Source: Terriglobia bacterium
GTDB lineage: Bacteria > Acidobacteriota > Terriglobia > Bryobacterales > Bryobacteraceae
DNA length: 64,000 nucleotides
Direction of reading: 5' to 3'
Assembly (NCBI GenBank): GCA_020073145.1
Contig: JAIQFS010000002.1
Span: 124,001 to 188,000, forward strand
Made by a program: the position numbers and the translations under genes. Within the stretch, counting starts at the first letter, position 1. Every line of letters begins with the position of its first letter. The notes under the pieces were generated by a model, which did not search any database, was not told the origin of the DNA, and worked only from the letters and a program-made list of their open reading frames with translations. This document shows positions 1 through 64,000 of the stretch, one piece after another.

Positions 1-81
1 CAGGGTGCTCAGGAACTCTCCGACTGGCATCCACGCGGCACGCGGCTTGTCGAGGCACACTTCGGCTAAACCCGTTCTCAT
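1..81 (-). CDS. N-terminal fragment of an unidentified protein
   Basis: Only the first 27 codons lie in the window; the gene continues beyond base 1. The ATG at 81-79 is preceded by a clear ribosome-binding site (GGAGG on the minus strand, bases 95-91, nine bases upstream), which is why I call a real gene start here. The visible N-terminus (begins MRTGLAEVCLDKP) has no signal peptide or membrane segment and is too short to assign to a family. Confidence 0.45.
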   Translation of the reverse strand, partial: MRTGLAEVCLDKPRAAWMPVGEFLSTL

Positions 82-389
82 ACGCTAAATCCTCCAGAAA
101 AAAGACTCAGGAGCCGGAAACCAGCCAACGTTTCCGCCCTACCCTATCGAAGATTATTGCCTGGATATATATCGAATGACAGTACTGCGGGTACCGAAGT
201 CCCGGGTTGCGGAAGCCAAGTTCCCCAATTCATGGGGAAAAAACTTCGGAGTACTCCCCAGCGGGAATCGCGCGGGCGCTCCCGTCCTCCTGGATCTCCC
301 CGATTCCGTTTGGGGACGGCTGGGCCGCTGTAATTCCGGTACTTATACAGAAGGCCCGGTTGGGAGTACGGTTCGGGGAGGGGGAAGTG
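82..389. other. Divergent intergenic region
   Basis: This 308-base gap separates a minus-strand gene from a plus-strand gene and probably holds both promoters. The only structure I see is a perfect 7-bp inverted repeat, TTCCCCA (221-227) and TGGGGAA (233-239), with a 5-base loop. It has no T-tract on the 3' side of either strand, so I do not call a terminator. Open frames across the gap have no ribosome-binding site or recognisable motif. Confidence 0.4.
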
Positions 390-638
390 ATGTCGCCAGT
401 TCTGTTGCGCCTGACCAAGATTCTGGCCTTCGTGGCGTTGTTCGCCTTTCTGGATCGGGCTCTGGATGCCACTCACTTCCGGGCGTCACTCCTCAACGCG
501 TTTGTGGATTCGCTCTCGATGTCCCTCGGCATTGCCAGCAAGTATATCGACTGGACGCTCGTCACCCTGGCCGCCGCCGGAATGCTGGCGACTCTCACGA
601 CCCTGTTTCGCGCTCTAACCAGTGGCCTGCGCCGCTAG
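390..638 (+). CDS. Small membrane protein of unknown function
   Basis: An 82-residue protein, begun at the ATG at 390 because a purine-rich stretch (GGGGAGGGGGAAG) lies just upstream; the frame is open further 5' but that part looks non-coding. A hydrophobic segment at residues 7-18 and another at about 54-74 suggest two inner-membrane helices. I recognise no family. It lies upstream of another small hydrophobic protein and a tRNA gene, and nothing in the context gives a role. Confidence 0.5.
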   Translation: MSPVLLRLTKILAFVALFAFLDRALDATHFRASLLNAFVDSLSMSLGIASKYIDWTLVTLAAAGMLATLTTLFRALTSGLRR

Positions 639-779
639 CCCGCCTACCTCTCAACCACCGCCTCGTCCGCTGAAGACACCAACCGTATCCGGTCTGCCCA
701 CTCGAGCCTTGCCGAAAACCGCGAGGCACGCGATAATTGGAGGTGCAGATCTTCTTTCAGAAAGATCGCGGAGGATGCA

Positions 780-1007
780 GTGACTGAGCATGGTAAGGAA
801 ACGGCCAGGGCGGCGGCCGTAGCAGGCGTAGGCGCAGGTGTCGGAGGAGCCGGCGGCGCCTCGGCCGGAGTGCTGGAGTTGGCGGCTTTAGGAAGCGCGA
901 CCCCCTTGTCGGCGGGCGCTGTGATCGCGGGCGGAGCCCTTGCGGGCGCCGCACTTTTCCTCGCGGGATATGGCGCATACCGCCTTCTGACCAAGCCCAA
1001 AAAGTAA
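780..1007 (+). CDS. Small Gly/Ala-rich hydrophobic protein
   Basis: A 75-residue protein starting at GTG 780, with GGAGG seven bases upstream. The N-terminus is charged, the middle is dominated by Gly and Ala (residues 12-30), and a hydrophobic stretch at about 44-66 is followed by a basic tail (LLTKPKK), fitting a single-pass or hairpin membrane protein with GxxxG-type packing. No family is recognised. The ribosome-binding site and in-frame composition support a real gene, but low complexity leaves some doubt. Confidence 0.5.
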   Translation: MTEHGKETARAAAVAGVGAGVGGAGGASAGVLELAALGSATPLSAGAVIAGGALAGAALFLAGYGAYRLLTKPKK

Positions 1008-1116
1008 GTTTCCCGCCCCGCAGGAACCATCCGATTGACCCTGCCACTGGAGTTTCGCGGTGTTGGTGTGTGGAAACGGCCCGCAGGCGTGGAGATGATA
1101 CACTGAACGTGACCAT

Positions 1117-1193
1117 GGGCGGTTAGCTCAGCTGGTTAGAGCGCCTGCCTTACAAGCAGGAGGTCCGCGGTTCGAGCCCGCGACCGCCCACCA
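1117..1193 (+). tRNA. tRNA-Val (anticodon TAC), CCA encoded
   Basis: The cloverleaf folds completely. The acceptor stem GGGCGGT (1117-1123) pairs with ACCGCCC (1183-1189), discriminator A1190 is followed by encoded CCA, and the anticodon stem CCTGC/GCAGG encloses the loop CTTACAA, giving anticodon TAC (valine). The T-arm contains GGTTCGAGCCC. The 3' part of the gene recurs at 2581-2613, so this tRNA appears to have served as an integration site. Confidence 0.97.
1161..1193 (+). repeat. Putative att site, left copy (tRNA 3' end)
   Basis: These 33 bases of the tRNA-Val 3' end (variable loop, T-arm, acceptor strand and most of CCA) recur at 2581-2613 in the same orientation with a change at the sixth base of the acceptor strand (G1186 versus T2606) and at the final base. 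A direct repeat of a tRNA 3' end is the classic scar of tyrosine-recombinase integration. Confidence 0.65.
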
Positions 1194-1206
1194 TGAAATC
1201 CATAAT

Positions 1207-1380
1207 TTACGAGGGCTTTTTCGGGGCTGCTGCGCTGGTTTGGTCCTGACCGTTGGGGATTCCTGTGGGACCCGGTTCAGCGGGCACAGAATTGGGCTTC
1301 ATTCTAAACGCTTCCACGGCCTGACGTTTCGCATTCATTCTGATGTGGCTGTAGCGTTCCATCATTGCGCGTGACAGTGG
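1207..1380 (-). pseudogene. C-terminal remnant of a tyrosine recombinase
   Basis: Reading leftward from about 1380 the frame gives SRAMMERYSHIRMNAKRQA and then VEAF, followed by a 31-residue hydrophilic tail ending at TAA (1209-1207). The ERYSHIRM-AKR-AVEA pattern is the familiar C-terminus of site-specific integrases, with the catalytic tyrosine in MERY. A TGA in frame about six codons further upstream (near 1386), and the absence of the Arg/His catalytic boxes, show that the rest of the gene is gone. The fragment sits 14 bases from the tRNA-Val CCA, exactly where an integrase gene ends in a tRNA-integrated element. Confidence 0.7.
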
Positions 1381-1489
1381 GCTACCTCACTCCGTCTCAC
1401 AAGTTCTACCACCCTCGATCCAGCTACCATGCGCACTGCAAGTTGAAGTCGACGCTATCGCTCCCTGTGCGGAGTGGCGCATCCAATCC

Positions 1490-2308
1490 TTACTTCTTAG
1501 AGGCTTCAAGCATCGTGGAGATCACAACATCCGACAGGCCAGCCTTCTTCAACTCGATCAGACCGTTCACATCTAGGCTGTAGGCCGCAGGTGAGGCCTT
1601 GATCGTTGTCAGGATGATATCGTCGCTGAGGCCGGCGGTTTTCAGGGCAATAATCTCTCGATTAGTGAGCATGGGCGCGCTTGCTCTCGGCGTTCCGGTC
1701 CGCACAGCCTGCACCGCCCCTCCGGGATGTTGCGTCGCGGTGTACTTGGCGGCGTCGAGCCTTATCTCTCCGTCCGTGTATGCCGTGATCTCAGTTCCCT
1801 TCGGAATCGTGGTGTCCTTACCGTGCATGAAAAGAAAGAAGGGCGCGACAGGCCACGCGACAATCGCGGTAGCGACCATCCCGCCCACCATACCTCCTGT
1901 GTGACCGCCGCCGCTGGTTTCCTTGACGGCGCGCAATGCCACTTTGTCACCGTTCACCAGCCGCACGTAATCAATTTCCATGTCGAGTTTTCCGCCGCGC
2001 GCCATTCGGCGCTTCTTTTCCGCGTCCGTAACCGTGCCTATGGCCGTCGCCCCGCGCGCAATTACTAGCGTGTCACCGATCATCACGTCTTCCAGCACCT
2101 CGAGATCTACCGTGTCGCCGGTCTTGCTATCAGCGGATGAGAGGTTGCGGCTGAGGCGTAATCGCACCGGAGTCGCGTCATGGAGTAGGAGCGCGCCCCC
2201 ATCCGAGGCCGAGGCAGTAGGCGTTGTTCGGGACGGCAAGTTCGCCGGGGCACTCTGGGCCGCACACATAATCGCCCCGAGAGGCAAAAGCAAAAAGGCA
2301 GATTTCAT
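1490..2308 (-). CDS. Secreted protein with C-terminal helical repeats, function unknown
   Basis: A 272-residue protein with a signal peptide (cleavage near residue 17, after MCAAQS). Residues 45-175 form a beta-rich region resembling the domain that many acidobacterial secreted proteins carry (values such as GDTVDLEVLEDV and IARGATAIGTV). The C-terminus holds two copies of a short helical motif, LTNREIIALKTAGLSDDII and the copy around LIELKKAGLSDVVI, common in Acidobacteriota hypothetical proteins. It is the only intact gene between the two tRNA 3'-end repeats, so it may be cargo of the decayed element. No enzymatic motif is visible. Confidence 0.75.
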   Translation of the reverse strand: MKSAFLLLPLGAIMCAAQSAPANLPSRTTPTASASDGGALLLHDATPVRLRLSRNLSSADSKTGDTVDLEVLEDVMIGDTLVIARGATAIGTVTDAEKKRRMARGGKLDMEIDYVRLVNGDKVALRAVKETSGGGHTGGMVGGMVATAIVAWPVAPFFLFMHGKDTTIPKGTEITAYTDGEIRLDAAKYTATQHPGGAVQAVRTGTPRASAPMLTNREIIALKTAGLSDDIILTTIKASPAAYSLDVNGLIELKKAGLSDVVISTMLEASKK

Positions 2309-2648
2309 TTGGTGTTTTCTTTTCTCATCCCAGGATCAGGCCAACAGCGCGTCGGCTCAAGACCACCAGGGGCACCAACAGTCCCTGGGGCGTACTACGC
2401 AAATCCGGGAGAAAGTACCGGAGAGCAGGACCCTAGGGGCGTCCCCGGCGGCATTCTGAGCGACGTACCGGGGCTTCCTTGGTGGTTCGCAAGTGGCACC
2501 AGTCGCGGGTAATGACCTGGCCGGCTCCGTCCTCGCTCGCGGCGGAGAAACCGCCGCTCGCTGCGGGGATTTAGCGCTTTAGGTCCGCGGTTCGAGCCCG
2601 CGACCTCCCACCTCCCCGCCCCACCCGCCGGATTCCAGCGCGGCTCTG
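2309..2648. other. Intergenic region with GC hairpin and tRNA 3'-end copy
   Basis: This 340-base gap holds the upstream region of the 1490-2308 gene, a strong hairpin GCGGCGG (2539-2545), loop AGAAA, CCGCCGC (2551-2557), and the tRNA-derived repeat at 2581-2613. The hairpin has no T-tract and is not called a terminator. I see no further coding evidence. Confidence 0.45.
2581..2613 (+). repeat. Putative att site, right copy
   Basis: A near-perfect copy of the tRNA-Val 3' end. Bases upstream of 2581 do not resemble the tRNA 5' half and cannot form an acceptor or anticodon stem, so this is not a second tRNA gene. With 1161-1193 it brackets about 1.4 kb that includes the integrase remnant. Confidence 0.65.
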
Positions 2649-3188
2649 TTACTTCGACTTTTTGAGATCGCCGCAGTCGGATCCGATCCACCGGGCGGTG
2701 AACGTCCCCTTGCTATTCATCTGGTTGCCGCCACCGCTGGCGGTCATGTCCATGGTGCCCTTGACATGTTCGGAATCGACCGCTTCCACGTGCACCATCG
2801 CCGTTATCTGCATGTTTTGCTGGGTGCACTCCTCGCGGATCTGCTGTTCGCCGCTGGAGGATCGGAGGAGCGTCCCTTTGCAGTTGTTCTTTTGCTCCGC
2901 ATCGAAGGTCAGCGGCTTATTTAGGTCTTCCGGAGTCACGCAAGACTTGGTGCTGGTGGCTCGCGGCCCCCTGGCCTCCTGATTCTTCATCGCAGCCTCC
3001 ATGCGGGCGCACTGCTCCGGCGTGAGCCGTGACAACACTTCCGCCGGCACGGGGAGGGCGCCACTCACCTGGGTATTGACGGTAGATTCCCAAAGCCCGG
3101 TCTTCACGTTGAGGGGCTTGTAGTCATCAGCGCTCCAAGACGCAAGGGGCAGCAGGAAGCAGAGTCCAGCAAGAACGACGGTTTTCAC
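2649..3188 (-). CDS. DUF3617-type secreted protein
   Basis: A 179-residue protein starting at GTG 3188 with GAGGAGG just upstream. It has a signal peptide (residues 1-19) and the DUF3617 pattern: a GLWE motif near the N-terminus, a conserved Cys before a proline-rich stretch (SCVTPEDL), later Cys pairs, and a glycine-rich turn before the last strands. DUF3617 proteins are periplasmic or outer-membrane-associated and of unknown function. It stands alone and is divergent from the hydrolase gene to its right. Confidence 0.85.
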   Translation of the reverse strand: MKTVVLAGLCFLLPLASWSADDYKPLNVKTGLWESTVNTQVSGALPVPAEVLSRLTPEQCARMEAAMKNQEARGPRATSTKSCVTPEDLNKPLTFDAEQKNNCKGTLLRSSSGEQQIREECTQQNMQITAMVHVEAVDSEHVKGTMDMTASGGGNQMNSKGTFTARWIGSDCGDLKKSK

Positions 3189-3431
3189 GCGGAACCTCCT
3201 CGGGATCCATCGATCATGTCATGGCCGAGCCGGGCCCTGCAAATGAAATGAGCGACTTTCTTGAGGAGAACTGTGAAGAATCGGCCAGACTTCCCACTCG
3301 GATTGATTCCGTTCGACTTGCCAGAGCGACGCCCCAGGCAAACACCTCATGGGCTCGAGCTCGAAACCGCCCCCAATCACGCCTTCGCCCACCTTTACTT
3401 CCAGGGAACGACCGGCCTACACTGTGGGGAC

Positions 3432-4547
3432 ATGAATCGACGAAACCTCTTCCTCGGTCTAGCTCTGGCTGCGTCGGTCGCCGCCGCCTTCGCGCAAACC
3501 CGCACCCTGTCCAGCCGCGAGTTCTTCTATGTCGGCGGCAAGTACACCGGCGCGCCCGGCCATGAGGTGATGATCGGACAGATGTATGTCGAGGTGCTGC
3601 GGCCGCAGCGCGTGACGCACCCGTATCCGCTCGTCTTTTTTCACGGCAATTGGCAGACCGCCACCAACTGGCTGGGCACGCCGGACGGCCGCACCGGATG
3701 GGCCGATTATTTTCTCGGGCAGGGGTATGTGGTCTACCTCATCGATCAGCCGGCGCGCGGACGCTCCGCGTGGCACGCGTCCGCCAATGGGCCGTTGAGC
3801 GGTTTGCCCATCGCCGATATCGAGCAGCGGTTTACCGCCTCTGAGGTGACCGGCACGTGGCCGCAAGCCAAGAAACATACGCAATGGCCTGGCGACGGCC
3901 CCAAGAAGGGGCAGAAAGGCGACCCCATCTTCGACGCGTTCTATGCCACGCAGGTGGAAAGCCTCACCAGCGCGGAGGAAACGCAAACCCTGATCCAGGC
4001 CGCGGGCACGGCGCTGCTCGACAAAATCGGCCCTGCGATTCTGGTGACCCATTCGCAGGCCGGCACGTTCGGGTGGCTGCTGGCCGATCGGCGGCCGCGG
4101 GCGGTGAAGGGCATCGTCGCCATCGAGCCCAGCGGGCCGCCGTTTCAAAACGCGGTAACCAGTGAGAATCCGAACCGCGCGTGGGGCATCACCGACATTC
4201 CGCTCACCTACGATCCGCCCGCGCGCGCGGCCAGCGAACTGAAGAGGGTCCGCCAGAGCACCGCCGACGCACCCGGCTTGACGGCGTGCTGGCAGCAGGC
4301 CGATCCGCCGCGCCGCCTGCCCAATCTGCGCGGCATCCCCATCGTGGTGGTGACCACGGAATCTTCGAACCATGCGGCCTACGATCACTGCACGTCGAAG
4401 TACCTGACGCATGCCGGCGTCGCCAACACCTTGATGCGCCTGGAGGACCAGGGAATCCACGGCAACGGCCACATGGTGATGCTCGAAAAGAACAACCTGG
4501 AAGTGGCCGCGCTCTTACAGAAGTGGATCGCCGCGCACGTGCCCTAG
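3432..4547 (+). CDS. Secreted alpha/beta hydrolase
   Basis: A 371-residue protein. I chose ATG 3432 because it begins a proper signal peptide (MNRRNLFLGLALAASVAAAFAQ); the frame is open upstream but lacks coding character there. The alpha/beta-hydrolase fold shows an oxyanion-hole region (LVFFHGNW), the nucleophile elbow THSQAG (a G-x-S-x-G variant with His in the first position) and a C-terminal His in GIHGNGHMVMLE. The likely product is an esterase of the secreted family common in Acidobacteria. Substrate is unknown. The next gene is convergent and only 13 bases away. Confidence 0.8.
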   Translation: MNRRNLFLGLALAASVAAAFAQTRTLSSREFFYVGGKYTGAPGHEVMIGQMYVEVLRPQRVTHPYPLVFFHGNWQTATNWLGTPDGRTGWADYFLGQGYVVYLIDQPARGRSAWHASANGPLSGLPIADIEQRFTASEVTGTWPQAKKHTQWPGDGPKKGQKGDPIFDAFYATQVESLTSAEETQTLIQAAGTALLDKIGPAILVTHSQAGTFGWLLADRRPRAVKGIVAIEPSGPPFQNAVTSENPNRAWGITDIPLTYDPPARAASELKRVRQSTADAPGLTACWQQADPPRRLPNLRGIPIVVVTTESSNHAAYDHCTSKYLTHAGVANTLMRLEDQGIHGNGHMVMLEKNNLEVAALLQKWIAAHVP

Positions 4548-4560
4548 GGCGAACGCCGCG

Positions 4561-5043
4561 CTACCGAGCGCGCAGACGTTTCAGCAACTGGATCTGGCCG
4601 GCGTGGTAGAGATCGTGCGCGGCGATGCCGCGAATCAAGGCGGCGTACGTGTACTTCTTCTTTGCGCTCAGAGTGCCGAGCTGCGCCGTAGGAAATGCGG
4701 CCACGGCGTCGCGCAACCGGCGGTGTTCTTCGGCCAGCAGCCGCTGGTCGCGCCGCCACCCGGCGGCGTCCACTGCCTCGCGCGGAAACCAGTTGGAGCC
4801 CTTGAGTGGGAAAGAGCCGCGCTTGGCGCCAGTGATGGTACGCCGGACCACGTATTTCCAGTACGCCGCATGCACCGCCAGTTCCCCAATGTTGTGCCGG
4901 CCGGGCCCGGGGCGCCACACAGATTCTTTCGCGGTAACCCCGCGAAGCGACCCGCGTAGATTCGTGCCGTGCCACGACCGGCTCTGGAAGGCTTCCTCCA
5001 GCGCGGCCAACAATAGCGCGATCGCGGGATCAGACCTCTTCAT
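4561..5043 (-). CDS. DinB-like putative metalloenzyme
   Basis: A 160-residue four-helix protein of the DinB/YfiT superfamily. The three metal-binding histidines are visible: one in the first half (GELAVHAAYW) and the HDLYH pair near the C-terminus, which is the signature that makes these proteins Zn- or Ni-dependent. Members act in damage response or as thiol-dependent transferases (bacillithiol or mycothiol), but the substrate here is unknown. It ends 24 bases before the aminopeptidase gene's stop codon and is transcribed in the same direction. Confidence 0.85.
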   Translation of the reverse strand: MKRSDPAIALLLAALEEAFQSRSWHGTNLRGSLRGVTAKESVWRPGPGRHNIGELAVHAAYWKYVVRRTITGAKRGSFPLKGSNWFPREAVDAAGWRRDQRLLAEEHRRLRDAVAAFPTAQLGTLSAKKKYTYAALIRGIAAHDLYHAGQIQLLKRLRAR

Positions 5044-5067
5044 GCCGGCCTTCCGGTGCAGGAACCC

Positions 5068-7704
5068 TCACTGCTTCGCCAGAAACGCGGCGATATCGGC
5101 GCCTTGCGCGGCCTCGCGCGCCGCGCACAGGCGGATGCCTTCCAGCGTCTGCGCGTAGTTGCGCGGGCCGCCCAGATACTGCTTGGAGCGCTCTTCGAAG
5201 AAGTCGACGTACTGCTGCCGCGATCGCTCGTCGCAGAACGGCTGGCCGACGGCGAGCAGCGTCGCGCGCGCGTCAGAGCCTCCTCCCACCGGCAGGCGCG
5301 CCTCTAATTGGTCGTAATTGGATTTGACGAAAGCGAACGGAAGCCCCTCGGTCTCCGGCGTTCCCAACGGCCGCACCAGCAGCGCCAGAGTTTCGCGCAC
5401 ATCGAGATCCGGTTCGAGCACTAGCACCATCGCGGCCTGCGCCAGTTGCGGATCGCGAAACGATCCCAGAGCGTTGAAGATGGCGCCGCGCAGCCGCCGG
5501 TCTTCGGTCTTCTTCAGCTCCCGGACCAGACGGTCGAATAGGCCGCGGTCGCCGGAGTGGGCGGCGGTCGCCAGCACCGCGTTCAGGATCTCGGAGTCAA
5601 TGCCCTTGCGGTCGCGCAGCCAGCCCTCCGCCAATCGGCGGGCCTCGGCCTGCAGCGCGGCGTCGTCGCCATCCACCGCCACGAAGGGCACCACCCTCAC
5701 TCGCAACAGGCGCGTTTCCGCATCGTCTGCCGGCCGGGCTGACCAGCCCAGCGCCGCGGCGCGAGCGCCAAACGCATTGCGGATGAAGCGGCGGTAATTC
5801 GGCAGCAGGCCGGCCGGAACCATGCGGCGGATGTCGCCCACCACGGTCTCGGCTTCCGCCGCCACCAGCCGCTCCGGCGCGTTCGCGAACCGGAAGACCG
5901 CTTCCAGCGCCTGGCTCTGCGGGACTTCGCCGGCATCGGCCAGCGAGTCCAGATCGTGCAGCAGCGTGCGGCGTTCCGTTGCGCTCAGAAACTGGCTGCC
6001 GCTGTCCAGCAGTTTCTTCAGCAGATCCGGCTGGTACGCGGTCACATAGTAACCCGAACTGCCATCGTTGCCCGACAGGTACGCAGGGCATTCCGTGGCC
6101 TTGGTCAGCGCGAATTCTTCGCTGCTCCGGTCCAGCAGAAAGCACTCTCGCTGCGGGCCGCGGCTGGTCGGATAGCGCACGCACACCGGCGTCTGCCACG
6201 TCTCGGGCTTGGCGCCGCTCGATCCGACCGGCAGATGCCGCGTCTGGCTCAGCGCCACGCGGGGAGCCCCGTTACACTTCAAATCGATCGAAATCTCGGG
6301 CAGCCCGGGCTGCTCCAAGAACGTGGCAAAAGCGCGGGGCAGGCGCGGCTGGCCCGTGGAGGCGATGGCATCCAGAAAATCGTTCACGGTGGCATTGCCG
6401 TTGGCGTAGCGCTTCAGATAGCCGGTCACTCCGGCCTCGAACTGCTTCTCGCCCACCCAGCTTTCGAACATGCGGATGACCGCCGAACCCTTCTGATAGG
6501 TGATGCCGTCAAACGCGTTCGAAATGTCGTTTTCGCTTTCGATTGGCTGGCGAATTCTGCGCGTGGAGACCAGGCTGTCCCTCTCCATGGAGCCGAACTT
6601 GGCGCCCAGGTCGTTGAGGCGCGTGTTCCATTCCGGCTTCCATTCCGCCAGAATCTTCATCTCCATCCAGGTGGCGAAGGCTTCATTGAGCCAGGTGTCG
6701 TCCCACCAGACCGGCGTCACCAGGTCGCCGAACCACTGGTGCGCCAGCTCATGCGCGGCATCGGCGGCGTAGAGGCGTTGCCGCTGCGCGGTGTCCAGCG
6801 CCGGATCAGAAAGGAGGATGGTCTGCGCGTAGGTGACCATCCCCGCATTCTCCATGGCCCCGAAACCGAACGTCAGCGGGATGGCTACCTGATCGGCCTT
6901 GTCATACGGAAAAGGTATGCCGAAGTAGTTCTCGAGCTGCTCGATGATGGGCGCAGTCACCTCGGCCGCGTACTTCGCCTGGTAGCCCTTCCCTTTGGGC
7001 GCGACGATGCGCACGGGCACGCGATTCCTCCCGGCGCGGCCGCCGTCCACGATGTCGAACGGCCCCACCGCGAACGCCACCAGGTAGCTGGGCAGCGGTT
7101 TGGTCGGCGCGAACACCACTCTTTTCATGCCGCCGGCCTCGGCGGTTTCCGCCATCTGCTGGGTATTAGAGAGGGCCGTGTCCTCCCGGCGCACATGCAG
7201 AGTGATCTGCCACGGAGTCTTGAAACTCGGCTGGTCGAAGCAGGGAAACGCGCGGCGCGCGTCGAGCGATTCGAACTGCGTGAAGAGGTACGTTTGATTC
7301 CCGTCACGGCCTTGAAAAATGCCGGCGGTGTCTCTCGGACTGATCTTGCCTTCGTATTGAATGTGCAGGCGGGCCGCACCCGTGGGAACCGCGGAAGGAG
7401 CGCGCAGTCCCACGAAGTTCGCGTCGCCCGGTTCCACCGCAGCCGGCTCGGTCTTTCCGCCGGAGCGGATGCTCGCCTCGCGGATCGTGAGATCGGCGGC
7501 GTTGAGCCAAATCAGCGCCGCGGGCTTCGAGAGCTGCACGTCGATATCGACGGCGCCGCTGAACGTGGCGGCCTCGGTCCGCAGGGTGAGGTCGGCCGCG
7601 TAGCGCACCGGGCGAACCGAATCCTCCAGCCGCAAATGGGGAGGCTCCGCCGCGCCGGCAACCGCAATCAAATAGCAGGAGACGACGATACTACGGTAAA
7701 GCAT
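5068..7704 (-). CDS. M1-family aminopeptidase, exported
   Basis: An 878-residue zinc aminopeptidase. It has an N-terminal signal peptide (MLYRSIVVSCYLIAVAGA), the substrate-binding GAMEN at about 282-286, HELAH zinc motif at 318-322 and the third ligand Glu in WLNEAF near 341, followed by the ERAP-type C-terminal helical domain. The start at 7704 places the signal peptide at the N-terminus; ATG 7716 is an alternative four codons earlier. M1 enzymes remove N-terminal residues from peptides; an exported form suggests nutrient scavenging. A phosphatase gene lies 82 bases upstream on the same strand. Confidence 0.93.
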   Translation of the reverse strand: MLYRSIVVSCYLIAVAGAAEPPHLRLEDSVRPVRYAADLTLRTEAATFSGAVDIDVQLSKPAALIWLNAADLTIREASIRSGGKTEPAAVEPGDANFVGLRAPSAVPTGAARLHIQYEGKISPRDTAGIFQGRDGNQTYLFTQFESLDARRAFPCFDQPSFKTPWQITLHVRREDTALSNTQQMAETAEAGGMKRVVFAPTKPLPSYLVAFAVGPFDIVDGGRAGRNRVPVRIVAPKGKGYQAKYAAEVTAPIIEQLENYFGIPFPYDKADQVAIPLTFGFGAMENAGMVTYAQTILLSDPALDTAQRQRLYAADAAHELAHQWFGDLVTPVWWDDTWLNEAFATWMEMKILAEWKPEWNTRLNDLGAKFGSMERDSLVSTRRIRQPIESENDISNAFDGITYQKGSAVIRMFESWVGEKQFEAGVTGYLKRYANGNATVNDFLDAIASTGQPRLPRAFATFLEQPGLPEISIDLKCNGAPRVALSQTRHLPVGSSGAKPETWQTPVCVRYPTSRGPQRECFLLDRSSEEFALTKATECPAYLSGNDGSSGYYVTAYQPDLLKKLLDSGSQFLSATERRTLLHDLDSLADAGEVPQSQALEAVFRFANAPERLVAAEAETVVGDIRRMVPAGLLPNYRRFIRNAFGARAAALGWSARPADDAETRLLRVRVVPFVAVDGDDAALQAEARRLAEGWLRDRKGIDSEILNAVLATAAHSGDRGLFDRLVRELKKTEDRRLRGAIFNALGSFRDPQLAQAAMVLVLEPDLDVRETLALLVRPLGTPETEGLPFAFVKSNYDQLEARLPVGGGSDARATLLAVGQPFCDERSRQQYVDFFEERSKQYLGGPRNYAQTLEGIRLCAAREAAQGADIAAFLAKQ

Positions 7705-7786
7705 CCTGCGGTCCATCGTAGCGCAGCTGGAACGGCGGCCGTGGGGCAGGCGATGCGCCAGCCCACACCAGATCTGCCCCACGATC

Positions 7787-8767
7787 TCACAGGGCGCGCC
7801 GCACCACCATTACGGTCAAATCGTCCGCTGGAGGAACGCCGGCGCGGAAGTCGCTCCAGTCGGCCACCAGTCTCTCGGCGAAGCGGCGGCTGCTCGAACC
7901 CCCAGCCACGGCTGCCGCGAATTCGTGCAGCCGCTCCATCCCATATTCGGACCCCTCGGGGTTGCGCGCTTCGGTCAGGCCGTCGCTGTACAGCAGTAGG
8001 CAATCTCCCCGATCGAGCCGCAGGCAATGAGTGGCAAAGTCTGCGGTACAGAAGAGCCCGAGCGGCAGTCCGGTGGCCTCCACGGGGACCACATCGCCGC
8101 CGCGGATTTCGAGCGGCGGGCAATGCCCCGCATTGGCGATTTCGATCGCGCCCGTGGGCAGAGCCCGCCCGCAGACCACGGTGGCATAGTGCGCGCTCAG
8201 CGTGCTTTCGCAAAAAACCCGATTCGCCCGGGTCAGGATCTGTTTCACCGGCAGCGGCGTGTCCAACAAGCTGCGAAAAACGGCGTGCAAATGCGATGCG
8301 AGAAGCGACGACGCCACGCCCTTTCCCGATGCGTCTCCCAGCAGGAACACCACGTCGTCGCCCGGCGTGAGCAGATCGCAGTAGTCGCCGCCCACCATTC
8401 CGGCGGGCTGATAGTGATAGCAGATCTCCCAGCCGCCGTGCGTCACGTCGTTGCTCGGCAACAGTCCCTGCTGGACGCGCCCCGCCAGCGCCAGGTCTTC
8501 TTCGAGCGCCTGGCGTTGTTCGGAATCGAGGTGATCAAGGCAGAAGCGGAGCAGTGGATCCGCGGCCAGACGCCTGGGCTCGATCGGATCGTGACAGGTC
8601 TGGCAGAGCCCGTAGGTGCCGCGCTCCATGCGGTCGAGCGCGGAATCCACGTCGTCCAGCAGCCGCACCAAGGCCGGGGGCCGGCCCAGGGTTGCCAGCG
8701 CCGACTCCAGTCTGCCTCGCCTGGCAAGGAGTTCACCTTCCACCACGGCAGTGGCCGTCCGGTCCAT
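7787..8767 (-). CDS. DksA-type zinc finger fused to SpoIIE/PP2C phosphatase
   Basis: A 326-residue protein. Residues 30-80 resemble a DksA/TraR zinc finger: helix, then GTYGLCQTC with C55 and C58, and C76 followed by H79, so the fourth ligand appears to be His instead of Cys. Residues 88-326 are a SpoIIE/RsbU phosphatase domain with metal-binding motifs GGDYCD (126-131), GDASGKG (144-150) and DDLTVM near the end. The family dephosphorylates anti-sigma-factor antagonists. Location next to the flagellar region suggests, but does not prove, a link to motility or stress signalling. Confidence 0.88.
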   Translation of the reverse strand: MDRTATAVVEGELLARRGRLESALATLGRPPALVRLLDDVDSALDRMERGTYGLCQTCHDPIEPRRLAADPLLRFCLDHLDSEQRQALEEDLALAGRVQQGLLPSNDVTHGGWEICYHYQPAGMVGGDYCDLLTPGDDVVFLLGDASGKGVASSLLASHLHAVFRSLLDTPLPVKQILTRANRVFCESTLSAHYATVVCGRALPTGAIEIANAGHCPPLEIRGGDVVPVEATGLPLGLFCTADFATHCLRLDRGDCLLLYSDGLTEARNPEGSEYGMERLHEFAAAVAGGSSSRRFAERLVADWSDFRAGVPPADDLTVMVVRRAL

Positions 8768-8785
8768 TCGATTCCCCGAACACGC

Positions 8786-8791
8786 ATTATA
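8786..8791 (-). promoter_or_regulatory. Putative -10 element before phosphatase gene
   Basis: On the minus strand this reads TATAAT, 18 bases upstream of the ATG at 8767. No good -35 hexamer is present at 17 bases. The predicted leader of roughly 12 bases includes GGGGAA as a possible ribosome-binding site. Confidence 0.4.
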
Positions 8792-8876
8792 CCGGCCATA
8801 CCGGAGGAGCGCATCCGGATCCCGGCCGGCGCCGAACGCTGCGCACCACTGTTTTAGGTCCGCCCGCGCCGCCGGC

Positions 8877-9332
8877 CTACCTCATCCGCGACACGTTGGT
8901 CCCCGAAACCCAGGTCGATAGATACGATTCCAGGCTGAGGGCTTCGGTTTCGCGGTCCATCGCGCGCGTGTGCTCGTGCAAGGCCCGTTCGCGAAGCTTC
9001 TCGATCACCTGCAAGCGGCGCCTCTCCGCCAGAACCTTTTCCCGCTGCGCGGTCACGGCAGCCAGGCGCGCCTCGCGCTCGCGGTCCAGGGCCTGGCGCT
9101 CTCCGGCAGCGCGCTTCCGGTATTCATCGAGAGCGTACAGATCGGCTGGCGACAGCGCCGGCTGGTTCGCAACTTCCTGCTCGATAGCCACCCGCTGGGC
9201 CGCCAGGCGGGCCAGTTTCTCGTCCGTCTGGGCCACGTCCGACGCGCGCTGCCGCAGTTGGTCCTCTTCCAGCCGGCAGACTCGCTCCTGCCACTGCAGA
9301 ACGCGCTGAAGACGGAAGCGAAACTGCTGCAT
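8877..9332 (-). CDS. fliJ: Flagellar export chaperone FliJ
   Basis: A 151-residue, almost entirely coiled-coil protein rich in Arg, Glu, Gln and Ala, beginning MQQFRFRLQRVLQWQERVC, which matches the typical FliJ start. FliJ is the central stalk of the flagellar export ATPase and an escort for substrates. It follows fliI by five bases, as the last gene of the flgB-fliJ operon, and its normal position is exactly here. Identification rests on length, coiled coil and position more than on conserved residues. Confidence 0.88.
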   Translation of the reverse strand: MQQFRFRLQRVLQWQERVCRLEEDQLRQRASDVAQTDEKLARLAAQRVAIEQEVANQPALSPADLYALDEYRKRAAGERQALDREREARLAAVTAQREKVLAERRRLQVIEKLRERALHEHTRAMDRETEALSLESYLSTWVSGTNVSRMR

Positions 9333-9337
9333 ATCGG

Positions 9338-10663
9338 TTACAACCTCGCAGTAATGGCCCGAAGCTGGTCACCGGTTTCTGCGAAAGAGGAGTTTTCGGA
9401 CGTCTGCTGGCGCAGGAACGCCGTGATCTGCGGCTGCGCCAGAATCGCCGAATCCAGCTTGGAATTCTTTCCGGGCACGTAGGCGCCCAGGTCGATCAAG
9501 TCGCGCGAGTCCTCAAGCACCGCCAGCGCCTCCCGGAGCTTGATGGCGGCGGCCGCCATGTCCGGGGAGGCCAGATGGGATGCCAGCCGGCTCACTGAAT
9601 GGAGGATGTCGATGGCGGGGTAATGGCCCGCGGCGCCCAGGCGGCGTGAGAGAACAATGTGGCCGTCGAGAATCGCGCGGACGGAATCGGCGATGGGCTC
9701 ATTGAAATCGTCCCCTTCCACCAGCACCGTGAAGAACCCGGTGATGGAGCCTTGCCGGAAATTGCCGGCGCGTTCCAAAACCTTGGGAAGCAGGTTGAAG
9801 ACGGAAGGAGTGTAGCCCTTCTGGCTGGGCGGCTCGCCGGCCGCCAGACCGATCTCGCGCTGGGCCATGGCCAGCCGCGTCACCGAATCCATGATCAGCA
9901 GCACGCTGGCGCCTTGATCCCGGAAATACTCGGCAATGGCCAGCGCCACGAAACAGGCGCGCACGCGCAGCGGCGCCGGCTGGTCGGATGTGGCGCACAC
10001 CACCACAGAGCGCTGCGCGCCCTCCGGCCCCATATCCTGTTCCAAAAACGCCCGCACTTCGCGATTGCGCTCGCCGATCAAAGCAATGACCGTGACGTCG
10101 GCGGAATTATGCCGCGCCATCGAGCCCAGCAGCGTGCTTTTGCCCACGCCGCTGCCGCCGAAGATTCCCATGCGCTGGCCCTTGCCCGAAAGAGTCATGG
10201 AATCGATGGCGCGAATCCCCGTCACGATCGGATCGGTGATGTGCTCGCGGTCCATCGGGTTTCCCCCGCGCTGATACAGCCGGTAGTGGGCCTGTGGCCG
10301 AATCTTGGGCTTCCGATCGATCGGCCGGCCGAAGCCGTCCAGCACGCGCCCCACCAGGTCCGGACCCACCGGCACCAACGCCTCTTCCTGGCGCGCGTAA
10401 ATGCGGTCTTTGAGCTGGATCCCATCGATCTCCTCCAGCGGCATGGAGAGCACCAGCCCATCGCGGAAGCCGATCACTTGCGTGCGAATGCGGCGCCCGG
10501 AGGACGACTGCACCTCGCAAAAATCTCCTACCGCGACGTTCGGCCCGCGCGAGGTCACCAGCAGCCCCACCAGCTCCACCACCTCTCCGGACCATGGCAG
10601 CAGCTCGGTGTTCTGGACGCGCGCCATGTACGAAGAGAGGTCGAGGCTGCCGGGAGAGGTCAT
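9338..10663 (-). CDS. fliI: Flagellum-specific ATPase FliI
   Basis: A 441-residue ATPase of the F1-beta/FliI family. Walker A is GGSGVGKST (169-177), Walker B VLLIMDS (254-260), and the FliI/YscN region GIRAIDSMTLSGKGQRMGIF is clear, as is the C-terminal domain. It powers unfolding and entry of flagellar proteins at the export gate with FliH and FliJ. Its ATG overlaps the fliH stop by four bases. Confidence 0.97.
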   Translation of the reverse strand: MTSPGSLDLSSYMARVQNTELLPWSGEVVELVGLLVTSRGPNVAVGDFCEVQSSSGRRIRTQVIGFRDGLVLSMPLEEIDGIQLKDRIYARQEEALVPVGPDLVGRVLDGFGRPIDRKPKIRPQAHYRLYQRGGNPMDREHITDPIVTGIRAIDSMTLSGKGQRMGIFGGSGVGKSTLLGSMARHNSADVTVIALIGERNREVRAFLEQDMGPEGAQRSVVVCATSDQPAPLRVRACFVALAIAEYFRDQGASVLLIMDSVTRLAMAQREIGLAAGEPPSQKGYTPSVFNLLPKVLERAGNFRQGSITGFFTVLVEGDDFNEPIADSVRAILDGHIVLSRRLGAAGHYPAIDILHSVSRLASHLASPDMAAAAIKLREALAVLEDSRDLIDLGAYVPGKNSKLDSAILAQPQITAFLRQQTSENSSFAETGDQLRAITARL

Positions 10664-11349
10664 GTTCGTTCCTGAAGGCGATCGGCGAACCCGCGTTCGA
10701 TTTCCTGAAGCTGCGTTTCCACCGAAGCGTCGAGTGAGCCGCTCTCCGTCTCAAAGAGCGCGCCTCCCCGCGGCTGCGTCGGATCGCTGACCACATCAAT
10801 GTCGCCGGACCGCCCCATCTGGGCCAGAGAAGCTTGCACCATGGGCGCCTGGTCGGGATGCACACGCACGCGCGAAACCTGTTGAGCGGCCAGCTTCTCC
10901 AACGCCGCGCGGATTAAGGCGCCCAGCGCCGCCGGATCGACCGACAACTCGCGGTGTAGAATACGCCGCGCGATTTGCAGGGAGAGCTGGATGATGTCGG
11001 CTTCCGCTTGGAGAATGGCGCCCGTGCGCGATGCGGCCAATTCCGCGGCCGTTTGCGACAGCTGGTCGACGGCGCGTCGCACCTCCGCCTCCATCTTTTG
11101 CTGAGCGGCCGCCTCGCCCTCTCGGAAGCCCGAGTCGAAGGCGACCTGCAACTGCTGGTGCACCTGCGCCTCCAGGTCCGCATCCGAAGTGACGGGCGCG
11201 GGGGAGGCGACCGGCGTCACCGACGTCCAGGCAGCCGTTGCGCTTCGGACCGGCGCGGACAGGCGCGTTCGCGCCACCGCCGAGTTGCTGCTGCGCCAGG
11301 CGACCGGCTGGATATCCTCCTCGGCCTGGGGAAGAATTCTACTGAGCAT
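10660..11349 (-). CDS. fliH: Flagellar assembly protein FliH
   Basis: A 229-residue protein with a proline/alanine-rich N-terminus (about 1-60), a central coiled coil (about 65-150) and a C-terminal V/A-ATPase-E-like domain, the layout of FliH. FliH dimers hold FliI at the C-ring. Position between fliF and fliI and the four-base overlap with fliI support the name. In most genomes fliG lies just upstream; here fliF ends only 33 bases before this start. Confidence 0.88.
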   Translation of the reverse strand: MLSRILPQAEEDIQPVAWRSSNSAVARTRLSAPVRSATAAWTSVTPVASPAPVTSDADLEAQVHQQLQVAFDSGFREGEAAAQQKMEAEVRRAVDQLSQTAAELAASRTGAILQAEADIIQLSLQIARRILHRELSVDPAALGALIRAALEKLAAQQVSRVRVHPDQAPMVQASLAQMGRSGDIDVVSDPTQPRGGALFETESGSLDASVETQLQEIERGFADRLQERT

Positions 11350-11382
11350 AGGCGCCAGGAAGCGCGGGCCTCATTCCCGCGG

Positions 11383-13005
11383 TCATTTGGTCTCCTGCAG
11401 CCACTGACGCACCACATTGGCCGCCGCCCCTACGTCGCGTTTGGCCACCTGACGGGCCCGGTCGGCAATGTCGGCGTCTTCCTGGGCCAAGGCCATGCCC
11501 GGCGAGAGCTGGCGCGCTTCCGCGCCCTGAATGGCGGTCTCGAGTTCTGCCGGACCGCGCGCCGCCTCCAGCTCTTCCGTAGTTTCGACGCCCGCTCCCC
11601 GCTTGGGGCCCATCCACTTGAAGATTACGAATAGCAGAAACACCAGCACTGCGATCGCGATACTGATGGGCGCGATCAAGTCGCGGTACTGGTTCAGCAG
11701 CTGCAGCCATTTGGGGCCGCCCGCGCCCGGCTCTTTCTTGGAAGGCTCGGTGGAAGGAGTCGGCGGCGGGTTGACCGTGCTCTCGAATGGCAGGCTCTCG
11801 ACGATCAGCTGGTCGCCCCGTTCCGTGTTGAGTCCGGTGGCCGCGGTCAGCAGGCTCTTGATGCTCTGCACGGTTTCGGGCTTGGGCGGATCGAAAACCC
11901 GGTGGCGGGCGGCTCCCGTCCCTTCCCAGCGGGCGGTCTGGTCCAGCAGAACGGCCAGCGACATCCGCTTGAGCATGCCCTGCGGAATGCGGGTGTGGCG
12001 AACCGTGCGGCTGCTCTGGTAGGTCACGCTCTCGCTGCGCCGCGCGCTGCCGACGCCGCCGCTGGAGGGTGTCGCGTTCCCTCGCGGCAGGTTGGAGGCC
12101 GTGCCCGGGATCCCCGCGGCGGTGGCCCGGTCGACCACATCCTCGGTCTTCTGGGAAGACGCCATCACCGATTTCCCGGGGTCGAAGGTCTCGTCCTGCT
12201 GGTCGCCGCTGGTGAGATCGATATCCACAGAGGCCCCCGCCCGAAAGCGATCGGGGCCCAACAGGGGATCGAGCGTGGCGCGAATCTTGGTGACCAGGTC
12301 TTTTTCGAACTGCTGCCGCAGCTCCATCGCTTCCCCGGTGCTCTCGGTTCCATCGGCATTGCCCAGCCGGCGGGGGCGGCTGAGCAGGTTTCCATTCATG
12401 TCCACCACGGACACGGCTTCCGGAACCAGCCCTTCCACCGCGCTGGCCACCAGGTTGGCGATAGCCACGACATTTTGCGGAGAGATCTGCGCGTGAGGCC
12501 GCAGCTTCACCATCACGCTGGCCTTGGCGGGCTGCTGCTGGTCGAGAAACACGGAGTCCTTCGACATCGTGATGTGGACCCGCGCCTGTTCCACTTCCGC
12601 CAGCGACATCACCGAGCGCTCCAGCTCGCCTTCCAGGGCCCGCTGATAGTTGATGTGTTCGACGAACTCGGTAGCGCCGAAGTTGGTCTTGTCGAAGAGC
12701 TCGAACCCGATACGGCCGGTCTTGGGGAGTCCGGCGGCCGCCAGGGTCAGCCGCGACTCGGCCTGCTTGGCCGAAAGCACCAGAACGGTGGCCCCATTGT
12801 CGCCCAGCCGGTATTCCACGCCGCTTTCCCGCAGCTTCTGCACCACCGCCGCGGCGTCTTCCGGCGCCATCGAGGTATAGAGCGGCCGAAAATCGCTTTC
12901 ATGCCGCCATTGGCTGAACGCGTATAGCCCCGCAACGGTCAGCACCGCCACGGCCGCGATCGAGATCCGCTGCGAGTTGGATAAGTTGGCCCAGAGTTTG
13001 TTCAC
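11383..13005 (-). CDS. fliF: Flagellar MS-ring protein FliF
   Basis: A 540-residue protein starting at GTG 13005. It has an N-terminal transmembrane helix (about 15-33), two YscJ/FliF ring-building motifs (RPLYTSMAPEDAAAVVQKL near 46-65 and ARVHITMSKDSVFLDQQQPA), a central ring domain and a second transmembrane helix near 450-470. The C-terminal tail (to ANVVRQWLQETK) resembles the FliG-binding segment. FliF forms the membrane ring on which the motor is assembled. It starts 21 bases after the fliE stop. Confidence 0.96.
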   Translation of the reverse strand: MNKLWANLSNSQRISIAAVAVLTVAGLYAFSQWRHESDFRPLYTSMAPEDAAAVVQKLRESGVEYRLGDNGATVLVLSAKQAESRLTLAAAGLPKTGRIGFELFDKTNFGATEFVEHINYQRALEGELERSVMSLAEVEQARVHITMSKDSVFLDQQQPAKASVMVKLRPHAQISPQNVVAIANLVASAVEGLVPEAVSVVDMNGNLLSRPRRLGNADGTESTGEAMELRQQFEKDLVTKIRATLDPLLGPDRFRAGASVDIDLTSGDQQDETFDPGKSVMASSQKTEDVVDRATAAGIPGTASNLPRGNATPSSGGVGSARRSESVTYQSSRTVRHTRIPQGMLKRMSLAVLLDQTARWEGTGAARHRVFDPPKPETVQSIKSLLTAATGLNTERGDQLIVESLPFESTVNPPPTPSTEPSKKEPGAGGPKWLQLLNQYRDLIAPISIAIAVLVFLLFVIFKWMGPKRGAGVETTEELEAARGPAELETAIQGAEARQLSPGMALAQEDADIADRARQVAKRDVGAAANVVRQWLQETK

Positions 13006-13026
13006 GTCGGTATCGGGTCCGGGACC

Positions 13027-13323
13027 TTACATCTGCATCTGCATGATCTGCTGGTACGCTTCCACCACTTTGTTGCGGACCTGGAGACCGAGATCGAACG
13101 TGATGGTCGCTTTCTGCACGGCCAAGGCTGCCGTGTGCAACTCTTCGTTTTGCCCCGTGAGGAAATTCTGCACGGCGGTGCCGGCGTCATTGCTCGCGCC
13201 TTCGATCGTTTGGATGGCTCCGTTGAGTACGCTCTGAAACGCGCCGGGCGTGGAGGCCGAGCCGGGCGTCTGTATGGCCGCCAGATTGGGAATGGACGCG
13301 ATGGGCGATATGGGTCCGGTCAT
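13027..13323 (-). CDS. fliE: Flagellar hook-basal body protein FliE
   Basis: A 98-residue protein. I prefer ATG 13323 because CAGGAG lies seven bases upstream; GTG 13341, which overlaps the flgC stop by four bases, would add six residues. The C-terminal half (FDLGLQVRNKVVEAYQQIM) is the conserved FliE helix that joins the MS ring to the proximal rod. It lies in the standard flgB-flgC-fliE-fliF order. Confidence 0.93.
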   Translation of the reverse strand: MTGPISPIASIPNLAAIQTPGSASTPGAFQSVLNGAIQTIEGASNDAGTAVQNFLTGQNEELHTAALAVQKATITFDLGLQVRNKVVEAYQQIMQMQM

Positions 13324-13337
13324 CAAATTCTCCTGAC

Positions 13338-13775
13338 TCACCGTAAGATGTCAATCGAGCGCTGAATCATATCTTTGATCGAGGAAATCGCCGAAACGTT
13401 GGCCTCGTAGCCGCGGCTGGCGCCCATCAGATCCACCATATCCTCGGCCGGGTTCACCCGCGGCATGGCCACGTAGCCGTCTTTGTCGGCATCCGGGTGC
13501 CCCGGCATGTACCGTTTTTCGGGCGCCCGCGAATCCACCGAAACTCCCGCCACCGTCACTCCCATCAGCGATCCGCCTAACTGCTCGTCGAGGAGCGACG
13601 AAAACGCCGATGCCACCGGCGTGCTGGTGAACACCGCGTCCTTGCGCCGGTACGGGCCGCCTTCGGCTGTCCGCGTGGTTTCCGAATTGGCGATGTTCTC
13701 CACCAGCAACTCCGAGCGCGTGCGCTGCGCCGACATTCCCGAAGCGCTGACCGATAGTGCCGATAACAGGCTCAT
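13338..13775 (-). CDS. flgC: Flagellar basal-body rod protein FlgC
   Basis: A 145-residue rod protein with the N-terminal motif MSAQRTRSELLVENIANSE and the C-terminal motif NPAEDMVDLMGASRGYEANV, both hallmarks of FlgC. The ATG at 13775 overlaps the flgB TGA by four bases, which fixes the start even though the frame stays open upstream. It forms part of the proximal rod with FlgB, FlgF and FliE. Confidence 0.96.
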   Translation of the reverse strand: MSLLSALSVSASGMSAQRTRSELLVENIANSETTRTAEGGPYRRKDAVFTSTPVASAFSSLLDEQLGGSLMGVTVAGVSVDSRAPEKRYMPGHPDADKDGYVAMPRVNPAEDMVDLMGASRGYEANVSAISSIKDMIQRSIDILR

Positions 13776-14113
13776 CCCCCACTCTTCCCTTCGTTGATGG
13801 CGCTTTTGATCAATTGGATTTGGCCGCGAACCAGCGTGGATGCCAGGGTGAAGCGCAGGTCGTTCTCCGTCAGCATGCGCGCCTCGCGGTCCAGGCTGAC
13901 GTTGTTGCCGTCGTTCTTCACCGGCAGGCCGGGAACTTCCACCGGCACTGGGTGCTGCAGATAGGCCGCGGCCTGAAACTCGGACTGGAAATCCACGTCC
14001 ATGGTCTTGTAGCCCGGGGTGTCCGCATTGGCGATGTTCGAAGCCACCACCTTCTGGCGGGCGCTCAGAAGATCCATGTACCGCTCGAGACTGGTCGTGA
14101 GTGCGTCGATCAC
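13772..14113 (-). CDS. flgB: Flagellar basal-body rod protein FlgB
   Basis: A 113-residue rod protein starting at GTG 14113. SARQKVVASNIANADTPGYK is the conserved rod-protein N-terminus and the C-terminal LVRGQIQLIKSAINEG helix matches FlgB. No Shine-Dalgarno sequence precedes the GTG. A sigma-54-type promoter lies so close (14143-14128) that the mRNA would start only about four bases before the codon. First gene of the flgB-flgC-fliE-fliF-fliH-fliI-fliJ operon. Confidence 0.95.
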   Translation of the reverse strand: MIDALTTSLERYMDLLSARQKVVASNIANADTPGYKTMDVDFQSEFQAAAYLQHPVPVEVPGLPVKNDGNNVSLDREARMLTENDLRFTLASTLVRGQIQLIKSAINEGKSGG

Positions 14114-14127
14114 AGCAGGCCCATGGA

Positions 14128-14143
14128 AGCAACTGGCGTTCCA
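14128..14143 (-). promoter_or_regulatory. Sigma-54-type promoter of the flgB operon
   Basis: The minus strand reads TGGAACGCCAGTTGCT. GG and GC are ten bases apart, as needed for -24/-12 recognition, and the -12 half TTGCT matches the consensus. With C at -12 (14129) the start would be near 14117, four bases before the flgB GTG. Confidence 0.65.
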
Positions 14144-14234
14144 TTGGCCGAACGATGGTATCTGAGTGAAAAGACGAGGCCCGGAGCGTCGGATGCGCCG
14201 TCAAGCCGGTGACGCGTCAGGGGTTTGACGGGAC

Positions 14235-14543
14235 TCAGACGTCCAGCCGTAGGTTTGCCGGTATCGCAGTCAGGGCGGGAATGTACCGTTGCGCTCTCGG
14301 GATCTGCCGGAGTTGGAGAACCACCGACTCCCGGGCGGACTGCACCATGGTGCGTGTCCACAGCAGCACTTCCTGGGTCATGGCCGCGATCTCTCCGATT
14401 CGGAGATCGGCCGGAGGCAGCGCCCGTGCATGCGCCTCGGCGGCCTCGCAGAACGAAAGAACCAGGCGCTGCACTTCGGCATAACGCTGGTTTTCGACCG
14501 CGCGCCGCAATTCTTTTTCAATTCGGGACAGCGCCTCCGGCAC
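14235..14543 (-). CDS. Putative flagellar chaperone downstream of fliD (FliT/FliS-like position)
   Basis: A 102-residue, helix-rich protein starting at GTG 14543, immediately after the fliD TAA, with GGGAGG in the fliD end as ribosome-binding site. The composition (LSRIEKELRRAVENQRYAEV and later helices) and size fit the small helical chaperones FliT or FliS, which usually follow fliD and hold cap protein or flagellin in the cytoplasm. Sequence similarity is not strong enough for me to choose between them. Confidence 0.6.
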   Translation of the reverse strand: MPEALSRIEKELRRAVENQRYAEVQRLVLSFCEAAEAHARALPPADLRIGEIAAMTQEVLLWTRTMVQSARESVVLQLRQIPRAQRYIPALTAIPANLRLDV

Positions 14544-15896
14544 TTATCCTCCCACCTTGCTGGTGCTGCTTGCGCCAGGGTACATGGTGGCGAACAGGTT
14601 GGTCATGTAGGTGACCTGCGACTGCAGAACCGCGATGGTGGCGTCCGCCGCGGAGAGTTGCTGCAGGAGGTTGGTCGACATGGTGTTGATGCGGTCCTGC
14701 TCTGCCGAAATAAGATCGTTCTGGTGGGTAACCTGATCCTGGAGCGTGGTGATCCCAGTCTGGAGCATGCCATTGGTGCTGTCGGTGATCGAGTTCAGCG
14801 TATTAAAAGCCGACTGCAGGAATCCGCCCGTCGTGGTGCTCCCTAGAAACTGCTGTACCGCCGACGTGCTTTGGGAAGAGAGCACACTCGGATCGAAAGT
14901 GAGGTGGCCTGTGGAGTCCAGATTCAACCCGATATCCGCCAGCGTCGTCAATGAGCCCGTGCCCGGTGTATATTGGGTGACCGAGCTGAGGGCCTGGCCG
15001 AGTGAAAGGATGAGGCTTTGGCCGGAGAGCGCGCCGGCGTTCTGCCCATGCTGCTTGCCGAGAGCGTCCACCGCGGCGTTGTAAGCGACCGCGAAATTAC
15101 TCAGGCTGTTGTTCAGCGAATCGGAACTCTGCGCCAACGTGACCGTCACCGGCGACGCTGTTTGCTTGAGCATCGTGACCGTCAGCCCGGGCGCCAGCGT
15201 GACTTGCGGTGAATCGCTCGAGAGCGATGCGGGGAGGCCGTTTACCTGGTAAGTCGCATTCGCGCCCGTGGAAAGCGTGGTCATCAAATCCGCGTTGCCA
15301 TCGTTGAGCTGAATGGTATCCGCCGCCAGTTTGTTACCAGTCAGAGACAGGCGGTAGTCCGGACTGGCATTGCTGCCTACATTGACAACAGTCGCCTGCA
15401 CGCCCAGAGCGGCGTCATTGATGGCGGCAGCCAGCGAAATCAAGGAACTGCCGGAAGGGATGATGGTGCTCGGTGTCCCGTTCAGCGTGAGCGTATAGCT
15501 GGACGAGAGGCTGATGTTCCCGGACGAGGCGTCGGTAACGGGTGGAACACCGGCGCTGCTGATCGTCGTGGTGTGAGATCCCATTCCCGTCACCTGAATG
15601 CTATAGGTGCCGGGAAGTGCGTCCGCGGAGGCAGAGGCCTGGATGGAGGAAGTATCCGATACCGAAGCGGACACGCTGGTGACCGCCGACCCCATACTCG
15701 TGAGGGTACTTTGCAGCGCGCCAAAAGTGGTGCTCAACCCAGATAAGGCCGATTGCTGAGCCGTCATCGTCGACTCGGCATTCTGCAGCAGTTGCAAGGG
15801 GAGCGAGGCGATGGCCACCGCGCGGTTCAGGACTTGCTGAAAGTCGCTGGAGTACTTGCTCTGCCCTTGAAAGACCACGCTGGGGATAGAGGACAT
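14544..15896 (-). CDS. fliD: Flagellar filament cap protein FliD
   Basis: A 450-residue hook-associated protein 2. The N-terminal coiled-coil region (ALSGLSTTFGALQSTLTSM), the Ser/Thr-rich domains D2-D3 and the C-terminal coil with LQDQVTHQNDLISAEQDRI match FliD. It caps the filament and promotes flagellin insertion. The leader is predicted to be only four bases long, as for flgB, and no ribosome-binding site is visible. fliC ends 73 bases upstream on the same strand. Confidence 0.93.
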   Translation of the reverse strand: MSSIPSVVFQGQSKYSSDFQQVLNRAVAIASLPLQLLQNAESTMTAQQSALSGLSTTFGALQSTLTSMGSAVTSVSASVSDTSSIQASASADALPGTYSIQVTGMGSHTTTISSAGVPPVTDASSGNISLSSSYTLTLNGTPSTIIPSGSSLISLAAAINDAALGVQATVVNVGSNASPDYRLSLTGNKLAADTIQLNDGNADLMTTLSTGANATYQVNGLPASLSSDSPQVTLAPGLTVTMLKQTASPVTVTLAQSSDSLNNSLSNFAVAYNAAVDALGKQHGQNAGALSGQSLILSLGQALSSVTQYTPGTGSLTTLADIGLNLDSTGHLTFDPSVLSSQSTSAVQQFLGSTTTGGFLQSAFNTLNSITDSTNGMLQTGITTLQDQVTHQNDLISAEQDRINTMSTNLLQQLSAADATIAVLQSQVTYMTNLFATMYPGASSTSKVGG

Positions 15897-15910
15897 AGTC
15901 TAACCTTCAT

Positions 15911-15926
15911 TGCAAGATGTGGGCCA
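15911..15926 (-). promoter_or_regulatory. Sigma-54-type promoter of fliD
   Basis: The minus strand reads TGGCCCACATCTTGCA, with GG and GC ten bases apart and TTGCA at -12. The predicted start (about 15900) is four bases before the fliD ATG, exactly the same spacing as at flgB. The -24 half is also the second arm of the hairpin at 15916-15950. Confidence 0.7.
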
Positions 15927-15950
15927 AACCCGGTTAGGCTGGCCCACATC
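15916..15950 (-). terminator. Perfect 11-bp hairpin after fliC
   Basis: GATGTGGGCCA (on the minus strand, 15950-15940) and TGGCCCACATC (15926-15916) form a perfect 11-bp stem around a 13-base loop, 20 bases after the fliC stop codon. There is no long T-run afterwards (TTGCAA), so it could be a terminator or RNA-stability hairpin for fliC. It could also act as an inverted-repeat binding site, because its downstream arm is the -24 element of fliD. Confidence 0.55.
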
Positions 15951-15969
15951 GTACTACAGGTGTTTCACG

Positions 15970-17436
15970 TTACTTCAACAGCGCCAGGACGGCCTGAGGA
16001 GCGGAGTTGGCCTGGGCCATGGCTGCCAGCGAAGCCTGCTGCAGGATCTGGGCCTTGGTCAGGTTGGCTGCTTCCGCCGCCATGTCAGCGTCACGGATGC
16101 GGGACTGCGCAGCCGAGAAGCTGGTGATCTGCGAGTTGGCCAGGTTCATGGCGTACTGCAGTTTGTTGGAGCCGGCGCCGACGATACCTTGCACGGTGCC
16201 AAGGGTCGCGATGGCGTTGTTGATGGCGGTGATCGCGTTGGTGGCCGAGGTGGTGCCGTTGCCCGTGATGGTCGGAGCGGACGAAGCAGCAAACGTGTCG
16301 CCGACGAAGCCGCCGGTGCTCGTCCCACCCGTGTTGGTGAACGACGGCGTAAACGCCACGTTACCCTGGAAGGAAATCGCGTTGCCCGCGGTGTTGGAAA
16401 CCGCATACACGCCTTGCGAGTTCATCGCCTGGTTGATTTCGTTCACCGCGCCGGCCGTGGTTGTGCCAATCGCCAGCGAGACGTTCGTGGTCACACCGTT
16501 CACCAGGAAAGAGACCACCTGGGTGTTCACAGCCGTGGGGCTGGTGAACGTCAGGGCTGCCGTGTTGTTCAATGCTCCGTTGAGGAGACCAGTCGCGGCC
16601 GTTCCGCTGAAGGCGGCGGCGCCGGTGCCGGCGCTGTCGATCGAGAAGGCGCCTCCCACGAACTCGAGGTGGCCCGAGGTGGAGTTGATACGCGCCGACA
16701 CGCCGCTGCCGGCGATCTGCTGGTTGATCTCGGCCACCAGGGCGGAGCCGGTTTGCGCCGTGCCGGTGCCGCCGACCGTGGCAACGTGCTCGCCGTTGGC
16801 AGTGTTCACCGTGAACGTGACCTGCGTGGCCCCGAGGAACGTGCCGGTCGAGATGTCGGGCGCGGCAGCAAATTGCGCGCCGACGCTGTTCCCGGAGACC
16901 GCGGTGCCGGTCAGGCCCAGACCCGTGGCGTCCACCGTCGAGGTGCCGAGGTTGACCGCGACTTGAGAGTTGGCAAGTGCGCCGCCAGCCGGCCCGCCGC
17001 CGATGTACACCGACATGTTCTGCGAGTTCGCGCCGCCAGTGACGAGACCGATGTCCGTCGCCTGGCGCGTGATTTCGCCCACCAGCTGTTGGTATTCCTG
17101 ATCCAGCGTTCCACGGTTACCGCTGAAGGTGCCGCTGGCCGCTTGCGTAGCCAGAGTCTTCATACGGTCGAGCATCGTGCTGATGTTGTTCAGACCGCCA
17201 TCGACAATCTGCAGGGTGCTGACGCCGTCGTTGGCGTTGCGCACGCCCTGGGTCAGCTCGGCAATGCTGCTGCGATACTGGTTGGCGATCACCAGACCCG
17301 CGGCGTCATCGGCCGAAGAGTTGATGCGAAAACCCGAGGTCAACCGGGTAATCGTCTGCGTCATCAACTGCGTGTTCATGTTCAGATTGCTCTGGGCAAT
17401 CAGGGAGGCTACGTTGGTTTGTACGGTGAGTGACAT
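15970..17436 (-). CDS. fliC: Flagellin
   Basis: A 488-residue flagellin. The N-terminal D0/D1 region contains the TITRLTSGFRINSSADDAAG segment and NANDGVSTLQIVDGG. The C-terminal helix contains SRIRDADMAAEAANLTKAQ and ends in LALLK. The middle is a Thr/Ala/Gly-rich variable domain exposed on the filament. It lies downstream of fliW and csrA, the pair that couples flagellin level to its own translation. It is preceded by a leader with two GGACGT motifs that fit CsrA binding. Confidence 0.97.
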   Translation of the reverse strand: MSLTVQTNVASLIAQSNLNMNTQLMTQTITRLTSGFRINSSADDAAGLVIANQYRSSIAELTQGVRNANDGVSTLQIVDGGLNNISTMLDRMKTLATQAASGTFSGNRGTLDQEYQQLVGEITRQATDIGLVTGGANSQNMSVYIGGGPAGGALANSQVAVNLGTSTVDATGLGLTGTAVSGNSVGAQFAAAPDISTGTFLGATQVTFTVNTANGEHVATVGGTGTAQTGSALVAEINQQIAGSGVSARINSTSGHLEFVGGAFSIDSAGTGAAAFSGTAATGLLNGALNNTAALTFTSPTAVNTQVVSFLVNGVTTNVSLAIGTTTAGAVNEINQAMNSQGVYAVSNTAGNAISFQGNVAFTPSFTNTGGTSTGGFVGDTFAASSAPTITGNGTTSATNAITAINNAIATLGTVQGIVGAGSNKLQYAMNLANSQITSFSAAQSRIRDADMAAEAANLTKAQILQQASLAAMAQANSAPQAVLALLK

Positions 17437-17442
17437 GGTATA

Positions 17443-17466
17443 ACGTCCTGTTTTTCGATACGTCCC
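17443..17466 (-). promoter_or_regulatory. Putative double CsrA-binding site in the fliC leader
   Basis: The transcript would contain CGGGACGTAT and, 17 bases further on, ACAGGACGTTAT, the second covering the ribosome-binding site seven bases before the fliC ATG. ACAGGACGT is close to the CsrA consensus (ACARGGAUGU). The upstream copy follows a short CGAGC/GCTCG stem. Paired GGA sites of this kind let a CsrA dimer block the start region. Confidence 0.55.
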
Positions 17467-17531
17467 GAGCGTCTTGCTCGAGTTCAGGTTCTCCGGTTGT
17501 GGCCGGATGCCCGAAGTATCTTCACCCTTCC

Positions 17532-17559
17532 ATATCGGGGGAGCCCTAGGGCGCTTCTA
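17532..17559 (-). promoter_or_regulatory. Weak candidate sigma-28 promoter of fliC
   Basis: The minus strand reads TAGAAGCG, 12 bases, then CCCGATAT, against the sigma-28 consensus TAAAGTTT, 11 bases, GCCGATAA. The -10 half is fair and the -35 half poor. The element sits at the end of csrA, about 95 bases before the fliC ATG. A nearby FlgM gene argues that sigma-28 is used in this organism. Confidence 0.3.
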
Positions 17560-17866
17560 CTGTTTTTCTGCCGGATGGTTCTAGTGGTTCTACCGACCCC
17601 GTCCGAGAGTCAACGCTTTGACGGTTCTCTTTCGTTAACTGAGGCGCCAGCTTGCGGCTCAGCCACGCGATCACTTCCGGAGCCGCGCTACGCGAGGCCG
17701 TCAGATTTTCGCTGCGCGTGAGAACCACTTCTTTGCGCGTGATCGTGAGGCTGGCGGGTGCCACAATGCCGAGCTTGACGCGCGTGGGGCCGACCTCCAG
17801 AATCTCGATTTCAATGTCGCCCCCGATCAGCACGCTTTCCCCGGCGCGCCGCCGCATCACGAGCAT
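17546..17866 (-). CDS. csrA: Carbon storage regulator CsrA
   Basis: A 106-residue protein whose first 60 residues are a standard CsrA: MLVMRRRAGESVLIGGDIEI, a central GIVAP strand and an I-T-R-K-E-V helix. The additional tail of about 45 residues is longer than the usual 61-75 and has no recognised motif. The ATG at 17866 overlaps the end of fliW. CsrA represses flagellin translation and is itself held by FliW, so the order fliW-csrA-fliC is a self-consistent control unit. Confidence 0.95.
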   Translation of the reverse strand: MLVMRRRAGESVLIGGDIEIEILEVGPTRVKLGIVAPASLTITRKEVVLTRSENLTASRSAAPEVIAWLSRKLAPQLTKENRQSVDSRTGSVEPLEPSGRKTVEAP

Positions 17867-18321
17867 GAAACCGTCTCTTTCTCGAGCGGCAGAGGGTGAT
17901 GCAGCGAATAGGGCGAGGCCGCGGGAATCGCCTGGATCCCCCGCCGGTCCCGCAGATTGACCACCACCGGCGACATTAGGTTGACGGTGGGTCCGGCGTC
18001 CTCCGCTACCGTGACCAGCACGAAACAACCCATTTCGCTGCCGATCTGGGGTGTGGCCCCGGAGGGCAGGGCAAGCGCCGCCAGGTCCTCAGAGGACAGG
18101 CTCAGGCGATATTCGGGCTCCACGGTCAACGCCGGCAGCGCCAGGAAGCACAAGCCCGGGTTGCGCAGACTCTGCATAAATACCAGAGGCCGCGTGTGGG
18201 GCTGTTCGATGAATAAAAACGAGGTCTCGTCCTCGAACCCCGGCAGCCCTCCCGGAAAAGTGAAGACGGCCTCCGGGTCGTATTCCAGTTCGTTGAAGTG
18301 AACGGTAGTCAGTTTCGGCAT
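17857..18321 (-). CDS. fliW: Flagellar assembly factor FliW
   Basis: A 154-residue protein with the FliW core motifs: FPGGLPGFEDETSFLFIEQ near residues 20-40, a VTVAEDAGPTVNLMSPVVVN block and a C-terminal region PYSLHHPLPL. I start at ATG 18321, the first residue consistent with the family. FliW binds either flagellin or CsrA and so releases CsrA when flagellin accumulates. It ends ten bases inside csrA. Confidence 0.95.
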   Translation of the reverse strand: MPKLTTVHFNELEYDPEAVFTFPGGLPGFEDETSFLFIEQPHTRPLVFMQSLRNPGLCFLALPALTVEPEYRLSLSSEDLAALALPSGATPQIGSEMGCFVLVTVAEDAGPTVNLMSPVVVNLRDRRGIQAIPAASPYSLHHPLPLEKETVSCS

Positions 18322-18355
18322 GTTTCCGCCGGATTCCTGTGCAATTCCAGGACCG

Positions 18356-19258
18356 TTACGGCGTGGGCGGCGCCGCGGTAGGCGGTGCCGGTGCCGCCGG
18401 CGGCGGGACTGCGGCCGTGGCCGGGGCCGGCCCCGCGTGTCCGGGCTCCCCAATCAGAGCCTGCTCGTTGAGAATCACGATGTCCACCCTGCGGTTGTGC
18501 ATGCGCCCGTCCGCCGTGTCGTTGGTATCGACGGGAGCCGTATCGGCGTACCCGGCGATGGCAAATCGGTCCTTGCCCAGTCCGAAGTTCCCCGTCAGCA
18601 GTTCCATCATCGCGATGGCCCGCGCGGCGGACAGTTCCCAGTTGGTGCGGAAGCGCGCCGTATGAATGGGAATGGAATCGGTGTGGCCTTCCAGCCGAAC
18701 GGCATTGGGCAGCTTGCCGATGGTGTCCGCGATCTTCTGGATGGTGGAATACGTATCGGGCGCGATGGTGTCGGTGCCCGATGGGAAGAAGGCGGCCTGC
18801 CGCAGGCTGATAACCAGCCCGCGCGGTTCCAGATGGACTTCGATCTTGCCAGCCTTGATGGCGTCTTGGAGTTCCTTGGTGAGAAACTGCATCGAGGGAG
18901 CCAGTTCGGCGGCTTTGCCATTGGCGGTCGCGGTATTGCCGGTTCCCGACGGAGGCGCATCCTCCGGCTTCGGCGGAGCCTTCACTTTCTGGATGCCGCC
19001 GGGCCCCCTCATTTGAGCGTTGCCCGTGCCTTTTTCGTCGACCGTCCCCCCCAGAACCTCCTTGACGGTGGCTTTGATTCCGCCATTTTCCATCGCCTCT
19101 TTGACCGAGTCGGACACTTGCTTGGCTTTGGACTTATCGGTCTGCGAGGACGCGAACATCACCACGAAAAAGGCGAATAGCAGGGTGATGAAATCAGCGT
19201 AGGAAACCAGCCAGCGCTCGTGGTTTTCGTGCTCGGGATGGGCGTGCTTCCGCGCCAT
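18356..19258 (-). CDS. motB: Flagellar motor stator protein MotB
   Basis: A 300-residue protein with a short cytoplasmic N-terminus, a single transmembrane helix preceded by the proton-path Asp (VSYADFITLLFAFFVVMFA), a long linker and an OmpA/MotB peptidoglycan-binding domain (LEGHTDSIPIHTARF, LSAARAIAMMELL, GYADTAPV). The C-terminus is an Ala/Pro-rich tail. It pairs with MotA to form the ion-driven stator. It starts one base after the motA stop codon. Confidence 0.95.
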   Translation of the reverse strand: MARKHAHPEHENHERWLVSYADFITLLFAFFVVMFASSQTDKSKAKQVSDSVKEAMENGGIKATVKEVLGGTVDEKGTGNAQMRGPGGIQKVKAPPKPEDAPPSGTGNTATANGKAAELAPSMQFLTKELQDAIKAGKIEVHLEPRGLVISLRQAAFFPSGTDTIAPDTYSTIQKIADTIGKLPNAVRLEGHTDSIPIHTARFRTNWELSAARAIAMMELLTGNFGLGKDRFAIAGYADTAPVDTNDTADGRMHNRRVDIVILNEQALIGEPGHAGPAPATAAVPPPAAPAPPTAAPPTP

Positions 19259-19259
19259 G

Positions 19260-20126
19260 TCAGCCCTCGGCGGGCGCCGGCTTGCCGAGCGCGGCCTTGG
19301 CTTTCGCCTTCTTCTCGGCGTTCGGCTTGGGAGGCGCGTACGCCTCCAGCTTGGTCTTGATCAATTTCGGGTTCATCCCCTCGACCACCGACAGAACACC
19401 CTCCAGCGCCAACTCGCGGATCCGGACCTCTTCCTTGACCCGCGCTTTCAGCTTGGCCGCCGCCGGAAGCAGAAAGATATTCGCCAGCGCCACGCCGTAC
19501 ACCGTCGCCACAAACGCCGTCGCAATGCCGCGCCCCACTTCATCGATATTCGCCAGGTTCTTCATCACCTGCATGAGCCCCAGCACCGCGCCAATGATCC
19601 CGATGGTGGGAGAATAACCACCGGCCGATTCGAACACCTTGGCCTCGGCTTCTCCCCGTTGCTCGAGCAGGGTGATTTCCAATTCCATAATGCCCCGAAG
19701 CTGGTTCATCTCCACCCCGTCAATCGCCAGATTCAGCGCCTTCTGCAGAAAAGGGTCTTGGATGTTGTTGGCCTGCTGTTCGAGCGACACGATGCCCTGC
19801 TTCCGGGCCTGCGAGGCGTAGCCGACAATCTCCTCGATGACCGATGCCGGCGTGTACGTCTTCTCGAAGAACACCGCGCCGATCCGGCCCGCCGCTCGCA
19901 TCAGCACCGGCATGGGCGTCGTGATCATGACCGCGCCCAGCGTTCCCCCCACCACAATCAGCGCGGCCGAGAACTGCTGGATGTCCTTCATCTTGCCGCC
20001 GTCCATGATGAGCCCCGCCAGGATTCCGCCCAGCGCCACCACCAGCCCGCCAATGCTCACCAGGTCCGGACGCTGCCCTGATTTTGGTTTTGCTTTTTCC
20101 GGCTTCGCGCCTTTTTCGTCCGCCAT
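19260..20126 (-). CDS. motA: Flagellar motor stator protein MotA
   Basis: A 288-residue protein with a charged, Lys/Pro-rich N-terminus, four membrane segments and the conserved blocks GGYSPTIGIIGAVLGLM and GIATAFVATVYGVALAN typical of MotA/PomA. The cytoplasmic loop between helices 2 and 3 carries the charges that meet FliG. The Lys/Ala-rich ends (EKPKSGQ and EKKAKAKAALGK) are unusual extensions. It sits between flbD and motB on the minus strand. Confidence 0.95.
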   Translation of the reverse strand: MADEKGAKPEKAKPKSGQRPDLVSIGGLVVALGGILAGLIMDGGKMKDIQQFSAALIVVGGTLGAVMITTPMPVLMRAAGRIGAVFFEKTYTPASVIEEIVGYASQARKQGIVSLEQQANNIQDPFLQKALNLAIDGVEMNQLRGIMELEITLLEQRGEAEAKVFESAGGYSPTIGIIGAVLGLMQVMKNLANIDEVGRGIATAFVATVYGVALANIFLLPAAAKLKARVKEEVRIRELALEGVLSVVEGMNPKLIKTKLEAYAPPKPNAEKKAKAKAALGKPAPAEG

Positions 20127-20150
20127 GAATGTCGTTTCCTGCCCGCGCCG

Positions 20151-20378
20151 TCAGCTCGTGCCGTGTTGTGAGGGCCCGGAGTTTTCCAGGTTCTCCGGCA
20201 CTAGAATGGACCGGCGAAACCGCACCACCCGGTCAATGATCTCATCCGCCGATTCGAGCACCATCATCTTCTGCCCGTTCGTCAGGCTGATCACCGTGTC
20301 CGGGGTGGTCTCGACATGCTCGATCAGGTCGCAGTTCAGAACCACGGGGGTATGATTCAGACGTGTGACGTAGATCAT
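20151..20378 (-). CDS. flbD: FlbD-family flagellar protein
   Basis: A 75-residue protein matching the small FlbD family found in flagellar operons of many phyla: MIYVTRLNHTPVVLNCDLIE, then TTPDTVISLTNGQKMMV and an acidic helix. In Firmicutes and spirochaetes it lies next to motA/motB, as here. Its biochemical role is not established. It should not be confused with the unrelated Caulobacter regulator of the same name. A 25-base gap separates it from motA. Confidence 0.88.
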   Translation of the reverse strand: MIYVTRLNHTPVVLNCDLIEHVETTPDTVISLTNGQKMMVLESADEIIDRVVRFRRSILVPENLENSGPSQHGTS

Positions 20379-20459
20379 CTGCCGGCTCTCTTAACCACAT
20401 CGAATTTGTGCCGTAGAATTCTAGGAATTTCCGCCCAAATCCGACGATGAGATCTCTGA

Positions 20460-20747
20460 ATGTCACCTGTGGACACCCTGAAGGTCACCCCTGCCCGCCA
20501 GGCTGGGCGGATTCTGGCGGCCTGGAACGCCGGCGATGAGCCTTTGCTTCAGATGGAGTTACAGAACAGCCAAGGCCTCCGATGCCCTTCCGGGCAAGGC
20601 CTGGACGAAGAACGCCTGGAGTTGCTCTGGGCGGTTTCGGGTAAAATTCTACGCGCGCGCCTTCCCCTGCAAGAGAACCGGAGAGACCCCGCTGTCCGCC
20701 GCTGTCTGGACCTGCTCGCCCATCTGGCGCACACGCCACACAACTAA
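20460..20747 (+). CDS. Possible small protein, unknown
   Basis: A 95-residue open frame on the strand opposite to the flagellar genes, divergent from flbD and convergent with flgL. It is Leu- and Arg-rich and helical (ERLELLWAVSGKILRARLPL) and lacks a signal or membrane helix. Its third codon positions are about 70% G+C, a little below its neighbours, and the ribosome-binding site (GAGAT) is weak. I list it as possible only. Confidence 0.35.
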   Translation: MSPVDTLKVTPARQAGRILAAWNAGDEPLLQMELQNSQGLRCPSGQGLDEERLELLWAVSGKILRARLPLQENRRDPAVRRCLDLLAHLAHTPHN

Positions 20748-20876
20748 CCAGCCTCGGCAAGCACGTGGGGAAGGCGATTCGCCTGCCATCGCTTCTTCCG
20801 TTTCCTTGGGAAGCTCGCAGTCTCCCCACCCACCGCCAGGCCCGTCTGCGCCGGGTGAGTGGCACCCTCGGGCGTC

Positions 20877-21797
20877 TCACGCCATAAAGTCGAACAGATT
20901 CATCCCGTTGATTTTCGATCGCGCGGAAAGCGCGGCCTGCTGCTGGACCGAAAGCTGGTTGAGCTCCACTGCCGCGTTGGCCATATTGGTGTCCCGCAGG
21001 CCGCTGAGGGTCTCTTGCACCGTGATCAGCGACTTGCTGGCAGAATCCAGCGAATCAGTCACCCGGGCCTGGCCGATCCCGTAGTATCCCAGCTCCTGGT
21101 TGAGGTGATCGTCGGCCGCCTTCAACGAGGTGATGCTCGCCGTTACACCCGCCGTGTCACCGGCGTTCAGAGCAATGAGCAGAGAGTTCACCGCACCGAA
21201 TACATTGTCGGGGGCCGCCGAGCTGTCCGGGTTTCGCGCGTCAAAGATTTCCGAAGCGGTCTTGCCCAGCCAGATCTGCGCCCCGTTGGCGTCCGTGACC
21301 ACCCGGGTGGACGTGGCCGTAGCCAGTTGTCGCGCCCCCGTCGGCTGCGTCGCGTCCAGGGTATAGAGACCTTGCTGATCCAGGTCGCCGCTAAAGATGT
21401 ACCGGCCGTTGGACGTGGTGCTGCTCAGCTTCACCAGGTTTTCCAGGATTCCCTGTACCTGCGTCGCCAAAGCGGTGCGCGCCGCTGGAGTCACCGACAA
21501 CGAGGTCGCCTGGCTGGCGATCGAGAGCGCGCTTTCCACGTTCTGCATGGACTGCTGCAGTGCCGAGTCTCCGGTCTCCAATTCGGCCTTGAGATTATTC
21601 AGGTTGGTTTGCGACTGCGTCAACTGACCGATCCGGCTCTGCGCCTGCATGATGCCGGCCACCGCGAAGGGATCGTCAGCCACGCTGTTCACGCGAAATC
21701 CCGAGCTCAACTGCTGCGAGACATCCGTCAACTGCTGGTTCATCCGCTGCAGATCAGCCAGATATTGCTGAGTAGGACCGGGTACCGATGGCAGCAT
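20877..21797 (-). CDS. flgL: Flagellar hook-filament junction protein FlgL
   Basis: A 306-residue flagellin-related protein. The N-terminus (LADLQRMNQQLTDVSQQLSS followed by GFRVNSVADDPFAVAG) and the C-terminus (DTNMANAAVELNQLSVQQQA) are FlgL-like, and it is shorter than the flagellin. It joins hook and filament with FlgK. AAGGAG lies seven bases before the ATG, in contrast with flgB and fliD. It follows flgK by 14 bases. Confidence 0.95.
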   Translation of the reverse strand: MLPSVPGPTQQYLADLQRMNQQLTDVSQQLSSGFRVNSVADDPFAVAGIMQAQSRIGQLTQSQTNLNNLKAELETGDSALQQSMQNVESALSIASQATSLSVTPAARTALATQVQGILENLVKLSSTTSNGRYIFSGDLDQQGLYTLDATQPTGARQLATATSTRVVTDANGAQIWLGKTASEIFDARNPDSSAAPDNVFGAVNSLLIALNAGDTAGVTASITSLKAADDHLNQELGYYGIGQARVTDSLDSASKSLITVQETLSGLRDTNMANAAVELNQLSVQQQAALSARSKINGMNLFDFMA

Positions 21798-21811
21798 AGT
21801 CGCTCCTTAGG

Positions 21812-23236
21812 CTACTGGACCATGTTAATGGTCGTCTCCGTCACGCTGTTCAGGACGCTGATCAATTTGGCCGCGGCCTCGTAGCTCTTCTGAAACTGAG
21901 TAAGCAGGATCGCCTGTTCATCCAGAGAAACGTGCGAGATCTGATCTCGCAGAGCCTCGGTCTGCGTGACGATCTGCTGTTGCGAGGTCTGGTTGGTGGT
22001 GGCCGTCGAGTTGGCATTGCCGACGTACTGCGCAATCCCCGCGAAGAACTGGCCGAAGGTCTGGCCGCCCACACCGCCCCCGCTGGCCGAAGTGGCCAGA
22101 TCGGCTAGTTTCAGTGCGTTTCCGTTGGAGTTGCCGGCGCTGTCCACGGGCGCGAGATCCGCCCCGGTGATGCCCGGATTGAGAGCCAGGCTGCTGGCCG
22201 CCGTCGTCGCGTCCGCGCCATTGTAGACAAACAGCGGCTTGCCGCTGGCCGCTCCGGCTGCTACCGATACCGTTCCCGAGGTCAGGATGCCGTTTACCGT
22301 GTCCGCCAGGCCCTTGGCAAACTGGTTCAGCGAGCCGGCTTGCATCCCGTCTCCCAGGATCGACGCCAGCACGCGGTTGTGCGTGTCCAACAGCCCGGCA
22401 AGCTGGCCGCCCTGAATCTGCGACGTGATGGTTTTGCCCTGCGAATCCAGAATCTGGCTGGTCGGCGGCGCCGTCGGGTTGACCGCCCCCGCCGGCAGCG
22501 CTGTCGTGGCGCTCAGCGTGAACTGCTGGTCGCCCACCACCAGCGGCGTCCCTCCGCTCAACACCACCGTCACCGTTCCATCGGCCTGTTTGATCTGGCT
22601 GAAGTCCGTCAACTGCGAAAGCTGTTCCAGCGCGCTGTGCATCTGCGCATCCAGGCCCGGATCCGGAGTCTCGGCATGCAGTTGCTCAATGTTGATGTGC
22701 TGAATTTGAGCGGTCAGACTGTTGATCTGCTGCACCGTGTTGCCAATCTGGCTCTGGATACTCTGGTCCTGCTGCGACAACGACGCCGTCAGGTTCTGCA
22801 CGCTCGAGGCGAGAGTTCCCGCATTCGCCAAGACCTGCTGTCGCGCCGCCGCGTCATTGGGCGTGAGGCTCCACGAGGAGATGCTTTGGAAGAACTGGTT
22901 CAACGCCGCCGGCACCCCGCTGTTTCCGGATGGGTCGAAGTTTGCCGCGATCGCGCTGGTCGCCTGAGCCTGGGCATCGTACGCTCCGAGAGACGACATC
23001 TGCCGGCGCACTGCTTCGTCGGCATACTCGTTCCGCGCGCTCTTTAAGCCCTGCGACGCCACGCCTCCCGCCAGTCCTCCCACCACGTCAAAAGGCAGCG
23101 CCGAAAGGTTCAGCGACTGGCTGGCAAATCCCGGCGTGTTGGCATTAGTGATGTTGTTCTGTACTGTGTTCAGCGCCTGCTGAAAGACGCCGAGCGACTG
23201 GCCGGCCGTCGTGAGATCCGCAAATAGGTTCGGCAT
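21812..23236 (-). CDS. flgK: Flagellar hook-associated protein FlgK
   Basis: A 474-residue protein with the FlgK N-terminal pattern (LGVFQQALNTVQNNITNANT, PGFASQSLNL) and the C-terminal helix (SLDEQAILLTQFQKSYEAAA). The middle is a variable Gly/Thr/Ser-rich domain. It is the first of two junction proteins between hook and filament and lies in the normal order flgM, flgN, flgK, flgL. Confidence 0.95.
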   Translation of the reverse strand: MPNLFADLTTAGQSLGVFQQALNTVQNNITNANTPGFASQSLNLSALPFDVVGGLAGGVASQGLKSARNEYADEAVRRQMSSLGAYDAQAQATSAIAANFDPSGNSGVPAALNQFFQSISSWSLTPNDAAARQQVLANAGTLASSVQNLTASLSQQDQSIQSQIGNTVQQINSLTAQIQHINIEQLHAETPDPGLDAQMHSALEQLSQLTDFSQIKQADGTVTVVLSGGTPLVVGDQQFTLSATTALPAGAVNPTAPPTSQILDSQGKTITSQIQGGQLAGLLDTHNRVLASILGDGMQAGSLNQFAKGLADTVNGILTSGTVSVAAGAASGKPLFVYNGADATTAASSLALNPGITGADLAPVDSAGNSNGNALKLADLATSASGGGVGGQTFGQFFAGIAQYVGNANSTATTNQTSQQQIVTQTEALRDQISHVSLDEQAILLTQFQKSYEAAAKLISVLNSVTETTINMVQ

Positions 23237-23242
23237 GTCGGG

Positions 23243-23566
23243 TCACCCTTCCATTTCCGAGTGCACCAGTTCTCCGCTTTCGGTCTGCACGGCCAAGCCT
23301 CTGCAGAATGCCATAGCCGAGTCGACCAGGCGCGCCAGGCCATCCACTTCGCTCCGCAGCCGCCCGATCCGCATTTCGACGCCGGCCGGCGCCGGTCCCT
23401 GGGCCGCTGCCGCACACGCCGCTTCCATTTCCGCCACCGCCCGCCGCAAGGCCTCGGCACATTCGCCGCAACTCGCGATTCGCGAAGGATTCCAGCAACT
23501 GCGCGCATCCGCCACGTACTCCTCGGCCCGCGCGACGTGCCTCACCAGTGCGGTATCGGTCGTCAT
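23243..23566 (-). CDS. Putative FlgN-type export chaperone
   Basis: A 107-residue helix-rich protein in the flgN position, overlapping the flgM stop by four bases and ending seven bases before flgK. Residues 45-100 form an amphipathic helix pair, as in FlgN, the chaperone for FlgK and FlgL. Three cysteines near the N-terminus (RSCWNPSRIASCGEC) are not typical. The name rests on position and size. Confidence 0.6.
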   Translation of the reverse strand: MTTDTALVRHVARAEEYVADARSCWNPSRIASCGECAEALRRAVAEMEAACAAAAQGPAPAGVEMRIGRLRSEVDGLARLVDSAMAFCRGLAVQTESGELVHSEMEG

Positions 23567-23874
23567 TTTGCGCCGCCTTCGCCTGCGCTGATGCTGTTCG
23601 AAACCAGCTTTTGGCTGAGCGCCGCGGAATTGACTTGATACTGGCCCTTGCCATAGAGCGCCGCCAGCTCCGCCACCCGGTTCTCCCGCTGCTTCCCATC
23701 CAGCGCGTTGGAGTCGGCAAGCTGTTGGGAGATGCCTGAGATCTGAACCGTGTCTCCCTCGTGGCCGGCAACCGTGCTCCCGTTCGCGCCCGATCCCCCT
23801 GGATGCGGCACTCCTTGCGTTCGCCCGGTTTCTAGCGGGTTGGTTCCCTGCAAGCCGTCAGTTTGTATCTTCAT
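23563..23874 (-). CDS. flgM: Anti-sigma-28 factor FlgM
   Basis: A 103-residue protein with a disordered, Gly/Thr-rich N-terminal half and the conserved C-terminal sigma-28-binding segment RVAELAALYGKGQYQVNSAA. FlgM holds sigma-28 inactive until it is exported through the finished hook. Its presence implies that fliA exists elsewhere in the genome. A sigma-54-like promoter sits just upstream, and the leader has no ribosome-binding site. Confidence 0.88.
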   Translation of the reverse strand: MKIQTDGLQGTNPLETGRTQGVPHPGGSGANGSTVAGHEGDTVQISGISQQLADSNALDGKQRENRVAELAALYGKGQYQVNSAALSQKLVSNSISAGEGGAK

Positions 23875-23893
23875 AATGACTGATCCGCGCTAT

Positions 23894-23909
23894 TGCACAC
23901 GGGTTGCCC
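23894..23909 (-). promoter_or_regulatory. Sigma-54-like promoter of flgM
   Basis: The minus strand reads GGGCAACCCGTGTGCA: GGCA at -24, TGCA at -12, and ten bases between GG and GC. The predicted start is about nine bases before the flgM ATG. It matches the consensus less well than the fliD and flgB elements. Confidence 0.5.
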
Positions 23910-24066
23910 TAAGCATCCCATGGCGTCAAGCCCACAAACAATACCGTAAATAGGTAAGCATGGCGGTGATAACCAAAGCTAGGAGAATTCTCTAGCCGAG
24001 GGGTAGGAAAGGAATGCTTCCCAAATTCGGCCTAGAATCCCGCGCGCCCGGACGGTACAACATGGA

Positions 24067-25509
24067 GTGCGTTACCTGGACTGCGCCGATTCACCGACAC
24101 CGACCCCTATGCCCCTGCAAAGAGTTCTATGGCTGGTTGAGAACAATGACCCGTGGACCGATGCCAGTCATGAAAGCTTCCCCCCCGGCCTCGGCATTGC
24201 TCAGGTAACCGACCTCACTGAGGCTACCGCTGCTTTCCGCTCCGCCAGAGCCGATTGCATGCTGATCTCCAACGGCGCTCCCGAACCCGGCCGCGAGGCC
24301 CTGCTCGATCTCTTCCTTGGACTGGACCCCCAAATCCCGGTCATCTTTTGGGATCGCGATCTTTCCACCCGGCAAGCCATCGATCTGGTTCGCGAAGGCG
24401 CTTTCACCTGCCACGGCCCGCGCGATCACTGGCCCGAAGTCCTCGAATCGATCTCGCAGGCCTGTCAGGAAAAACAGCGCCGCCAGCAGACCGGACGCGG
24501 CGGGGAGAGTGAGGATTGGCGTCGTAAGCTGGTGGGCGAGAGCCCCGCCATGGAAGATGTCGCCAACACCATCCGCTTGGTCGGACCGTTCCGATGCACC
24601 GTCCTCATTACCGGTGAAACCGGCACGGGTAAGGAAATGGCCGCCCGCGCCCTACACGACGCCAGCCCGCGAGCCGCGTTGCCCATGGTGGCCGTGAACT
24701 GCAGTGCCGTTCCCGAGAGCCTCCTCGAGGCGGAATTGTTCGGTCACGTCAAGGGCGCGTTCACCGGCGCCACCGGCCACCGCGTCGGCCGTTTTGAGCA
24801 GGCTCACAAAAGCACCATCTTTTTGGACGAAATCAGCGACATGCCGCTCGAACTCCAGGCCAAGCTGTTGCGCGTCCTGCAGGAACGCGAATTCCAGAGG
24901 TTGGGCAGCTCCGAGACGATTCACGTGGACGTGCGCGTCATCGCGGCCACCAACGTCAACCTGCTCGACAAGGTCCGCCAGGGGAAATTCCGCGAGGATC
25001 TCTACTATCGTCTCAACGTGGTTCCTCTCGAGATGCCTCCGCTCCGCAAGCGGCCCGATGACATTCCACTGCTGGTGGAGCACTTCATCTCCAAGTTCTG
25101 CCGCTCGGAGGAGATTCCCCAAAAGAAGGTCACTCCCCGAACCATCGAACGCCTCTGCTCCATGCCATGGCCGGGCAACGTGCGCCAACTGGAGAACGCC
25201 ATCGAAAAGGCTATCGCCCTGAGCGGCTACCGCGATACCCTCTATCCAGTCGATTTCGGGCTGGCCGAGTCTCACCGCCTGTTGGCCTCCGAACCCGCCA
25301 CCGCACCCGTCTTATTTACGGGCCGCGTCGATTTCGCCGCCGCCGTCAGCCAATTCGAGAAATCGATTCTACAGCAAGCCCTCGTCAAGACCGGCGGCAA
25401 CAAGACCGCCGCCGCCGAACTGCTCGGCCTCAAGCGCACCACCCTCATCATGAAACTGCGCGGCCTGGGCGACCCCAGCCTCGCCTCACCGTCGCAGGCC
25501 GTGTCGTAG
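24067..25509 (+). CDS. FleQ/NtrC-type sigma-54-dependent flagellar activator
   Basis: A 480-residue regulator. Residues 15-130 form a receiver-like domain in which the usual phosphoacceptor region is degenerate (WLVENNDPW in place of an acidic pair). The AAA+ domain has Walker A GETGTGKE, the sigma-54 contact GAFTGA, Walker B IFLDEISD, and R-fingers. A Fis-type helix-turn-helix (GGNKTAAAELLGLKRTTLIM) ends the protein. The GTG at 24067 has GGAG close by; ATG 24109 would give a shorter start. It is divergent from flgM and probably activates the sigma-54 promoters of the flagellar genes. Confidence 0.92.
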   Translation: MRYLDCADSPTPTPMPLQRVLWLVENNDPWTDASHESFPPGLGIAQVTDLTEATAAFRSARADCMLISNGAPEPGREALLDLFLGLDPQIPVIFWDRDLSTRQAIDLVREGAFTCHGPRDHWPEVLESISQACQEKQRRQQTGRGGESEDWRRKLVGESPAMEDVANTIRLVGPFRCTVLITGETGTGKEMAARALHDASPRAALPMVAVNCSAVPESLLEAELFGHVKGAFTGATGHRVGRFEQAHKSTIFLDEISDMPLELQAKLLRVLQEREFQRLGSSETIHVDVRVIAATNVNLLDKVRQGKFREDLYYRLNVVPLEMPPLRKRPDDIPLLVEHFISKFCRSEEIPQKKVTPRTIERLCSMPWPGNVRQLENAIEKAIALSGYRDTLYPVDFGLAESHRLLASEPATAPVLFTGRVDFAAAVSQFEKSILQQALVKTGGNKTAAAELLGLKRTTLIMKLRGLGDPSLASPSQAVS

Positions 25510-25858
25510 GGCTCCTCTTCGGTAGGGGCCGATTCGTTCGGTCACCCCGTTTTGCGCGAACTGAATGAGCCACTTACGCTCCGAGACTCTCCGCCCTCCG
25601 TTACGCTGGTAAGAGAGGTTCCACCCATCTCGGATTAGCCCGTCGTGTTCGGCAATGGGATTGGCTTCGTTTCGCATCAGACTCCCCACGGCCCGCCGCG
25701 CCCTGTGAGTTGGCTTCGTTTCGCCAATCGGACCTTCCTCCCTCATGCCCGGCTTTCGCGTCGCTCCGCTGGCGGGCCGTGACGGTAATTCAGACAGGAG
25801 TGTCTGATATCCCAACACGCTGCGGGGCGCTGAGCTCGCATCTCCTTTCTTTCCTGCA
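25510..25858. other. Non-coding region with short interspersed repeats
   Basis: About 350 bases with no convincing gene. TTGGCTTCGTTTCG occurs twice (25661-25674 and 25710-25723), and the second copy continues into GCCAA, so that TTGGC can pair with GCCAA across an eight-base loop. The long minus-strand frame here translates the same repeat and looks artefactual. Such short intergenic repeats are frequent in large acidobacterial genomes. Confidence 0.45.
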
Positions 25859-25874
25859 TGGCCTCTCCCGTGCA
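25859..25874 (+). promoter_or_regulatory. Sigma-54 promoter of the Qrc-like operon
   Basis: TGGCCTCTCCCGTGCA has GG and GC ten bases apart and is close to the sigma-54 consensus. With C25873 at -12, transcription would start near 25885, three bases before the AAAGGAG ribosome-binding site (25888-25894) of the first gene at 25904. The geometry is convincing. Confidence 0.68.
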
Positions 25875-25903
25875 TTTACACCCTCGGAAAGGAGAGACCC
25901 CCA

Positions 25904-26176
25904 GTGAATGACCCATCTACTTACTGGCTGACAATGACCAACCTCGCGTTGGGCGTCGTGGTCCTGATCTGTTGCGGGGCCGTGGCGTTCGGCGTCTTGC
26001 AGGAACTGATCGCGCGCAAGAGGAAGCGCGCGGCGGAATCGACGCTCGACCGCGAAGTGGCCGACCTGGCCGCCACCTATACCGGCGGACATGCCTTCCA
26101 CCTGCCCGGCCTCGGCGTCACCATGGCCGATGGCGGCGAAGAGCTCAACAAGAAAGAGGAGCGCAAACCCCAATGA
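25904..26176 (+). CDS. Small membrane protein of the Qrc-like operon
   Basis: A 90-residue protein starting at GTG 25904, with AAAGGAG at good spacing. One transmembrane helix (about 9-35, MTNLALGVVVLICCGAVAFG) is followed by a basic patch and a soluble C-terminal tail. It could anchor or organise the complex encoded downstream, like the small membrane subunits of many respiratory complexes. The next gene begins inside its stop codon (ATGA), so the two are translated together. No named family is recognised. Confidence 0.8.
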   Translation: MNDPSTYWLTMTNLALGVVVLICCGAVAFGVLQELIARKRKRAAESTLDREVADLAATYTGGHAFHLPGLGVTMADGGEELNKKEERKPQ

Positions 26177-27045
26177 CCTGCCCGTTCCTCAAGGAAGCCG
26201 AGGTCGCGTATTGCCAGTCAGCGACAGTGCGGACGCTCATCCCGCTGGCCCAGGCGACGGCGGCCCTGGAAAAATGCGCTTCCCCGGAACATGTCTCTTG
26301 TTCGATGTACCAGGCCCAGGCGGAGCAAAGCGCGGAGATCGCAGCCTGTCCTCATCTGCGGCAGTCTCTGATGCAATACTGCGCCGCCTCGCCTGTGACC
26401 AAGTTCATTCCCTACAGTGAATCGCTGACATCCCGCTGCAACGAGAACTTCCGCTATTGCGAGGCCTATCTGAAGATGGCCCATCCGCCCACGGGTCCCG
26501 GATCCGGTGACGAACTGCCGGCCCCCGATTGGCTGCTCTACTCCGCCAACCACATGTGGCTCGACCTGGCCGGTGACAACATCTGCCACGCCGGCATCGA
26601 TTCCTTCCTGAGCCGCGTTCTGGGCAAGATCGATGCCGTGACTTATGTCCACCAGAAGGGGCGGCAACGGCCCGCGGCCGTGCTGACCGTCCACGGAATC
26701 GATGTGGACGTGGTGTTTCCCAATCCGTTCCGCCTCACCGCCTGCAACCTGAACCTGCGCGCCAATCCTTCGCGAATCGCCACCGAACCCTACACCAGCG
26801 GCTGGCTCTTTGAAGGAGTTCCCGGGCCCGAGACCACAGCCCACCTGCGGCAAGGCGCGGAGGCCCGGGAGTGGATGTCTGAAGAAGCGCGCCGCATGAA
26901 CCAGTACCTGCAGGAATTTGCGAGCGTGTCCGCCGATGGCGGCATGTTCTCGCGAGATCTGGCCGCGCTCTTGCCGCGCGCCAAGATGCTGGCCTTATTT
27001 CATGAATTCTTCTCGCCGTTTGCGAGTCAGGAGAGCGAACTGTGA
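26173..27045 (+). CDS. GcvH-like protein with duplicated four-cysteine motif
   Basis: A 290-residue protein. The first 100 residues hold two copies of a motif CP-x-L...YC...C...C: C3/C14/C35/C43 and C59/C70/C89/C96, with the first spacing (x10) identical. This could bind Fe-S or zinc, but I know of no named family. Residues 118-215 resemble the glycine-cleavage H-protein fold (DWLLYSANHMWLDLAGDN, then GIDSFLSRVLGKIDAV). The usual lipoyl-lysine position appears to hold no lysine. It ends in a helical tail, and its stop overlaps the GTG of the next gene. A Qrc-associated role is inferred from position. Confidence 0.8.
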   Translation: MTCPFLKEAEVAYCQSATVRTLIPLAQATAALEKCASPEHVSCSMYQAQAEQSAEIAACPHLRQSLMQYCAASPVTKFIPYSESLTSRCNENFRYCEAYLKMAHPPTGPGSGDELPAPDWLLYSANHMWLDLAGDNICHAGIDSFLSRVLGKIDAVTYVHQKGRQRPAAVLTVHGIDVDVVFPNPFRLTACNLNLRANPSRIATEPYTSGWLFEGVPGPETTAHLRQGAEAREWMSEEARRMNQYLQEFASVSADGGMFSRDLAALLPRAKMLALFHEFFSPFASQESEL

Positions 27046-27593
27046 AACATCGAAGCACCTACGTGTTTCTGTCGGGAGTCCTGATCGCGTTGGGCGCGGG
27101 CTGGGCTGGATTTCCCTACGCCATCTACGAAAGCCGGCCGCAACCGGTCGACTTCAGCCATAAGGTCCACACCGGGGCCGGCGGCATGAAGTGCGACGAC
27201 TGCCACCAACTGCGCCCCGACGGCACTTTCGCCGGCATCCCGCGCCTCGAAAAGTGCGCGGGATGTCATGCCGCCGCCATGGGCTCGACCGCGGAGGAAA
27301 AGCAGTTCATCGATGGATACGTCACCCCCAAGCGGGAGGTCGCGTGGTCCGTGTATGCGCGCCAGCCCGGCAACGTCTACTTCCCGCATGGCGCGCACGT
27401 GAAGCAGGCCGGTCTATCGTGCGAACGCTGCCATGGCAAGCACGGCCAGACCGAAACCCTGCGGCCGTACCAGGAAGACCGCATCAGCGGCTATTCGCGC
27501 GATATATGGCGAGGCCTGACGATGGGCGATTGCGTGGCCTGCCACGAGCAGCATGGGATCGGCCAGCAAGGTTGTCTGGACTGTCACAAATAG
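27042..27593 (+). CDS. Pentaheme cytochrome c (QrcA/ActA-like)
   Basis: A 183-residue protein with an N-terminal signal anchor (residues 7-27) and five CxxCH haem-binding motifs at 51-55, 72-76, 127-131, 164-168 and 178-182. QrcA of sulfate reducers carries six haems and ActA of alternative complex III five. This protein would pass electrons between the periplasmic side of the complex and soluble cytochromes. It starts at GTG 27042, overlapping the previous stop by four bases, and is followed ten bases later by the molybdopterin-type subunit. Confidence 0.93.
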   Translation: MKHRSTYVFLSGVLIALGAGWAGFPYAIYESRPQPVDFSHKVHTGAGGMKCDDCHQLRPDGTFAGIPRLEKCAGCHAAAMGSTAEEKQFIDGYVTPKREVAWSVYARQPGNVYFPHGAHVKQAGLSCERCHGKHGQTETLRPYQEDRISGYSRDIWRGLTMGDCVACHEQHGIGQQGCLDCHK

Positions 27594-27603
27594 AGGGGGC
27601 TGT

Positions 27604-29193
27604 ATGCGCAAGACCACTCGCAGAGACATCTTCAAGTTCGCGGCCGGCTCCGCCGCGGGCCTGGTGTTCACCCCGGCGCCCTGGCGGCTGATCACCGATA
27701 CGGCCTTGTGGTCGGAGAATTGGCCAGGCATTCCGCGGCCGGCCCGCGGCCAGACTCGCACCCGCTTCACCCATTGCGCCTTGTGCTCCGCGGGATGCGC
27801 GGTGCGCGCGCGTTGTGTGAACGATCAACCGGTGTCCCTGTCCGGATTGGCTGGCAGCCCGCTGTGCGCGTTTGGACTGGCGGGCCATCAACTGCCGTAT
27901 CACACCGGCCGCGTCAAAACCGGAGCCATCGAAGAAGCACTCGCGGCAATCGCCCAACGGCGGAGTCACGATGCAGTGGCAGTGCTCGACCTGCGGCCCG
28001 GCCGTACCGCGTCCTGGACCTACCGCCGCGCCATGGCCGCGCTGCCGCGTGGGTTTTATCTGGCCGCGCAGAGCGCCATTCCCGCGGTCAATCTGGATCA
28101 GGTCCGGACCCTTCTCAGTTTCGGCGCACCGGTGCTCGATGGCTGGGGTACCCCCTCCACGGTCCTCGCCGCCCGAAGCCATTTCCGGCTGATCCAGGCC
28201 GAGCCGCTCGAATCGCACACCGCCATGCTCGCGGATCTCTGGCTGCCTCTCCGCAAGGGCTCCGAGCAAGCCCTGGCGCTGGGGATCGCTCACGTGCTGA
28301 TGCAGGAACAAAACGCGGGCGCCTCGTTCCCCGCCGAGGCCACCGCCTATTCGCCCGCGAGAACAGCGCAGCTCACCGGTTTGCCCGAAGCGCAGATTGT
28401 GTCGGTCGCGCGCGAACTGGCGCCCGGCGGCGCCCTCGTGCTGGCTTCCCAGGAATGGCCCGAGATCCTGCAGTTGAACCGGCTATTGGGTAGCGTCGCG
28501 CATACCATCGTGGGACGGCGCGAGACGCCGGTCCCGGCGAGCTGGAAAAAGGCCGCGCCGGTGACCGCCATCGAGGCTGTGCCGGACGGGTCGATCGGCG
28601 TGTTGCTCATCGACGAATCCGTTTGCGACGGATACTTGCCGTGGAACGCGATTGAACCCAAGCTCGCCCCGGCACCCCTGGTGGTGACGTTCGCTTCCTC
28701 GCGCGCCGGCTACGGCCGCTACGCCCGGTTCACCCTGCCCACCGCGGTGTACCCCGAGATGACCGACGACATCCCTCCGGCGCTGGACTCGGCGGCCGCC
28801 ACGTTCCGCCTCGCGACCCCGCTGGTGGCTGCGCCCGCGGGTGCCGTCGAGCCCGCCCGCTTCATCGCGCAGCTTGCAGGACTGCCTCCCGCGGACGCCC
28901 TTCGCGAGCGCACCGACGCCATCCAGTCCTCGGGACGTGGGGTGTTACGAACGTATGCCGACGGAAAATCGATTCCGGTGAAAGGCGTGAAGCCCGATGA
29001 CTTCTGGAAGGTGCTAAACGAAGGCGGCTGCTGGGTGGACGCGCCGGACCCAGTCGAGCCACCGGCGTCGGCCTGCCAGTCCTCCAGCGCTGCGGTGGTG
29101 GCGATGACGTGGGAGATGCGTCTCGCGCGCGGCCCGATGTCACCGCTGCTGTCGAAGCTATATGAGGAATCCAATCTGAGGGTGCGCTTATGA
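27604..29193 (+). CDS. Molybdopterin-family subunit (QrcB-like), exported by Tat
   Basis: A 529-residue protein with a twin-arginine signal (MRKTTRRDIFKFAAGSAAGL). The [4Fe-4S] Cys set C58, C61, C65 and C88 matches the N-terminal cluster of the DMSO-reductase family. At 529 residues it is well below the 700-1000 of catalytic members and lacks an obvious C-terminal dinucleotide-binding domain, so it is probably a structural relative without molybdenum, as in QrcB and ActB. Start fixed at ATG 27604 with a purine-rich site just before it. Confidence 0.88.
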   Translation: MRKTTRRDIFKFAAGSAAGLVFTPAPWRLITDTALWSENWPGIPRPARGQTRTRFTHCALCSAGCAVRARCVNDQPVSLSGLAGSPLCAFGLAGHQLPYHTGRVKTGAIEEALAAIAQRRSHDAVAVLDLRPGRTASWTYRRAMAALPRGFYLAAQSAIPAVNLDQVRTLLSFGAPVLDGWGTPSTVLAARSHFRLIQAEPLESHTAMLADLWLPLRKGSEQALALGIAHVLMQEQNAGASFPAEATAYSPARTAQLTGLPEAQIVSVARELAPGGALVLASQEWPEILQLNRLLGSVAHTIVGRRETPVPASWKKAAPVTAIEAVPDGSIGVLLIDESVCDGYLPWNAIEPKLAPAPLVVTFASSRAGYGRYARFTLPTAVYPEMTDDIPPALDSAAATFRLATPLVAAPAGAVEPARFIAQLAGLPPADALRERTDAIQSSGRGVLRTYADGKSIPVKGVKPDDFWKVLNEGGCWVDAPDPVEPPASACQSSSAAVVAMTWEMRLARGPMSPLLSKLYEESNLRVRL

Positions 29194-29939
29194 CTGGCAA
29201 ACGGTACGGCATGTCGATCGACATCGACCGGTGCACCGGTTGCGGCGCGTGCATGGTGGCCTGCGCCGTCGAGAACAACGTTCCCCCCGCGCCCGAGGGA
29301 GCCACCGACCGCAAAGGCATTACCTGGATGCGCGTCTTTCCAGTCGACAACGGCAGAGACGGTCCGGACCGGAAGTCGGTGTTCGTGCCGATGCTTTGCC
29401 AGCAATGCGGCCAGGATGCGCCCTGCGTCAGTGTCTGCCCGCAGCAAGCCGTGCAGGTGGATCCCGCCACCGGAATCGTGGGCCAGATGCCGGAGCGCTG
29501 CCTCGGCTGCCGCTATTGTATGGCGGCGTGCCCGTACCACGCGCGCTACTTCAACTGGTGGGACCCGGCGTGGCCGGCCGGCATGGAGAAGACGCTGAAT
29601 CCGAACGTCGCGCCCCGCATGCGCGGCGTGGTCGAAAAATGCAATTTCTGCCACGGCCGCTGGCACGCCGCCAAAGAACGCGCCGTGGGGCGCGGCGCTC
29701 GCGAGATCGATCCCGCCGACTACGTGCCCGCTTGCGTGGAGGCCTGCCCTACGGCAGCCATCCGGTTCGGCGATTTGAACGACCCCCGCAGCCCGGTGGC
29801 CCAGGCGGCGCAGCAGAGCGGCAGTTTCCGCCTCCTCGAGAAGCTGGGCACCGAACCCAAAATCTACTACCACTCCGCCAGGGAATGGGTCCGCGAAATC
29901 GGCAGAGCGCCCGCGGGAAAGGAGCAGGTCCATGGATAG
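29190..29939 (+). CDS. Four-cluster ferredoxin subunit (QrcC/PsrB-like)
   Basis: A 249-residue Fe-S subunit. Four cysteine groups are visible: CTGCGACMVAC, CQQCGQDAPCVSVC, CLGCRYCMAAC and the split set CNFC...CVEAC, which is the 16-Cys pattern of the DmsB/PsrB/QrcC family. It conducts electrons between the membrane quinone site and the molybdopterin-type subunit. No signal peptide is present; it is probably exported as a partner of the Tat protein. The ATG overlaps the previous stop. Confidence 0.94.
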   Translation: MTGKRYGMSIDIDRCTGCGACMVACAVENNVPPAPEGATDRKGITWMRVFPVDNGRDGPDRKSVFVPMLCQQCGQDAPCVSVCPQQAVQVDPATGIVGQMPERCLGCRYCMAACPYHARYFNWWDPAWPAGMEKTLNPNVAPRMRGVVEKCNFCHGRWHAAKERAVGRGAREIDPADYVPACVEACPTAAIRFGDLNDPRSPVAQAAQQSGSFRLLEKLGTEPKIYYHSAREWVREIGRAPAGKEQVHG

Positions 29940-31215
29940 GCAACTCATCGCACGCGGTGTCCGGCGCTGCTCGACGCCTCAATTCCTGCTGTGGATTCTG
30001 CCGTGGGCGGCGCTGTTCGCGTTCGGGCTGTACTGTGCCGGCCTTTGCCTGGTCAAGGGCTTGAACCAGACCAACATGGATAACCGGTTCGCCTTCGGCC
30101 TCTGGATCTTTGTCGACCTGACCATCATCGCGCTGGGCGCGGGCGCCTTCTTCACCGGGTTTCTGCTGTACATCCTGAAGCTGAAAGACCTCGACGCCGT
30201 CATCAACAGCGCCGTGGTCATCGGTTTCGTTTGCTACAGTGGCGCGGTCGCGGCCTTGTTGGTGGATGTCGGCCAGCCACTGCGCGCCTGGTTCACCTTC
30301 TGGTATCCGAACGTTCACTCCATGCTGACCGAGGTGACGTTCTGCATCACTTGTTACCTCGCCGTGCTCCTGATCGAATACCTGCCCATCGTCTTGCGGA
30401 ACCGAAAGCTCCGGGAGGTGCCTGGGTTCCTGGTCTTCGAATTCGAATTGCACAAGCTGATTTATGTGCTGGCCGGAGTGGGCACGTTTCTCTCGTTCTT
30501 CCATCAAGGGTCCCTCGGCGGTCTGTTCGGCGTGCTGCGCGGCCATCCGTTTGCGTTTCGCGAGGGCTTGGCGGTGTGGCCCTCCACGTTCTTTCTGTTC
30601 ATCCTCTCCGCCGCCGCGGTCGGCCCCAGCTTCATCCTGTTCACCACCTGGCTGATCTCGAAGCTCTCTGGCAAACGCCTGGTGCGGCCGCAGGTGTTGC
30701 AACTGCTCGGCCGCATTTCCGGCCTCCTGCTGGGCGTGTACGTTCTGGCCAAGACGGTCGACACCCTCATCTGGATCAACCGCACCTCGCCCGGCGCCGG
30801 CTTCCCGGCACAGGAATATTTCGCGTGGCAGCCCTTTGGCACCTGGATTCTGTTCGCCGAGATCGTCGTCTTCGGCCTGGCCCCCGCGCTGATTCTGCTC
30901 ACCCCGCGGCTGCGGCTCCGCACCAACTGGCTGGTTTCGGCCGCCGTGCTGGCTTGCCTGGGCGTGGCGCTCAACCGCTTTGTCATGACCCTGCAGACCC
31001 TGGCGCTGCCCACGCTGAGCTTCGACCGCTACCTTTCCTATTGGCCCAGTTGGCAGGAGACCGGCACGTTCCTGGCGGTGGTCGCCTTCGGCGTGCTGGT
31101 GTACTCGTTCTCGTTCCGCTACCTGCTGCTGTTTCCGCAGGAGCGCGAGTTCCGGCAGGAGCCAGCTGCCCAAGTATCCGAAACCGCGGTCATGGATCCG
31201 GTTGGGAGGTCTTAA
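29932..31215 (+). CDS. NrfD/PsrC-type membrane quinone subunit (QrcD-like)
   Basis: A 427-residue integral membrane protein with about ten helices, of the NrfD family: the first after a short charged N-terminus (FLLWILPWAALFAFGLYCAG), then conserved features such as NRFAFGLWIFVDL. NrfD subunits hold the quinone site facing the periplasm. AAAGGAG precedes the ATG, which overlaps the ferredoxin end by eight bases. A single NrfD is present, as in Qrc and unlike alternative complex III, which has two. Confidence 0.94.
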   Translation: MDRQLIARGVRRCSTPQFLLWILPWAALFAFGLYCAGLCLVKGLNQTNMDNRFAFGLWIFVDLTIIALGAGAFFTGFLLYILKLKDLDAVINSAVVIGFVCYSGAVAALLVDVGQPLRAWFTFWYPNVHSMLTEVTFCITCYLAVLLIEYLPIVLRNRKLREVPGFLVFEFELHKLIYVLAGVGTFLSFFHQGSLGGLFGVLRGHPFAFREGLAVWPSTFFLFILSAAAVGPSFILFTTWLISKLSGKRLVRPQVLQLLGRISGLLLGVYVLAKTVDTLIWINRTSPGAGFPAQEYFAWQPFGTWILFAEIVVFGLAPALILLTPRLRLRTNWLVSAAVLACLGVALNRFVMTLQTLALPTLSFDRYLSYWPSWQETGTFLAVVAFGVLVYSFSFRYLLLFPQEREFRQEPAAQVSETAVMDPVGRS

Positions 31216-31216
31216 T

Positions 31217-32047
31217 ATGTTCCCCTGGAATTACGGCTTTCACTGGAGCACCGGGAACGTCCTGTTCCTGGGCGCGTTTTACACCGTCTTGGTGGTGGTG
31301 GCGACCACCGTGGCGTCCGCGATCTTGCGCGCGCGCCGCGCCGTGGCCGCCCAGCAGACGGACGCGATTCGCTGGCGCTCCGACTTTCATGACCTGCCGC
31401 CGCGAGACCGCGTCTGCCGCCATGTATTGACGGGAGAATTCCAGGTCCGGGAATGCCCCAACGCCTTCGACTGTCGGCAGTGCGAGACGCACGCCCGACT
31501 GGTGGCTCTCCACCCGCCGGAAGCGCCGCCGGAATCGGGAGAGGAACTCCTGGGCATGTCCTTTCCGCTAGACCGTTTCTACCATCGCGGCCACACCTGG
31601 GCCCGGCTGGGGCCGGACGGCGCCGTCACCATCGGGCTCGACGAGCTTGGACGCCGCGTGCTGGGAGTGCCGGATGCCGTGGATCTGCCGGCCCCGGGTA
31701 CACGTCTGCGGGTCAACGGACCGGCCTGGCACATCCATAAGCGCAACCGAGACGTGCGTGTGCTCTCTCCGGCGGACGGTGAGGTGGTCGAAGCCACCGG
31801 CGGTATCGGGGGCGATGGGTACCTGCGCGTCAAGCCGGTCGGCCGCGGATTCGATTTCCGGAACCTGCTCGCCCCGTGCGAGGTCAAGCCCTGGCTGCTG
31901 CGGGAAGTGGAGCGACTGCAAGGGGCGCTCTCCGCCGAAGGCGTCCCGACGTTAGCCGACGGCGGCGTCCTGCTGCCCGATCTATCCACTGCGTACCCGC
32001 AAGCCGACTGGGACGCGGCCTGCGACGCCATGTTCCTGCAGGCGTGA
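31217..32047 (+). CDS. Membrane-anchored GcvH-like protein with CX12CX5CX2C motif
   Basis: A 276-residue protein. I chose ATG 31217, eight bases after GGGAGG. A transmembrane helix (about 15-37) is followed by the cysteine motif C67-x12-C80-x5-C86-x2-C89, and by a glycine-cleavage H-protein-like domain from about 122 (FYHRGHTWARLGPDG). The position aligned with the lipoyl lysine may be K175 (HIHKRN), but the hairpin is two residues longer than in GcvH. It is the last gene of the Qrc-like operon; similar GcvH-type proteins are known in other bacteria, but their role is unclear. Confidence 0.82.
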   Translation: MFPWNYGFHWSTGNVLFLGAFYTVLVVVATTVASAILRARRAVAAQQTDAIRWRSDFHDLPPRDRVCRHVLTGEFQVRECPNAFDCRQCETHARLVALHPPEAPPESGEELLGMSFPLDRFYHRGHTWARLGPDGAVTIGLDELGRRVLGVPDAVDLPAPGTRLRVNGPAWHIHKRNRDVRVLSPADGEVVEATGGIGGDGYLRVKPVGRGFDFRNLLAPCEVKPWLLREVERLQGALSAEGVPTLADGGVLLPDLSTAYPQADWDAACDAMFLQA

Positions 32048-32157
32048 CCGGATAGCTTCGGATTCGTCCCCAGGCTCACACCGTGAAGGGGCCCGTGGGC
32101 GAGCCCGAACGCCGGTCTATAATCGGTGCTTTGGAGTCGCACCCAGGAGGAGGCACC

Positions 32158-32778
32158 GTGAAGTTCCGAAGCTCGGCTTTTCTCGTATCCGCGTCATTGG
32201 CGTTCCTGAGCAGCGCGTGGGCGCAGGATCGCATGCCGCCCATCCCCGCGGACAAGATGTCCGAAGCGCAAAAGAAGGCGGTGGCGGACGTGCAGTCCGG
32301 CCCATTCCAGGTGACCGGGCCGCTTATTCCCTTGCTGCGCGATCCGAAACTCGCGGGCGAGGTCTATGCCCTTGCGACCTACTTCCGCAGCGACAACCCG
32401 CTCGGCACCCGATTGACGGAGCTCGCGATTCTGGTGGTGGCGCGCGAGTGGACGCAGCAGTTCGAGTGGAATTCCCACTACCCGCGCGCGATCCAAGCCG
32501 GATTGAAGCCGGAAACCGTCACCGCCATCGCTGAGGGCCGCCGCCCCATCGGCCTGCCCGAGGACGAGGAGATCGTCTACGACTTCTGCACGGAATTGCG
32601 CCAGAACAAAGGGGTGAGCGATGCCACCTATGCGCGCGCTCTGAAGAAGCTCGGCGAGGCCGGCGTGGTGGATCTCACCGTGCTGAACGGCTACTACGTC
32701 ACGCTCGCGATGGTTCTCAATGTATCGCGCGCGCCCGTGACCAGCCCGCAGGCCCCGCCGCTCCGCGTGCTGCCGTAA
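32158..32778 (+). CDS. Secreted carboxymuconolactone-decarboxylase-like protein
   Basis: A 206-residue protein starting at GTG 32158 with AGGAGGAGG upstream. It has a signal peptide (about 1-20, cleaved at AWAQ) and a carboxymuconolactone decarboxylase-type helical domain (ELAILVVAREWTQQFEWNSH). No CxxC pair, as in AhpD, is visible, so peroxidase activity is unlikely. Periplasmic members are numerous in Acidobacteria and their substrates are unknown. A long gap of 110 bases separates it from the GcvH-like gene, so it may be transcribed on its own. Confidence 0.85.
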   Translation: MKFRSSAFLVSASLAFLSSAWAQDRMPPIPADKMSEAQKKAVADVQSGPFQVTGPLIPLLRDPKLAGEVYALATYFRSDNPLGTRLTELAILVVAREWTQQFEWNSHYPRAIQAGLKPETVTAIAEGRRPIGLPEDEEIVYDFCTELRQNKGVSDATYARALKKLGEAGVVDLTVLNGYYVTLAMVLNVSRAPVTSPQAPPLRVLP

Positions 32779-32835
32779 CGAGTCCAGTTCGAGACGCCAG
32801 GCGGCGGCCTCGTAGGGATTGCCGGTGGTTCCCGC

Positions 32836-34194
32836 CTACCGCGGGATTTCGTAGCGCTTGATCTTCTCGTAGAGCGTCGAGCGGTCGATGCCCAACACCG
32901 AGGCGGCTTCCTTGATGTTGCCGTGCGTGTACTGGATGGTGGCCGCGATGAGCCGCTTTTCCATTTCCTGCAGCGGCATGCCCGCCGGAACCGCCCAGCC
33001 TTTCGCCAGGGCGCCGTTCTCATGGAGAAACGCGAAATCCTCTTCAATGAGGCTGTGGCCGCGGCACGTCACCATGGCGCGCTCCACCCCGTTCTCCAGC
33101 TCCCGCACGTTACCGGGCCAGTTGTAATCCATCAGGGCCTTCATGGCGCCGTCGGAGATCTCGCCGATTTCCTTGCCCGACTCGTGCGCGAAGCGCTCCA
33201 CGAAATGCTGGGCCAGCAGCGGGATATCCTCGCGCCGCTCGCGCAGCGGCGGGATGCGGATCTCGATCACGTTCAGCCGATAAAAGAGGTCGTCACGGAA
33301 CTTGCCGTCCGCCACGGCCTGCTGCAGGTTCACGTGGGTGGCGGCAATGATCCGCGCATCCACCCGCACTTCCTCCGATCCGCCCAGCCGGTAGAACGTG
33401 CGGTCTTGCAGGACACGCAGCAGATCCACCTGCAGCTTGGGGGAAATATCGCCGATCTCGTCCAGGAATACGGTGCCGCCGTCGGCCTGCTCAAACTTGC
33501 CGAGCTTCTGCTGGTCGGCCCCGGTGAACGCGCCTTTCTCGTAGCCGAACAGTTCGGATTCCAGCAGCGTTTCGGCCAGGGCGGCGCAGGAAACCGCCAC
33601 GAATGGTTTCGAGGCGCGGTCGCCCGAATTGTGGATGGCCCGCGCGACCAACTCCTTGCCCGTGCCGCTCTCTCCCAGGATCAGGACCGTGCTGCGCAGG
33701 CTGGCCACCTCATGCGCCAGGTCCAGGATGCCGCGCATGCGCGCGCTCTTGCTGATGACATCCTGGAAGTGATATTGGCGCGTCAGCTTCTTGCGCAGGA
33801 TGGCGTTCTCGCGCTGCAGATTCTTCACTTTGATGGTGCGGCTGACCAGGAGGGAAATCTCTTCGGGGTTGCACGGCTTGACGATATACTCCAGCGCCCC
33901 TTCCTTCATGGCGGTAATGGCGGTATCGACGGTGGCGTAGGCGGTAATGATGATGATGGCGGCTTCCGGGTGCAGGCGGCGGATCTGCATCATGGTCTCG
34001 ATGCCGTCCATGCCGCCGGGCATTTTGAGATCGATGAAATAGATCGCGTAGTCTTGCCGGCTCGCCAGCTCCACGGCGGCACGTCCCGAGGCCGCGGTAT
34101 CCACCGCGTAGCCATCCTCGCGCAACCAGGCCGCGAGCGATTCGCACATCACCTCTTCGTCATCCACCACCAAAATGTGCCAATGGGTTTTCAT
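32836..34194 (-). CDS. NtrC-type sigma-54 response regulator
   Basis: A 452-residue regulator. The receiver has D11/D12, phosphoacceptor D55 and K106. The AAA+ domain has Walker A GESGTGKE (174-181), GAFTGA (221-226) and Walker B VFLDEIGD, and a Fis-type helix-turn-helix ([19 protein letters not shown]) ends it. It is the last gene of a kinase-archaemetzincin-regulator operon; its ATG overlaps the protease stop. It probably acts at sigma-54 promoters, and the element at 25859 ahead of the Qrc-like operon is a natural target. Confidence 0.95.
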
Positions 34195-34724
34195 GCGGTC
34201 ACTCCATGCTCCAATTGCCGGACACACGCCGGGCAGAAGGCGGCCTGCTTCTCGTCGATCTGCTGCACCCGGGTCGAGAGCGCCATGGCGCAGCTACGGT
34301 CGCCGCAGTGCACCAGGCCGAAGGTATGGCCGGTCTCATGCAGCACCTCCTTGCGGACGCGGTCGAGGAAGATGTCGCGGTTGGGCTCCAGCCCATAGAA
34401 CTCCTGGCGTAGCCGAGCTAGCGACACCACCGCCACGCGGCCCTGCAGTTGTGCGTGGCCGAAGACGAACGTCAGCACCGGAATAAAGAGGTCGCGCTCG
34501 GTGAGCCCCACCAGCTTGGCCGCGTCGGGCGGACAGAGCCGGGCCAGCATGTCGAGCACCGCACTCGATCCATACTGATTGCGCCGTGGGTCGAAGGCAA
34601 AATCCACTCCCGGCAGCTCGGTCTCGCGCACCGGCAGACCGAACTGGGCGGACAGGAACTCCCTCGCGGCCGTAAGCGCCTCGCGGTCGGTGTCCGCGGT
34701 GGCGCCTACGTACAGGGGCTTCAT
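34191..34724 (-). CDS. amzA: Archaemetzincin zinc protease
   Basis: A 177-residue metallopeptidase of family M54. The signature is complete: HETGH (129-133), H139 and C140, C145 and M147, then C164 and C167 forming the second zinc site typical of archaemetzincins. The length is normal. It has no signal peptide and should act in the cytoplasm. It overlaps the kinase by four bases upstream and the regulator by four bases downstream, so the three are translationally coupled. Its substrate is unknown; peptide hydrolysis itself is poorly documented for the family. Confidence 0.95.
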   Translation of the reverse strand: MKPLYVGATADTDREALTAAREFLSAQFGLPVRETELPGVDFAFDPRRNQYGSSAVLDMLARLCPPDAAKLVGLTERDLFIPVLTFVFGHAQLQGRVAVVSLARLRQEFYGLEPNRDIFLDRVRKEVLHETGHTFGLVHCGDRSCAMALSTRVQQIDEKQAAFCPACVRQLEHGVTA

Positions 34725-36358
34725 CCCAGGCGCGCCAATTCGAGCAGCGACGGCTCGGCGGGTGGTGCGGCCTGCTGCAGCGGCAGGGCAATGGTGAAAG
34801 TGGTTCCTTCGCCCACCTTGCTCTGGACTTCAATATCGCCTCCGTGGGCCTGGACGATGCCGTACGAAACCGCCAGCCCCAATCCCACTCCCTTACCCTC
34901 GGGCTTGGTCGTGAAGAACGGGTCAAAGATTTTCTCAAGGTTCTCCGGCTGGATGCCCTCGCCGTTATCGGAAACCCGCAGCACGACAGCGTCGGATCCG
35001 GTTTCGGTGGTGACCGTGACGCGGCCGCCGCCCTTGGGTTGTGCCGCTTCGGTGGCGTTCAGCACCAGGTTCAAGACCACCTGCTGGATTTGAGACTGGT
35101 CGCAGGACACCGCCGGCAGTCCTTCGCGCAGGCGCGTTTCGACCGCCACGTTACTGAGCTTCATCTTGTGCTGCACCAGCGAGAGGGTGGTGGTCACAAT
35201 CTTGTTCAGGTCGGCGGGAGCGCGATGCGGCGTCGAGCGGCGCGAAAAGGCCAGCAGGTCGGAGACGATGCGGCCGACCCGCGTGGTCTCGCTGATCACC
35301 TGGGACAAATACTTGCGGAAGTCGCCAATGCGGTCCGGTGGAATTCCGTCCTCCTTCAACATGCGCTGCAGGAGCATGCTGAGGTTCAACACGCCCGACA
35401 CCGGGTTGTTGATCTCATGCGCCACGCTGGCGGAGAGTTGGCCGAGAGACGCCAGGCGGTTGCTTTGCAGCAGCTTCTGGTGAGCCGTTTTGAGCTGCTC
35501 GGTGCGCTGTTCGACCTTGGTCTCGAGGTTCTGAGTGAACTGATTGATCTCCCCCAGGGCGGTGCGCAGGCGGTCGCGCATCACGTCGAAAGACCGCGCC
35601 AGCTCATCCAGGTCTTCGCTGCCGCTGCCCCCCATGTCGAGAGGCTTGTCGAGCTCCATCTGGCTGATGGCGTGCGTGCCTTCGATCAGCCTCTCAATCG
35701 GCCGGCCGAGGAAACGCCGGGTGAAGTAGATAATGAACAGGCTGATGAGTGCGATCTCCACGCCGGTCACTTTCAGCACGCGCAGTTTCACGGCGGCCAT
35801 CTCGGCGTCGACACTCTCCAGGCCCAGCGACAGGTCCAGCACGCCGAGCACTTTCATAGCTTTCGGATGGGCGTGGCACGCGGCCTGGCTGCACGAAGGC
35901 TCGTTATAGATCGGGGTCACCATGGCCAGCCGGCGGCGGCCGTCGTTCCCGCTAAAGACGCGGACCCGCGAGGGCAGGTCCAGCCGGTACTTCGGCGCGC
36001 CGGGCGCGTGGCACACGGCGCACGTTTCGCTGTGCAGGTCCGTGGTAGCCGTCCGGTCCTCCTGGCTGGTGGAGAACATCACCTGCCCGGCGCGGTTGAA
36101 CATGCGGATGCGGTCGATGCCTTGCTTGAGCGCGATGGTCTCCATGATCTGGTACACCGCCTCGCGATGATCATCGCGCATGGCGTGCCAGGTGGCGCTG
36201 GTGATCCCCTTGGAAAGCTGATCGGCTCCCAGAACCATCACGTTCAGAAGCTGACGTTCCTCGCTCTTCACGTTGACCAGCCCAGAGACCGCCGCCACGA
36301 TGATAACGATCACCGTGATCGAATAGATCAGCTTCCGGGCGAGACGCCTCGGCATCAC
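34721..36358 (-). CDS. Sensor histidine kinase with c-type haem motifs
   Basis: A 545-residue kinase. A transmembrane helix (about 10-28) leads to a periplasmic domain of some 160 residues with two haem-type motifs, CAVCH (113-117) and CSQAACH (156-162, the CX4CH form). A second helix (about 197-213) is followed by a HAMP domain, a coiled coil, the phosphorylated H314 in SVAHEINNP, and the ATPase domain with NLVLNATEA and GVGLGLAVSYGI. It probably senses redox state or a gaseous ligand through a covalently attached haem. The next two genes overlap it, making one operon. Confidence 0.92.
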   Translation of the reverse strand: MMPRRLARKLIYSITVIVIIVAAVSGLVNVKSEERQLLNVMVLGADQLSKGITSATWHAMRDDHREAVYQIMETIALKQGIDRIRMFNRAGQVMFSTSQEDRTATTDLHSETCAVCHAPGAPKYRLDLPSRVRVFSGNDGRRRLAMVTPIYNEPSCSQAACHAHPKAMKVLGVLDLSLGLESVDAEMAAVKLRVLKVTGVEIALISLFIIYFTRRFLGRPIERLIEGTHAISQMELDKPLDMGGSGSEDLDELARSFDVMRDRLRTALGEINQFTQNLETKVEQRTEQLKTAHQKLLQSNRLASLGQLSASVAHEINNPVSGVLNLSMLLQRMLKEDGIPPDRIGDFRKYLSQVISETTRVGRIVSDLLAFSRRSTPHRAPADLNKIVTTTLSLVQHKMKLSNVAVETRLREGLPAVSCDQSQIQQVVLNLVLNATEAAQPKGGGRVTVTTETGSDAVVLRVSDNGEGIQPENLEKIFDPFFTTKPEGKGVGLGLAVSYGIVQAHGGDIEVQSKVGEGTTFTIALPLQQAAPPAEPSLLELARLG

Positions 36359-36387
36359 AGAGTTTAAGGCCCGATTTCATTGTAACT

Positions 36388-36406
36388 CGCTGCGGGGCTT
36401 GCAGCG
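36388..36406 (-). terminator. Small hairpin between NUDIX and kinase genes
   Basis: CGCTGC (36388-36393) and GCAGCG (36401-36406) form a 6-bp stem with a 7-base loop, 19 bases after the NUDIX stop on the minus strand. No T-run follows. It may be a weak terminator or a leader structure for the kinase operon. Confidence 0.3.
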
Positions 36407-36424
36407 ATTTCAGCCCGGGCGGGT

Positions 36425-36943
36425 TTAGGACAACGTCAGTTTTCCGCGCAGAACGGCCAGCAGGAGGATCCCCACATGGTGGGAAAGAGCGAACTCACCC
36501 CCGGCGGTAGCCTGCCAGAGCTGGTCCAGGGAGAGGGTCACGACCTCGATTCCGGGTTCCGGCCGGTGCCCGGCGGCCGGACGGGCTCCGCGGGCCAGGT
36601 AACTCCAGATCCGGTTATTCAGCCGTCCTGAATCCACGAAGAACGATCCCAGCAACTCCACATCGGCCGCGTACCCGGTTTCTTCGAGCAGTTCGCGGCG
36701 CGCCGTCTCGGCCGTCGGCTCCCCCGGGTCGACCAGTCCACTGGGAAGCTCCAGGGTGTACTGCTCGACGGCCGGCCGGTACTGGCGGACGAGCAGCACG
36801 CGCTCGTCCTCGGTCAGCGCCACCACCGCCACATACTCCGGGAGCCGCAGCGAATAATAGGGCGCTTCCCCCGGCTGCATGGTCTTGCCCACCACGTCAA
36901 ACCACGGCGTGGCGAACGCCACCTCGGTTTTGAGCGGCTTCAC
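36425..36943 (-). CDS. NUDIX hydrolase, ADP-ribose pyrophosphatase-like
   Basis: A 172-residue protein starting at GTG 36943, which overlaps the epimerase stop by four bases; a longer frame upstream is not used. The Nudix box G-x5-E-x7-REUxEExGU appears as GLVDPGEPTAETARRELLEE plus TGY. Family members split ADP-ribose and nucleotide sugars. Coupling to an epimerase and a glycosyltransferase suggests that it cleans up or recycles a nucleotide sugar; this is inference. Confidence 0.9.
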   Translation of the reverse strand: MKPLKTEVAFATPWFDVVGKTMQPGEAPYYSLRLPEYVAVVALTEDERVLLVRQYRPAVEQYTLELPSGLVDPGEPTAETARRELLEETGYAADVELLGSFFVDSGRLNNRIWSYLARGARPAAGHRPEPGIEVVTLSLDQLWQATAGGEFALSHHVGILLLAVLRGKLTLS

Positions 36944-37896
36944 GGGCGTTTCTCCAGAATCCGCGGGTTTCGCTCCAGAAAATCCAGCGTGCGGAGAATG
37001 CCCTCGCGAATGGTCAGGTGTGGCTTCCAGCCCAGCGCGCGCATGCGGCTGCAATCGAGGAAGATCCACGGACTGTCGCCCACCCAGCCGCGCGCGCCGC
37101 CCGCGTAGCGCAGTTCAGGGGAAACGCCCAGACGCTCCGAGATCCAGCGGATCGAATCGTTCACTTCGCAATATTCGCCGGCCCCCAGATTGAGGATGTT
37201 GACGGGCTCGGCGGCCTTCTCAATCGCCAGCAGGATGGCGTCGAGGCAATCCTGGACATATAAATAAGACTTGCGCTGGTGGCCGTCCCCCAGGACATCG
37301 AGCCGGTCCGGGTGCGCCCGCAGTTGCCGGTAAAAATCGAGCACGTGGCCGTGCGTGTAGCGCTCCCCGAGGATGGAAACGAAGCGGAAGATCCACGCCT
37401 GGAACCCGTATGCGGCTGAGTAGGCGGAAATCAGCCCCTCCGCCGCCAGCTTCGAGGCGCCATAGAGAGACGTCTGCACCGGAAACGGCGCGGATTCCGG
37501 CGTCGGGAAAACCTCGGCCTCGCCGTAGACCGAGCCCGTGGAAGAGAAGACGATCCGGCGCACCCCGTGCGCGCGCATGCCCTCCAGCACGTTCGACGTA
37601 GCGATCGTGTTGTGCTCCAGATCTTTGCGGGGATGCTCCGGACCGTGGCGCACATCGGCGTTCGCAGCCAGGTGAAAGACAAAGTCCACGCCGGCCAAGG
37701 CTCGTGCCAACACGCCGGTATCGAGCAGGTCGCCTTCCACCAGCCGGAAAGCCGGACAGCGCCGCGCCGCTTCCAGGAATTCGGGAGCGCCGCTGGAAAA
37801 ATTGTCGAAGCCAATCACCTCGTGGCCGGCGGCCAGGAGGCGGTCGGTCAAGTGGCTCCCGATGAATCCCGCCGATCCCGTCACCAGTGCCTTCAC
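36940..37896 (-). CDS. NAD-dependent sugar epimerase/dehydratase
   Basis: A 318-residue extended short-chain dehydrogenase. The Rossmann signature GSAGFIGSH follows the start, and the catalytic Y-x3-K is in LYGASKLAAEG, with a Ser/Thr in FSSTGSVYGEAE. This is the UDP-glucose 4-epimerase-like group, which changes the configuration of, or dehydrates, nucleotide sugars. It overlaps a GT2 gene upstream and a NUDIX gene downstream by four bases each. The product sugar is unknown. Confidence 0.92.
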   Translation of the reverse strand: MKALVTGSAGFIGSHLTDRLLAAGHEVIGFDNFSSGAPEFLEAARRCPAFRLVEGDLLDTGVLARALAGVDFVFHLAANADVRHGPEHPRKDLEHNTIATSNVLEGMRAHGVRRIVFSSTGSVYGEAEVFPTPESAPFPVQTSLYGASKLAAEGLISAYSAAYGFQAWIFRFVSILGERYTHGHVLDFYRQLRAHPDRLDVLGDGHQRKSYLYVQDCLDAILLAIEKAAEPVNILNLGAGEYCEVNDSIRWISERLGVSPELRYAGGARGWVGDSPWIFLDCSRMRALGWKPHLTIREGILRTLDFLERNPRILEKRP

Positions 37897-38621
37897 GAAA
37901 GCCTCCCGCGGAGCCGGTGTTGCAGGCTGATGCGAAGAATATCACGCACGTTGCGCAGGTTGCCGGCCACCAGATCCAGGCGGCTATCGGCGTCGTCCCG
38001 CCAGCGGACGGCAATCTGTTCGACGCGGTACCCTAGACGCCGCGCCAACGCCAGCACCTCCACGTCGAACATATAGCCGTCGATCTGCTGCCGCCGAAAC
38101 AGCTCCGCGGCGGCGGCGCGCTGAAAGAATTTGAACCCGCACTGAGTGTCCCGGATTCCAGGAAGCCCCACGGCGGTTCGCATGAAGAAGTAAAAGCCTT
38201 GCGACCCGACGCGCCGGTACAAGGGCTGGGGACGCTCGATGAGCGCGCCATGGCGAGAGCCCATCACCACTTCCACTCCCTGGTCGAGCCGCGGGCGGAA
38301 CTTATCGAACTCCTCGATGGGCACTTTATTGTCCGCGTCGGCATAGCCGATGATCGCCCCGGTCGCCAGGGCCACTGCCTCGCGGATGCCACGGCCCTTG
38401 CCGCGGCGGGCGTCTTCTCCGATGGCGCGAAGCGCCGGATTGTCGCGGGCCATGATGCGCACCACCTCGCGCGTGCCGTCGGCGCCGTCGGCGGCGACGA
38501 TGATCTCATACCGAAGGCCCCGGGCCCTAAAGTATCGGACCGCGTCGCCGACGGTTTGCGCGATCACGCGCGCTTCGTTATAGGCCGGCAAGATTAGGCT
38601 GATATCGGGATCGGAAGTCAT
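37893..38621 (-). CDS. GT2 glycosyltransferase, dolichyl/undecaprenyl-phosphate sugar synthase type
   Basis: A 242-residue protein starting at ATG 38621. Motifs of family 2 glycosyltransferases are visible: ISLILPAYNEARVIAQTV, a YADADNKVPIEEF block in place of D-x-D, and GSRHGALIERPQPLYRRVGS, as in dolichyl-phosphate beta-glucosyltransferases. There is no C-terminal membrane helix. It would transfer a sugar from a nucleotide donor to a polyprenyl phosphate for envelope glycan or protein glycosylation. First gene of a three-gene operon with an epimerase and a NUDIX hydrolase. Confidence 0.88.
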   Translation of the reverse strand: MTSDPDISLILPAYNEARVIAQTVGDAVRYFRARGLRYEIIVAADGADGTREVVRIMARDNPALRAIGEDARRGKGRGIREAVALATGAIIGYADADNKVPIEEFDKFRPRLDQGVEVVMGSRHGALIERPQPLYRRVGSQGFYFFMRTAVGLPGIRDTQCGFKFFQRAAAAELFRRQQIDGYMFDVEVLALARRLGYRVEQIAVRWRDDADSRLDLVAGNLRNVRDILRISLQHRLRGRLS

Positions 38622-38704
38622 CGGACGCTGCGGACAAAGTCCTATTGTAGCGTCGCCGCTGTCCAACTCCGGCCGGCCCGGCGCCGCAATTGCGTGCTGG
38701 CGGT

Positions 38705-38710
38705 TATACT
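38705..38710 (+). promoter_or_regulatory. -10 element before sdhC
   Basis: TATACT lies 11 bases before the sdhC ATG, so transcription would start about four to five bases before the start codon. No ribosome-binding site is seen between them, and the -35 region is not clear. A leaderless sdhC message is therefore likely. Confidence 0.4.
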
Positions 38711-38721
38711 AGGGTTTCCTC

Positions 38722-39426
38722 ATGAGTTCCGCCGTCGCCTCACCTCTTGACAAGGCCGTAGGCTTCTACCAAGCGCCCATCGGAAAAAAAGCGGTCATGG
38801 CGGTCACCGGCGTAATCTTGTTCGGGTACGTGGTGGCGCACCTTCTGGGAAATCTTCAAATCTATTCGGCGGACCGGCAGCAGATCAACCAGTACGCCGC
38901 ATTCCTTCACGATCCCAGCCACGCCGGGTTCCTGTGGGGGGCGCGCACGTTTCTTTTGGCCGCCGTGCTGCTGCACATGGTTGCGGCGACCCAACTCTGG
39001 ATTCAGAACCGCTCCGCGCGGCCCGTGCGGTACGTGAAGAAGGATGACGTGCCCACGGCCTATGCCGCCCGAACCATGATCTGGAGCGGACCGATCATCG
39101 CCGCCTTCGTGGTTTTTCATGTCCTGCACCTGACCGCGGGGACGGTTCTGCCGCTGCAGGAGTTGGGGCCCAACCGGCCGGACGTACGCGCCAATGTGAT
39201 CGCCGGCTTCCAGCACCCGGCGGTGGCGGGCTTCTATGTCCTGGCCATGCTGCTGCTCTGCCTGCATCTCTACCACGGGGTGTGGAGCATGTTTCAGTCG
39301 GTGGGGGTGAGCCATCCGCGATACACGATCTGGCTGAAGCGCTTCGCGGCCCTCAGCGCGCTGCTCATCGCGCTTGGGAATATCTCGATCCCGGTGGCGG
39401 TGCTGGCCGGGCTATTGACGAACTGA
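38722..39426 (+). CDS. sdhC: Succinate dehydrogenase/fumarate reductase cytochrome b subunit
   Basis: A 234-residue membrane protein with five helices, of the fused cytochrome b558 type used with menaquinone. Histidines in helices 2, 4 and 5 ([28 protein letters not shown]) would bind the two b haems. It anchors the catalytic dimer encoded next. The sdhA start follows eight bases after its stop. Confidence 0.93.
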
Positions 39427-39433
39427 CACTCGA

Positions 39434-41346
39434 ATGGAACTGAATTCCAAGACGCCCACGGGTCCGATTGAAACCCGCTGGGACCGTCATCGCTTCAGCC
39501 TCAAGCTGGTGAACCCGGCCAACAAGCGAAAGCATACGGTGATCGTGGTGGGTACCGGCCTGGCGGGCGGATCGGCGGCCGCTACGCTCGCCGAGCTGGG
39601 CTACAACATCAAATGCTTCTGTTTTCAGGATTCGCCGCGGCGCGCGCACAGCATCGCCGCGCAAGGCGGCATCAATGCGGCCAAGAACTATCACAACGAC
39701 GGCGATAGCGTCTACCGGCTGTTCTACGACACGGTGAAGGGCGGCGATTTTCGTTCGCGCGAATCTAACGTCTATCGCCTGGCCCAGATCAGCGTCAACA
39801 TCATCGACCAGTGCGTGGCCCAGGGCGTGCCCTTCGCGCGCGAGTATTCCGGCTATCTGGATAACCGGTCCTTCGGCGGCGCGCAGGTCTCGCGCACCTT
39901 CTACGCGCGCGGGCAAACGGGCCAGCAGCTGCTGCTGGGCGCTTACCAGGCCCTCGAACGCCAGACCGCCGCCGGTCGCGTACAGATGTTCCCGCGCACC
40001 GAGATGCTCGACCTGATCGTGATCGACGGCCAGGCGCGCGGCATCGTCACGCGCAACCTGGTCACCGGGGCCGTCGAATCGCACATCGCCGACGCGGTGG
40101 TGTTGGGCACGGGCGGCTACGGCAATGTGTACTATCTGTCCACCAACGCCAAAGGCTCGAACGCTACGGCCATCTGGCGGGCTCATAAACGCGGCGCGCT
40201 GTTCGCCAATCCCTGTTACACGCAGATCCACCCCACCTGCATCCCGGTCTCGGGCGACTACCAGTCGAAGCTGACGCTCATGAGCGAATCGCTGCGGAAT
40301 GACGGGCGTGTGTGGGTCCCCGTCAAGAAAGGCGATCACCGCGCGCCCAGCACCATTCCGGAAAATGAGCGCGATTACTACCTGGAACGCCGCTATCCCA
40401 GCTTCGGCAACCTGGTGCCGCGCGACGTGGCGTCGCGCAACTCCAAGGCGGTCTGCGACGAAGGCCGCGGCGTGGGCGAGACCGGCCTGGCGGTGTACCT
40501 GGATTTTCGCGACGCCATCGAGCGGCTGGGCGCCCACGTCATCAAGGAGCGCTACGGCAACCTGTTCGACATGTACGAGCGCATCACCGGCGAGAACCCG
40601 TACACCGTCCCCATGCGCATCTATCCGGCGATTCACTACACCATGGGCGGCCTCTGGGTGGACTACAACCTGATGTCGACCATTCCCGGTTTGTATGTGA
40701 TCGGCGAAGGCAATTTCTCCGACCACGGCGCCAACCGTCTGGGAGCCAGCGCCTTGATGCAAGGGCTGGCGGACGGCTACTTCGTCCTGCCCAATACCAT
40801 CGGCGACTATCTGGCCTCGCACCGGTTCGACGCCGTGGAAGCCGGCCACCCGGCGGTGCGGGAGGCCGAATCGCAGGTGGCGCGCGTGACCCGGCGGCTT
40901 CTGGACGCCAAGGGTAGCCGCTCCGTGGATTCGTTTCATCGCGAGCTCGGCAAGTTGATGTGGGACTACTGCGGGATGTCGCGCACGGCCGGCGGGCTCC
41001 AGGAGGCGCTTTCCAAAATCCCGGGACTGCGCGATCGGTTCTGGAGCGAGGTCAAGGTCCTCGGGAACGGCGAGGAACTGAACCAATCTCTCGAGAAGGC
41101 CGGCCGTGTGGCTGATTTCTTTGAGCTGGCGGAGCTCATCTGCATCGACGCGCTCCACCGCAACGAATCGTGCGGCGGCCATTTTCGCGAGGAATACCAG
41201 ACCCCGGACGGGGAAGCGGCGCGCGAGGACAACGCCTGTTCCTACGTGGCGGCGTGGGAATATCGCGGCGCCGGCGTGGCGCCTGAGCTGCATCAGGAGC
41301 CGCTGTACTTCGAATACGTGCACCCGTCGCAGCGGAGCTACAAGTA

Positions 41347-41347
<1 letters not shown>
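39434..41347 (+). CDS. sdhA: Succinate dehydrogenase flavoprotein subunit
   Basis: A 637-residue flavoprotein. The dinucleotide fold [17 protein letters not shown] is followed by the covalent-FAD region [15 protein letters not shown], the substrate-site segment [10 protein letters not shown], and a C-terminal helical region. The length and position suit a type-B SdhA working in the citric-acid cycle with menaquinone, or a fumarate reductase; the sequence does not decide. It overlaps sdhB by one base (TAATG). Confidence 0.97.
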
Positions 41348-42102
<755 letters not shown>

Positions 42103-42248
42103 GTGGCACCAGGCTCCAGTGGACAAGGCGTCCCGGCGGTTACACCTGTTTCGAGAGTTCTTGATTTTGGGCCGGGAGTTAGCCGGGATGAGTTCGCTCG
42201 GGGCCCCCAACGACGGCGAACCTGAGCACACTTAGCCAAGCTGAACGA

Positions 42249-42620
42249 CTACTGCTTGGCCGGCGCCATCAGATGTTTCAGGTCCAACAGGTGCTGCGGG
42301 TGGAAGGCTTTCTTGGACCACCGGGAGGCGGAATCGAATTCCACACCCGTGAAATAGCCGATTTCCCGGTATTCGCAGTACCGCACCACTCCCGTGAATT
42401 CCTTTTTCGCGCTCCGGGGTTTCGCACTGGGTTGGGAGGACACACACCAGCGAACCTGCACGCCGACTGGAAGCGGCGTTTCCATCTGCAGACAGGCCCC
42501 GGTCACCGAGATGTCTTCCAGAAGGGCCGAGGCCCTGCACCGTTTGCCATCGGGATCTCTCCAGAAGACCTCGACCAAGTCCGCGCATAACATGCGCGTT
42601 TGCGAGCGTCGTTCCTGCAT
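42249..42620 (-). CDS. PilZ-domain protein
   Basis: A 123-residue protein with a single PilZ domain. The N-terminal R-x-x-x-R box is RRSQTRMLC and the second motif (D/N-x-S-x-x-G) is DISVTGACLQ, followed by an acidic beta-barrel and FTGVEFDS. PilZ domains bind cyclic di-GMP and alter motility or secretion. AGGAGG lies just before the ATG, with only two bases of spacing, so the start could be the second Met (residue 10). Confidence 0.8.
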   Translation of the reverse strand: MQERRSQTRMLCADLVEVFWRDPDGKRCRASALLEDISVTGACLQMETPLPVGVQVRWCVSSQPSAKPRSAKKEFTGVVRYCEYREIGYFTGVEFDSASRWSKKAFHPQHLLDLKHLMAPAKQ

Positions 42621-42705
42621 GTCCTCCTATCGGCGGAAGCCCGCCGGAGCTTTATGGCCGACATAAATTGCGCCCTGGGGGACGCGCGGGTTAGCATGGC
42701 CCCAG

Positions 42706-43365
42706 ATGCGTACGGTTTTCGCGGCCGTGCTGATCGCCGTCGTCCTGTCCGGATGTGGACACAAGACGAGGGCCTCCCGCATCCCGCCGCCGCCCGCCGC
42801 CGTGCCGGTGGGGTATACCGAGACCGGCTTAGCCAGTTGGTATGGGTATCCGTACCACGGCCGACGCGCGGCCGATGGTGAGATTTACGATATGGAGCAG
42901 CTCACCGCCGCGCATCGGACCCTCCCGTTCAACGCCTGGGTGCGGGTTTTCAATCTCGACAATCACCGAACTGTCGATGTTCGCATCACCGACCGGGGAC
43001 CGTTCGTGGAGGGCCGCGTGATCGACCTGTCCCATGCTGCCGCGCAAGTCATTCAGATGATTGGGCCTGGCACGGCCCGGGTGCGCCTGCAGGTGACCCG
43101 CCTGCCCGACACGGAGGCCGCGGGCCTGTTTGCCGTGCAAGTCGGCGCCTTCAGCAACCGGCGCCGGGCCGAGCGCCTGCGCCACCGGATGGAATCGCGC
43201 TACGGCCTGGCGCGAGTGGTCGAGCGAGACGGCACATCCGGGCTGTGGCGGGTCCTGGTCGGTTCGGAACCCACCGAAGACAAGGCGGCCGCTCTGGCCC
43301 AACGCATTCGAAAAGATTCTGGTGAGAACACCCCGGCTTTCGTGGTACGAGTAGATGCCGCTTGA
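42706..43365 (+). CDS. rlpA: RlpA-like septal-ring lipoprotein with SPOR domain
   Basis: A 219-residue lipoprotein. The lipobox is LSGC at residues 14-17. A double-psi beta-barrel (GLASWYGYPYHGRRAADGE, RVFNLDNHRTVDVRITDRGP, RVIDLSHAAAQVI) is followed by a C-terminal SPOR domain (FAVQVGAFSNRRRAERL) that binds denuded peptidoglycan at the septum. In Pseudomonas RlpA is a lytic transglycosylase. The next gene begins 12 bases downstream. Confidence 0.93.
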   Translation: MRTVFAAVLIAVVLSGCGHKTRASRIPPPPAAVPVGYTETGLASWYGYPYHGRRAADGEIYDMEQLTAAHRTLPFNAWVRVFNLDNHRTVDVRITDRGPFVEGRVIDLSHAAAQVIQMIGPGTARVRLQVTRLPDTEAAGLFAVQVGAFSNRRRAERLRHRMESRYGLARVVERDGTSGLWRVLVGSEPTEDKAAALAQRIRKDSGENTPAFVVRVDAA

Positions 43366-43377
43366 GTAGGGCCCGCT

Positions 43378-44376
43378 ATGACCCCGTGTGCTCCGGATTG
43401 TACGCATGGCCTGGTAGGCCAGTCGCCCCAGATCGTCTCTATCCGCCGTCTGATTCAGAAGGCCGCCTGTAACCGGTTGCCGGTGCTGCTGTTAGGCGAA
43501 AGCGGCACAGGCAAGGAAGTGGTCGCCCGGGCCATTCATGCGGCCCATCCCCGCGGCCAGTTCGTGCCCATCGATTGCGGCTCTCTCGTCGGCACCCTCA
43601 TGGAGAGCGAGCTCTTCGGCCACACCAAGGGGTCCTTCAGCGGCGCCATCGAGACCAAGAAAGGCCTGGTTGAGCTGGCCGACGGCGGCACCGCCTTCTT
43701 CGACGAGATTGGCGACCTCCCGCTCGACATGCAGGTCAAACTGCTGCGGCTTCTCGAAGCGCGCGAGTTCCGGCCGGTGGGCGCGCTCAAGTGGCACACC
43801 GTGGACCTGAGAATCATCGCCGCCACTCACCGCGATCTCAAAAGCGAAGTCGCGTGCGGCCGCTTCCGCCAGGATCTCTACTACCGCCTGAACGTCTTCG
43901 CCATCCACTTGTCTCCCTTGCGCGAACACAAGGAGGATATCCCTGTGCTGATGGAGCATTTTTTAGAACAGGGGCGGACCGCGGGGCTGCCGGAGTTCCA
44001 CCCCGGCGAGGCGCTGCTCGCGACCCTGCTTTCCTACGAGTGGCCGGGCAATGTGCGCGAGCTCAAGCACTGCCTCGACCGCATGGCCGCGATGCATTCC
44101 GAAGGGGCGCTCCAGATGGCGGGCCTGCCTTCCGCCCTGCAATACCATCAAGCCGCGGCGGGCGCGGAGGTCCCGCCGGATGCGGCTGGCTTGGATTCCG
44201 GCATTGAGTTTACGCGAGCGCCGCAATCTCCGGTCATCTCGCTTCCCGACTGCGAGCGGAAGGCCATCGCCCACGCTCTGACGGCCACGCAAGGCGAGCG
44301 CGGCAAGGCGGCACACATGCTGGGCATCGGGCGCACCACGCTCTACCGCAAGATGAAAGAATACGGGATGAAGTGA
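43378..44376 (+). CDS. Sigma-54 activator without receiver domain
   Basis: A 332-residue regulator consisting of an AAA+ domain and a Fis-type helix-turn-helix (TQGERGKAAHMLGIGRTTLY). Walker A is GESGTGKE and Walker B is FFDEIGD. The sigma-54-contact loop reads GSFSGA instead of GAFTGA, with both central residues conservatively changed. There is no receiver or sensor domain, so activity must be set by expression level or a partner. The next gene, a GT4, begins inside its stop codon (GTGA). Confidence 0.92.
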   Translation: MTPCAPDCTHGLVGQSPQIVSIRRLIQKAACNRLPVLLLGESGTGKEVVARAIHAAHPRGQFVPIDCGSLVGTLMESELFGHTKGSFSGAIETKKGLVELADGGTAFFDEIGDLPLDMQVKLLRLLEAREFRPVGALKWHTVDLRIIAATHRDLKSEVACGRFRQDLYYRLNVFAIHLSPLREHKEDIPVLMEHFLEQGRTAGLPEFHPGEALLATLLSYEWPGNVRELKHCLDRMAAMHSEGALQMAGLPSALQYHQAAAGAEVPPDAAGLDSGIEFTRAPQSPVISLPDCERKAIAHALTATQGERGKAAHMLGIGRTTLYRKMKEYGMK

Positions 44377-45401
44377 CGGTCGCCCTCGACGCCACCTATA
44401 GCTTGGGAGACGACCTTTCCGGAGTGGGCATCTACTCGCGCGAACTGCTGTGGGGACTCGCGCAGGCCCATCCCGGGATGCACTTCGACTTCTGCTACCG
44501 GCCGCACCGGTATCTGCGCTCCTGGTCCGAGGCCCTGCCGCGCAACGCACGCCGCCGGATTCTCGCGCCCCCCTTCGGTCCGGGCGGCGCGGACCTTTTC
44601 CATGGGCTCAACCAGCGGCTGCCCGAGGGGCGGCTGCCGCGCGCCGTGGCTACCTTTCACGACTTGTTCGTGCTGACCGGGGAGTACTCCACGCCCGAAT
44701 TTCGCGCGCGTTTTGCGGCGCAGGCGCGGGACGCCGCGGCGCGCGCGAGCTGCCTCATCGCGGTTTCGGAGTTCACCCGCTCGCAAGTCATCGGGCTACT
44801 CGGCGTGGAGCCGGCGCGCGTCCGGGTGGTGCGCCATGGCATTCGCCGCCTGGCGCCGCGGCCGGTCGCGCGAGAGAAGGTCATCCTCCACGTGGGCGCC
44901 ATCCAGAAGCGGAAGAACCTGGAGCGCCTGGTGGACGCTTTCGAATCGGTGGATCCGGCGTGGAAACTGGTGCTGGCCGGCTCTTCCGGCTTCGGCGCGG
45001 ACCGCATTCTGACGCGCATTCAACAAAGCTCCGCGCGCCCTCGCATCCAGGTGACCGGCTATGTCTCGCCGGAAGAATTGGCCGGCTGGTACTCGCGCGC
45101 CTCGCTGTTCGCGTTCCCGTCTTTGGATGAGGGCTTCGGGATGCCGGTGCTGGAGGCCATGGCGGCAGGAATTCCCGTGATCACCTCGAATCGCTCGGCG
45201 CTCCGGGAGGTGGCCGGCGAGGCTGCCCTGCTGGTTGACCCGGAGCACACCGAAGCCCTGGCCGAAGCCGTCAGGGACTTGACGCAAAGCGAAACCCGCA
45301 GGCAGGAATTGACGCAGCGCGGGCTGGCGCACGCCCAACAATTTACGTGGGAAAAAGCCGTCCGCGAAACCTGGGACGTGTATCAGGAACTACTCGGCTG
45401 A
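44373..45401 (+). CDS. GT4-family glycosyltransferase
   Basis: A 342-residue protein starting at GTG 44373. It shows the GT-B fold: an N-terminal G-rich segment (YSLGDDLSGVGIYSRELLWG), a conserved linker before the second domain (ILHVGAIQKRKNLERL), and the nucleotide-sugar site with EGFGMPVLEAMAAGIPVI. A role in exopolysaccharide or lipopolysaccharide assembly is likely, though donor and acceptor are unknown. Translational coupling to the sigma-54 activator is unusual. Confidence 0.93.
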   Translation: MTVALDATYSLGDDLSGVGIYSRELLWGLAQAHPGMHFDFCYRPHRYLRSWSEALPRNARRRILAPPFGPGGADLFHGLNQRLPEGRLPRAVATFHDLFVLTGEYSTPEFRARFAAQARDAAARASCLIAVSEFTRSQVIGLLGVEPARVRVVRHGIRRLAPRPVAREKVILHVGAIQKRKNLERLVDAFESVDPAWKLVLAGSSGFGADRILTRIQQSSARPRIQVTGYVSPEELAGWYSRASLFAFPSLDEGFGMPVLEAMAAGIPVITSNRSALREVAGEAALLVDPEHTEALAEAVRDLTQSETRRQELTQRGLAHAQQFTWEKAVRETWDVYQELLG

Positions 45402-45713
45402 TCAGCGGCCTTCGTCGTCGACGGCAATCTTGAGCGCGCGCAGGAATCGGTGATCCTGCGTGGTGAATTTGATCTTGCCGGTGGCTTCGAAACTGCGCTT
45501 GGGCGGCTCGGCTTCGTTCACCACTGACTCGTCTTCGCCTTCTTCCTCTTCACCGCGCCGGTTGAATCCAATGGTGGCTTCCAGAACCAGGAAGACGTCG
45601 TAACCGGCCCGCTTGATTTCGCCAATGGCCTCCGCGATTCGGTCCGACTCGGACAGGGAATCGTTGATCGCGTTCCCTAGTTCCTGCATCAGGTGCTTCA
45701 ATGGTTCGTCCAC
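45402..45713 (-). CDS. Acidic hypothetical protein
   Basis: A 103-residue, acidic protein starting at GTG 45713 with GGGGGAAG before it. A helical N-terminus (about 1-35) leads to a short beta segment (YDVFLVLEATIGFNRRG), a run of Glu and Asp (EEEEGEDE) and a second strand-rich segment (TGKIKFTTQDHRFLRALKI). It is seen in Acidobacteria as an uncharacterised conserved protein, as far as I recall. It abuts the convergent GT4 stop. Confidence 0.7.
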   Translation of the reverse strand: MDEPLKHLMQELGNAINDSLSESDRIAEAIGEIKRAGYDVFLVLEATIGFNRRGEEEEGEDESVVNEAEPPKRSFEATGKIKFTTQDHRFLRALKIAVDDEGR

Positions 45714-45878
45714 AGACTTCCCCCTTTTAGTGGATGTACCGGCGACGCAATTCGTTCCACGGATGGACCTCCCACCCGCTTCGATTGTAGTGGAGCCAGA
45801 ACGTGTTCACAAGTTTTCTATCGGCAATTCACCCGCCATTCTGCACCCTAGGGCGATCCCTCCCGTTCGTTTGTTACG

Positions 45879-46148
45879 ATGAGGTCAGTGAAAGGCCAGA
45901 TTCTCCACCAGGGACGCGAGTTCCTCAAGTACGTGGTGCCCGCTGTCCTGAAGCCGGCACACACTCTCTGGAATGAGGTTATTGGCTTTCTTTTCTTGTG
46001 CCTAGCCGTTATTTTCGGGTTCAATGGCGTGCGCGCCTACCTCAATCATGAGGGAGCCAAACTGTTGTTGGCCGCGCCCATCACTTTAATCATGGCCTGG
46101 TTTGGCGTCACCTCGTTCCTGAAGGCCCGCAAAATCTCACGCTCATGA
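45879..46148 (+). CDS. Small two-helix membrane protein
   Basis: An 89-residue protein with a soluble N-terminus and two hydrophobic segments (about 37-51 and 62-80, with a short loop NHEGAK between). The stop overlaps the mutase ATG by four bases (ATGA), so the two are co-translated. It has no named family. Coupling of a membrane protein with a cytosolic mutase is not expected from the pathway and may only reflect operon compaction. Start at ATG 45879 is chosen for lack of a better site; GTG 45888 has a nearer GAGG. Confidence 0.75.
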
Positions 46149-47644
46149 GCGACCGGCTGGGCAATCCGGGCGGGTTTCCTTACACCCGGGGGATCTACCC
46201 CGACATGTACCGGAGCCGCCTCTGGACCATGCGTCAGTACGCCGGCTTCGGCACCGCCGAAGATAGTAACCGCCGTTATCATTACCTCCTTTCCCAAGGC
46301 ACCACCGGTCTTTCGGTGGCCTTCGACCTGCCCACGCAAATGGGCCTCGACGCCGATGACCCCATGGCGGCCGGGGAAGTCGGACGCGTGGGTGTGGCAA
46401 TCTCGTCGCTGGCCGACATGGAAGCGCTGTTTCGCGGCATCCCGCTCGAAACCGTTTCGACTTCCATGACCATCAACTCGACCGCCGCCATCCTGCTGGC
46501 CTTGTACGCTCTGGTAGCCGGGCGGCAAGGCGCGGACCGGCGCAAACTCTCGGGCACGATCCAGAACGACATCCTCAAGGAATACATTGCGCGCGGCACC
46601 TACATCTACCCGCCGCGGCCGGCCATGCGCCTCATCACGGACGTGTTTGCCTGGGCCGGGCGCGAGATGCCGGAGTGGAACACCATTTCGATCAGCGGAT
46701 ACCACATTCGCGAAGCCGGGTCGACGGCGGTGCAGGAGGTGGCCTTCACCTTCGCTAACGCCATCGCCTACATCGAAGCGGCGATCGCCGCCGGTCTGGC
46801 GGTGGATTCTTTCGCTCCGCGCCTCTCGTTCTTCTTCAACGCGCACAGCGACTTTCTGGAGGAGATCGCCAAATTCCGCGCGGCCCGCCGTCTCTACGCG
46901 CATTTGATGCGCGACCGCTTCGGCGCCCAAGATCCACGCTCGCTCACCCTGCGCTTCCACACGCAGACCGCCGGCTCGACCCTCACCGCGCAGCAGCCCG
47001 ACGTCAATATCGTGCGCACGGCCATTGAAGCCCTGGCCGCGGTACTGGGCGGCACGCAATCGCTCCACACCAACTCACGCGATGAAGCCTTGGGCCTGCC
47101 CACCGAGGAATCGGCGCGCCTCGCGCTGCGCACCCAGCAGATCATCGCCTACGAAACCGGCGTCATCAATACAGCGGACCCGGTGGGCGGCAGCGAGGCC
47201 ATCGAAGCGCTGACGGACTCGATCGAGCAGGGCGCGCGCGACTACTTGCAGCACATCGACGAGGCAGGCGGCACGCTGCGCGCCATCGAAACCGGGTTCA
47301 TTCAGCGAGAGATCCAGAACGCCGCCTACCAGGATCAGCGCGCCGTAGAGAGCGGCGAGCGGATCGTGGTGGGGGTCAACCGGTTCCAGCAGGAGAGCGA
47401 CGGCCGAGTACCGGCGTTTCGCGTCGACCCGGCGCTCGAGCAAGCGCAGATCGAACGGCTACGGCAGGTGCGCGCCACCCGCAGCCAGAGCGTCGTGGAG
47501 GAGAGTCTCGCCGCGCTCACCGAGGCGGCGCGCACGGGCGCCAACCTGATGCCGCCGATTCTCAAGGCCGCGGACGCGTATGCGACCGTGGGCGAGATTT
47601 CCAGCCGGCTGAAAACGGTATTCGGCGAATACCGCGAGGCGTAA
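46145..47644 (+). CDS. Methylmalonyl-CoA mutase, large-subunit catalytic domain only
   Basis: A 499-residue protein. The family signature [19 protein letters not shown] is followed by [20 protein letters not shown], the barrel motifs [15 protein letters not shown] and a C-terminal end near residue 499. The B12-binding domain (D-x-H-x-x-G), normally 130 more residues, is absent, so a separate small subunit must supply it. The enzyme interconverts methylmalonyl-CoA and succinyl-CoA, or a related acyl-CoA pair. A decayed copy of its 3' end lies at about 51.9 kb. Confidence 0.93.
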
Positions 47645-47870
47645 AGACTCTCGGTAGCGCGGCGTCGATTCCGCGACCCAGGCGCTCGACATCCGATGGC
47701 CGGGGCCCGGGCTTCACAGGAGTGATCGACCGGCTCATTGCGCTGCGCGGATGACCAGGATACCCTGAGGGAGCTGTTTTCCGACGACGCCGTGAGCAAT
47801 CGCCGAAAAATAGAAAAAGTTGGTCACAAATGGCGCTGCTCGGGCGTCAAACAGACTCAGGAGTTCGCGT

Positions 47871-49481
47871 ATGAAGAAGCTTGCTTCGCTCTGCCTGCTG
47901 GCGACCCTGCCCGCTCTTTCCCAACAGCCGAAATTCGACCTCGCGGATGTCCACGTCAGCACCACGCCGCGCTGGTTTGCGCAGAATAACGGCGGCCTGC
48001 TCCGGGAGGGCCTGTATATTAGCCGGGACGCCACCCTGCTCCAGTTGATCGAGGCAGCCTACGGCGTCACCGAGGATGCCGTGGCCGGCGGGCCCACCTG
48101 GCTCAGCACCGACCTCTACGACGTGATCGCCAAAGTACCCGGCGGCACCACGCCGGCGACGGCCAAGCTCATGCTGCAGGCGCTTCTCGCCGAGCGCTTC
48201 GCGCTGGTGGCGCGCCGCGATACGCGCCCCATGCCCCGCTATGTCCTGAGCGTGGACAAGGGTGGATCGAAATTGAAGCCCGCGGCAAAATCGGAAGACT
48301 CCGGCTGCACGCAGCAAATGGCCGGGCCGATGCCCGCCGGAGGTGGTCCGATTACCGCCGCTCAGCTACCGGATACGAAGGCGATCTGCCACAACCTGAC
48401 GTCGCAGCAGATTGCCGAAAACCTGCGCCAGATTGCCGGTTTTCAGATCAACTCGTATTTGCCCCGCGACGTGTTCGACTCGACCGGGCTCGAAGGCAAG
48501 TGGGATTTTGAGCTGGTGTTCACGCCCATCGGCGTTGTTGGGGATAAAGGCCGCGACGGCATCACCCTGTTCGACGCCGTAAAGAAACAGTTGGGCCTGG
48601 ACCTGGAGTCGAAAGACGTGCCGGTGCCCGCCCTGGTGGTCGAGAGCGTCAACCGAAAGCCGACTCCCAATGCCCCGGCCGTGAAGACGGAGCTGGGGCT
48701 GGCGGCCGCCCGGTTTGAAGTGGCGTCGATCAAGCCCCTCGATCCCAGCCAGCGCATGATGCCCAACCGCGTTGGCGGCAGTGAGATCCGGTTCGCGGGC
48801 ACGCTGCGGAATCTGATCGGGCAGTCCTTCATGATTAATCCCAATGCGGCCAGCGACGTGATCCTCGGCCTGCCGAAGTCCGCGGATTCGCAGGTGTGGG
48901 TCATCACCGCCAAATTGCCCAGTACGGGGGAAGGCGCGCCCATCGCGGGCGGCGCCCGGCCGCAACCACCCCCGCGCACCGTAGTTTTTGAGATGGTGCG
49001 CGGCCTTCTGGCCGATCAGTTCGAACTGAAGACCCACACCGAAAACCGCGAGGTGACGGTCTACGCCATGACCCTGCCCGGTAGGCCGAAAATGACCCCG
49101 GCGGACCCAACCGAACGGATGGGCTGCCCGGCCGACCCGACCGCGGTCAAGCCGTTCCCGAACATGGGGACGATGGTGAGCTGCCGGAACATCACGATGG
49201 CTGAGTTTGCGGAGAATCTGGAGCAGGCCACCGGTTTCTTCGATCATCCGATTGTCGATGAGACCGGTCTGCAGGGCGGCTGGAATTTCAAGATTGGCTG
49301 GTCTCGCGCCAACCAGGGCCTGCCGCCTGCGAATGCGAACCCGGCGGGCGACGCCCCGGAACCCATTGGCCTCACTTCGTACGAGGCCGTGGAGCGGTTT
49401 CTCGGAGTGAAGCTGGTGAAACAGAAGCGATCCATTCCGGTAGTGGTTGTGGATCACGTGGCGGAGAAGCCGATCGAGTAA
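47871..49481 (+). CDS. TIGR03435 protein with two tandem modules, secreted
   Basis: A 536-residue protein with a signal peptide (MKKLASLCLLATLPALS). Two copies of the TIGR03435 module follow: about 22-270 and 285-530. Each has a FEVASIKPL/FDLADVHVS-type start, a middle containing LIEAAYGV or LIGQSFMIN, and an end with DSTGLEGKWDFEL or DETGLQGGWNFKI. The family is expanded in Solibacter soil bacteria and of unknown function. Each module is shorter than some stand-alone members. Confidence 0.92.
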   Translation: MKKLASLCLLATLPALSQQPKFDLADVHVSTTPRWFAQNNGGLLREGLYISRDATLLQLIEAAYGVTEDAVAGGPTWLSTDLYDVIAKVPGGTTPATAKLMLQALLAERFALVARRDTRPMPRYVLSVDKGGSKLKPAAKSEDSGCTQQMAGPMPAGGGPITAAQLPDTKAICHNLTSQQIAENLRQIAGFQINSYLPRDVFDSTGLEGKWDFELVFTPIGVVGDKGRDGITLFDAVKKQLGLDLESKDVPVPALVVESVNRKPTPNAPAVKTELGLAAARFEVASIKPLDPSQRMMPNRVGGSEIRFAGTLRNLIGQSFMINPNAASDVILGLPKSADSQVWVITAKLPSTGEGAPIAGGARPQPPPRTVVFEMVRGLLADQFELKTHTENREVTVYAMTLPGRPKMTPADPTERMGCPADPTAVKPFPNMGTMVSCRNITMAEFAENLEQATGFFDHPIVDETGLQGGWNFKIGWSRANQGLPPANANPAGDAPEPIGLTSYEAVERFLGVKLVKQKRSIPVVVVDHVAEKPIE

Positions 49482-49615
49482 CTTTCAAAACGGGGCGCGG
49501 GCGGATTGAATCCGCAATCGGCGCGATTCTCGAACGGGTGCAGATTCATCGTGGGAGCCCAGCGTGAGGGGGAGCCGTTGGATCCGGCGCCGTTTCCGGG
49601 AAACGCGGAGAGGAA

Positions 49616-50071
49616 CTACTGGGCGCCGCGTCCTTGCGGCTCCCAAAGCTCAATCGGATTGCCTTCGGGATCTTGCAAATGAGCAAATCGTCCGTTTGGA
49701 TAAACCTTCGGATCGAGGTTTACGGTGATGCCAGCGGTGCGTAACTGCGCCGCCATCTTGTCCATGTCCCGAACGCGAAAATTCACCATCCACTGCTTCG
49801 TATCGTTGCCAAAGTAGGTTGTTTTGTCCGGGAACGGTTGAAACGCAGTGGGTCCCGCTTCCTGTCGCCATGGCGAATCGTTGTAGTTCGAGGGGACAAG
49901 GTTGATGCCCAGGTAATCGGAATACCATTTGGCGAGAGCTTTCGGATCTTTCGCTCGAAAGAAAAGGCCGCCAATGCCAGTTACCTTTTCCCTGTCCGCC
50001 GCTTTCGATCTGGTCGCTGTCAAGGCGCCCACCGCGCCCACAAAAACCCGCCGCGTCGTTTTGCTCGCCAT
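49616..50071 (-). CDS. VOC-family (glyoxalase/bleomycin resistance) protein, exported
   Basis: A 151-residue protein starting at ATG 50071, with CGGAGG seven bases upstream. The N-terminus (TTRRVFVGAVGAL) resembles a Tat signal. The VOC fold is seen in FFRAKDPKALAKWYSDYLGI and in the C-terminal DPEGNPIELWEP, which holds the metal-binding Glu. Such proteins bind small molecules or catalyse isomerisation and fosfomycin- or glyoxal-like reactions. The substrate is unknown. Confidence 0.88.
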   Translation of the reverse strand: MASKTTRRVFVGAVGALTATRSKAADREKVTGIGGLFFRAKDPKALAKWYSDYLGINLVPSNYNDSPWRQEAGPTAFQPFPDKTTYFGNDTKQWMVNFRVRDMDKMAAQLRTAGITVNLDPKVYPNGRFAHLQDPEGNPIELWEPQGRGAQ

Positions 50072-50183
50072 GGGAACCTCCGGGGCGATTGTAGCAAGAG
50101 ATGCGTAATCCGGGGGCTGACCCTGAAACCTTGCAACCGCCTCCGCACCCAGACCGAACATCGAGCGGTCTGTTCCGCCCGGG

Positions 50184-50516
50184 TCACTCAAAGATCGGTG
50201 CGAGCCGCGCCAGCACTTCGTCCATGATCGGGGCCGGCACACTCTCCAGTTTCTTGCCGCCACGGGCGGCGAGGTCGAGCGCTCTGGGTTGATCGCACCT
50301 CACCACGCCGGTGGTCTTGGTGCCCGCCCCGGTCAAGGGCACCGCAAACCCGGCGGTCCGCGCGAAGCTGCCGCCGCTGGTTACCGGAACGACGACGGGC
50401 ACTCGGGTCACCCGGTTGAAAGCTTCCGGCGATACGATGAGCACCGGGCGACGGCCCTTTTGTTCGTGGCCCGCCGCCGGATCGAGCGCCACCAGCCAGA
50501 TTTCGCCGCGTTTCAT
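50184..50516 (-). CDS. mazF: MazF/PemK-type mRNA endonuclease toxin
   Basis: A 110-residue protein with the PemK/MazF fold: MKRGEIWLVALDPAAGHEQK, RRPVLIVSPEAFN, PVVVPVTS and a C-terminal LAPIF. The ATG sits on the last base of the antitoxin stop (TGATG), the tight arrangement of toxin-antitoxin pairs. MazF cuts single-stranded mRNA at short sites. Catalytic Arg and Ser/Thr positions (R26, S50) are present by inspection only. Confidence 0.9.
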   Translation of the reverse strand: MKRGEIWLVALDPAAGHEQKGRRPVLIVSPEAFNRVTRVPVVVPVTSGGSFARTAGFAVPLTGAGTKTTGVVRCDQPRALDLAARGGKKLESVPAPIMDEVLARLAPIFE

Positions 50517-50776
50517 CAGAGCAGCTCGCGGCCGACCGGTCTGGCCCGGAGCCAGCCGTGGTCTCTCCGGGCGCGAGCGGCTTTCGGGTTGCACCGGGCC
50601 AGCAGTTCGTCCAGGGTGTAATGAGGGCGCTTCTGGGGCGCCACGACGAGCCGTCCGCTTTCGACCGCCAGGCCGACCTTGGCCCCGGCGCGCAGCCGCA
50701 AGACGTCGAGAAGCGCAGGCGGAACCGCAAGCATCACCGATCCCCCCACTTTGCGCAAATTCGTGGTGTGCACCAT
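50516..50776 (-). CDS. MazE/AbrB-type antitoxin
   Basis: An 86-residue protein of the SpoVT/AbrB DNA-binding class: LRKVGGSVMLAVPPALLDVL and AGAKVGLAVESGRLVV form the swapped hairpin, and the C-terminal tail would neutralise MazF. Start at ATG 50776; GGAGG is only two bases away, so GTG 50773, with five bases, may be used. Being first in the operon and next to the -10 element at 50798 agrees with autoregulation. Confidence 0.88.
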   Translation of the reverse strand: MVHTTNLRKVGGSVMLAVPPALLDVLRLRAGAKVGLAVESGRLVVAPQKRPHYTLDELLARCNPKAARARRDHGWLRARPVGRELL

Positions 50777-50797
50777 CACCTCCAGCAGTTATATTTT

Positions 50798-50803
50798 AGT
50801 ATA
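50798..50803 (-). promoter_or_regulatory. -10 element before the toxin-antitoxin operon
   Basis: The minus strand reads TATACT, followed by AAAATATAAC and the GGAGG of the antitoxin gene. The AT-rich start region stands out from the GC-rich surroundings. The -35 box is not distinct. Confidence 0.45.
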
Positions 50804-51029
50804 ATCGCTCGCGAATCGTGAACTCGGGCACAGAGCCGGTGGTGCGTTGCGCGAGAAATCCGGGGTAATCCGGGGACGGACGGAACGCTACCGTCGCTCA
50901 ATGAGGAGCCTCACGCGCCGGGGCACCCGGTTTTCCATCCCGGCCCTTCCCCAGCACACACGGGCAAGATTTTTCTTCACCCGGTGCGAACACTTCTCCG
51001 CGTGCGACGCTCTTATCAGATGTAGGTCC

Positions 51030-51593
51030 ATGACAGAGCCTGAGAACGTCGACGGCTTGGTAGTGGCGCGCGCGATCGCAGGTGACCGGGAAGTCCTGGA
51101 CGGTATCCTGACTGCTCTGCAGCGTCCGCTCTACCGGTACATTTCGAGGCTGCTCCCCCATCGCGAGACGGTAGAAGACGCCCTCCAAGAGGTGCTCTTT
51201 CGCATCTGCAAGAAGATTGTCTGGCTGCGGGATCCCGAACTTCTCCGTCCCTGGGCATTTCGCATTGCCAGCCGGGAATGTTTCCGGCAGTTGCGCTCGG
51301 AAAAACGCCGCGGCGAGGAAGTGCTGGACCTGGACACCCTGGAAACGGGCGCCGGCGAGAGCATCCCGCAGGAATGGGAGCCCCGTCTCCTGGATTGGGT
51401 GGATGACCTGCCGCCCGCGAGCCGCGCCGTCATCGTGCTGCACTACCTGGAGGAGATGAGCCTCCAGGAGGTCGCCGCCGTACTCGAGATTTTGCCGGGA
51501 ACTGTGAAGTCCCGGTTGGCCTATGGTCTGGCGGGGTTGCGCAGGCATACGGCCGGTCCGCAAAGGAATGCCGAAGGAGGAACTCACACATGA
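51030..51593 (+). CDS. ECF-type sigma-70 family factor
   Basis: A 187-residue sigma factor starting at ATG 51030. Region 2 is RPLYRYISRLLPHRETVEDA plus LQEVLFRIC, and region 4 is PPASRAVIVLHYLEEMSLQE followed by VAAVLEILPGTVKSRL. Extracytoplasmic-function sigma factors are usually paired with a membrane anti-sigma; the next gene, overlapping by four bases, is a candidate. Its regulon cannot be read from this sequence. Confidence 0.92.
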   Translation: MTEPENVDGLVVARAIAGDREVLDGILTALQRPLYRYISRLLPHRETVEDALQEVLFRICKKIVWLRDPELLRPWAFRIASRECFRQLRSEKRRGEEVLDLDTLETGAGESIPQEWEPRLLDWVDDLPPASRAVIVLHYLEEMSLQEVAAVLEILPGTVKSRLAYGLAGLRRHTAGPQRNAEGGTHT

Positions 51594-51931
51594 CCGAATT
51601 GCCATCGGAGACCGCTCGTCAGAAAGCGTTGGACCGGGTTGACCGTTCGGAACGGGGCCGCTACAAATTTGTGATCGCGCTCTCCGCAGTGGAGCTGATC
51701 TTTATTTGGGGGTTTGCGCAATTGGCGGATTTTACCAATCGCGTGCACGTCCTCATGTTCTGGTCGCTTCTTTCCATCGATGGGCTGATTGTGGTTGGAG
51801 TCGGGCTGCTATGGGCCCATGTCAGCCAGAGTACGAGGCTCGTGCTGAAGGCCATCGATCTGTCCACCAGAAGGGTCCCCGTAGAAACGGCGCGTGCGCC
51901 CGGACCGCTCGGACTCGACCCAGACCGGTGA
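51590..51931 (+). CDS. Small membrane protein coupled to ECF sigma
   Basis: A 113-residue protein starting at ATG 51590 (ATGA overlap with the sigma gene). Two transmembrane helices (about 25-45 and 58-78) are followed by a cytoplasmic tail of 35 residues. It lacks the zinc-binding HxxxCxxC of common anti-sigmas. A role as a non-canonical anti-sigma or sensor is inferred from overlap alone. Confidence 0.8.
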   Translation: MTELPSETARQKALDRVDRSERGRYKFVIALSAVELIFIWGFAQLADFTNRVHVLMFWSLLSIDGLIVVGVGLLWAHVSQSTRLVLKAIDLSTRRVPVETARAPGPLGLDPDR

Positions 51932-51934
51932 CGG

Positions 51935-52140
51935 GCGGCGCTCAAGCGCAGACGCTACGGCGCGTGCGCACCACCCGAAGCCCGCGCGGCGTGGAGGAGA
52001 GTCTCGCCGCGCGGGCCGAGGCAGCGCGCACCCCTAGCTACTGGAGTGCCGCCAATATTGCAGGCTGCCCGCGCTTACGCGACGGTAGGTGAGACTTCCG
52101 GACGGCTCAACACCGGGTTCGGCGCAAACCGCGAACCGAA
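51935..52140 (+). pseudogene. Decayed 3' fragment of a methylmalonyl-CoA mutase gene
   Basis: This stretch resembles the last 200 bases of the mutase gene at 46145-47644. In one frame it reads VEESLAARAEAARTPSYW (mutase: [18 protein letters not shown]), and after a frameshift MPPILQAARAYATVGE and SGRLNTGF (mutase: [16 protein letters not shown] and SSRLKTVF). Base identity is high in blocks such as GTGGAGGAGAGTCTCGCCGC. It begins four bases after the preceding stop codon and has no intact frame. Confidence 0.75.
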
Positions 52141-52572
52141 GACCGGCTGTTCTTCCACCCTGCGACGAACGCGCATGCGCTCCCGCAACCCCAGCCGGTG
52201 CATGATGCGGCCGACGTGGTCGGGATCGTAGCGGACGCCGAAGCGCGCGAAGATCGCTTCCGCGAACCGCGCCGTGGTCCAGGTGTCCGAAGTGAAGCCG
52301 GCAACCCGCGGCCCGGCCTGGTAAATCTCGGCCACGCCTTGGAGCTGATCCGGTTTCAGACGGCTGGGACGTCCGGGCGCGCGCCTCTTGCGCAGGCCCT
52401 CGATGCCCGTGCCGGTTAATGCCCGGCACCAGCGGGAAGCCGTGGTGCGGCTCACGCCGAATTTCCGGGCAACTTGAGATTGGGAGAGTCCCCTTTGCAG
52501 GTCCTGAGCAGCTTCCAGGCGCCTGCTCTCCATTTCATCGCGAGTCAGAATGCCTTGTGTGACGGTATCCAT
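52075..52572 (-). pseudogene. Truncated IS630-like helix-turn-helix gene
   Basis: A 165-codon frame whose first 110 residues are the helix-turn-helix region of IS630-type transposases (LSQSQVARKFGVSRTTASRW, then RAPGRPSRLKPDQ and YDPDHVGRIMHRLG). The catalytic DDE domain is missing. The last 20 codons run antisense through the mutase remnant (51935-52140), so the C-terminus is not native. No intact IS ends are seen. Confidence 0.65.
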
Positions 52573-52616
52573 ACCCCTCGCGCGGATGTTCGATTGGCCA
52601 GAGCAACATCAGGATA

Positions 52617-52650
52617 GCAGAAAACAATCGTGGTGCAAATTGTTTTCTGC
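52617..52650. repeat. Perfect 12-bp inverted repeat
   Basis: GCAGAAAACAAT (52617-52628) and ATTGTTTTCTGC (52639-52650) form a perfect 12-bp inverted repeat with a 10-base spacer, 45 bases upstream of the IS630-like frame's start. It is AT-rich in a GC-rich region. It could be a transposon-derived end pair, an operator or a small hairpin. Confidence 0.6.
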
Positions 52651-52664
52651 AGTTTTCCTCAAGT

Positions 52665-52683
52665 TTGTAGAGGACTTCTACAA
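52665..52683 (+). promoter_or_regulatory. Palindromic operator overlapping a -10 element, before ABC ATPase
   Basis: TTGTAGA (52665-52671), spacer GGACT, TCTACAA (52677-52683) is a perfect 7-bp palindrome. TACAAT at 52679-52684 could be the -10 of the ABC gene starting at 52711. The form resembles BlaI/MecI-type operators (TACA-TGTA), which often control ABC exporters in Acidobacteria, but no such regulator is encoded nearby. Confidence 0.45.
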
Positions 52684-52710
52684 TAGTTGGGGGATGGTCC
52701 GAACTTCAGC

Positions 52711-53388
52711 ATGACACCGCGACTCGAACTCCGCAGAGTCTCGAAGACCTATCGCAACGGAGGCCAGCCGGTGGAGGTGTTGCACGAGATCTCGCTGGCG
52801 CTCGAGCCCGGCACGGTGACCGCGCTGGTCGGCCGCAGCGGCTGCGGCAAGACCACGCTGCTGAACCTCGCGGGAGCGATGGATTTCCCAACAGCCGGAG
52901 AAGTACTGATCGATGGCCGCGCCACATCGGCGCTCTCCGAATCCGAGCTGACGGCGTTGCGCCGCCGCCGCGTGGGATTCGTCTTCCAGTTCTTTCAACT
53001 GTTGCCGACGCTCACGGTGCTGGAAAACGTGGAGCTGCCCTTGCTGCTGGCGGGGAGCGGCGCCCGCGCGACGGAAGCCGCGCGCGACCGTCTCCGCTGG
53101 GTGGGCCTGGAAGAGAAAGCCGCGTCGATGCCGTATCAGCTCTCGGGCGGGCAACTGCAGCGCGTCGCCATCGCGCGCGCGCTGGTGCATGGCCCCGACG
53201 TTCTGCTGGCCGACGAGCCGACCGGCAATCTCGACACCGCCAGCGGCGACCAGGTGCTCGGGCTGCTGCGCGAGAGCGCGACGCGCTTCGGGGCCACGGT
53301 ATTGATGGCGACACACAGCGCCGAAGCCGCCGCCATCGCCGGGGCACGCGTGCATCTGCGGGACGGCCGCGTGGAATCGGTGGACTAG
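52711..53388 (+). CDS. ABC transporter ATPase, LolD/MacB type
   Basis: A 225-residue ATPase. Walker A is [17 protein letters not shown]-loop [14 protein letters not shown], signature [15 protein letters not shown], Walker [16 protein letters not shown], and the H-loop is THSAE. It belongs to the LolCDE/MacB/FtsE group. No permease is adjacent; the nearest FtsX-type permease is at 58622, in the same direction but 5 kb away. Start ATG 52711 has no obvious ribosome-binding site. Confidence 0.93.
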
Positions 53389-53519
53389 GAGGCGGGCTGT
53401 GCGCCCGCAGCCGGGATTCGATCGCGCGGAGGGCCCCCCGATTGACTTTGGCGTCATTCGTCTGTAGCATCACCACGAATAGCAGGTTCTGGGAAGTCCG
53501 ACGAGTTTGGGGGGGGACC

Positions 53520-54557
53520 ATGCGCCATTACTGTTCCGCCGCCGCGGTGGCGGCTATCTGCGTGCCGGTATTGCTGATGTCCGTGCCGGCTGCCGCGCAA
53601 CCGGCCAAACCGGCTGCGAAGACGGCTCCGGACAAGAGCAAGGCGTGGACGCCTCCGCGCACCCCGGACGGCCAGCCCAATCTGGAAGGATATTGGACCA
53701 ACAACACGCGGACTCCCCTGGAGCGGCCGAAGGGGCTGGGCGCGAAAGAATTCTATACCGAAGCGGAAATCACGGATCTGATTGCCCGCGAAAAGAGCCG
53801 CGTCGCCGTGAGTGAAGAAGAAGGCCGCCAGACCGAGCCGGGAACCGACGCCGACGTCCATTACGATTTTGCGCAGTTCGGATTGGATCCCGGCCAGACG
53901 AAGCTTTCCTGGAACCGGCGGACGTCGCTGATCATCGGGGCCCAGGGGACGCTTCCCCCGATGCTGCCGGAGGCGCGTCAGAGGAACGCCGCGCTCGCCG
54001 CCAAGAATCGCGGCCACGAGTCCGATGGCCCCGAGAACCGCCCTCTCAGCGCGCGCTGCATCCAGCTCGGCCAGGAGTCCGTGCCCCTGCTGCCCGGCGG
54101 CTACAACAACAATCTGGAGATCGTGCAGGGGCGCGGAACCGTGGCCATCCTGCATGAGATGAATCACTCCGCGCGCGTCATCCCCACCGATGGGAGTGCC
54201 CATCCGCCGGACAGCCTCCGCCAATGGCGCGGCGACCCGCGCGCCCACTGGGAGGGCAACACGCTGGTGATCGACTCCACCAATTTCGATCCGCGCAACC
54301 CCTTCCGCGGCTCCGGCGACAAGCTGCATGTGGTGGAACGCCTGACGCCGGTGGATCCGGACACCATCTTGTACCGCTTCACCGTGGAAGATCCTACAAC
54401 GTGGGACCAACCCTGGACGGGCGAACTGGCCATGACCCGGGTGGAGGGCCCGATCTACGAATTCGCGTGCCATGAGGGCAATTACGCGCTGGCAAACACG
54501 CTACGGGGCGCGCGCGTGGCGGAGCAGGAAGCCGCCGCCAAGAGCACGGGGAAGTGA
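53520..54557 (+). CDS. Acidobacterial secreted protein, unknown
   Basis: A 345-residue secreted protein (signal peptide about 1-27, cleaved after AAA). The mature part opens with the motif WTPPRTPDGQPNLEGYWTN that marks a large family of Acidobacteria secreted proteins; a middle Cys-containing region (ARCIQLGQESVPLLPGGYNN) and DSTNFDPRNPFRGSGD are conserved. No enzyme is assigned. A gap of 11 bases to the next gene indicates an operon with a DUF6152-like protein. Confidence 0.8.
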   Translation: MRHYCSAAAVAAICVPVLLMSVPAAAQPAKPAAKTAPDKSKAWTPPRTPDGQPNLEGYWTNNTRTPLERPKGLGAKEFYTEAEITDLIAREKSRVAVSEEEGRQTEPGTDADVHYDFAQFGLDPGQTKLSWNRRTSLIIGAQGTLPPMLPEARQRNAALAAKNRGHESDGPENRPLSARCIQLGQESVPLLPGGYNNNLEIVQGRGTVAILHEMNHSARVIPTDGSAHPPDSLRQWRGDPRAHWEGNTLVIDSTNFDPRNPFRGSGDKLHVVERLTPVDPDTILYRFTVEDPTTWDQPWTGELAMTRVEGPIYEFACHEGNYALANTLRGARVAEQEAAAKSTGK

Positions 54558-54568
54558 GAGGGATACCG

Positions 54569-54994
54569 ATGAGAACACGACTGTTGGTTCTGATGACCGG
54601 CGTGGGCCTGCTGATGCCGGCCGTGCCGGTGTGGGCGCACCACGCCTTCGCGGCGGAATTCGATGCGAGCCGGCCCGTGAAGCTGCGCGGGACGGTCACC
54701 AAATGGGAATTGGTCAATCCCCATTCCTGGATTCACATGGACGTGAAGGGCGATGACGGGACGGTGACCTCCTGGATGGTCGAGGTCGGCAGCCCGAACT
54801 CCCTGTTCCGGCTCGGCTTCACCAAGAACTCGTTGCCGGCGGGAACCGAGATCCTGGTGGACGGGTATCAAGCCAAGGACCGTGGAAACCTGGCGGTCGG
54901 CAAGAACCTCACCTTTCCGGACGGAAAGCGGCTGTTCCTGGGCGGCTCGGCCAGCGAGTTGAAAGACGGCTCGGCGGGAGCCGAGAAGAAGTAG
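54569..54994 (+). CDS. DUF6152-like secreted protein
   Basis: A 141-residue protein starting at ATG 54569, with GAGAGGG upstream. The signal peptide (about 1-22, to VWAHH) is followed by the conserved HHAFAAEFDASRPVKLRGTV and a beta-rich core (WELVNPHSWIHMDVKGDDG, VEVGSPNSLFRLGF). The family is frequent in Acidobacteria and often follows the preceding kind of protein. Function unknown. Confidence 0.85.
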   Translation: MRTRLLVLMTGVGLLMPAVPVWAHHAFAAEFDASRPVKLRGTVTKWELVNPHSWIHMDVKGDDGTVTSWMVEVGSPNSLFRLGFTKNSLPAGTEILVDGYQAKDRGNLAVGKNLTFPDGKRLFLGGSASELKDGSAGAEKK

Positions 54995-55116
54995 CCGCGG
55001 TTCCTGAGGCGGCATCGGGCCGCCTGCGTTGTGCCCAGGGCGCAACGCGGTACTGCCGCGCCCTCCGTGCGTCCACGGCGATTCGAGCGAGGGGACAGCT
55101 TCCGCCGCCCTCTGCG

Positions 55117-55122
55117 TATAAT
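55117..55122 (+). promoter_or_regulatory. -10 element before DUF5995 gene
   Basis: TATAAT ends nine bases before the GTG at 55131, predicting a transcript with an almost absent leader. No ribosome-binding site is visible. GGGACA 19 bases upstream is a weak -35. Confidence 0.4.
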
Positions 55123-55130
55123 AACGATCG

Positions 55131-55859
55131 GTGTTCCCCTACGATTCCTCGCTTCGCGCCGCGGTCCAGGCGCCGCCGCGGTCCATCGACGAGGTCCTGG
55201 CGGCCATGCAATCCATGGAGACGCTCCTGGTCGATGGCGACGGCCTCCAGTGGTTCCACCAGCTCTATCGGCAGGTGACCGAGGCCGTGAAAGCCCGGCT
55301 GGCGTCCGGTGGTTTTTCGGATTCGGCCTGGCTCGAGGAACTCGACGTGCAATTCGCGGCGCTCTATTTCGACGCCCTTGGGAAATGGCTCTCCGGCCAG
55401 CCGGCTCCCGGCTGCTGGCGCGCGCTGCTGGAACGGCGCGATCAGGCGCTCATCGCGCGCATTCAATTCGCGCTCGCCGGAGTCAATGCGCACATCAATC
55501 ACGATCTGCCGCTGGCGATCGTCGCCACGTGTCAGGCCACCGGCTCCGCGCCGCTCCGGGATTCGCCTCATTACGCCGACTACACCGCCGTCAACCCGAC
55601 GCTCGACGCCTTGATCGAAACCGCCAAGCGCGAGCTGCGGGTTCGGCAGCTGGGGGACGCCCTGCCGCCGGTGTCTCATCTGGAAGACACGCTCGCGGCC
55701 TGGAATGTGGCAGCCGCGCGCGAAGCCGCCTGGACCAACGCCGGGATTCTCTGGGGTCTTCGCGGAGCGCCGCTGGTTTCCACGGGCTTTCTGGATGCGC
55801 TCGACGGATCCACCACGGTCATCGGCAAGGCGCTGTTGGTTCCCGTGCCGCTGTCGTAG
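55131..55859 (+). CDS. DUF5995-family protein
   Basis: A 242-residue, all-helical protein starting at GTG 55131. It has the DUF5995 hallmark NAHINHDLPLAI after a first half of helices (DEVLAAMQSMETLLVDGDGL, WFHQLYRQVTEAVK). The family has no established function. No signal peptide is seen. It stands alone between a secreted-protein operon and the convergent propeller gene. Confidence 0.85.
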   Translation: MFPYDSSLRAAVQAPPRSIDEVLAAMQSMETLLVDGDGLQWFHQLYRQVTEAVKARLASGGFSDSAWLEELDVQFAALYFDALGKWLSGQPAPGCWRALLERRDQALIARIQFALAGVNAHINHDLPLAIVATCQATGSAPLRDSPHYADYTAVNPTLDALIETAKRELRVRQLGDALPPVSHLEDTLAAWNVAAAREAAWTNAGILWGLRGAPLVSTGFLDALDGSTTVIGKALLVPVPLS

Positions 55860-55898
55860 GTCCATCTCCGACAAGCTGGTGACTGCGCCGGCCGACTC

Positions 55899-58334
55899 TC
55901 AGTTCCAGGAGCCCGGCGCGATTTGCTGGATGTACCAGAGCGAAGTGTCGTAGTAGCCCTCGATAAACACAGCCAGCGTGCCAATGTTAATTCCCCCGGC
56001 AGTGGGGCCGTTCGCCAAGACTCCACCGAGAGACGACCACTGGCCCCAACTTCCTCCCGCAGAGACTTGGGGGATGTGCCAAAGCGCGGAATCTCCGCCG
56101 CGCACGAAGGCCTCCATTCGCCCGTCGGTATTGAGAGCAACCGATGGATCGCTCGAGATGACCCCGTTGAGAGAAACCCAGCTCGACCAGGGTCCGCCGG
56201 GCGCCGTTTCCGGAAGATCCCACAGGGCGTTGTCGGTTCCGCGTGCGAGCACTTCGAGGCGCCCGTCATTGTTGCGGCCCGCAGCCAGATTCCCCGTCAT
56301 GCCGCCGCCCAAGCTCTGCCAGCCGGACCAGCTTCCACCAGGCGTGGTTTGGAAATTGTGCCACACCGCTTGATCACCGCCGACAACGAAAACCTCGAGA
56401 CAGCCCGCGAGGGTCCCTGTCGGCGCGTTGGTGACCACGGTGGGATCGCTGATGATCTGGCCGCCGAGAGAACTCCAGTCGCCCCAACCGCCGCCGGCCG
56501 ATGTTTGCGCGATATGCCAGAGGGCGTGATCACTACCAACCCCGAACACCTCGAGCCGCCCGTCCTTGTTGGTGCCGACTGACACATCCCCAAGCAGGGA
56601 ACCGCCCAGGCTGGACCAGGAGGACCAGGTGCCGGGTCCTGTGGTCTTAATGTGCCAGAGCGCGCCGTCATTGAATACGGCGAACACCTCGGCGGGTACA
56701 AAGCCGTCTCCGGTATTGGGATCGGCCATCGCAGGATCGCTGGCCAACGTGCCCCCGAGGTTTTCCCACGCTGACCAACTGCCGCCTTGGGAGGTTTGCG
56801 AAATATGCCACAAGCTGTTGTCCGAACCTCGAGCGAACACCTCGGCTAGATCGTTTCCGTCGAAAAAGCGCGTGATCTTGCCGGTGATGCTTCCATCCAG
56901 ATCGTTCCAGGTCGAGGATGATGCGAATGTCGTTCCACAGGTGGTCGCGGCGCCCGCCATGTTCGTCACCTGAAAATCCACCTGGGAAGTCTGCGCTGTA
57001 TCGGACTGCGTAGCGGTGACATGGATCGGTACGGTCGCCCCCTGCACGAAGTTCGGGATATTCACCGTGGCATTGGTCGAATCCACGAGCGTGATGCTCT
57101 TCAGGCCCGAGTTCGTATCCTGCATGGTGAAGTTGGCCTGCGCGGGCGGGCCTTTGCTGATGCTGGAAAGCGAGCACGCGGGAGGCGGCGCCGTTCCCGT
57201 GACGGACACGGCGATTATCCCTGGCGAACCCGGCGCGCTATCCCAAAACGTAAACGTGCCGCTTTGGGCTCCTGTCGCCCGGGGAGTCGCCGTCACCGAT
57301 AGGGTACAGTTCGCGCCCGGATCCAGACTGGCGGTGTGCGTAGTCGGGTCCAGGCAACCCGAAATCGCGAATCCGTTGCCCGCCGCGTCGATTTGGGCGA
57401 TATCGAGGCGTGCGTTGCCGGAATTGGTGACCACTACGGTCTGTGGCGCGCTGGTTTGACCCACGGGCGTGGGGGCGAACGTGAGATTGGTGGTGGAGAG
57501 AATGATCTGCGGTTCGCCCGGCAGCGGGGTCATGATGTGCCAGCCGCCAACGACGACTCCGCTGTCGTTGATCCCCTGCACGATCGCATTGCCTCCCAGG
57601 CAGAGCATTCGAGACTTGACACCGGACGTTGGGTCCCAAGAGTACCCGTCGCCGCCGAATCCGTATCCCACCACCGTGGCCGCGTTGTTCAGACCGCGCG
57701 CGAAGGGTATGGTCGTGTCCGCGTCGTTTCCGCTGGCATCGGCAAGATGCGTGGTGCCGCGGATCTCGAGTATCTGCCCGGAGTTGTTGAGTGAACCGAG
57801 GTAGAATTGCAACCCGTCGGTTTGGCCGGGCACCAGAGTCACGCTGCCGTCCGGGTTGATGATCGCAAAGGAATAATTACCCGGAGAGCCCACTTGGAGT
57901 GACGCAGAAAGCGCGCCGCTGTCATTCATGCCATAAATCCCCAGGAGAGTGTACGGAGCCGGAACGGTCACCGTCTTGAAATTCCCCGCGGCATCCTCGG
58001 TGAACCAGACTGGTGTCTGGCCGTTGACGGATCGATTCGCCACTCCGGTTGCGACGCCATTGACGTTGATTGTGAACAACTCTGTGGTGGTTGCCCCCGG
58101 ATAATCGACGGTCGTGAAGTTGCCCGACTGATCGGCCCGGAAGCCATGAGAAAACGTCCCAGTCGAAGTGTTGATTTGGTAAGTTCCGACCAAGGCTCCG
58201 GAGTTAGTGATCCCGGAAAGGTTGGTGGCGTTAGATCCGGGTATCCAGAAGAACGCACAGTTGTAACTCGTGGCACTGAGAACCGTGGCAAATGATACGC
58301 CACAAACAAGGCAGTGCGAGAGTGATTTAGACAT
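55899..58334 (-). CDS. Secreted seven-bladed PLL-type propeller protein
   Basis: An 811-residue protein with a signal peptide. The N-terminal half has HAF-type repeats (GITNSGALVGTYQI, GMNDSGALSASLQ) and an ASPM/SPD-2/Hydin-like immunoglobulin domain (FAPTPVGQTSAPQTVVVTNS). The C-terminal 340 residues have seven copies of a 45-50-residue motif (DGRLEVFGVGSDHALWHIAQ type), which fold as a sevenfold beta-propeller in the PLL family of fucose-binding lectins. The last blade is completed by TLAVFIEGYYDTSLWYIQQ. Carbohydrate binding is inference. Start ATG 58334 begins the signal peptide. Confidence 0.88.
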   Translation of the reverse strand: MSKSLSHCLVCGVSFATVLSATSYNCAFFWIPGSNATNLSGITNSGALVGTYQINTSTGTFSHGFRADQSGNFTTVDYPGATTTELFTINVNGVATGVANRSVNGQTPVWFTEDAAGNFKTVTVPAPYTLLGIYGMNDSGALSASLQVGSPGNYSFAIINPDGSVTLVPGQTDGLQFYLGSLNNSGQILEIRGTTHLADASGNDADTTIPFARGLNNAATVVGYGFGGDGYSWDPTSGVKSRMLCLGGNAIVQGINDSGVVVGGWHIMTPLPGEPQIILSTTNLTFAPTPVGQTSAPQTVVVTNSGNARLDIAQIDAAGNGFAISGCLDPTTHTASLDPGANCTLSVTATPRATGAQSGTFTFWDSAPGSPGIIAVSVTGTAPPPACSLSSISKGPPAQANFTMQDTNSGLKSITLVDSTNATVNIPNFVQGATVPIHVTATQSDTAQTSQVDFQVTNMAGAATTCGTTFASSSTWNDLDGSITGKITRFFDGNDLAEVFARGSDNSLWHISQTSQGGSWSAWENLGGTLASDPAMADPNTGDGFVPAEVFAVFNDGALWHIKTTGPGTWSSWSSLGGSLLGDVSVGTNKDGRLEVFGVGSDHALWHIAQTSAGGGWGDWSSLGGQIISDPTVVTNAPTGTLAGCLEVFVVGGDQAVWHNFQTTPGGSWSGWQSLGGGMTGNLAAGRNNDGRLEVLARGTDNALWDLPETAPGGPWSSWVSLNGVISSDPSVALNTDGRMEAFVRGGDSALWHIPQVSAGGSWGQWSSLGGVLANGPTAGGINIGTLAVFIEGYYDTSLWYIQQIAPGSWN

Positions 58335-58621
58335 ACTGTGGAGATCGTAGGGTGGTTGTCCGGATTGGTCAAGAGCCGGGTACACGGCCAGCGTGTCCGA
58401 TGTCACTCGACGGCAAGATGGTCTGTCCCTCTCCGCACAACTGGCGGAACGGTCTCAAGAAAAACGGCGCAGACATCACCAGCCATGCGGCGTTTCTCCT
58501 GACCTTAGTTAGGGCGGGACCTATAATAGCCATGTGACACCATCCCTCTTGTGTGCTCCTTGGATGCGATGCGTCGTGCGGCGGCGGCCGCCGGGAAGAC
58601 GCTAAAGACTTCCGTGCCGCG

Positions 58622-61066
58622 ATGAAGCTGCTCCGCACCCTGATTCTGCGCCCGCTTCGCCGCGATCCGCTGCGCACTGCGCTCACCGTTCTCGCGGTGG
58701 CGCTCGGAGTCGCGGTGGTCGTGGCCATCGACCTCGCCGGCGACGCCGCGACCGGATCGTTCCGCTCATCGATGGAGACACTGGCCGGCAAGACCGATCT
58801 GGAAATCCTGGCCAACGGCGGTATCGAGGAAACCTGGATCGGCCGCCTGGAGGCGCTGCCGCTGAATGCCCGCTTCGCGCCCGTCATGGAGGCGCAGGTC
58901 GAGCTTCCTTCCATCGGATCGGTAACCCTATACGGCCTCGACCTGCCGGGCGCGCCCGAGGATGCGGTTCTGGTGTCGAGCGCGCTGGCCCGCCGTCTGG
59001 GGACTGGGTTGCACGGCCCCTTAACCCTGCCGGTCGGCCGGTTCCGCGTCGAACGCATCGTCGATGCAGACAGCGCCGAGTTTCTCGCCGTCGACATCGC
59101 GGCTGCCCAGCACGCCCTCCGGCGGTACGGCAAACTGGACCGCATCGACGTCACCGTGGCTCCGGGCGAAGACTTCGCGCGCGTCGAAGCGGCGGTGCGG
59201 AGCCTCCTGCCGTCCGGATACCTGATTGAAAAACCCGGCGTGCGTAATGAGGAGAACCAGCGCATGCTGCGCGCCTTCCGCTGGAATCTCCGGGTGCTGA
59301 GCTACATCTCGCTGGTGGTGGGCGCGTTTCTCGTCTTCAACACGATTTCCGTGAGCGTAGTGCGCCGGCGCGCGGAAATCGGAATTCTGCGCGCCTTGGG
59401 CGCCAGCCGCTCCGCCGTGTTCTCGATGTTTCTGGCAGAGGCGCTGATCCTCGGGCTGGTGGGGGCGGCGCTGGGAGTGGTGCTGGGGCGCCTGCTGGCG
59501 GGCGGCACCGTGGGGCTGATCGCCGGCACGGTGAATGCGCTCTACACCACCAGCCGCCCGGCGCCGGTCGAACTCACCGCCGTTGAGGTGTGGACCGGCA
59601 TCGTGGCGGGCGCGGTGGTGGCGTTGCTTTCCGCGTTTGCGCCCGCGCGCGAGGCCATGGACGTGCCGCCCACCGAAGCCATGGGCCGCGGCGCTCACGA
59701 ACATCACGCGCGGCTGCGGTGGCGGCGCGCGTTGGCGGGCGCGGTGCTGCTGGCGGCGTTGGCGGCGCTGGCTTCGCAGGCCGCTCCTCTGGGAGGCAAG
59801 CCGGTGGGCGGCTACATCGCAGCGCTGCTGGCGGTGGGCGCGGCGGCGCTGGCAGCCCCGGCGGTGGTCCTGACCGTCCACCGCGCCACCAGTTTCGCGA
59901 TCGGCCGCCGCGTCGAAAGCCTGCTGGCCGGGCGCAGCCTGGCGGCTTCGCTCTCGCGCACGTCGGTGGTGGTGGCGGCCCTGGCCACCGCGATTGCCAT
60001 GATGGCCAGCGTGGGGATCATGGTGGCCAGCTTCCGCGAGACCGTCACCGTGTGGCTGGACGTTCAACTCCGTGCCGACCTCTATGTCAGCCCGGAGCAG
60101 CGCACCGCCGCCGGGGAATATCCACCGCTTCCGCCCGAGGCCCCGGGCATCCTCGCTGCGACGCCGGGAGCCGCGGCGGTGGATTTCTTTCACGCGCTGG
60201 AATTCCACTACCACGGCGAGCGCGCCACGCTCGGCGCGGGCAATCTGGAAATCGTCCGGCGCTTCGGCCGCCTGCGCTTCCTGCCGGGAGAAGATCGGGA
60301 TTCGATTCTGCGCTCGCTCGCCGGGCAGGATCGCGCCATTGTCAGCGAGCCCTTCGCCAACAAACACGGCATCCGCGCGGGCGACCGCCTCACCCTGCCG
60401 CTCGGCCCGCGCAACGTCACCGTCACGGTGGCCGGCGTCTATTACGAGTATTCGAGCAGCCAGGGCTTTGTCCTGCTGGACCTCTCCACCCTGCTGAAGT
60501 ACCTTCCCGGACAGCCCGCCACCAACGCCGCCGTCTACCTGCGGCCCGGTGTGGACTCGGCCACCGTGCAGCGCGAGATGCAGCGGCGCACCGCGGGGCT
60601 GGGGGTGACCGTCGGGCTCAACCAGTCGCTCCGCCGCACCGCCATCGCCATCTTCGACCGCACCTTCGCTATCACCTGGGCCCTCGAAGCCGTGGCCATC
60701 GTGGTGGCCATGCTGGGCGCCGCCAATTCGTTGCTGGCCCTGGTGCTCGACCGGCGGCGCGAGCTCGGCCTGCTGCGCTATCTGGGTGCCTCGTCCGGAC
60801 AACTGCGCGGCATGATTCTGGTGGAGGCCGGACTTCTCGGCCTGCTGGCCACCGTGGTCGGATTGGCGTTAGGGTTCGCGCTTTCGCTATTATTAATATT
60901 CGTAGTCAACAAGCAGAGCTTTGGCTGGACCATCCAGTTTCATCCCCCTGTAGGCCTGCTGGCAGGCGCACTCTTGTTGGTGTGGTGTGTAACGGTGCTA
61001 GCCGGACTGTACCCGGCGCGGGTAGCCGCGCGACTCAGACCGATCGACGTGATACATGAAGAGTAA
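58622..61066 (+). CDS. ABC transporter permease with two FtsX domains
   Basis: An 814-residue permease. An N-terminal helix (about 17-40, TALTVLAVALGVAVVVAID) precedes a periplasmic domain, a first FtsX domain with three helices (SYISLVVGAFLVFNTISVSV; ILGLVGAALGVVLGRLLAGG), a second pair of helices, another periplasmic domain, and a second FtsX domain at the C-terminus. This double layout is that of lipoprotein- or substrate-exporting permeases of the LolCE/DevC class. Its ATPase may be the LolD-type gene 5 kb upstream. The stop overlaps the next ATG by one base. Confidence 0.92.
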   Translation: MKLLRTLILRPLRRDPLRTALTVLAVALGVAVVVAIDLAGDAATGSFRSSMETLAGKTDLEILANGGIEETWIGRLEALPLNARFAPVMEAQVELPSIGSVTLYGLDLPGAPEDAVLVSSALARRLGTGLHGPLTLPVGRFRVERIVDADSAEFLAVDIAAAQHALRRYGKLDRIDVTVAPGEDFARVEAAVRSLLPSGYLIEKPGVRNEENQRMLRAFRWNLRVLSYISLVVGAFLVFNTISVSVVRRRAEIGILRALGASRSAVFSMFLAEALILGLVGAALGVVLGRLLAGGTVGLIAGTVNALYTTSRPAPVELTAVEVWTGIVAGAVVALLSAFAPAREAMDVPPTEAMGRGAHEHHARLRWRRALAGAVLLAALAALASQAAPLGGKPVGGYIAALLAVGAAALAAPAVVLTVHRATSFAIGRRVESLLAGRSLAASLSRTSVVVAALATAIAMMASVGIMVASFRETVTVWLDVQLRADLYVSPEQRTAAGEYPPLPPEAPGILAATPGAAAVDFFHALEFHYHGERATLGAGNLEIVRRFGRLRFLPGEDRDSILRSLAGQDRAIVSEPFANKHGIRAGDRLTLPLGPRNVTVTVAGVYYEYSSSQGFVLLDLSTLLKYLPGQPATNAAVYLRPGVDSATVQREMQRRTAGLGVTVGLNQSLRRTAIAIFDRTFAITWALEAVAIVVAMLGAANSLLALVLDRRRELGLLRYLGASSGQLRGMILVEAGLLGLLATVVGLALGFALSLLLIFVVNKQSFGWTIQFHPPVGLLAGALLLVWCVTVLAGLYPARVAARLRPIDVIHEE

Positions 61067-62369
61067 TGCTGGAAACTGACACTCCGCGCGCGTTGGAACA
61101 AGCCGTTCGCGCCCTCGAGCGCCAGTTCACCGCCCTGCCGGACTTTCCCGCGGCGGGCGCGGAGCGGATCGACGCCGTCATGGGCGAAGTGGCCGCGCGC
61201 CTGGGCGACAACTATCCGTACTTCCATCCGCTCTACGCCGGCCAGATGTTGAAGCCGCCGCACCCGGTGGCGCGCGCCGCCTATGCGCTGGCCACGTGGA
61301 TCAATCCCAACAACCACGCGCTTGATGGCGGGCGCGCCAGTTCGGAGATGGAGCGGGAGGCGGTGGCGCAGATCGCCGCCATGTTCGGATGGCAGCAGCA
61401 TCTCGGCCACCTCACCGGCGGCGGCACCATGGCCAACCTGGAGGCTTTGTGGGTGGCCGGCCTGCTGCAGCCGGGGAAGAAGATCGTGGCTTCGGCGCAG
61501 TCGCACTACACCCACCAGCGCATCAGCGGCGTGCTGCGGCTGCCGTTCGCCAAAGTGGGAACCGACGCGCGCGGCCGCATGGACCCCGCGGCGCTCGAGT
61601 GCCTGCTGAAGGCGGGCGATATCGGCTGCGTGGTGGCGACCCTCGGCACCACCGCCACCGGCTCGGTCGATCCGCTGCCCGAAATTCTGGCGCTGCGCCA
61701 ACGCTATGGCTTCCGCGTTCACATCGACGCGGCCTACGGCGGCTACTTTACCCTGGCCGACAATCTCGGGCCGGAAGCGCGCGCGGCCTTCGACCACATC
61801 GACGAAGCCGATTCCATCGTCATCGATCCGCACAAGCACGGCCTGCAGCCCTACGGCTGCGGCTGCATCTTGTTCCGCGATCCGGCGGTAGGCACGCTGT
61901 ACCAGCATGATTCGCCGGCCACCTATTTTTCTTCGCGCCGGCAGCACCTCGGCGAGATTTCGCTGGAATGTTCGCGCCCCGGAGCCGCCGCCGTGGCCTT
62001 ATGGGCTACCATGCGGCTTTTGCCGCTGGTTCGAGGCGGCGAGTTTGCGCACGGTCTCGCGGCGAACCGGCGGGCGGCGCTGGCCTTGCACGCGCGCTTG
62101 GCCGAAGACCCACGCTTTTTGACGCCGTTCGAGCCGCAGCTCGATATCGTGGTGTGGGCGCCCCAATTGGGATCGACGCCCGGATCGGCTCAGCGGATTT
62201 TCGACGAGGCCGCGAAGCGCAATCTGCATCTGGCCCTGGCCCGCCTGCCGGGAGCCTTCTTCGGCAGCACCGAACCGGAGATCCTCTCGCTGCGCTCGGT
62301 GCTCATGAAACCCGAACACGAACAATGGATCGACCGCATCTGGAAGATCCTCGACGAAGCCACTCAATC

Positions 62370-62373
<4 letters not shown>
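61066..62373 (+). CDS. PLP-dependent group II decarboxylase-like enzyme
   Basis: A 435-residue fold-type I enzyme. The Schiff-base Lys is in [13 protein letters not shown], preceded by the cofactor Asp in [10 protein letters not shown]. The [14 protein letters not shown] block matches the glutamate/tyrosine/aromatic amino acid decarboxylase group. It might decarboxylate an amino acid or act as a lyase; substrate not clear. It starts on the last base of the permease stop and ends inside the typA start, making a compact unit. Confidence 0.9.

Positions 62374-64000
<1,627 letters not shown>

Follow-up and report, generated by a model that had tools for sequence, protein, structure and literature searches.

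A diverged Qrc operon of a Terriglobia bacterium with three conserved additional genes, two of them encoding GcvH-like proteins

Alternative complex III (ActABCDE(F)) has two NrfD-like subunits, ActC and ActF, Qrc is defined by an electrogenic cytochrome c3:menaquinone reductase activity, and the QrcA of Desulfovibrio vulgaris is a hexaheme cytochrome. The molybdopterin-like and Fe-S parts of ActB are fused (PMC6303296). A 2026 paper describes the Qrc of sulfate-reducing Desulfobacterota as made up of four subunits, with a characterised Desulfovibrio operon that is qrcABCD, DVU0695-0692 (PMC13059093). According to the same paper, the QrcD residues tested in D. vulgaris are D70, Y110, D120, S138, Y150, R358 and E413, QrcD is free of cofactors, and the family's quinone site lies mostly on the periplasmic side (PMC13059093). 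Proteins with the fold of GcvH include LbpA of the sulfur-oxidizing Hdr-like system (PMC6067878). We show here by computation that a Qrc-like gene set in several bacterial phyla is accompanied by three further genes, whose presence and order are conserved. Between positions 25904 and 32047 of the window, the whole stretch of 64,000 nucleotides that was analysed, lie seven genes in the order SMP, GH1, QrcA, QrcB, QrcC, QrcD and GH2 (Table 1). At four of the six junctions the genes overlap; a gap of 10 bases lies between QrcA and QrcB, and a single base separates the qrcD stop from the GH2 ATG (an alternative GH2 start is TTG 31202); hence the genes from SMP to GH2 very likely form one operon. 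The sequence-only reading had assigned to one operon a pentaheme cytochrome, unfused molybdopterin-type and ferredoxin subunits, one NrfD, two GcvH-like proteins and a small membrane protein, and all of these genes are present where it had put them.

Table 1. Features of the qrc locus and its neighbourhood in window coordinates; counts of readable loci refer to the best 80 of 118 loci.
Feature	Coordinates	Strand	Evidence
Predicted sigma-54 (-24/-12) promoter, TGGC-N7-GTGC type	25859..25873	+	SMP start 30 bases past its end
SMP, small single-TM protein whose short tail has a conserved MADGG motif	25904..26176	+	52/53 readable loci
GH1, GcvH-like, eight-cysteine N-terminal domain	26173..27045	+	AlphaFold2 mean pLDDT 88.4; 54/56 readable loci
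GH1 cysteine repeat 1 (C3, C14, C35, C43)	26179..26301	+	each in 54 to 56/58 sequences
GH1 cysteine repeat 2 (C59, C70, C89, C96)	26347..26460	+	each in 57 to 58/58 sequences
GH1 H-protein-fold domain without lipoate lysine	26515..26898	+	G175 at lipoate site; K in 0/58
QrcA, pentaheme cytochrome c	27042..27593	+	NF041781 205 bits, cut-off 180; five CxxCH
QrcB, molybdopterin-enzyme-like subunit	27604..29193	+	NF041783 132.9 bits, E 1e-38, cut-off 440
QrcC, ferredoxin subunit with sixteen cysteines and an expected four clusters	29190..29939	+	NF041782 355.5 bits, cut-off 400
QrcD, NrfD-type membrane subunit	29932..31215	+	NF041784 564.5 bits, cut-off 570
GH2, TM-anchored GcvH-like protein with Cys4 motif	31217..32047	+	AlphaFold2 mean pLDDT 92.9; 76/76 readable loci
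GH2 Cys4 motif, C-x12-C-x5-C-x2-C	31415..31483	+	four cysteines all in 79/79
Sigma-54 response regulator	32836..34227	-	Pfam Response_reg, Sigma54_activat, HTH_8
Archaemetzincin (Peptidase M54)	34191..34724	-	Pfam PF07998 100.2 bits; HExxHxxGxxHC present
Membrane histidine kinase, CxxCH and Cx4CH heme-type motifs N-terminal	34721..36358	-	Pfam HAMP, HisKA, HATPase_c

Judged by profile scores, the core QrcABCD is a diverged Qrc. QrcA scores above its NCBIfam equivalog cut-off, QrcD just below, QrcC below and QrcB well below; these cut-offs are naming thresholds and not functional criteria, and scores beneath them mark divergence. Three acidobacterial relatives of QrcD exceed the cut-off of 570 (587.9, 583.8 and 570.8 bits). 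Other profiles give the window's QrcD 127 bits (HmcC) and 109 bits (PRK10881, a Ni/Fe-hydrogenase cytochrome b subunit), and a search against PDB sequences returned no match at E 0.01. The five CxxCH of QrcA are kept in 63/63 sequences and the sixteen cysteines of QrcC in 76 to 78 of 78. QrcB, starting at ATG 27604, has the twin-arginine start RRDIFKF. All four subunits, and their order, agree with the menaquinone reductase QrcABCD of Desulfovibrio (Nitratidesulfovibrio) vulgaris. The residues tested in its QrcD, with roles taken from PMC13059093, are kept here: D62, Y102, D112, S130, Y142 and R349 in 82/82 sequences and E404 in 80/82, a correspondence derived from a numbering offset of 8, then 9, and not from an aligned D. 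vulgaris sequence. The operon here adds SMP, GH1 and GH2 to make seven genes, a contrast with classical Qrc that rests on one published four-gene operon, as the best 80 of 118 loci hold no Desulfobacterota. QrcA has five heme motifs where that of D. vulgaris is hexaheme, and QrcB (529 aa) is shorter than the 695 of its model. A QrcB without cofactor characterises Qrc. The QrcB described here keeps a Cys4 motif (C58, C61, C65, C88) that may or may not bind a cluster, its cysteines being found in 67 to 69 of 72 sequences. A pentaheme cytochrome, a molybdopterin-enzyme-like protein, a ferredoxin and an NrfD are also shared with alternative complex III, and the sequence-only reading had seen a hybrid of Qrc and that complex. 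This idea is rejected, since the best profile matches are all to Qrc, the B and C parts are separate genes (27604-29193 and 29190-29939), and the operon has a single NrfD. The 30 pattern matches to QrcD in viral contigs gave no confirmed case, and nine plasmid records gave distant matches to QrcD (24 to 28% identity).

The three additional genes are strongly linked to the core. Among the best 80 of 118 loci, those closest to the acidobacterial QrcD and spread over several phyla, GH2 follows qrcD in 76/76 readable loci, GH1 precedes qrcA in 54/56 (the two loci without it being L096 and L108), and SMP is present in 52/53; the profiles were iterated on these same loci. A distinct lineage had been suggested, and the near-universal presence of the extra genes in the loci seen, set against a Desulfovibrio operon published as qrcABCD, supports this. 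Three pairs of contigs, equal in length, are duplicates (L035 and L083, L036 and L087, L038 and L072); L035, L036 and L038 were excluded from the cysteine, core-residue, gene-order and distance counts, and L037 was included in the cysteine, core-residue, topology, distance and cassette counts. Genome-wide searches scored 5, 7 or 16 candidates per genome, so that counts from them may miss cases. Like those of the core subunits, the distances of GH1 and GH2 follow the distances of QrcD (r 0.73 for GH1 and 0.71 for GH2, compared with 0.61 to 0.75 for QrcC, QrcB and QrcA), and 0 of 500 permutations reached a correlation as high. Such behavior is what true subunits should display. SMP, GH1 and GH2 might then be constitutive subunits of the inner face or maturation factors with zinc-held folds and no part in signalling. 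Overlapping genes and a near-universal linkage and order are in line with this, and strict linkage to structural genes is needed for subunits and unnecessary for regulators. We nevertheless consider a purely structural or assembly role somewhat unlikely, for reasons that come from related loci (see below).

The GcvH likeness of GH1 and GH2 is not a matter of chance, as profile and fold matches and a gene order kept over several phyla rule this out. In single-sequence scans the two proteins reach 21.4 and 20.2 bits with Pfam GCV_H, just below the cut-off of 22.2, and the GH1 family profile matches solved H-proteins at E 6e-12. The best structural matches of both AlphaFold2 models are H-proteins; for GH1 the match has Z 15.6 over 127 residues, a comparison that barely touches the regions beyond residues 91-262, including the cysteine domain. 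The barrel thus has the fold of GcvH and LbpA, but GH1 and GH2 have no conserved lipoate lysine and carry added cysteine domains. If they acted like these proteins, a swinging lipoyl arm would pass on electrons or sulfur groups. The fold would allow this; a lysine occupies the lipoate site in none of 58 GH1 and only 7 of 79 GH2 sequences, which largely refutes a lipoate carrier and makes this role very improbable. The earlier proposal of electron-carrying GcvH folds is not supported in the lipoate sense either. A phylogenetic tree places the GH1 sequences in one clade and the GH2 sequences in another, both grouped with other NrfCD-associated GcvH-like proteins and apart from true GcvH (100% SH-aLRT); the NrfCD-associated sequences are not a single clade (3 changes). 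The tree sample comprised the window's proteins with 13 random GH1 (of 57 others) and 13 random GH2 (of 78 others), 35 NrfCD-associated sequences above 200 bits and below 300 aa with L182 and L183 excluded, and, from 9 loci, 6 true GcvH picked by a lysine motif. For the three additional proteins, a regulator seems a better comparison than the H-protein of glycine metabolism.

The cysteine sets of both proteins are conserved next to an oxidoreductase, and, in keeping with the electron-carrying parts proposed by the sequence-only reading, one may ask whether they hold Fe-S clusters that link the complex to an electron donor or acceptor in the cytoplasm. We regard such an electron-carrier role as improbable. 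At E 0.1 neither Pfam nor NCBIfam assigns an Fe-S domain to GH1 or GH2. With a QrcD described as cofactor-free and a quinone site mostly on the periplasmic side (PMC13059093), there is no known redox route to the inner face. A position of the three proteins on the cytoplasmic side is suggested by their sequences. Lysine and arginine are richer after than before the TM helix of SMP in 58/58 loci (two of them duplicate contigs left from the three pairs), hence its tail is predicted to be cytoplasmic. The same bias is seen in 77 of 79 GH2 sequences, and a TM helix is not evident in the model of GH1. SMP, GH1 and GH2 probably face the cell interior.

The qrc operon is predicted to be under a sigma-54 promoter. 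Upstream regions were compared for the window and 47 loci, those without a recognisable SMP start being excluded; 33 of the 48 reach a score of at least 12, versus 29 of 960 control stretches, and an earlier, looser scan gave a mean best score of 11.96 compared with 10.57 in shuffles. The window's own candidate site scores only 11, equal to 25825-25839, and shares its place and form with Bryobacterales orthologues. Downstream, on the opposite strand, a sigma-54 response regulator, an archaemetzincin and a membrane histidine kinase form a cassette. Downstream sequence of 5 kb or more is available for 46 loci, and 21 of these have both kinase and regulator inside the first 6 kb; a raw tally of 22 kinases and 22 regulators also counts a 35-bit kinase match in L112 and the lone regulator of L061. 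Archaemetzincin occurs in 19 of the 46. In 3 of the remaining 25 loci kinase and regulator are found upstream instead. With duplicate contigs removed, 25 of the 31 other kinases adjacent to Qrc carry both heme-type motifs. Several Bryobacterales or Terriglobia loci (L042, L046, L048, L049, L055) show no cassette nearby; it is hence not obligatory, and this is compatible with additional subunits whose kinase cassette would control transcription only. A further sigma-54 regulator gene, directly upstream at 24067-25509, was rejected as a part of the system, as no gene listed near the other loci has it as best match.

Related modules extend the picture. Acidobacteriota contain NrfC-NrfD cassettes that likewise combine a GcvH-like protein and an NrfCD pair with the same trio of kinase, sigma-54 regulator and archaemetzincin, and we found no name for this arrangement. 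They differ from the qrc locus in that QrcA or QrcB was not identified there and in an NrfD that is only distantly similar to QrcD, the copy in the window's genome scoring 145.8 bits. Among the 19 best non-Qrc NrfD loci, counted without L169-L189, which were partly picked for GcvH matches, a GcvH-like domain lies no more than 5 kb from NrfD in 12 and at about 8 kb in 2 others (the L161 stretch was widened because a GcvH match was already listed there), and 18 have the kinase. Proteins with a single Cys4 repeat adjoin NrfCD and GcvH operons, and the literal GAFTGA is kept in only 17 of 28 regulators of related NrfCD loci. Three observations speak against a purely structural function. Five proteins adjoining FeS-NrfD-kinase genes are fusions of a receiver with a GcvH-like domain; genome G262 retains SMP-like and GH1 genes beside the cassette without Qrc; and in L189 cysteine motifs and GcvH stand beside kinase, archaemetzincin and regulator, with NrfD not found in that 13 kb.

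We favor, at about even confidence, a diverged Qrc in which SMP, GH1 and GH2 are cytoplasm-facing regulatory or redox-signalling partners tied to the kinase/sigma-54 circuit. Qrc would act as a periplasmic cytochrome c : menaquinone oxidoreductase, with QrcABCD moving electrons between periplasmic cytochrome and menaquinone. As the conserved residues suggest, QrcD would take up protons from the cytoplasmic side in the manner of the Desulfovibrio complex. The inner face of QrcD may be the docking place for helix-anchored GH2 and for GH1 with SMP, the barrels serving as lipoate-free, protein-docking domains. It seems plausible that the Cys8 sites of GH1 and the Cys4 sites of GH2 bind metal, Zn or Fe-S, and could make docking respond to the cytoplasmic redox or metal state. 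The three proteins would then tune Qrc activity or report it to a circuit of the sensor kinase with its c-heme motifs and the sigma-54 regulator, which might also activate the operon. More tentatively, but still as a possibility to be taken seriously, GcvH-like and Cys4 proteins may constitute an unrecognised signalling layer for quinone complexes of the NrfCD family. Lipoate-free barrels, some of them receiver-fused, would bind NrfD-type subunits from the cytoplasmic side and link the c-heme kinase/sigma-54 circuit to the quinone module, setting its activity or using it to sense the quinone pool. Of the GcvH-like/NrfCD arrangements seen here, the Qrc of the window is the most elaborate.

No DsrA clears the cut-off in the window's genome (39.4 bits, cut-off 392.85), and on this ground a link to sulfate reduction there was rejected. 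The sole NiFe hydrogenase above cut-off looks Hox-type, as typed by eye from its neighbours, and formate dehydrogenase alpha reaches at best 145.9 bits (cut-off 814.2); a link to periplasmic formate or hydrogen oxidation was likewise rejected. In the open-access literature GcvH, NrfD, cytochrome and operon never occurred together, and no co-occurrence was found, as whole words, of 'glycine cleavage' with 'Qrc' or of 'Qrc', 'Ignavibacteria' and 'menaquinone'. Judged by title and abstract, 'GcvH-like' led only to work on lipoate metabolism or on the oxidation of sulfur, and 'archaemetzincin' with 'operon' only to unrelated work, by title. Qrc, described as a complex of sulfate-reducing Desulfobacterota (PMC13059093), occurs here in several other phyla in a diverged form with three strongly conserved added partners, and does so in a genome without DsrA above cut-off. 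An H-protein fold is employed without lipoate next to a respiratory complex. The receiver-GcvH fusions beside related modules suggest that two-component signalling directly controls quinone enzymes.

Seven genes on one strand, with overlapping or almost touching junctions, form the operon in the order SMP (a small protein with one transmembrane helix), GH1, QrcA, QrcB, QrcC, QrcD and GH2, GH1 and GH2 being GcvH-like. Each of the four central genes has a subunit of Qrc, the periplasmic cytochrome c:menaquinone oxidoreductase, as its top NCBIfam match. QrcA exceeds the cut-off (205 bits; cut-off 180), and QrcB (132.9; 440), QrcC (355.5; 400) and QrcD (564.5; 570) stay below theirs; the second-best match of QrcD is HmcC (127 bits). 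Because three QrcD from other Acidobacteriota reach 570.8 to 587.9 bits with the same model and have GH2 at their loci, the sub-cut-off scores appear to show divergence, not a different identity. The sequence-only reading had taken the pentaheme cytochrome as a pointer to alternative complex III; the heme count holds, with five CxxCH motifs in 63/63 QrcA sequences, while the pointer falls away. QrcB, which the accessible part of a published account describes as free of redox cofactors (PMC13059093), conserves the cysteines of C-x2-C-x3-C-x22-C, a candidate cluster site (67 to 69 of 72 relatives), and sampled lengths of its open frame span 445 to 745 amino acids.

According to the accessible part of the same account, D. 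vulgaris variants at QrcD D70, Y110, S138 and Y150, and likewise at QrcC Y113, lose electron transfer to menaquinone, and those at QrcD D120, R358 and E413 retain it (PMC13059093). From an offset of 8, then 9, we infer that the QrcD residues correspond to D62, Y102, S130, Y142, D112, R349 and E404 of the window protein; E404 is present in 80/82 sequences and the other six in 82/82. The counterpart of QrcC Y113 is probably Y109 (78/78). The core most likely functions like Qrc: a periplasmic cytochrome would pass electrons into QrcABCD, which would reduce menaquinone with protons drawn from the cytoplasm, and the reaction might possibly run in reverse. Profile searches of the window genome found no DsrA over cut-off, no formate dehydrogenase alpha over the cut-off of the searched model, and only Hox-type hydrogenase over cut-off.

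Positions of the features (L, locus from the genome collection; C, contig of the window genome; G, searched genome)
Feature	Sequence	Positions	Remark
Seven-gene operon	window	25904-32047	
-24/-12-like site	window	25859-25873	score 11
QrcB	window	27604-29193	
Carboxymuconolactone-decarboxylase-like gene	window	32083-32778	between operon and regulatory trio; Pfam 20.9 bits, cut-off 23
Second NrfCD and GcvH locus	L039 (C88)	6408-12754	
Hox-type NiFe hydrogenase cluster	L195 (C61)	7386-13316	named by eye; one 1085-aa frame joins NuoF-like and glutamate-synthase-like parts
Receiver and GcvH-like fusion	L187	6916-8034	
Receiver and GcvH-like fusion	L188	8358-9479	
Cysteine-GcvH protein	L189	5583-6731	GH1-type cysteine repeat, two GH2-type motifs, GcvH domain
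Cysteine-GcvH protein	L225	1495-2637	same architecture
Tandem GH2-like genes downstream of qrcD	L114	2392-3990	
Tandem GH2-like genes downstream of qrcD	L118	4697-6307	
SMP-like gene (by eye) and GH1	L182 (G262)	6756-8085	adjoining regulatory trio

QrcD exceeds 560 bits in 5/297 Acidobacteriota genomes, the window genome included, with the next match at 176 bits. GH1 exceeds 300 bits in 6/294 genomes, namely these five and G262, which has no QrcD at Qrc level; judging from G262, an SMP-like gene and GH1 can occur as a pair apart from Qrc. Across phyla we used the best 80 of 118 Qrc loci, a set skewed to close relatives: 43 Acidobacteriota, 16 Bacteroidota, 15 Ignavibacteriota, 2 Eiseniibacteriota, 2 Myxococcota, 1 Kryptoniota, 1 unassigned. 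Three of the 80 are contigs of the five QrcD genomes. Where the contig extends far enough, GH2 is present in 76/76 of these loci, GH1 in 54/56 and SMP in 52/53; a myxococcal locus (L096) lacks both GH1 and SMP, and L108 lacks GH1. Classical Qrc has been described from a four-gene operon, in contrast to the seven genes here; since the 80 loci include no Desulfobacterota, this contrast rests on the published description. The set includes (as L047) the MAG CO124, a sulfate-reducing acidobacterium whose qrcABCD is reported to be transcribed under anoxia, in an account whose accessible part mentions no extra genes (PMC10564751). Pairwise distances correlate with those of QrcD for GH1 (r 0.73) and GH2 (r 0.71) as for QrcA (0.75), QrcB (0.73) and QrcC (0.61), with 0/500 permutations as high. 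Strict linkage to the Qrc genes and co-variation with QrcD are also compatible with SMP, GH1 and GH2 being structural or assembly subunits, a role we consider rather unlikely.

AlphaFold2 models of GH1 (pLDDT 88.4, 44 sequences) and GH2 (92.9, 49 sequences) have glycine cleavage H-proteins as top structural matches (GH1: Z 15.6, 127 residues, 1.9 A). The lipoate lysine is not conserved, with lysine at the site in 0/58 GH1 and 7/79 GH2. Eight cysteines of GH1, arranged as two repeats, are conserved (54 to 58 of 58 sequences), as are four of GH2 (79/79); that Fe-S clusters in these sites transfer electrons seems improbable. An ADGG motif near the C-terminus, seen by eye, is common to all three extra proteins. 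Positive charges follow rather than precede the single transmembrane helix in 77/79 GH2 and 58/58 SMP (two duplicate contigs counted), so that by the positive-inside rule their soluble parts are predicted to be cytoplasmic. QrcA, QrcB and QrcC are periplasmic, as stated in the accessible part of PMC6303296. The inner face of Qrc is not known to have a redox site.

GcvH-like proteins also accompany NrfCD pairs (FeS and NrfD-type membrane subunits of modules other than Qrc). The window genome has four Pfam GCV_H matches, one placed by the tree with true GcvH and three elsewhere, and a second such locus, where consecutive genes encode a GcvH-like protein, an FeS protein, NrfD, a c-heme-motif kinase, a sigma-54 regulator and an archaemetzincin. 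In the tree, made by a quick method and weak in its deep branches, GH1 and GH2 each form a clade among NrfCD-associated rows, which are not a single clade, and all these split from true GcvH with 100% SH-aLRT. Among the 19 NrfD loci ranked directly below Qrc in the QrcD search of Acidobacteriota genomes, a GcvH-like domain is no more than 5 kb from NrfD in 12 (nine separate genes, three receiver fusions) and roughly 8 kb away in two others; the kinase is present in 18. Five fusions (L155, L156, L164, L187, L188) read Response_reg then GCV_H by Pfam, beside FeS, NrfD and kinase genes; the two translated have a hydrophobic N-terminus ahead of Response_reg. Their family (f23) has many further open frames of similar length among the matches listed. 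The GH1 cysteine domain matches in 18/294 genomes: six are GH1-type, three of one family join it to GcvH in a single open frame (two read), seven are small single-repeat proteins close to NrfD (six loci viewed, G098 placed by coordinates), and two (G064, G120) have neighbours named by eye as a sigma-54 regulator fragment and NuoE-like genes. The cysteine-GcvH gene of L189 adjoins kinase, archaemetzincin and regulator, with no NrfD found in that stretch.

The 150 bases ahead of the SMP start contain a -24/-12-like site scoring at least 12 in 33/48 loci; in control stretches such a site is far rarer (29/960). Because one other position equals the score of the orthologous window site, this site is, on the window alone, suggestive of a promoter. 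Next to the window operon are genes for a regulatory trio of sigma-54 response regulator, archaemetzincin and membrane histidine kinase, the latter with CxxCH and Cx4CH motifs. The gene between operon and trio has no match among the matches listed near other Qrc loci. Of 46 loci with sufficient sequence, 21 have both regulator and kinase no more than 6 kb downstream, and 19 have the archaemetzincin; five further loci (L056, L071, L073, L084, L099), three belonging to the 46, have the trio upstream instead. Given their predicted position at the inner face, the loss of lipoate, the cysteine sites, the heme-motif kinase often nearby and the receiver fusions, we see an even chance that the extra proteins act in control or signalling.
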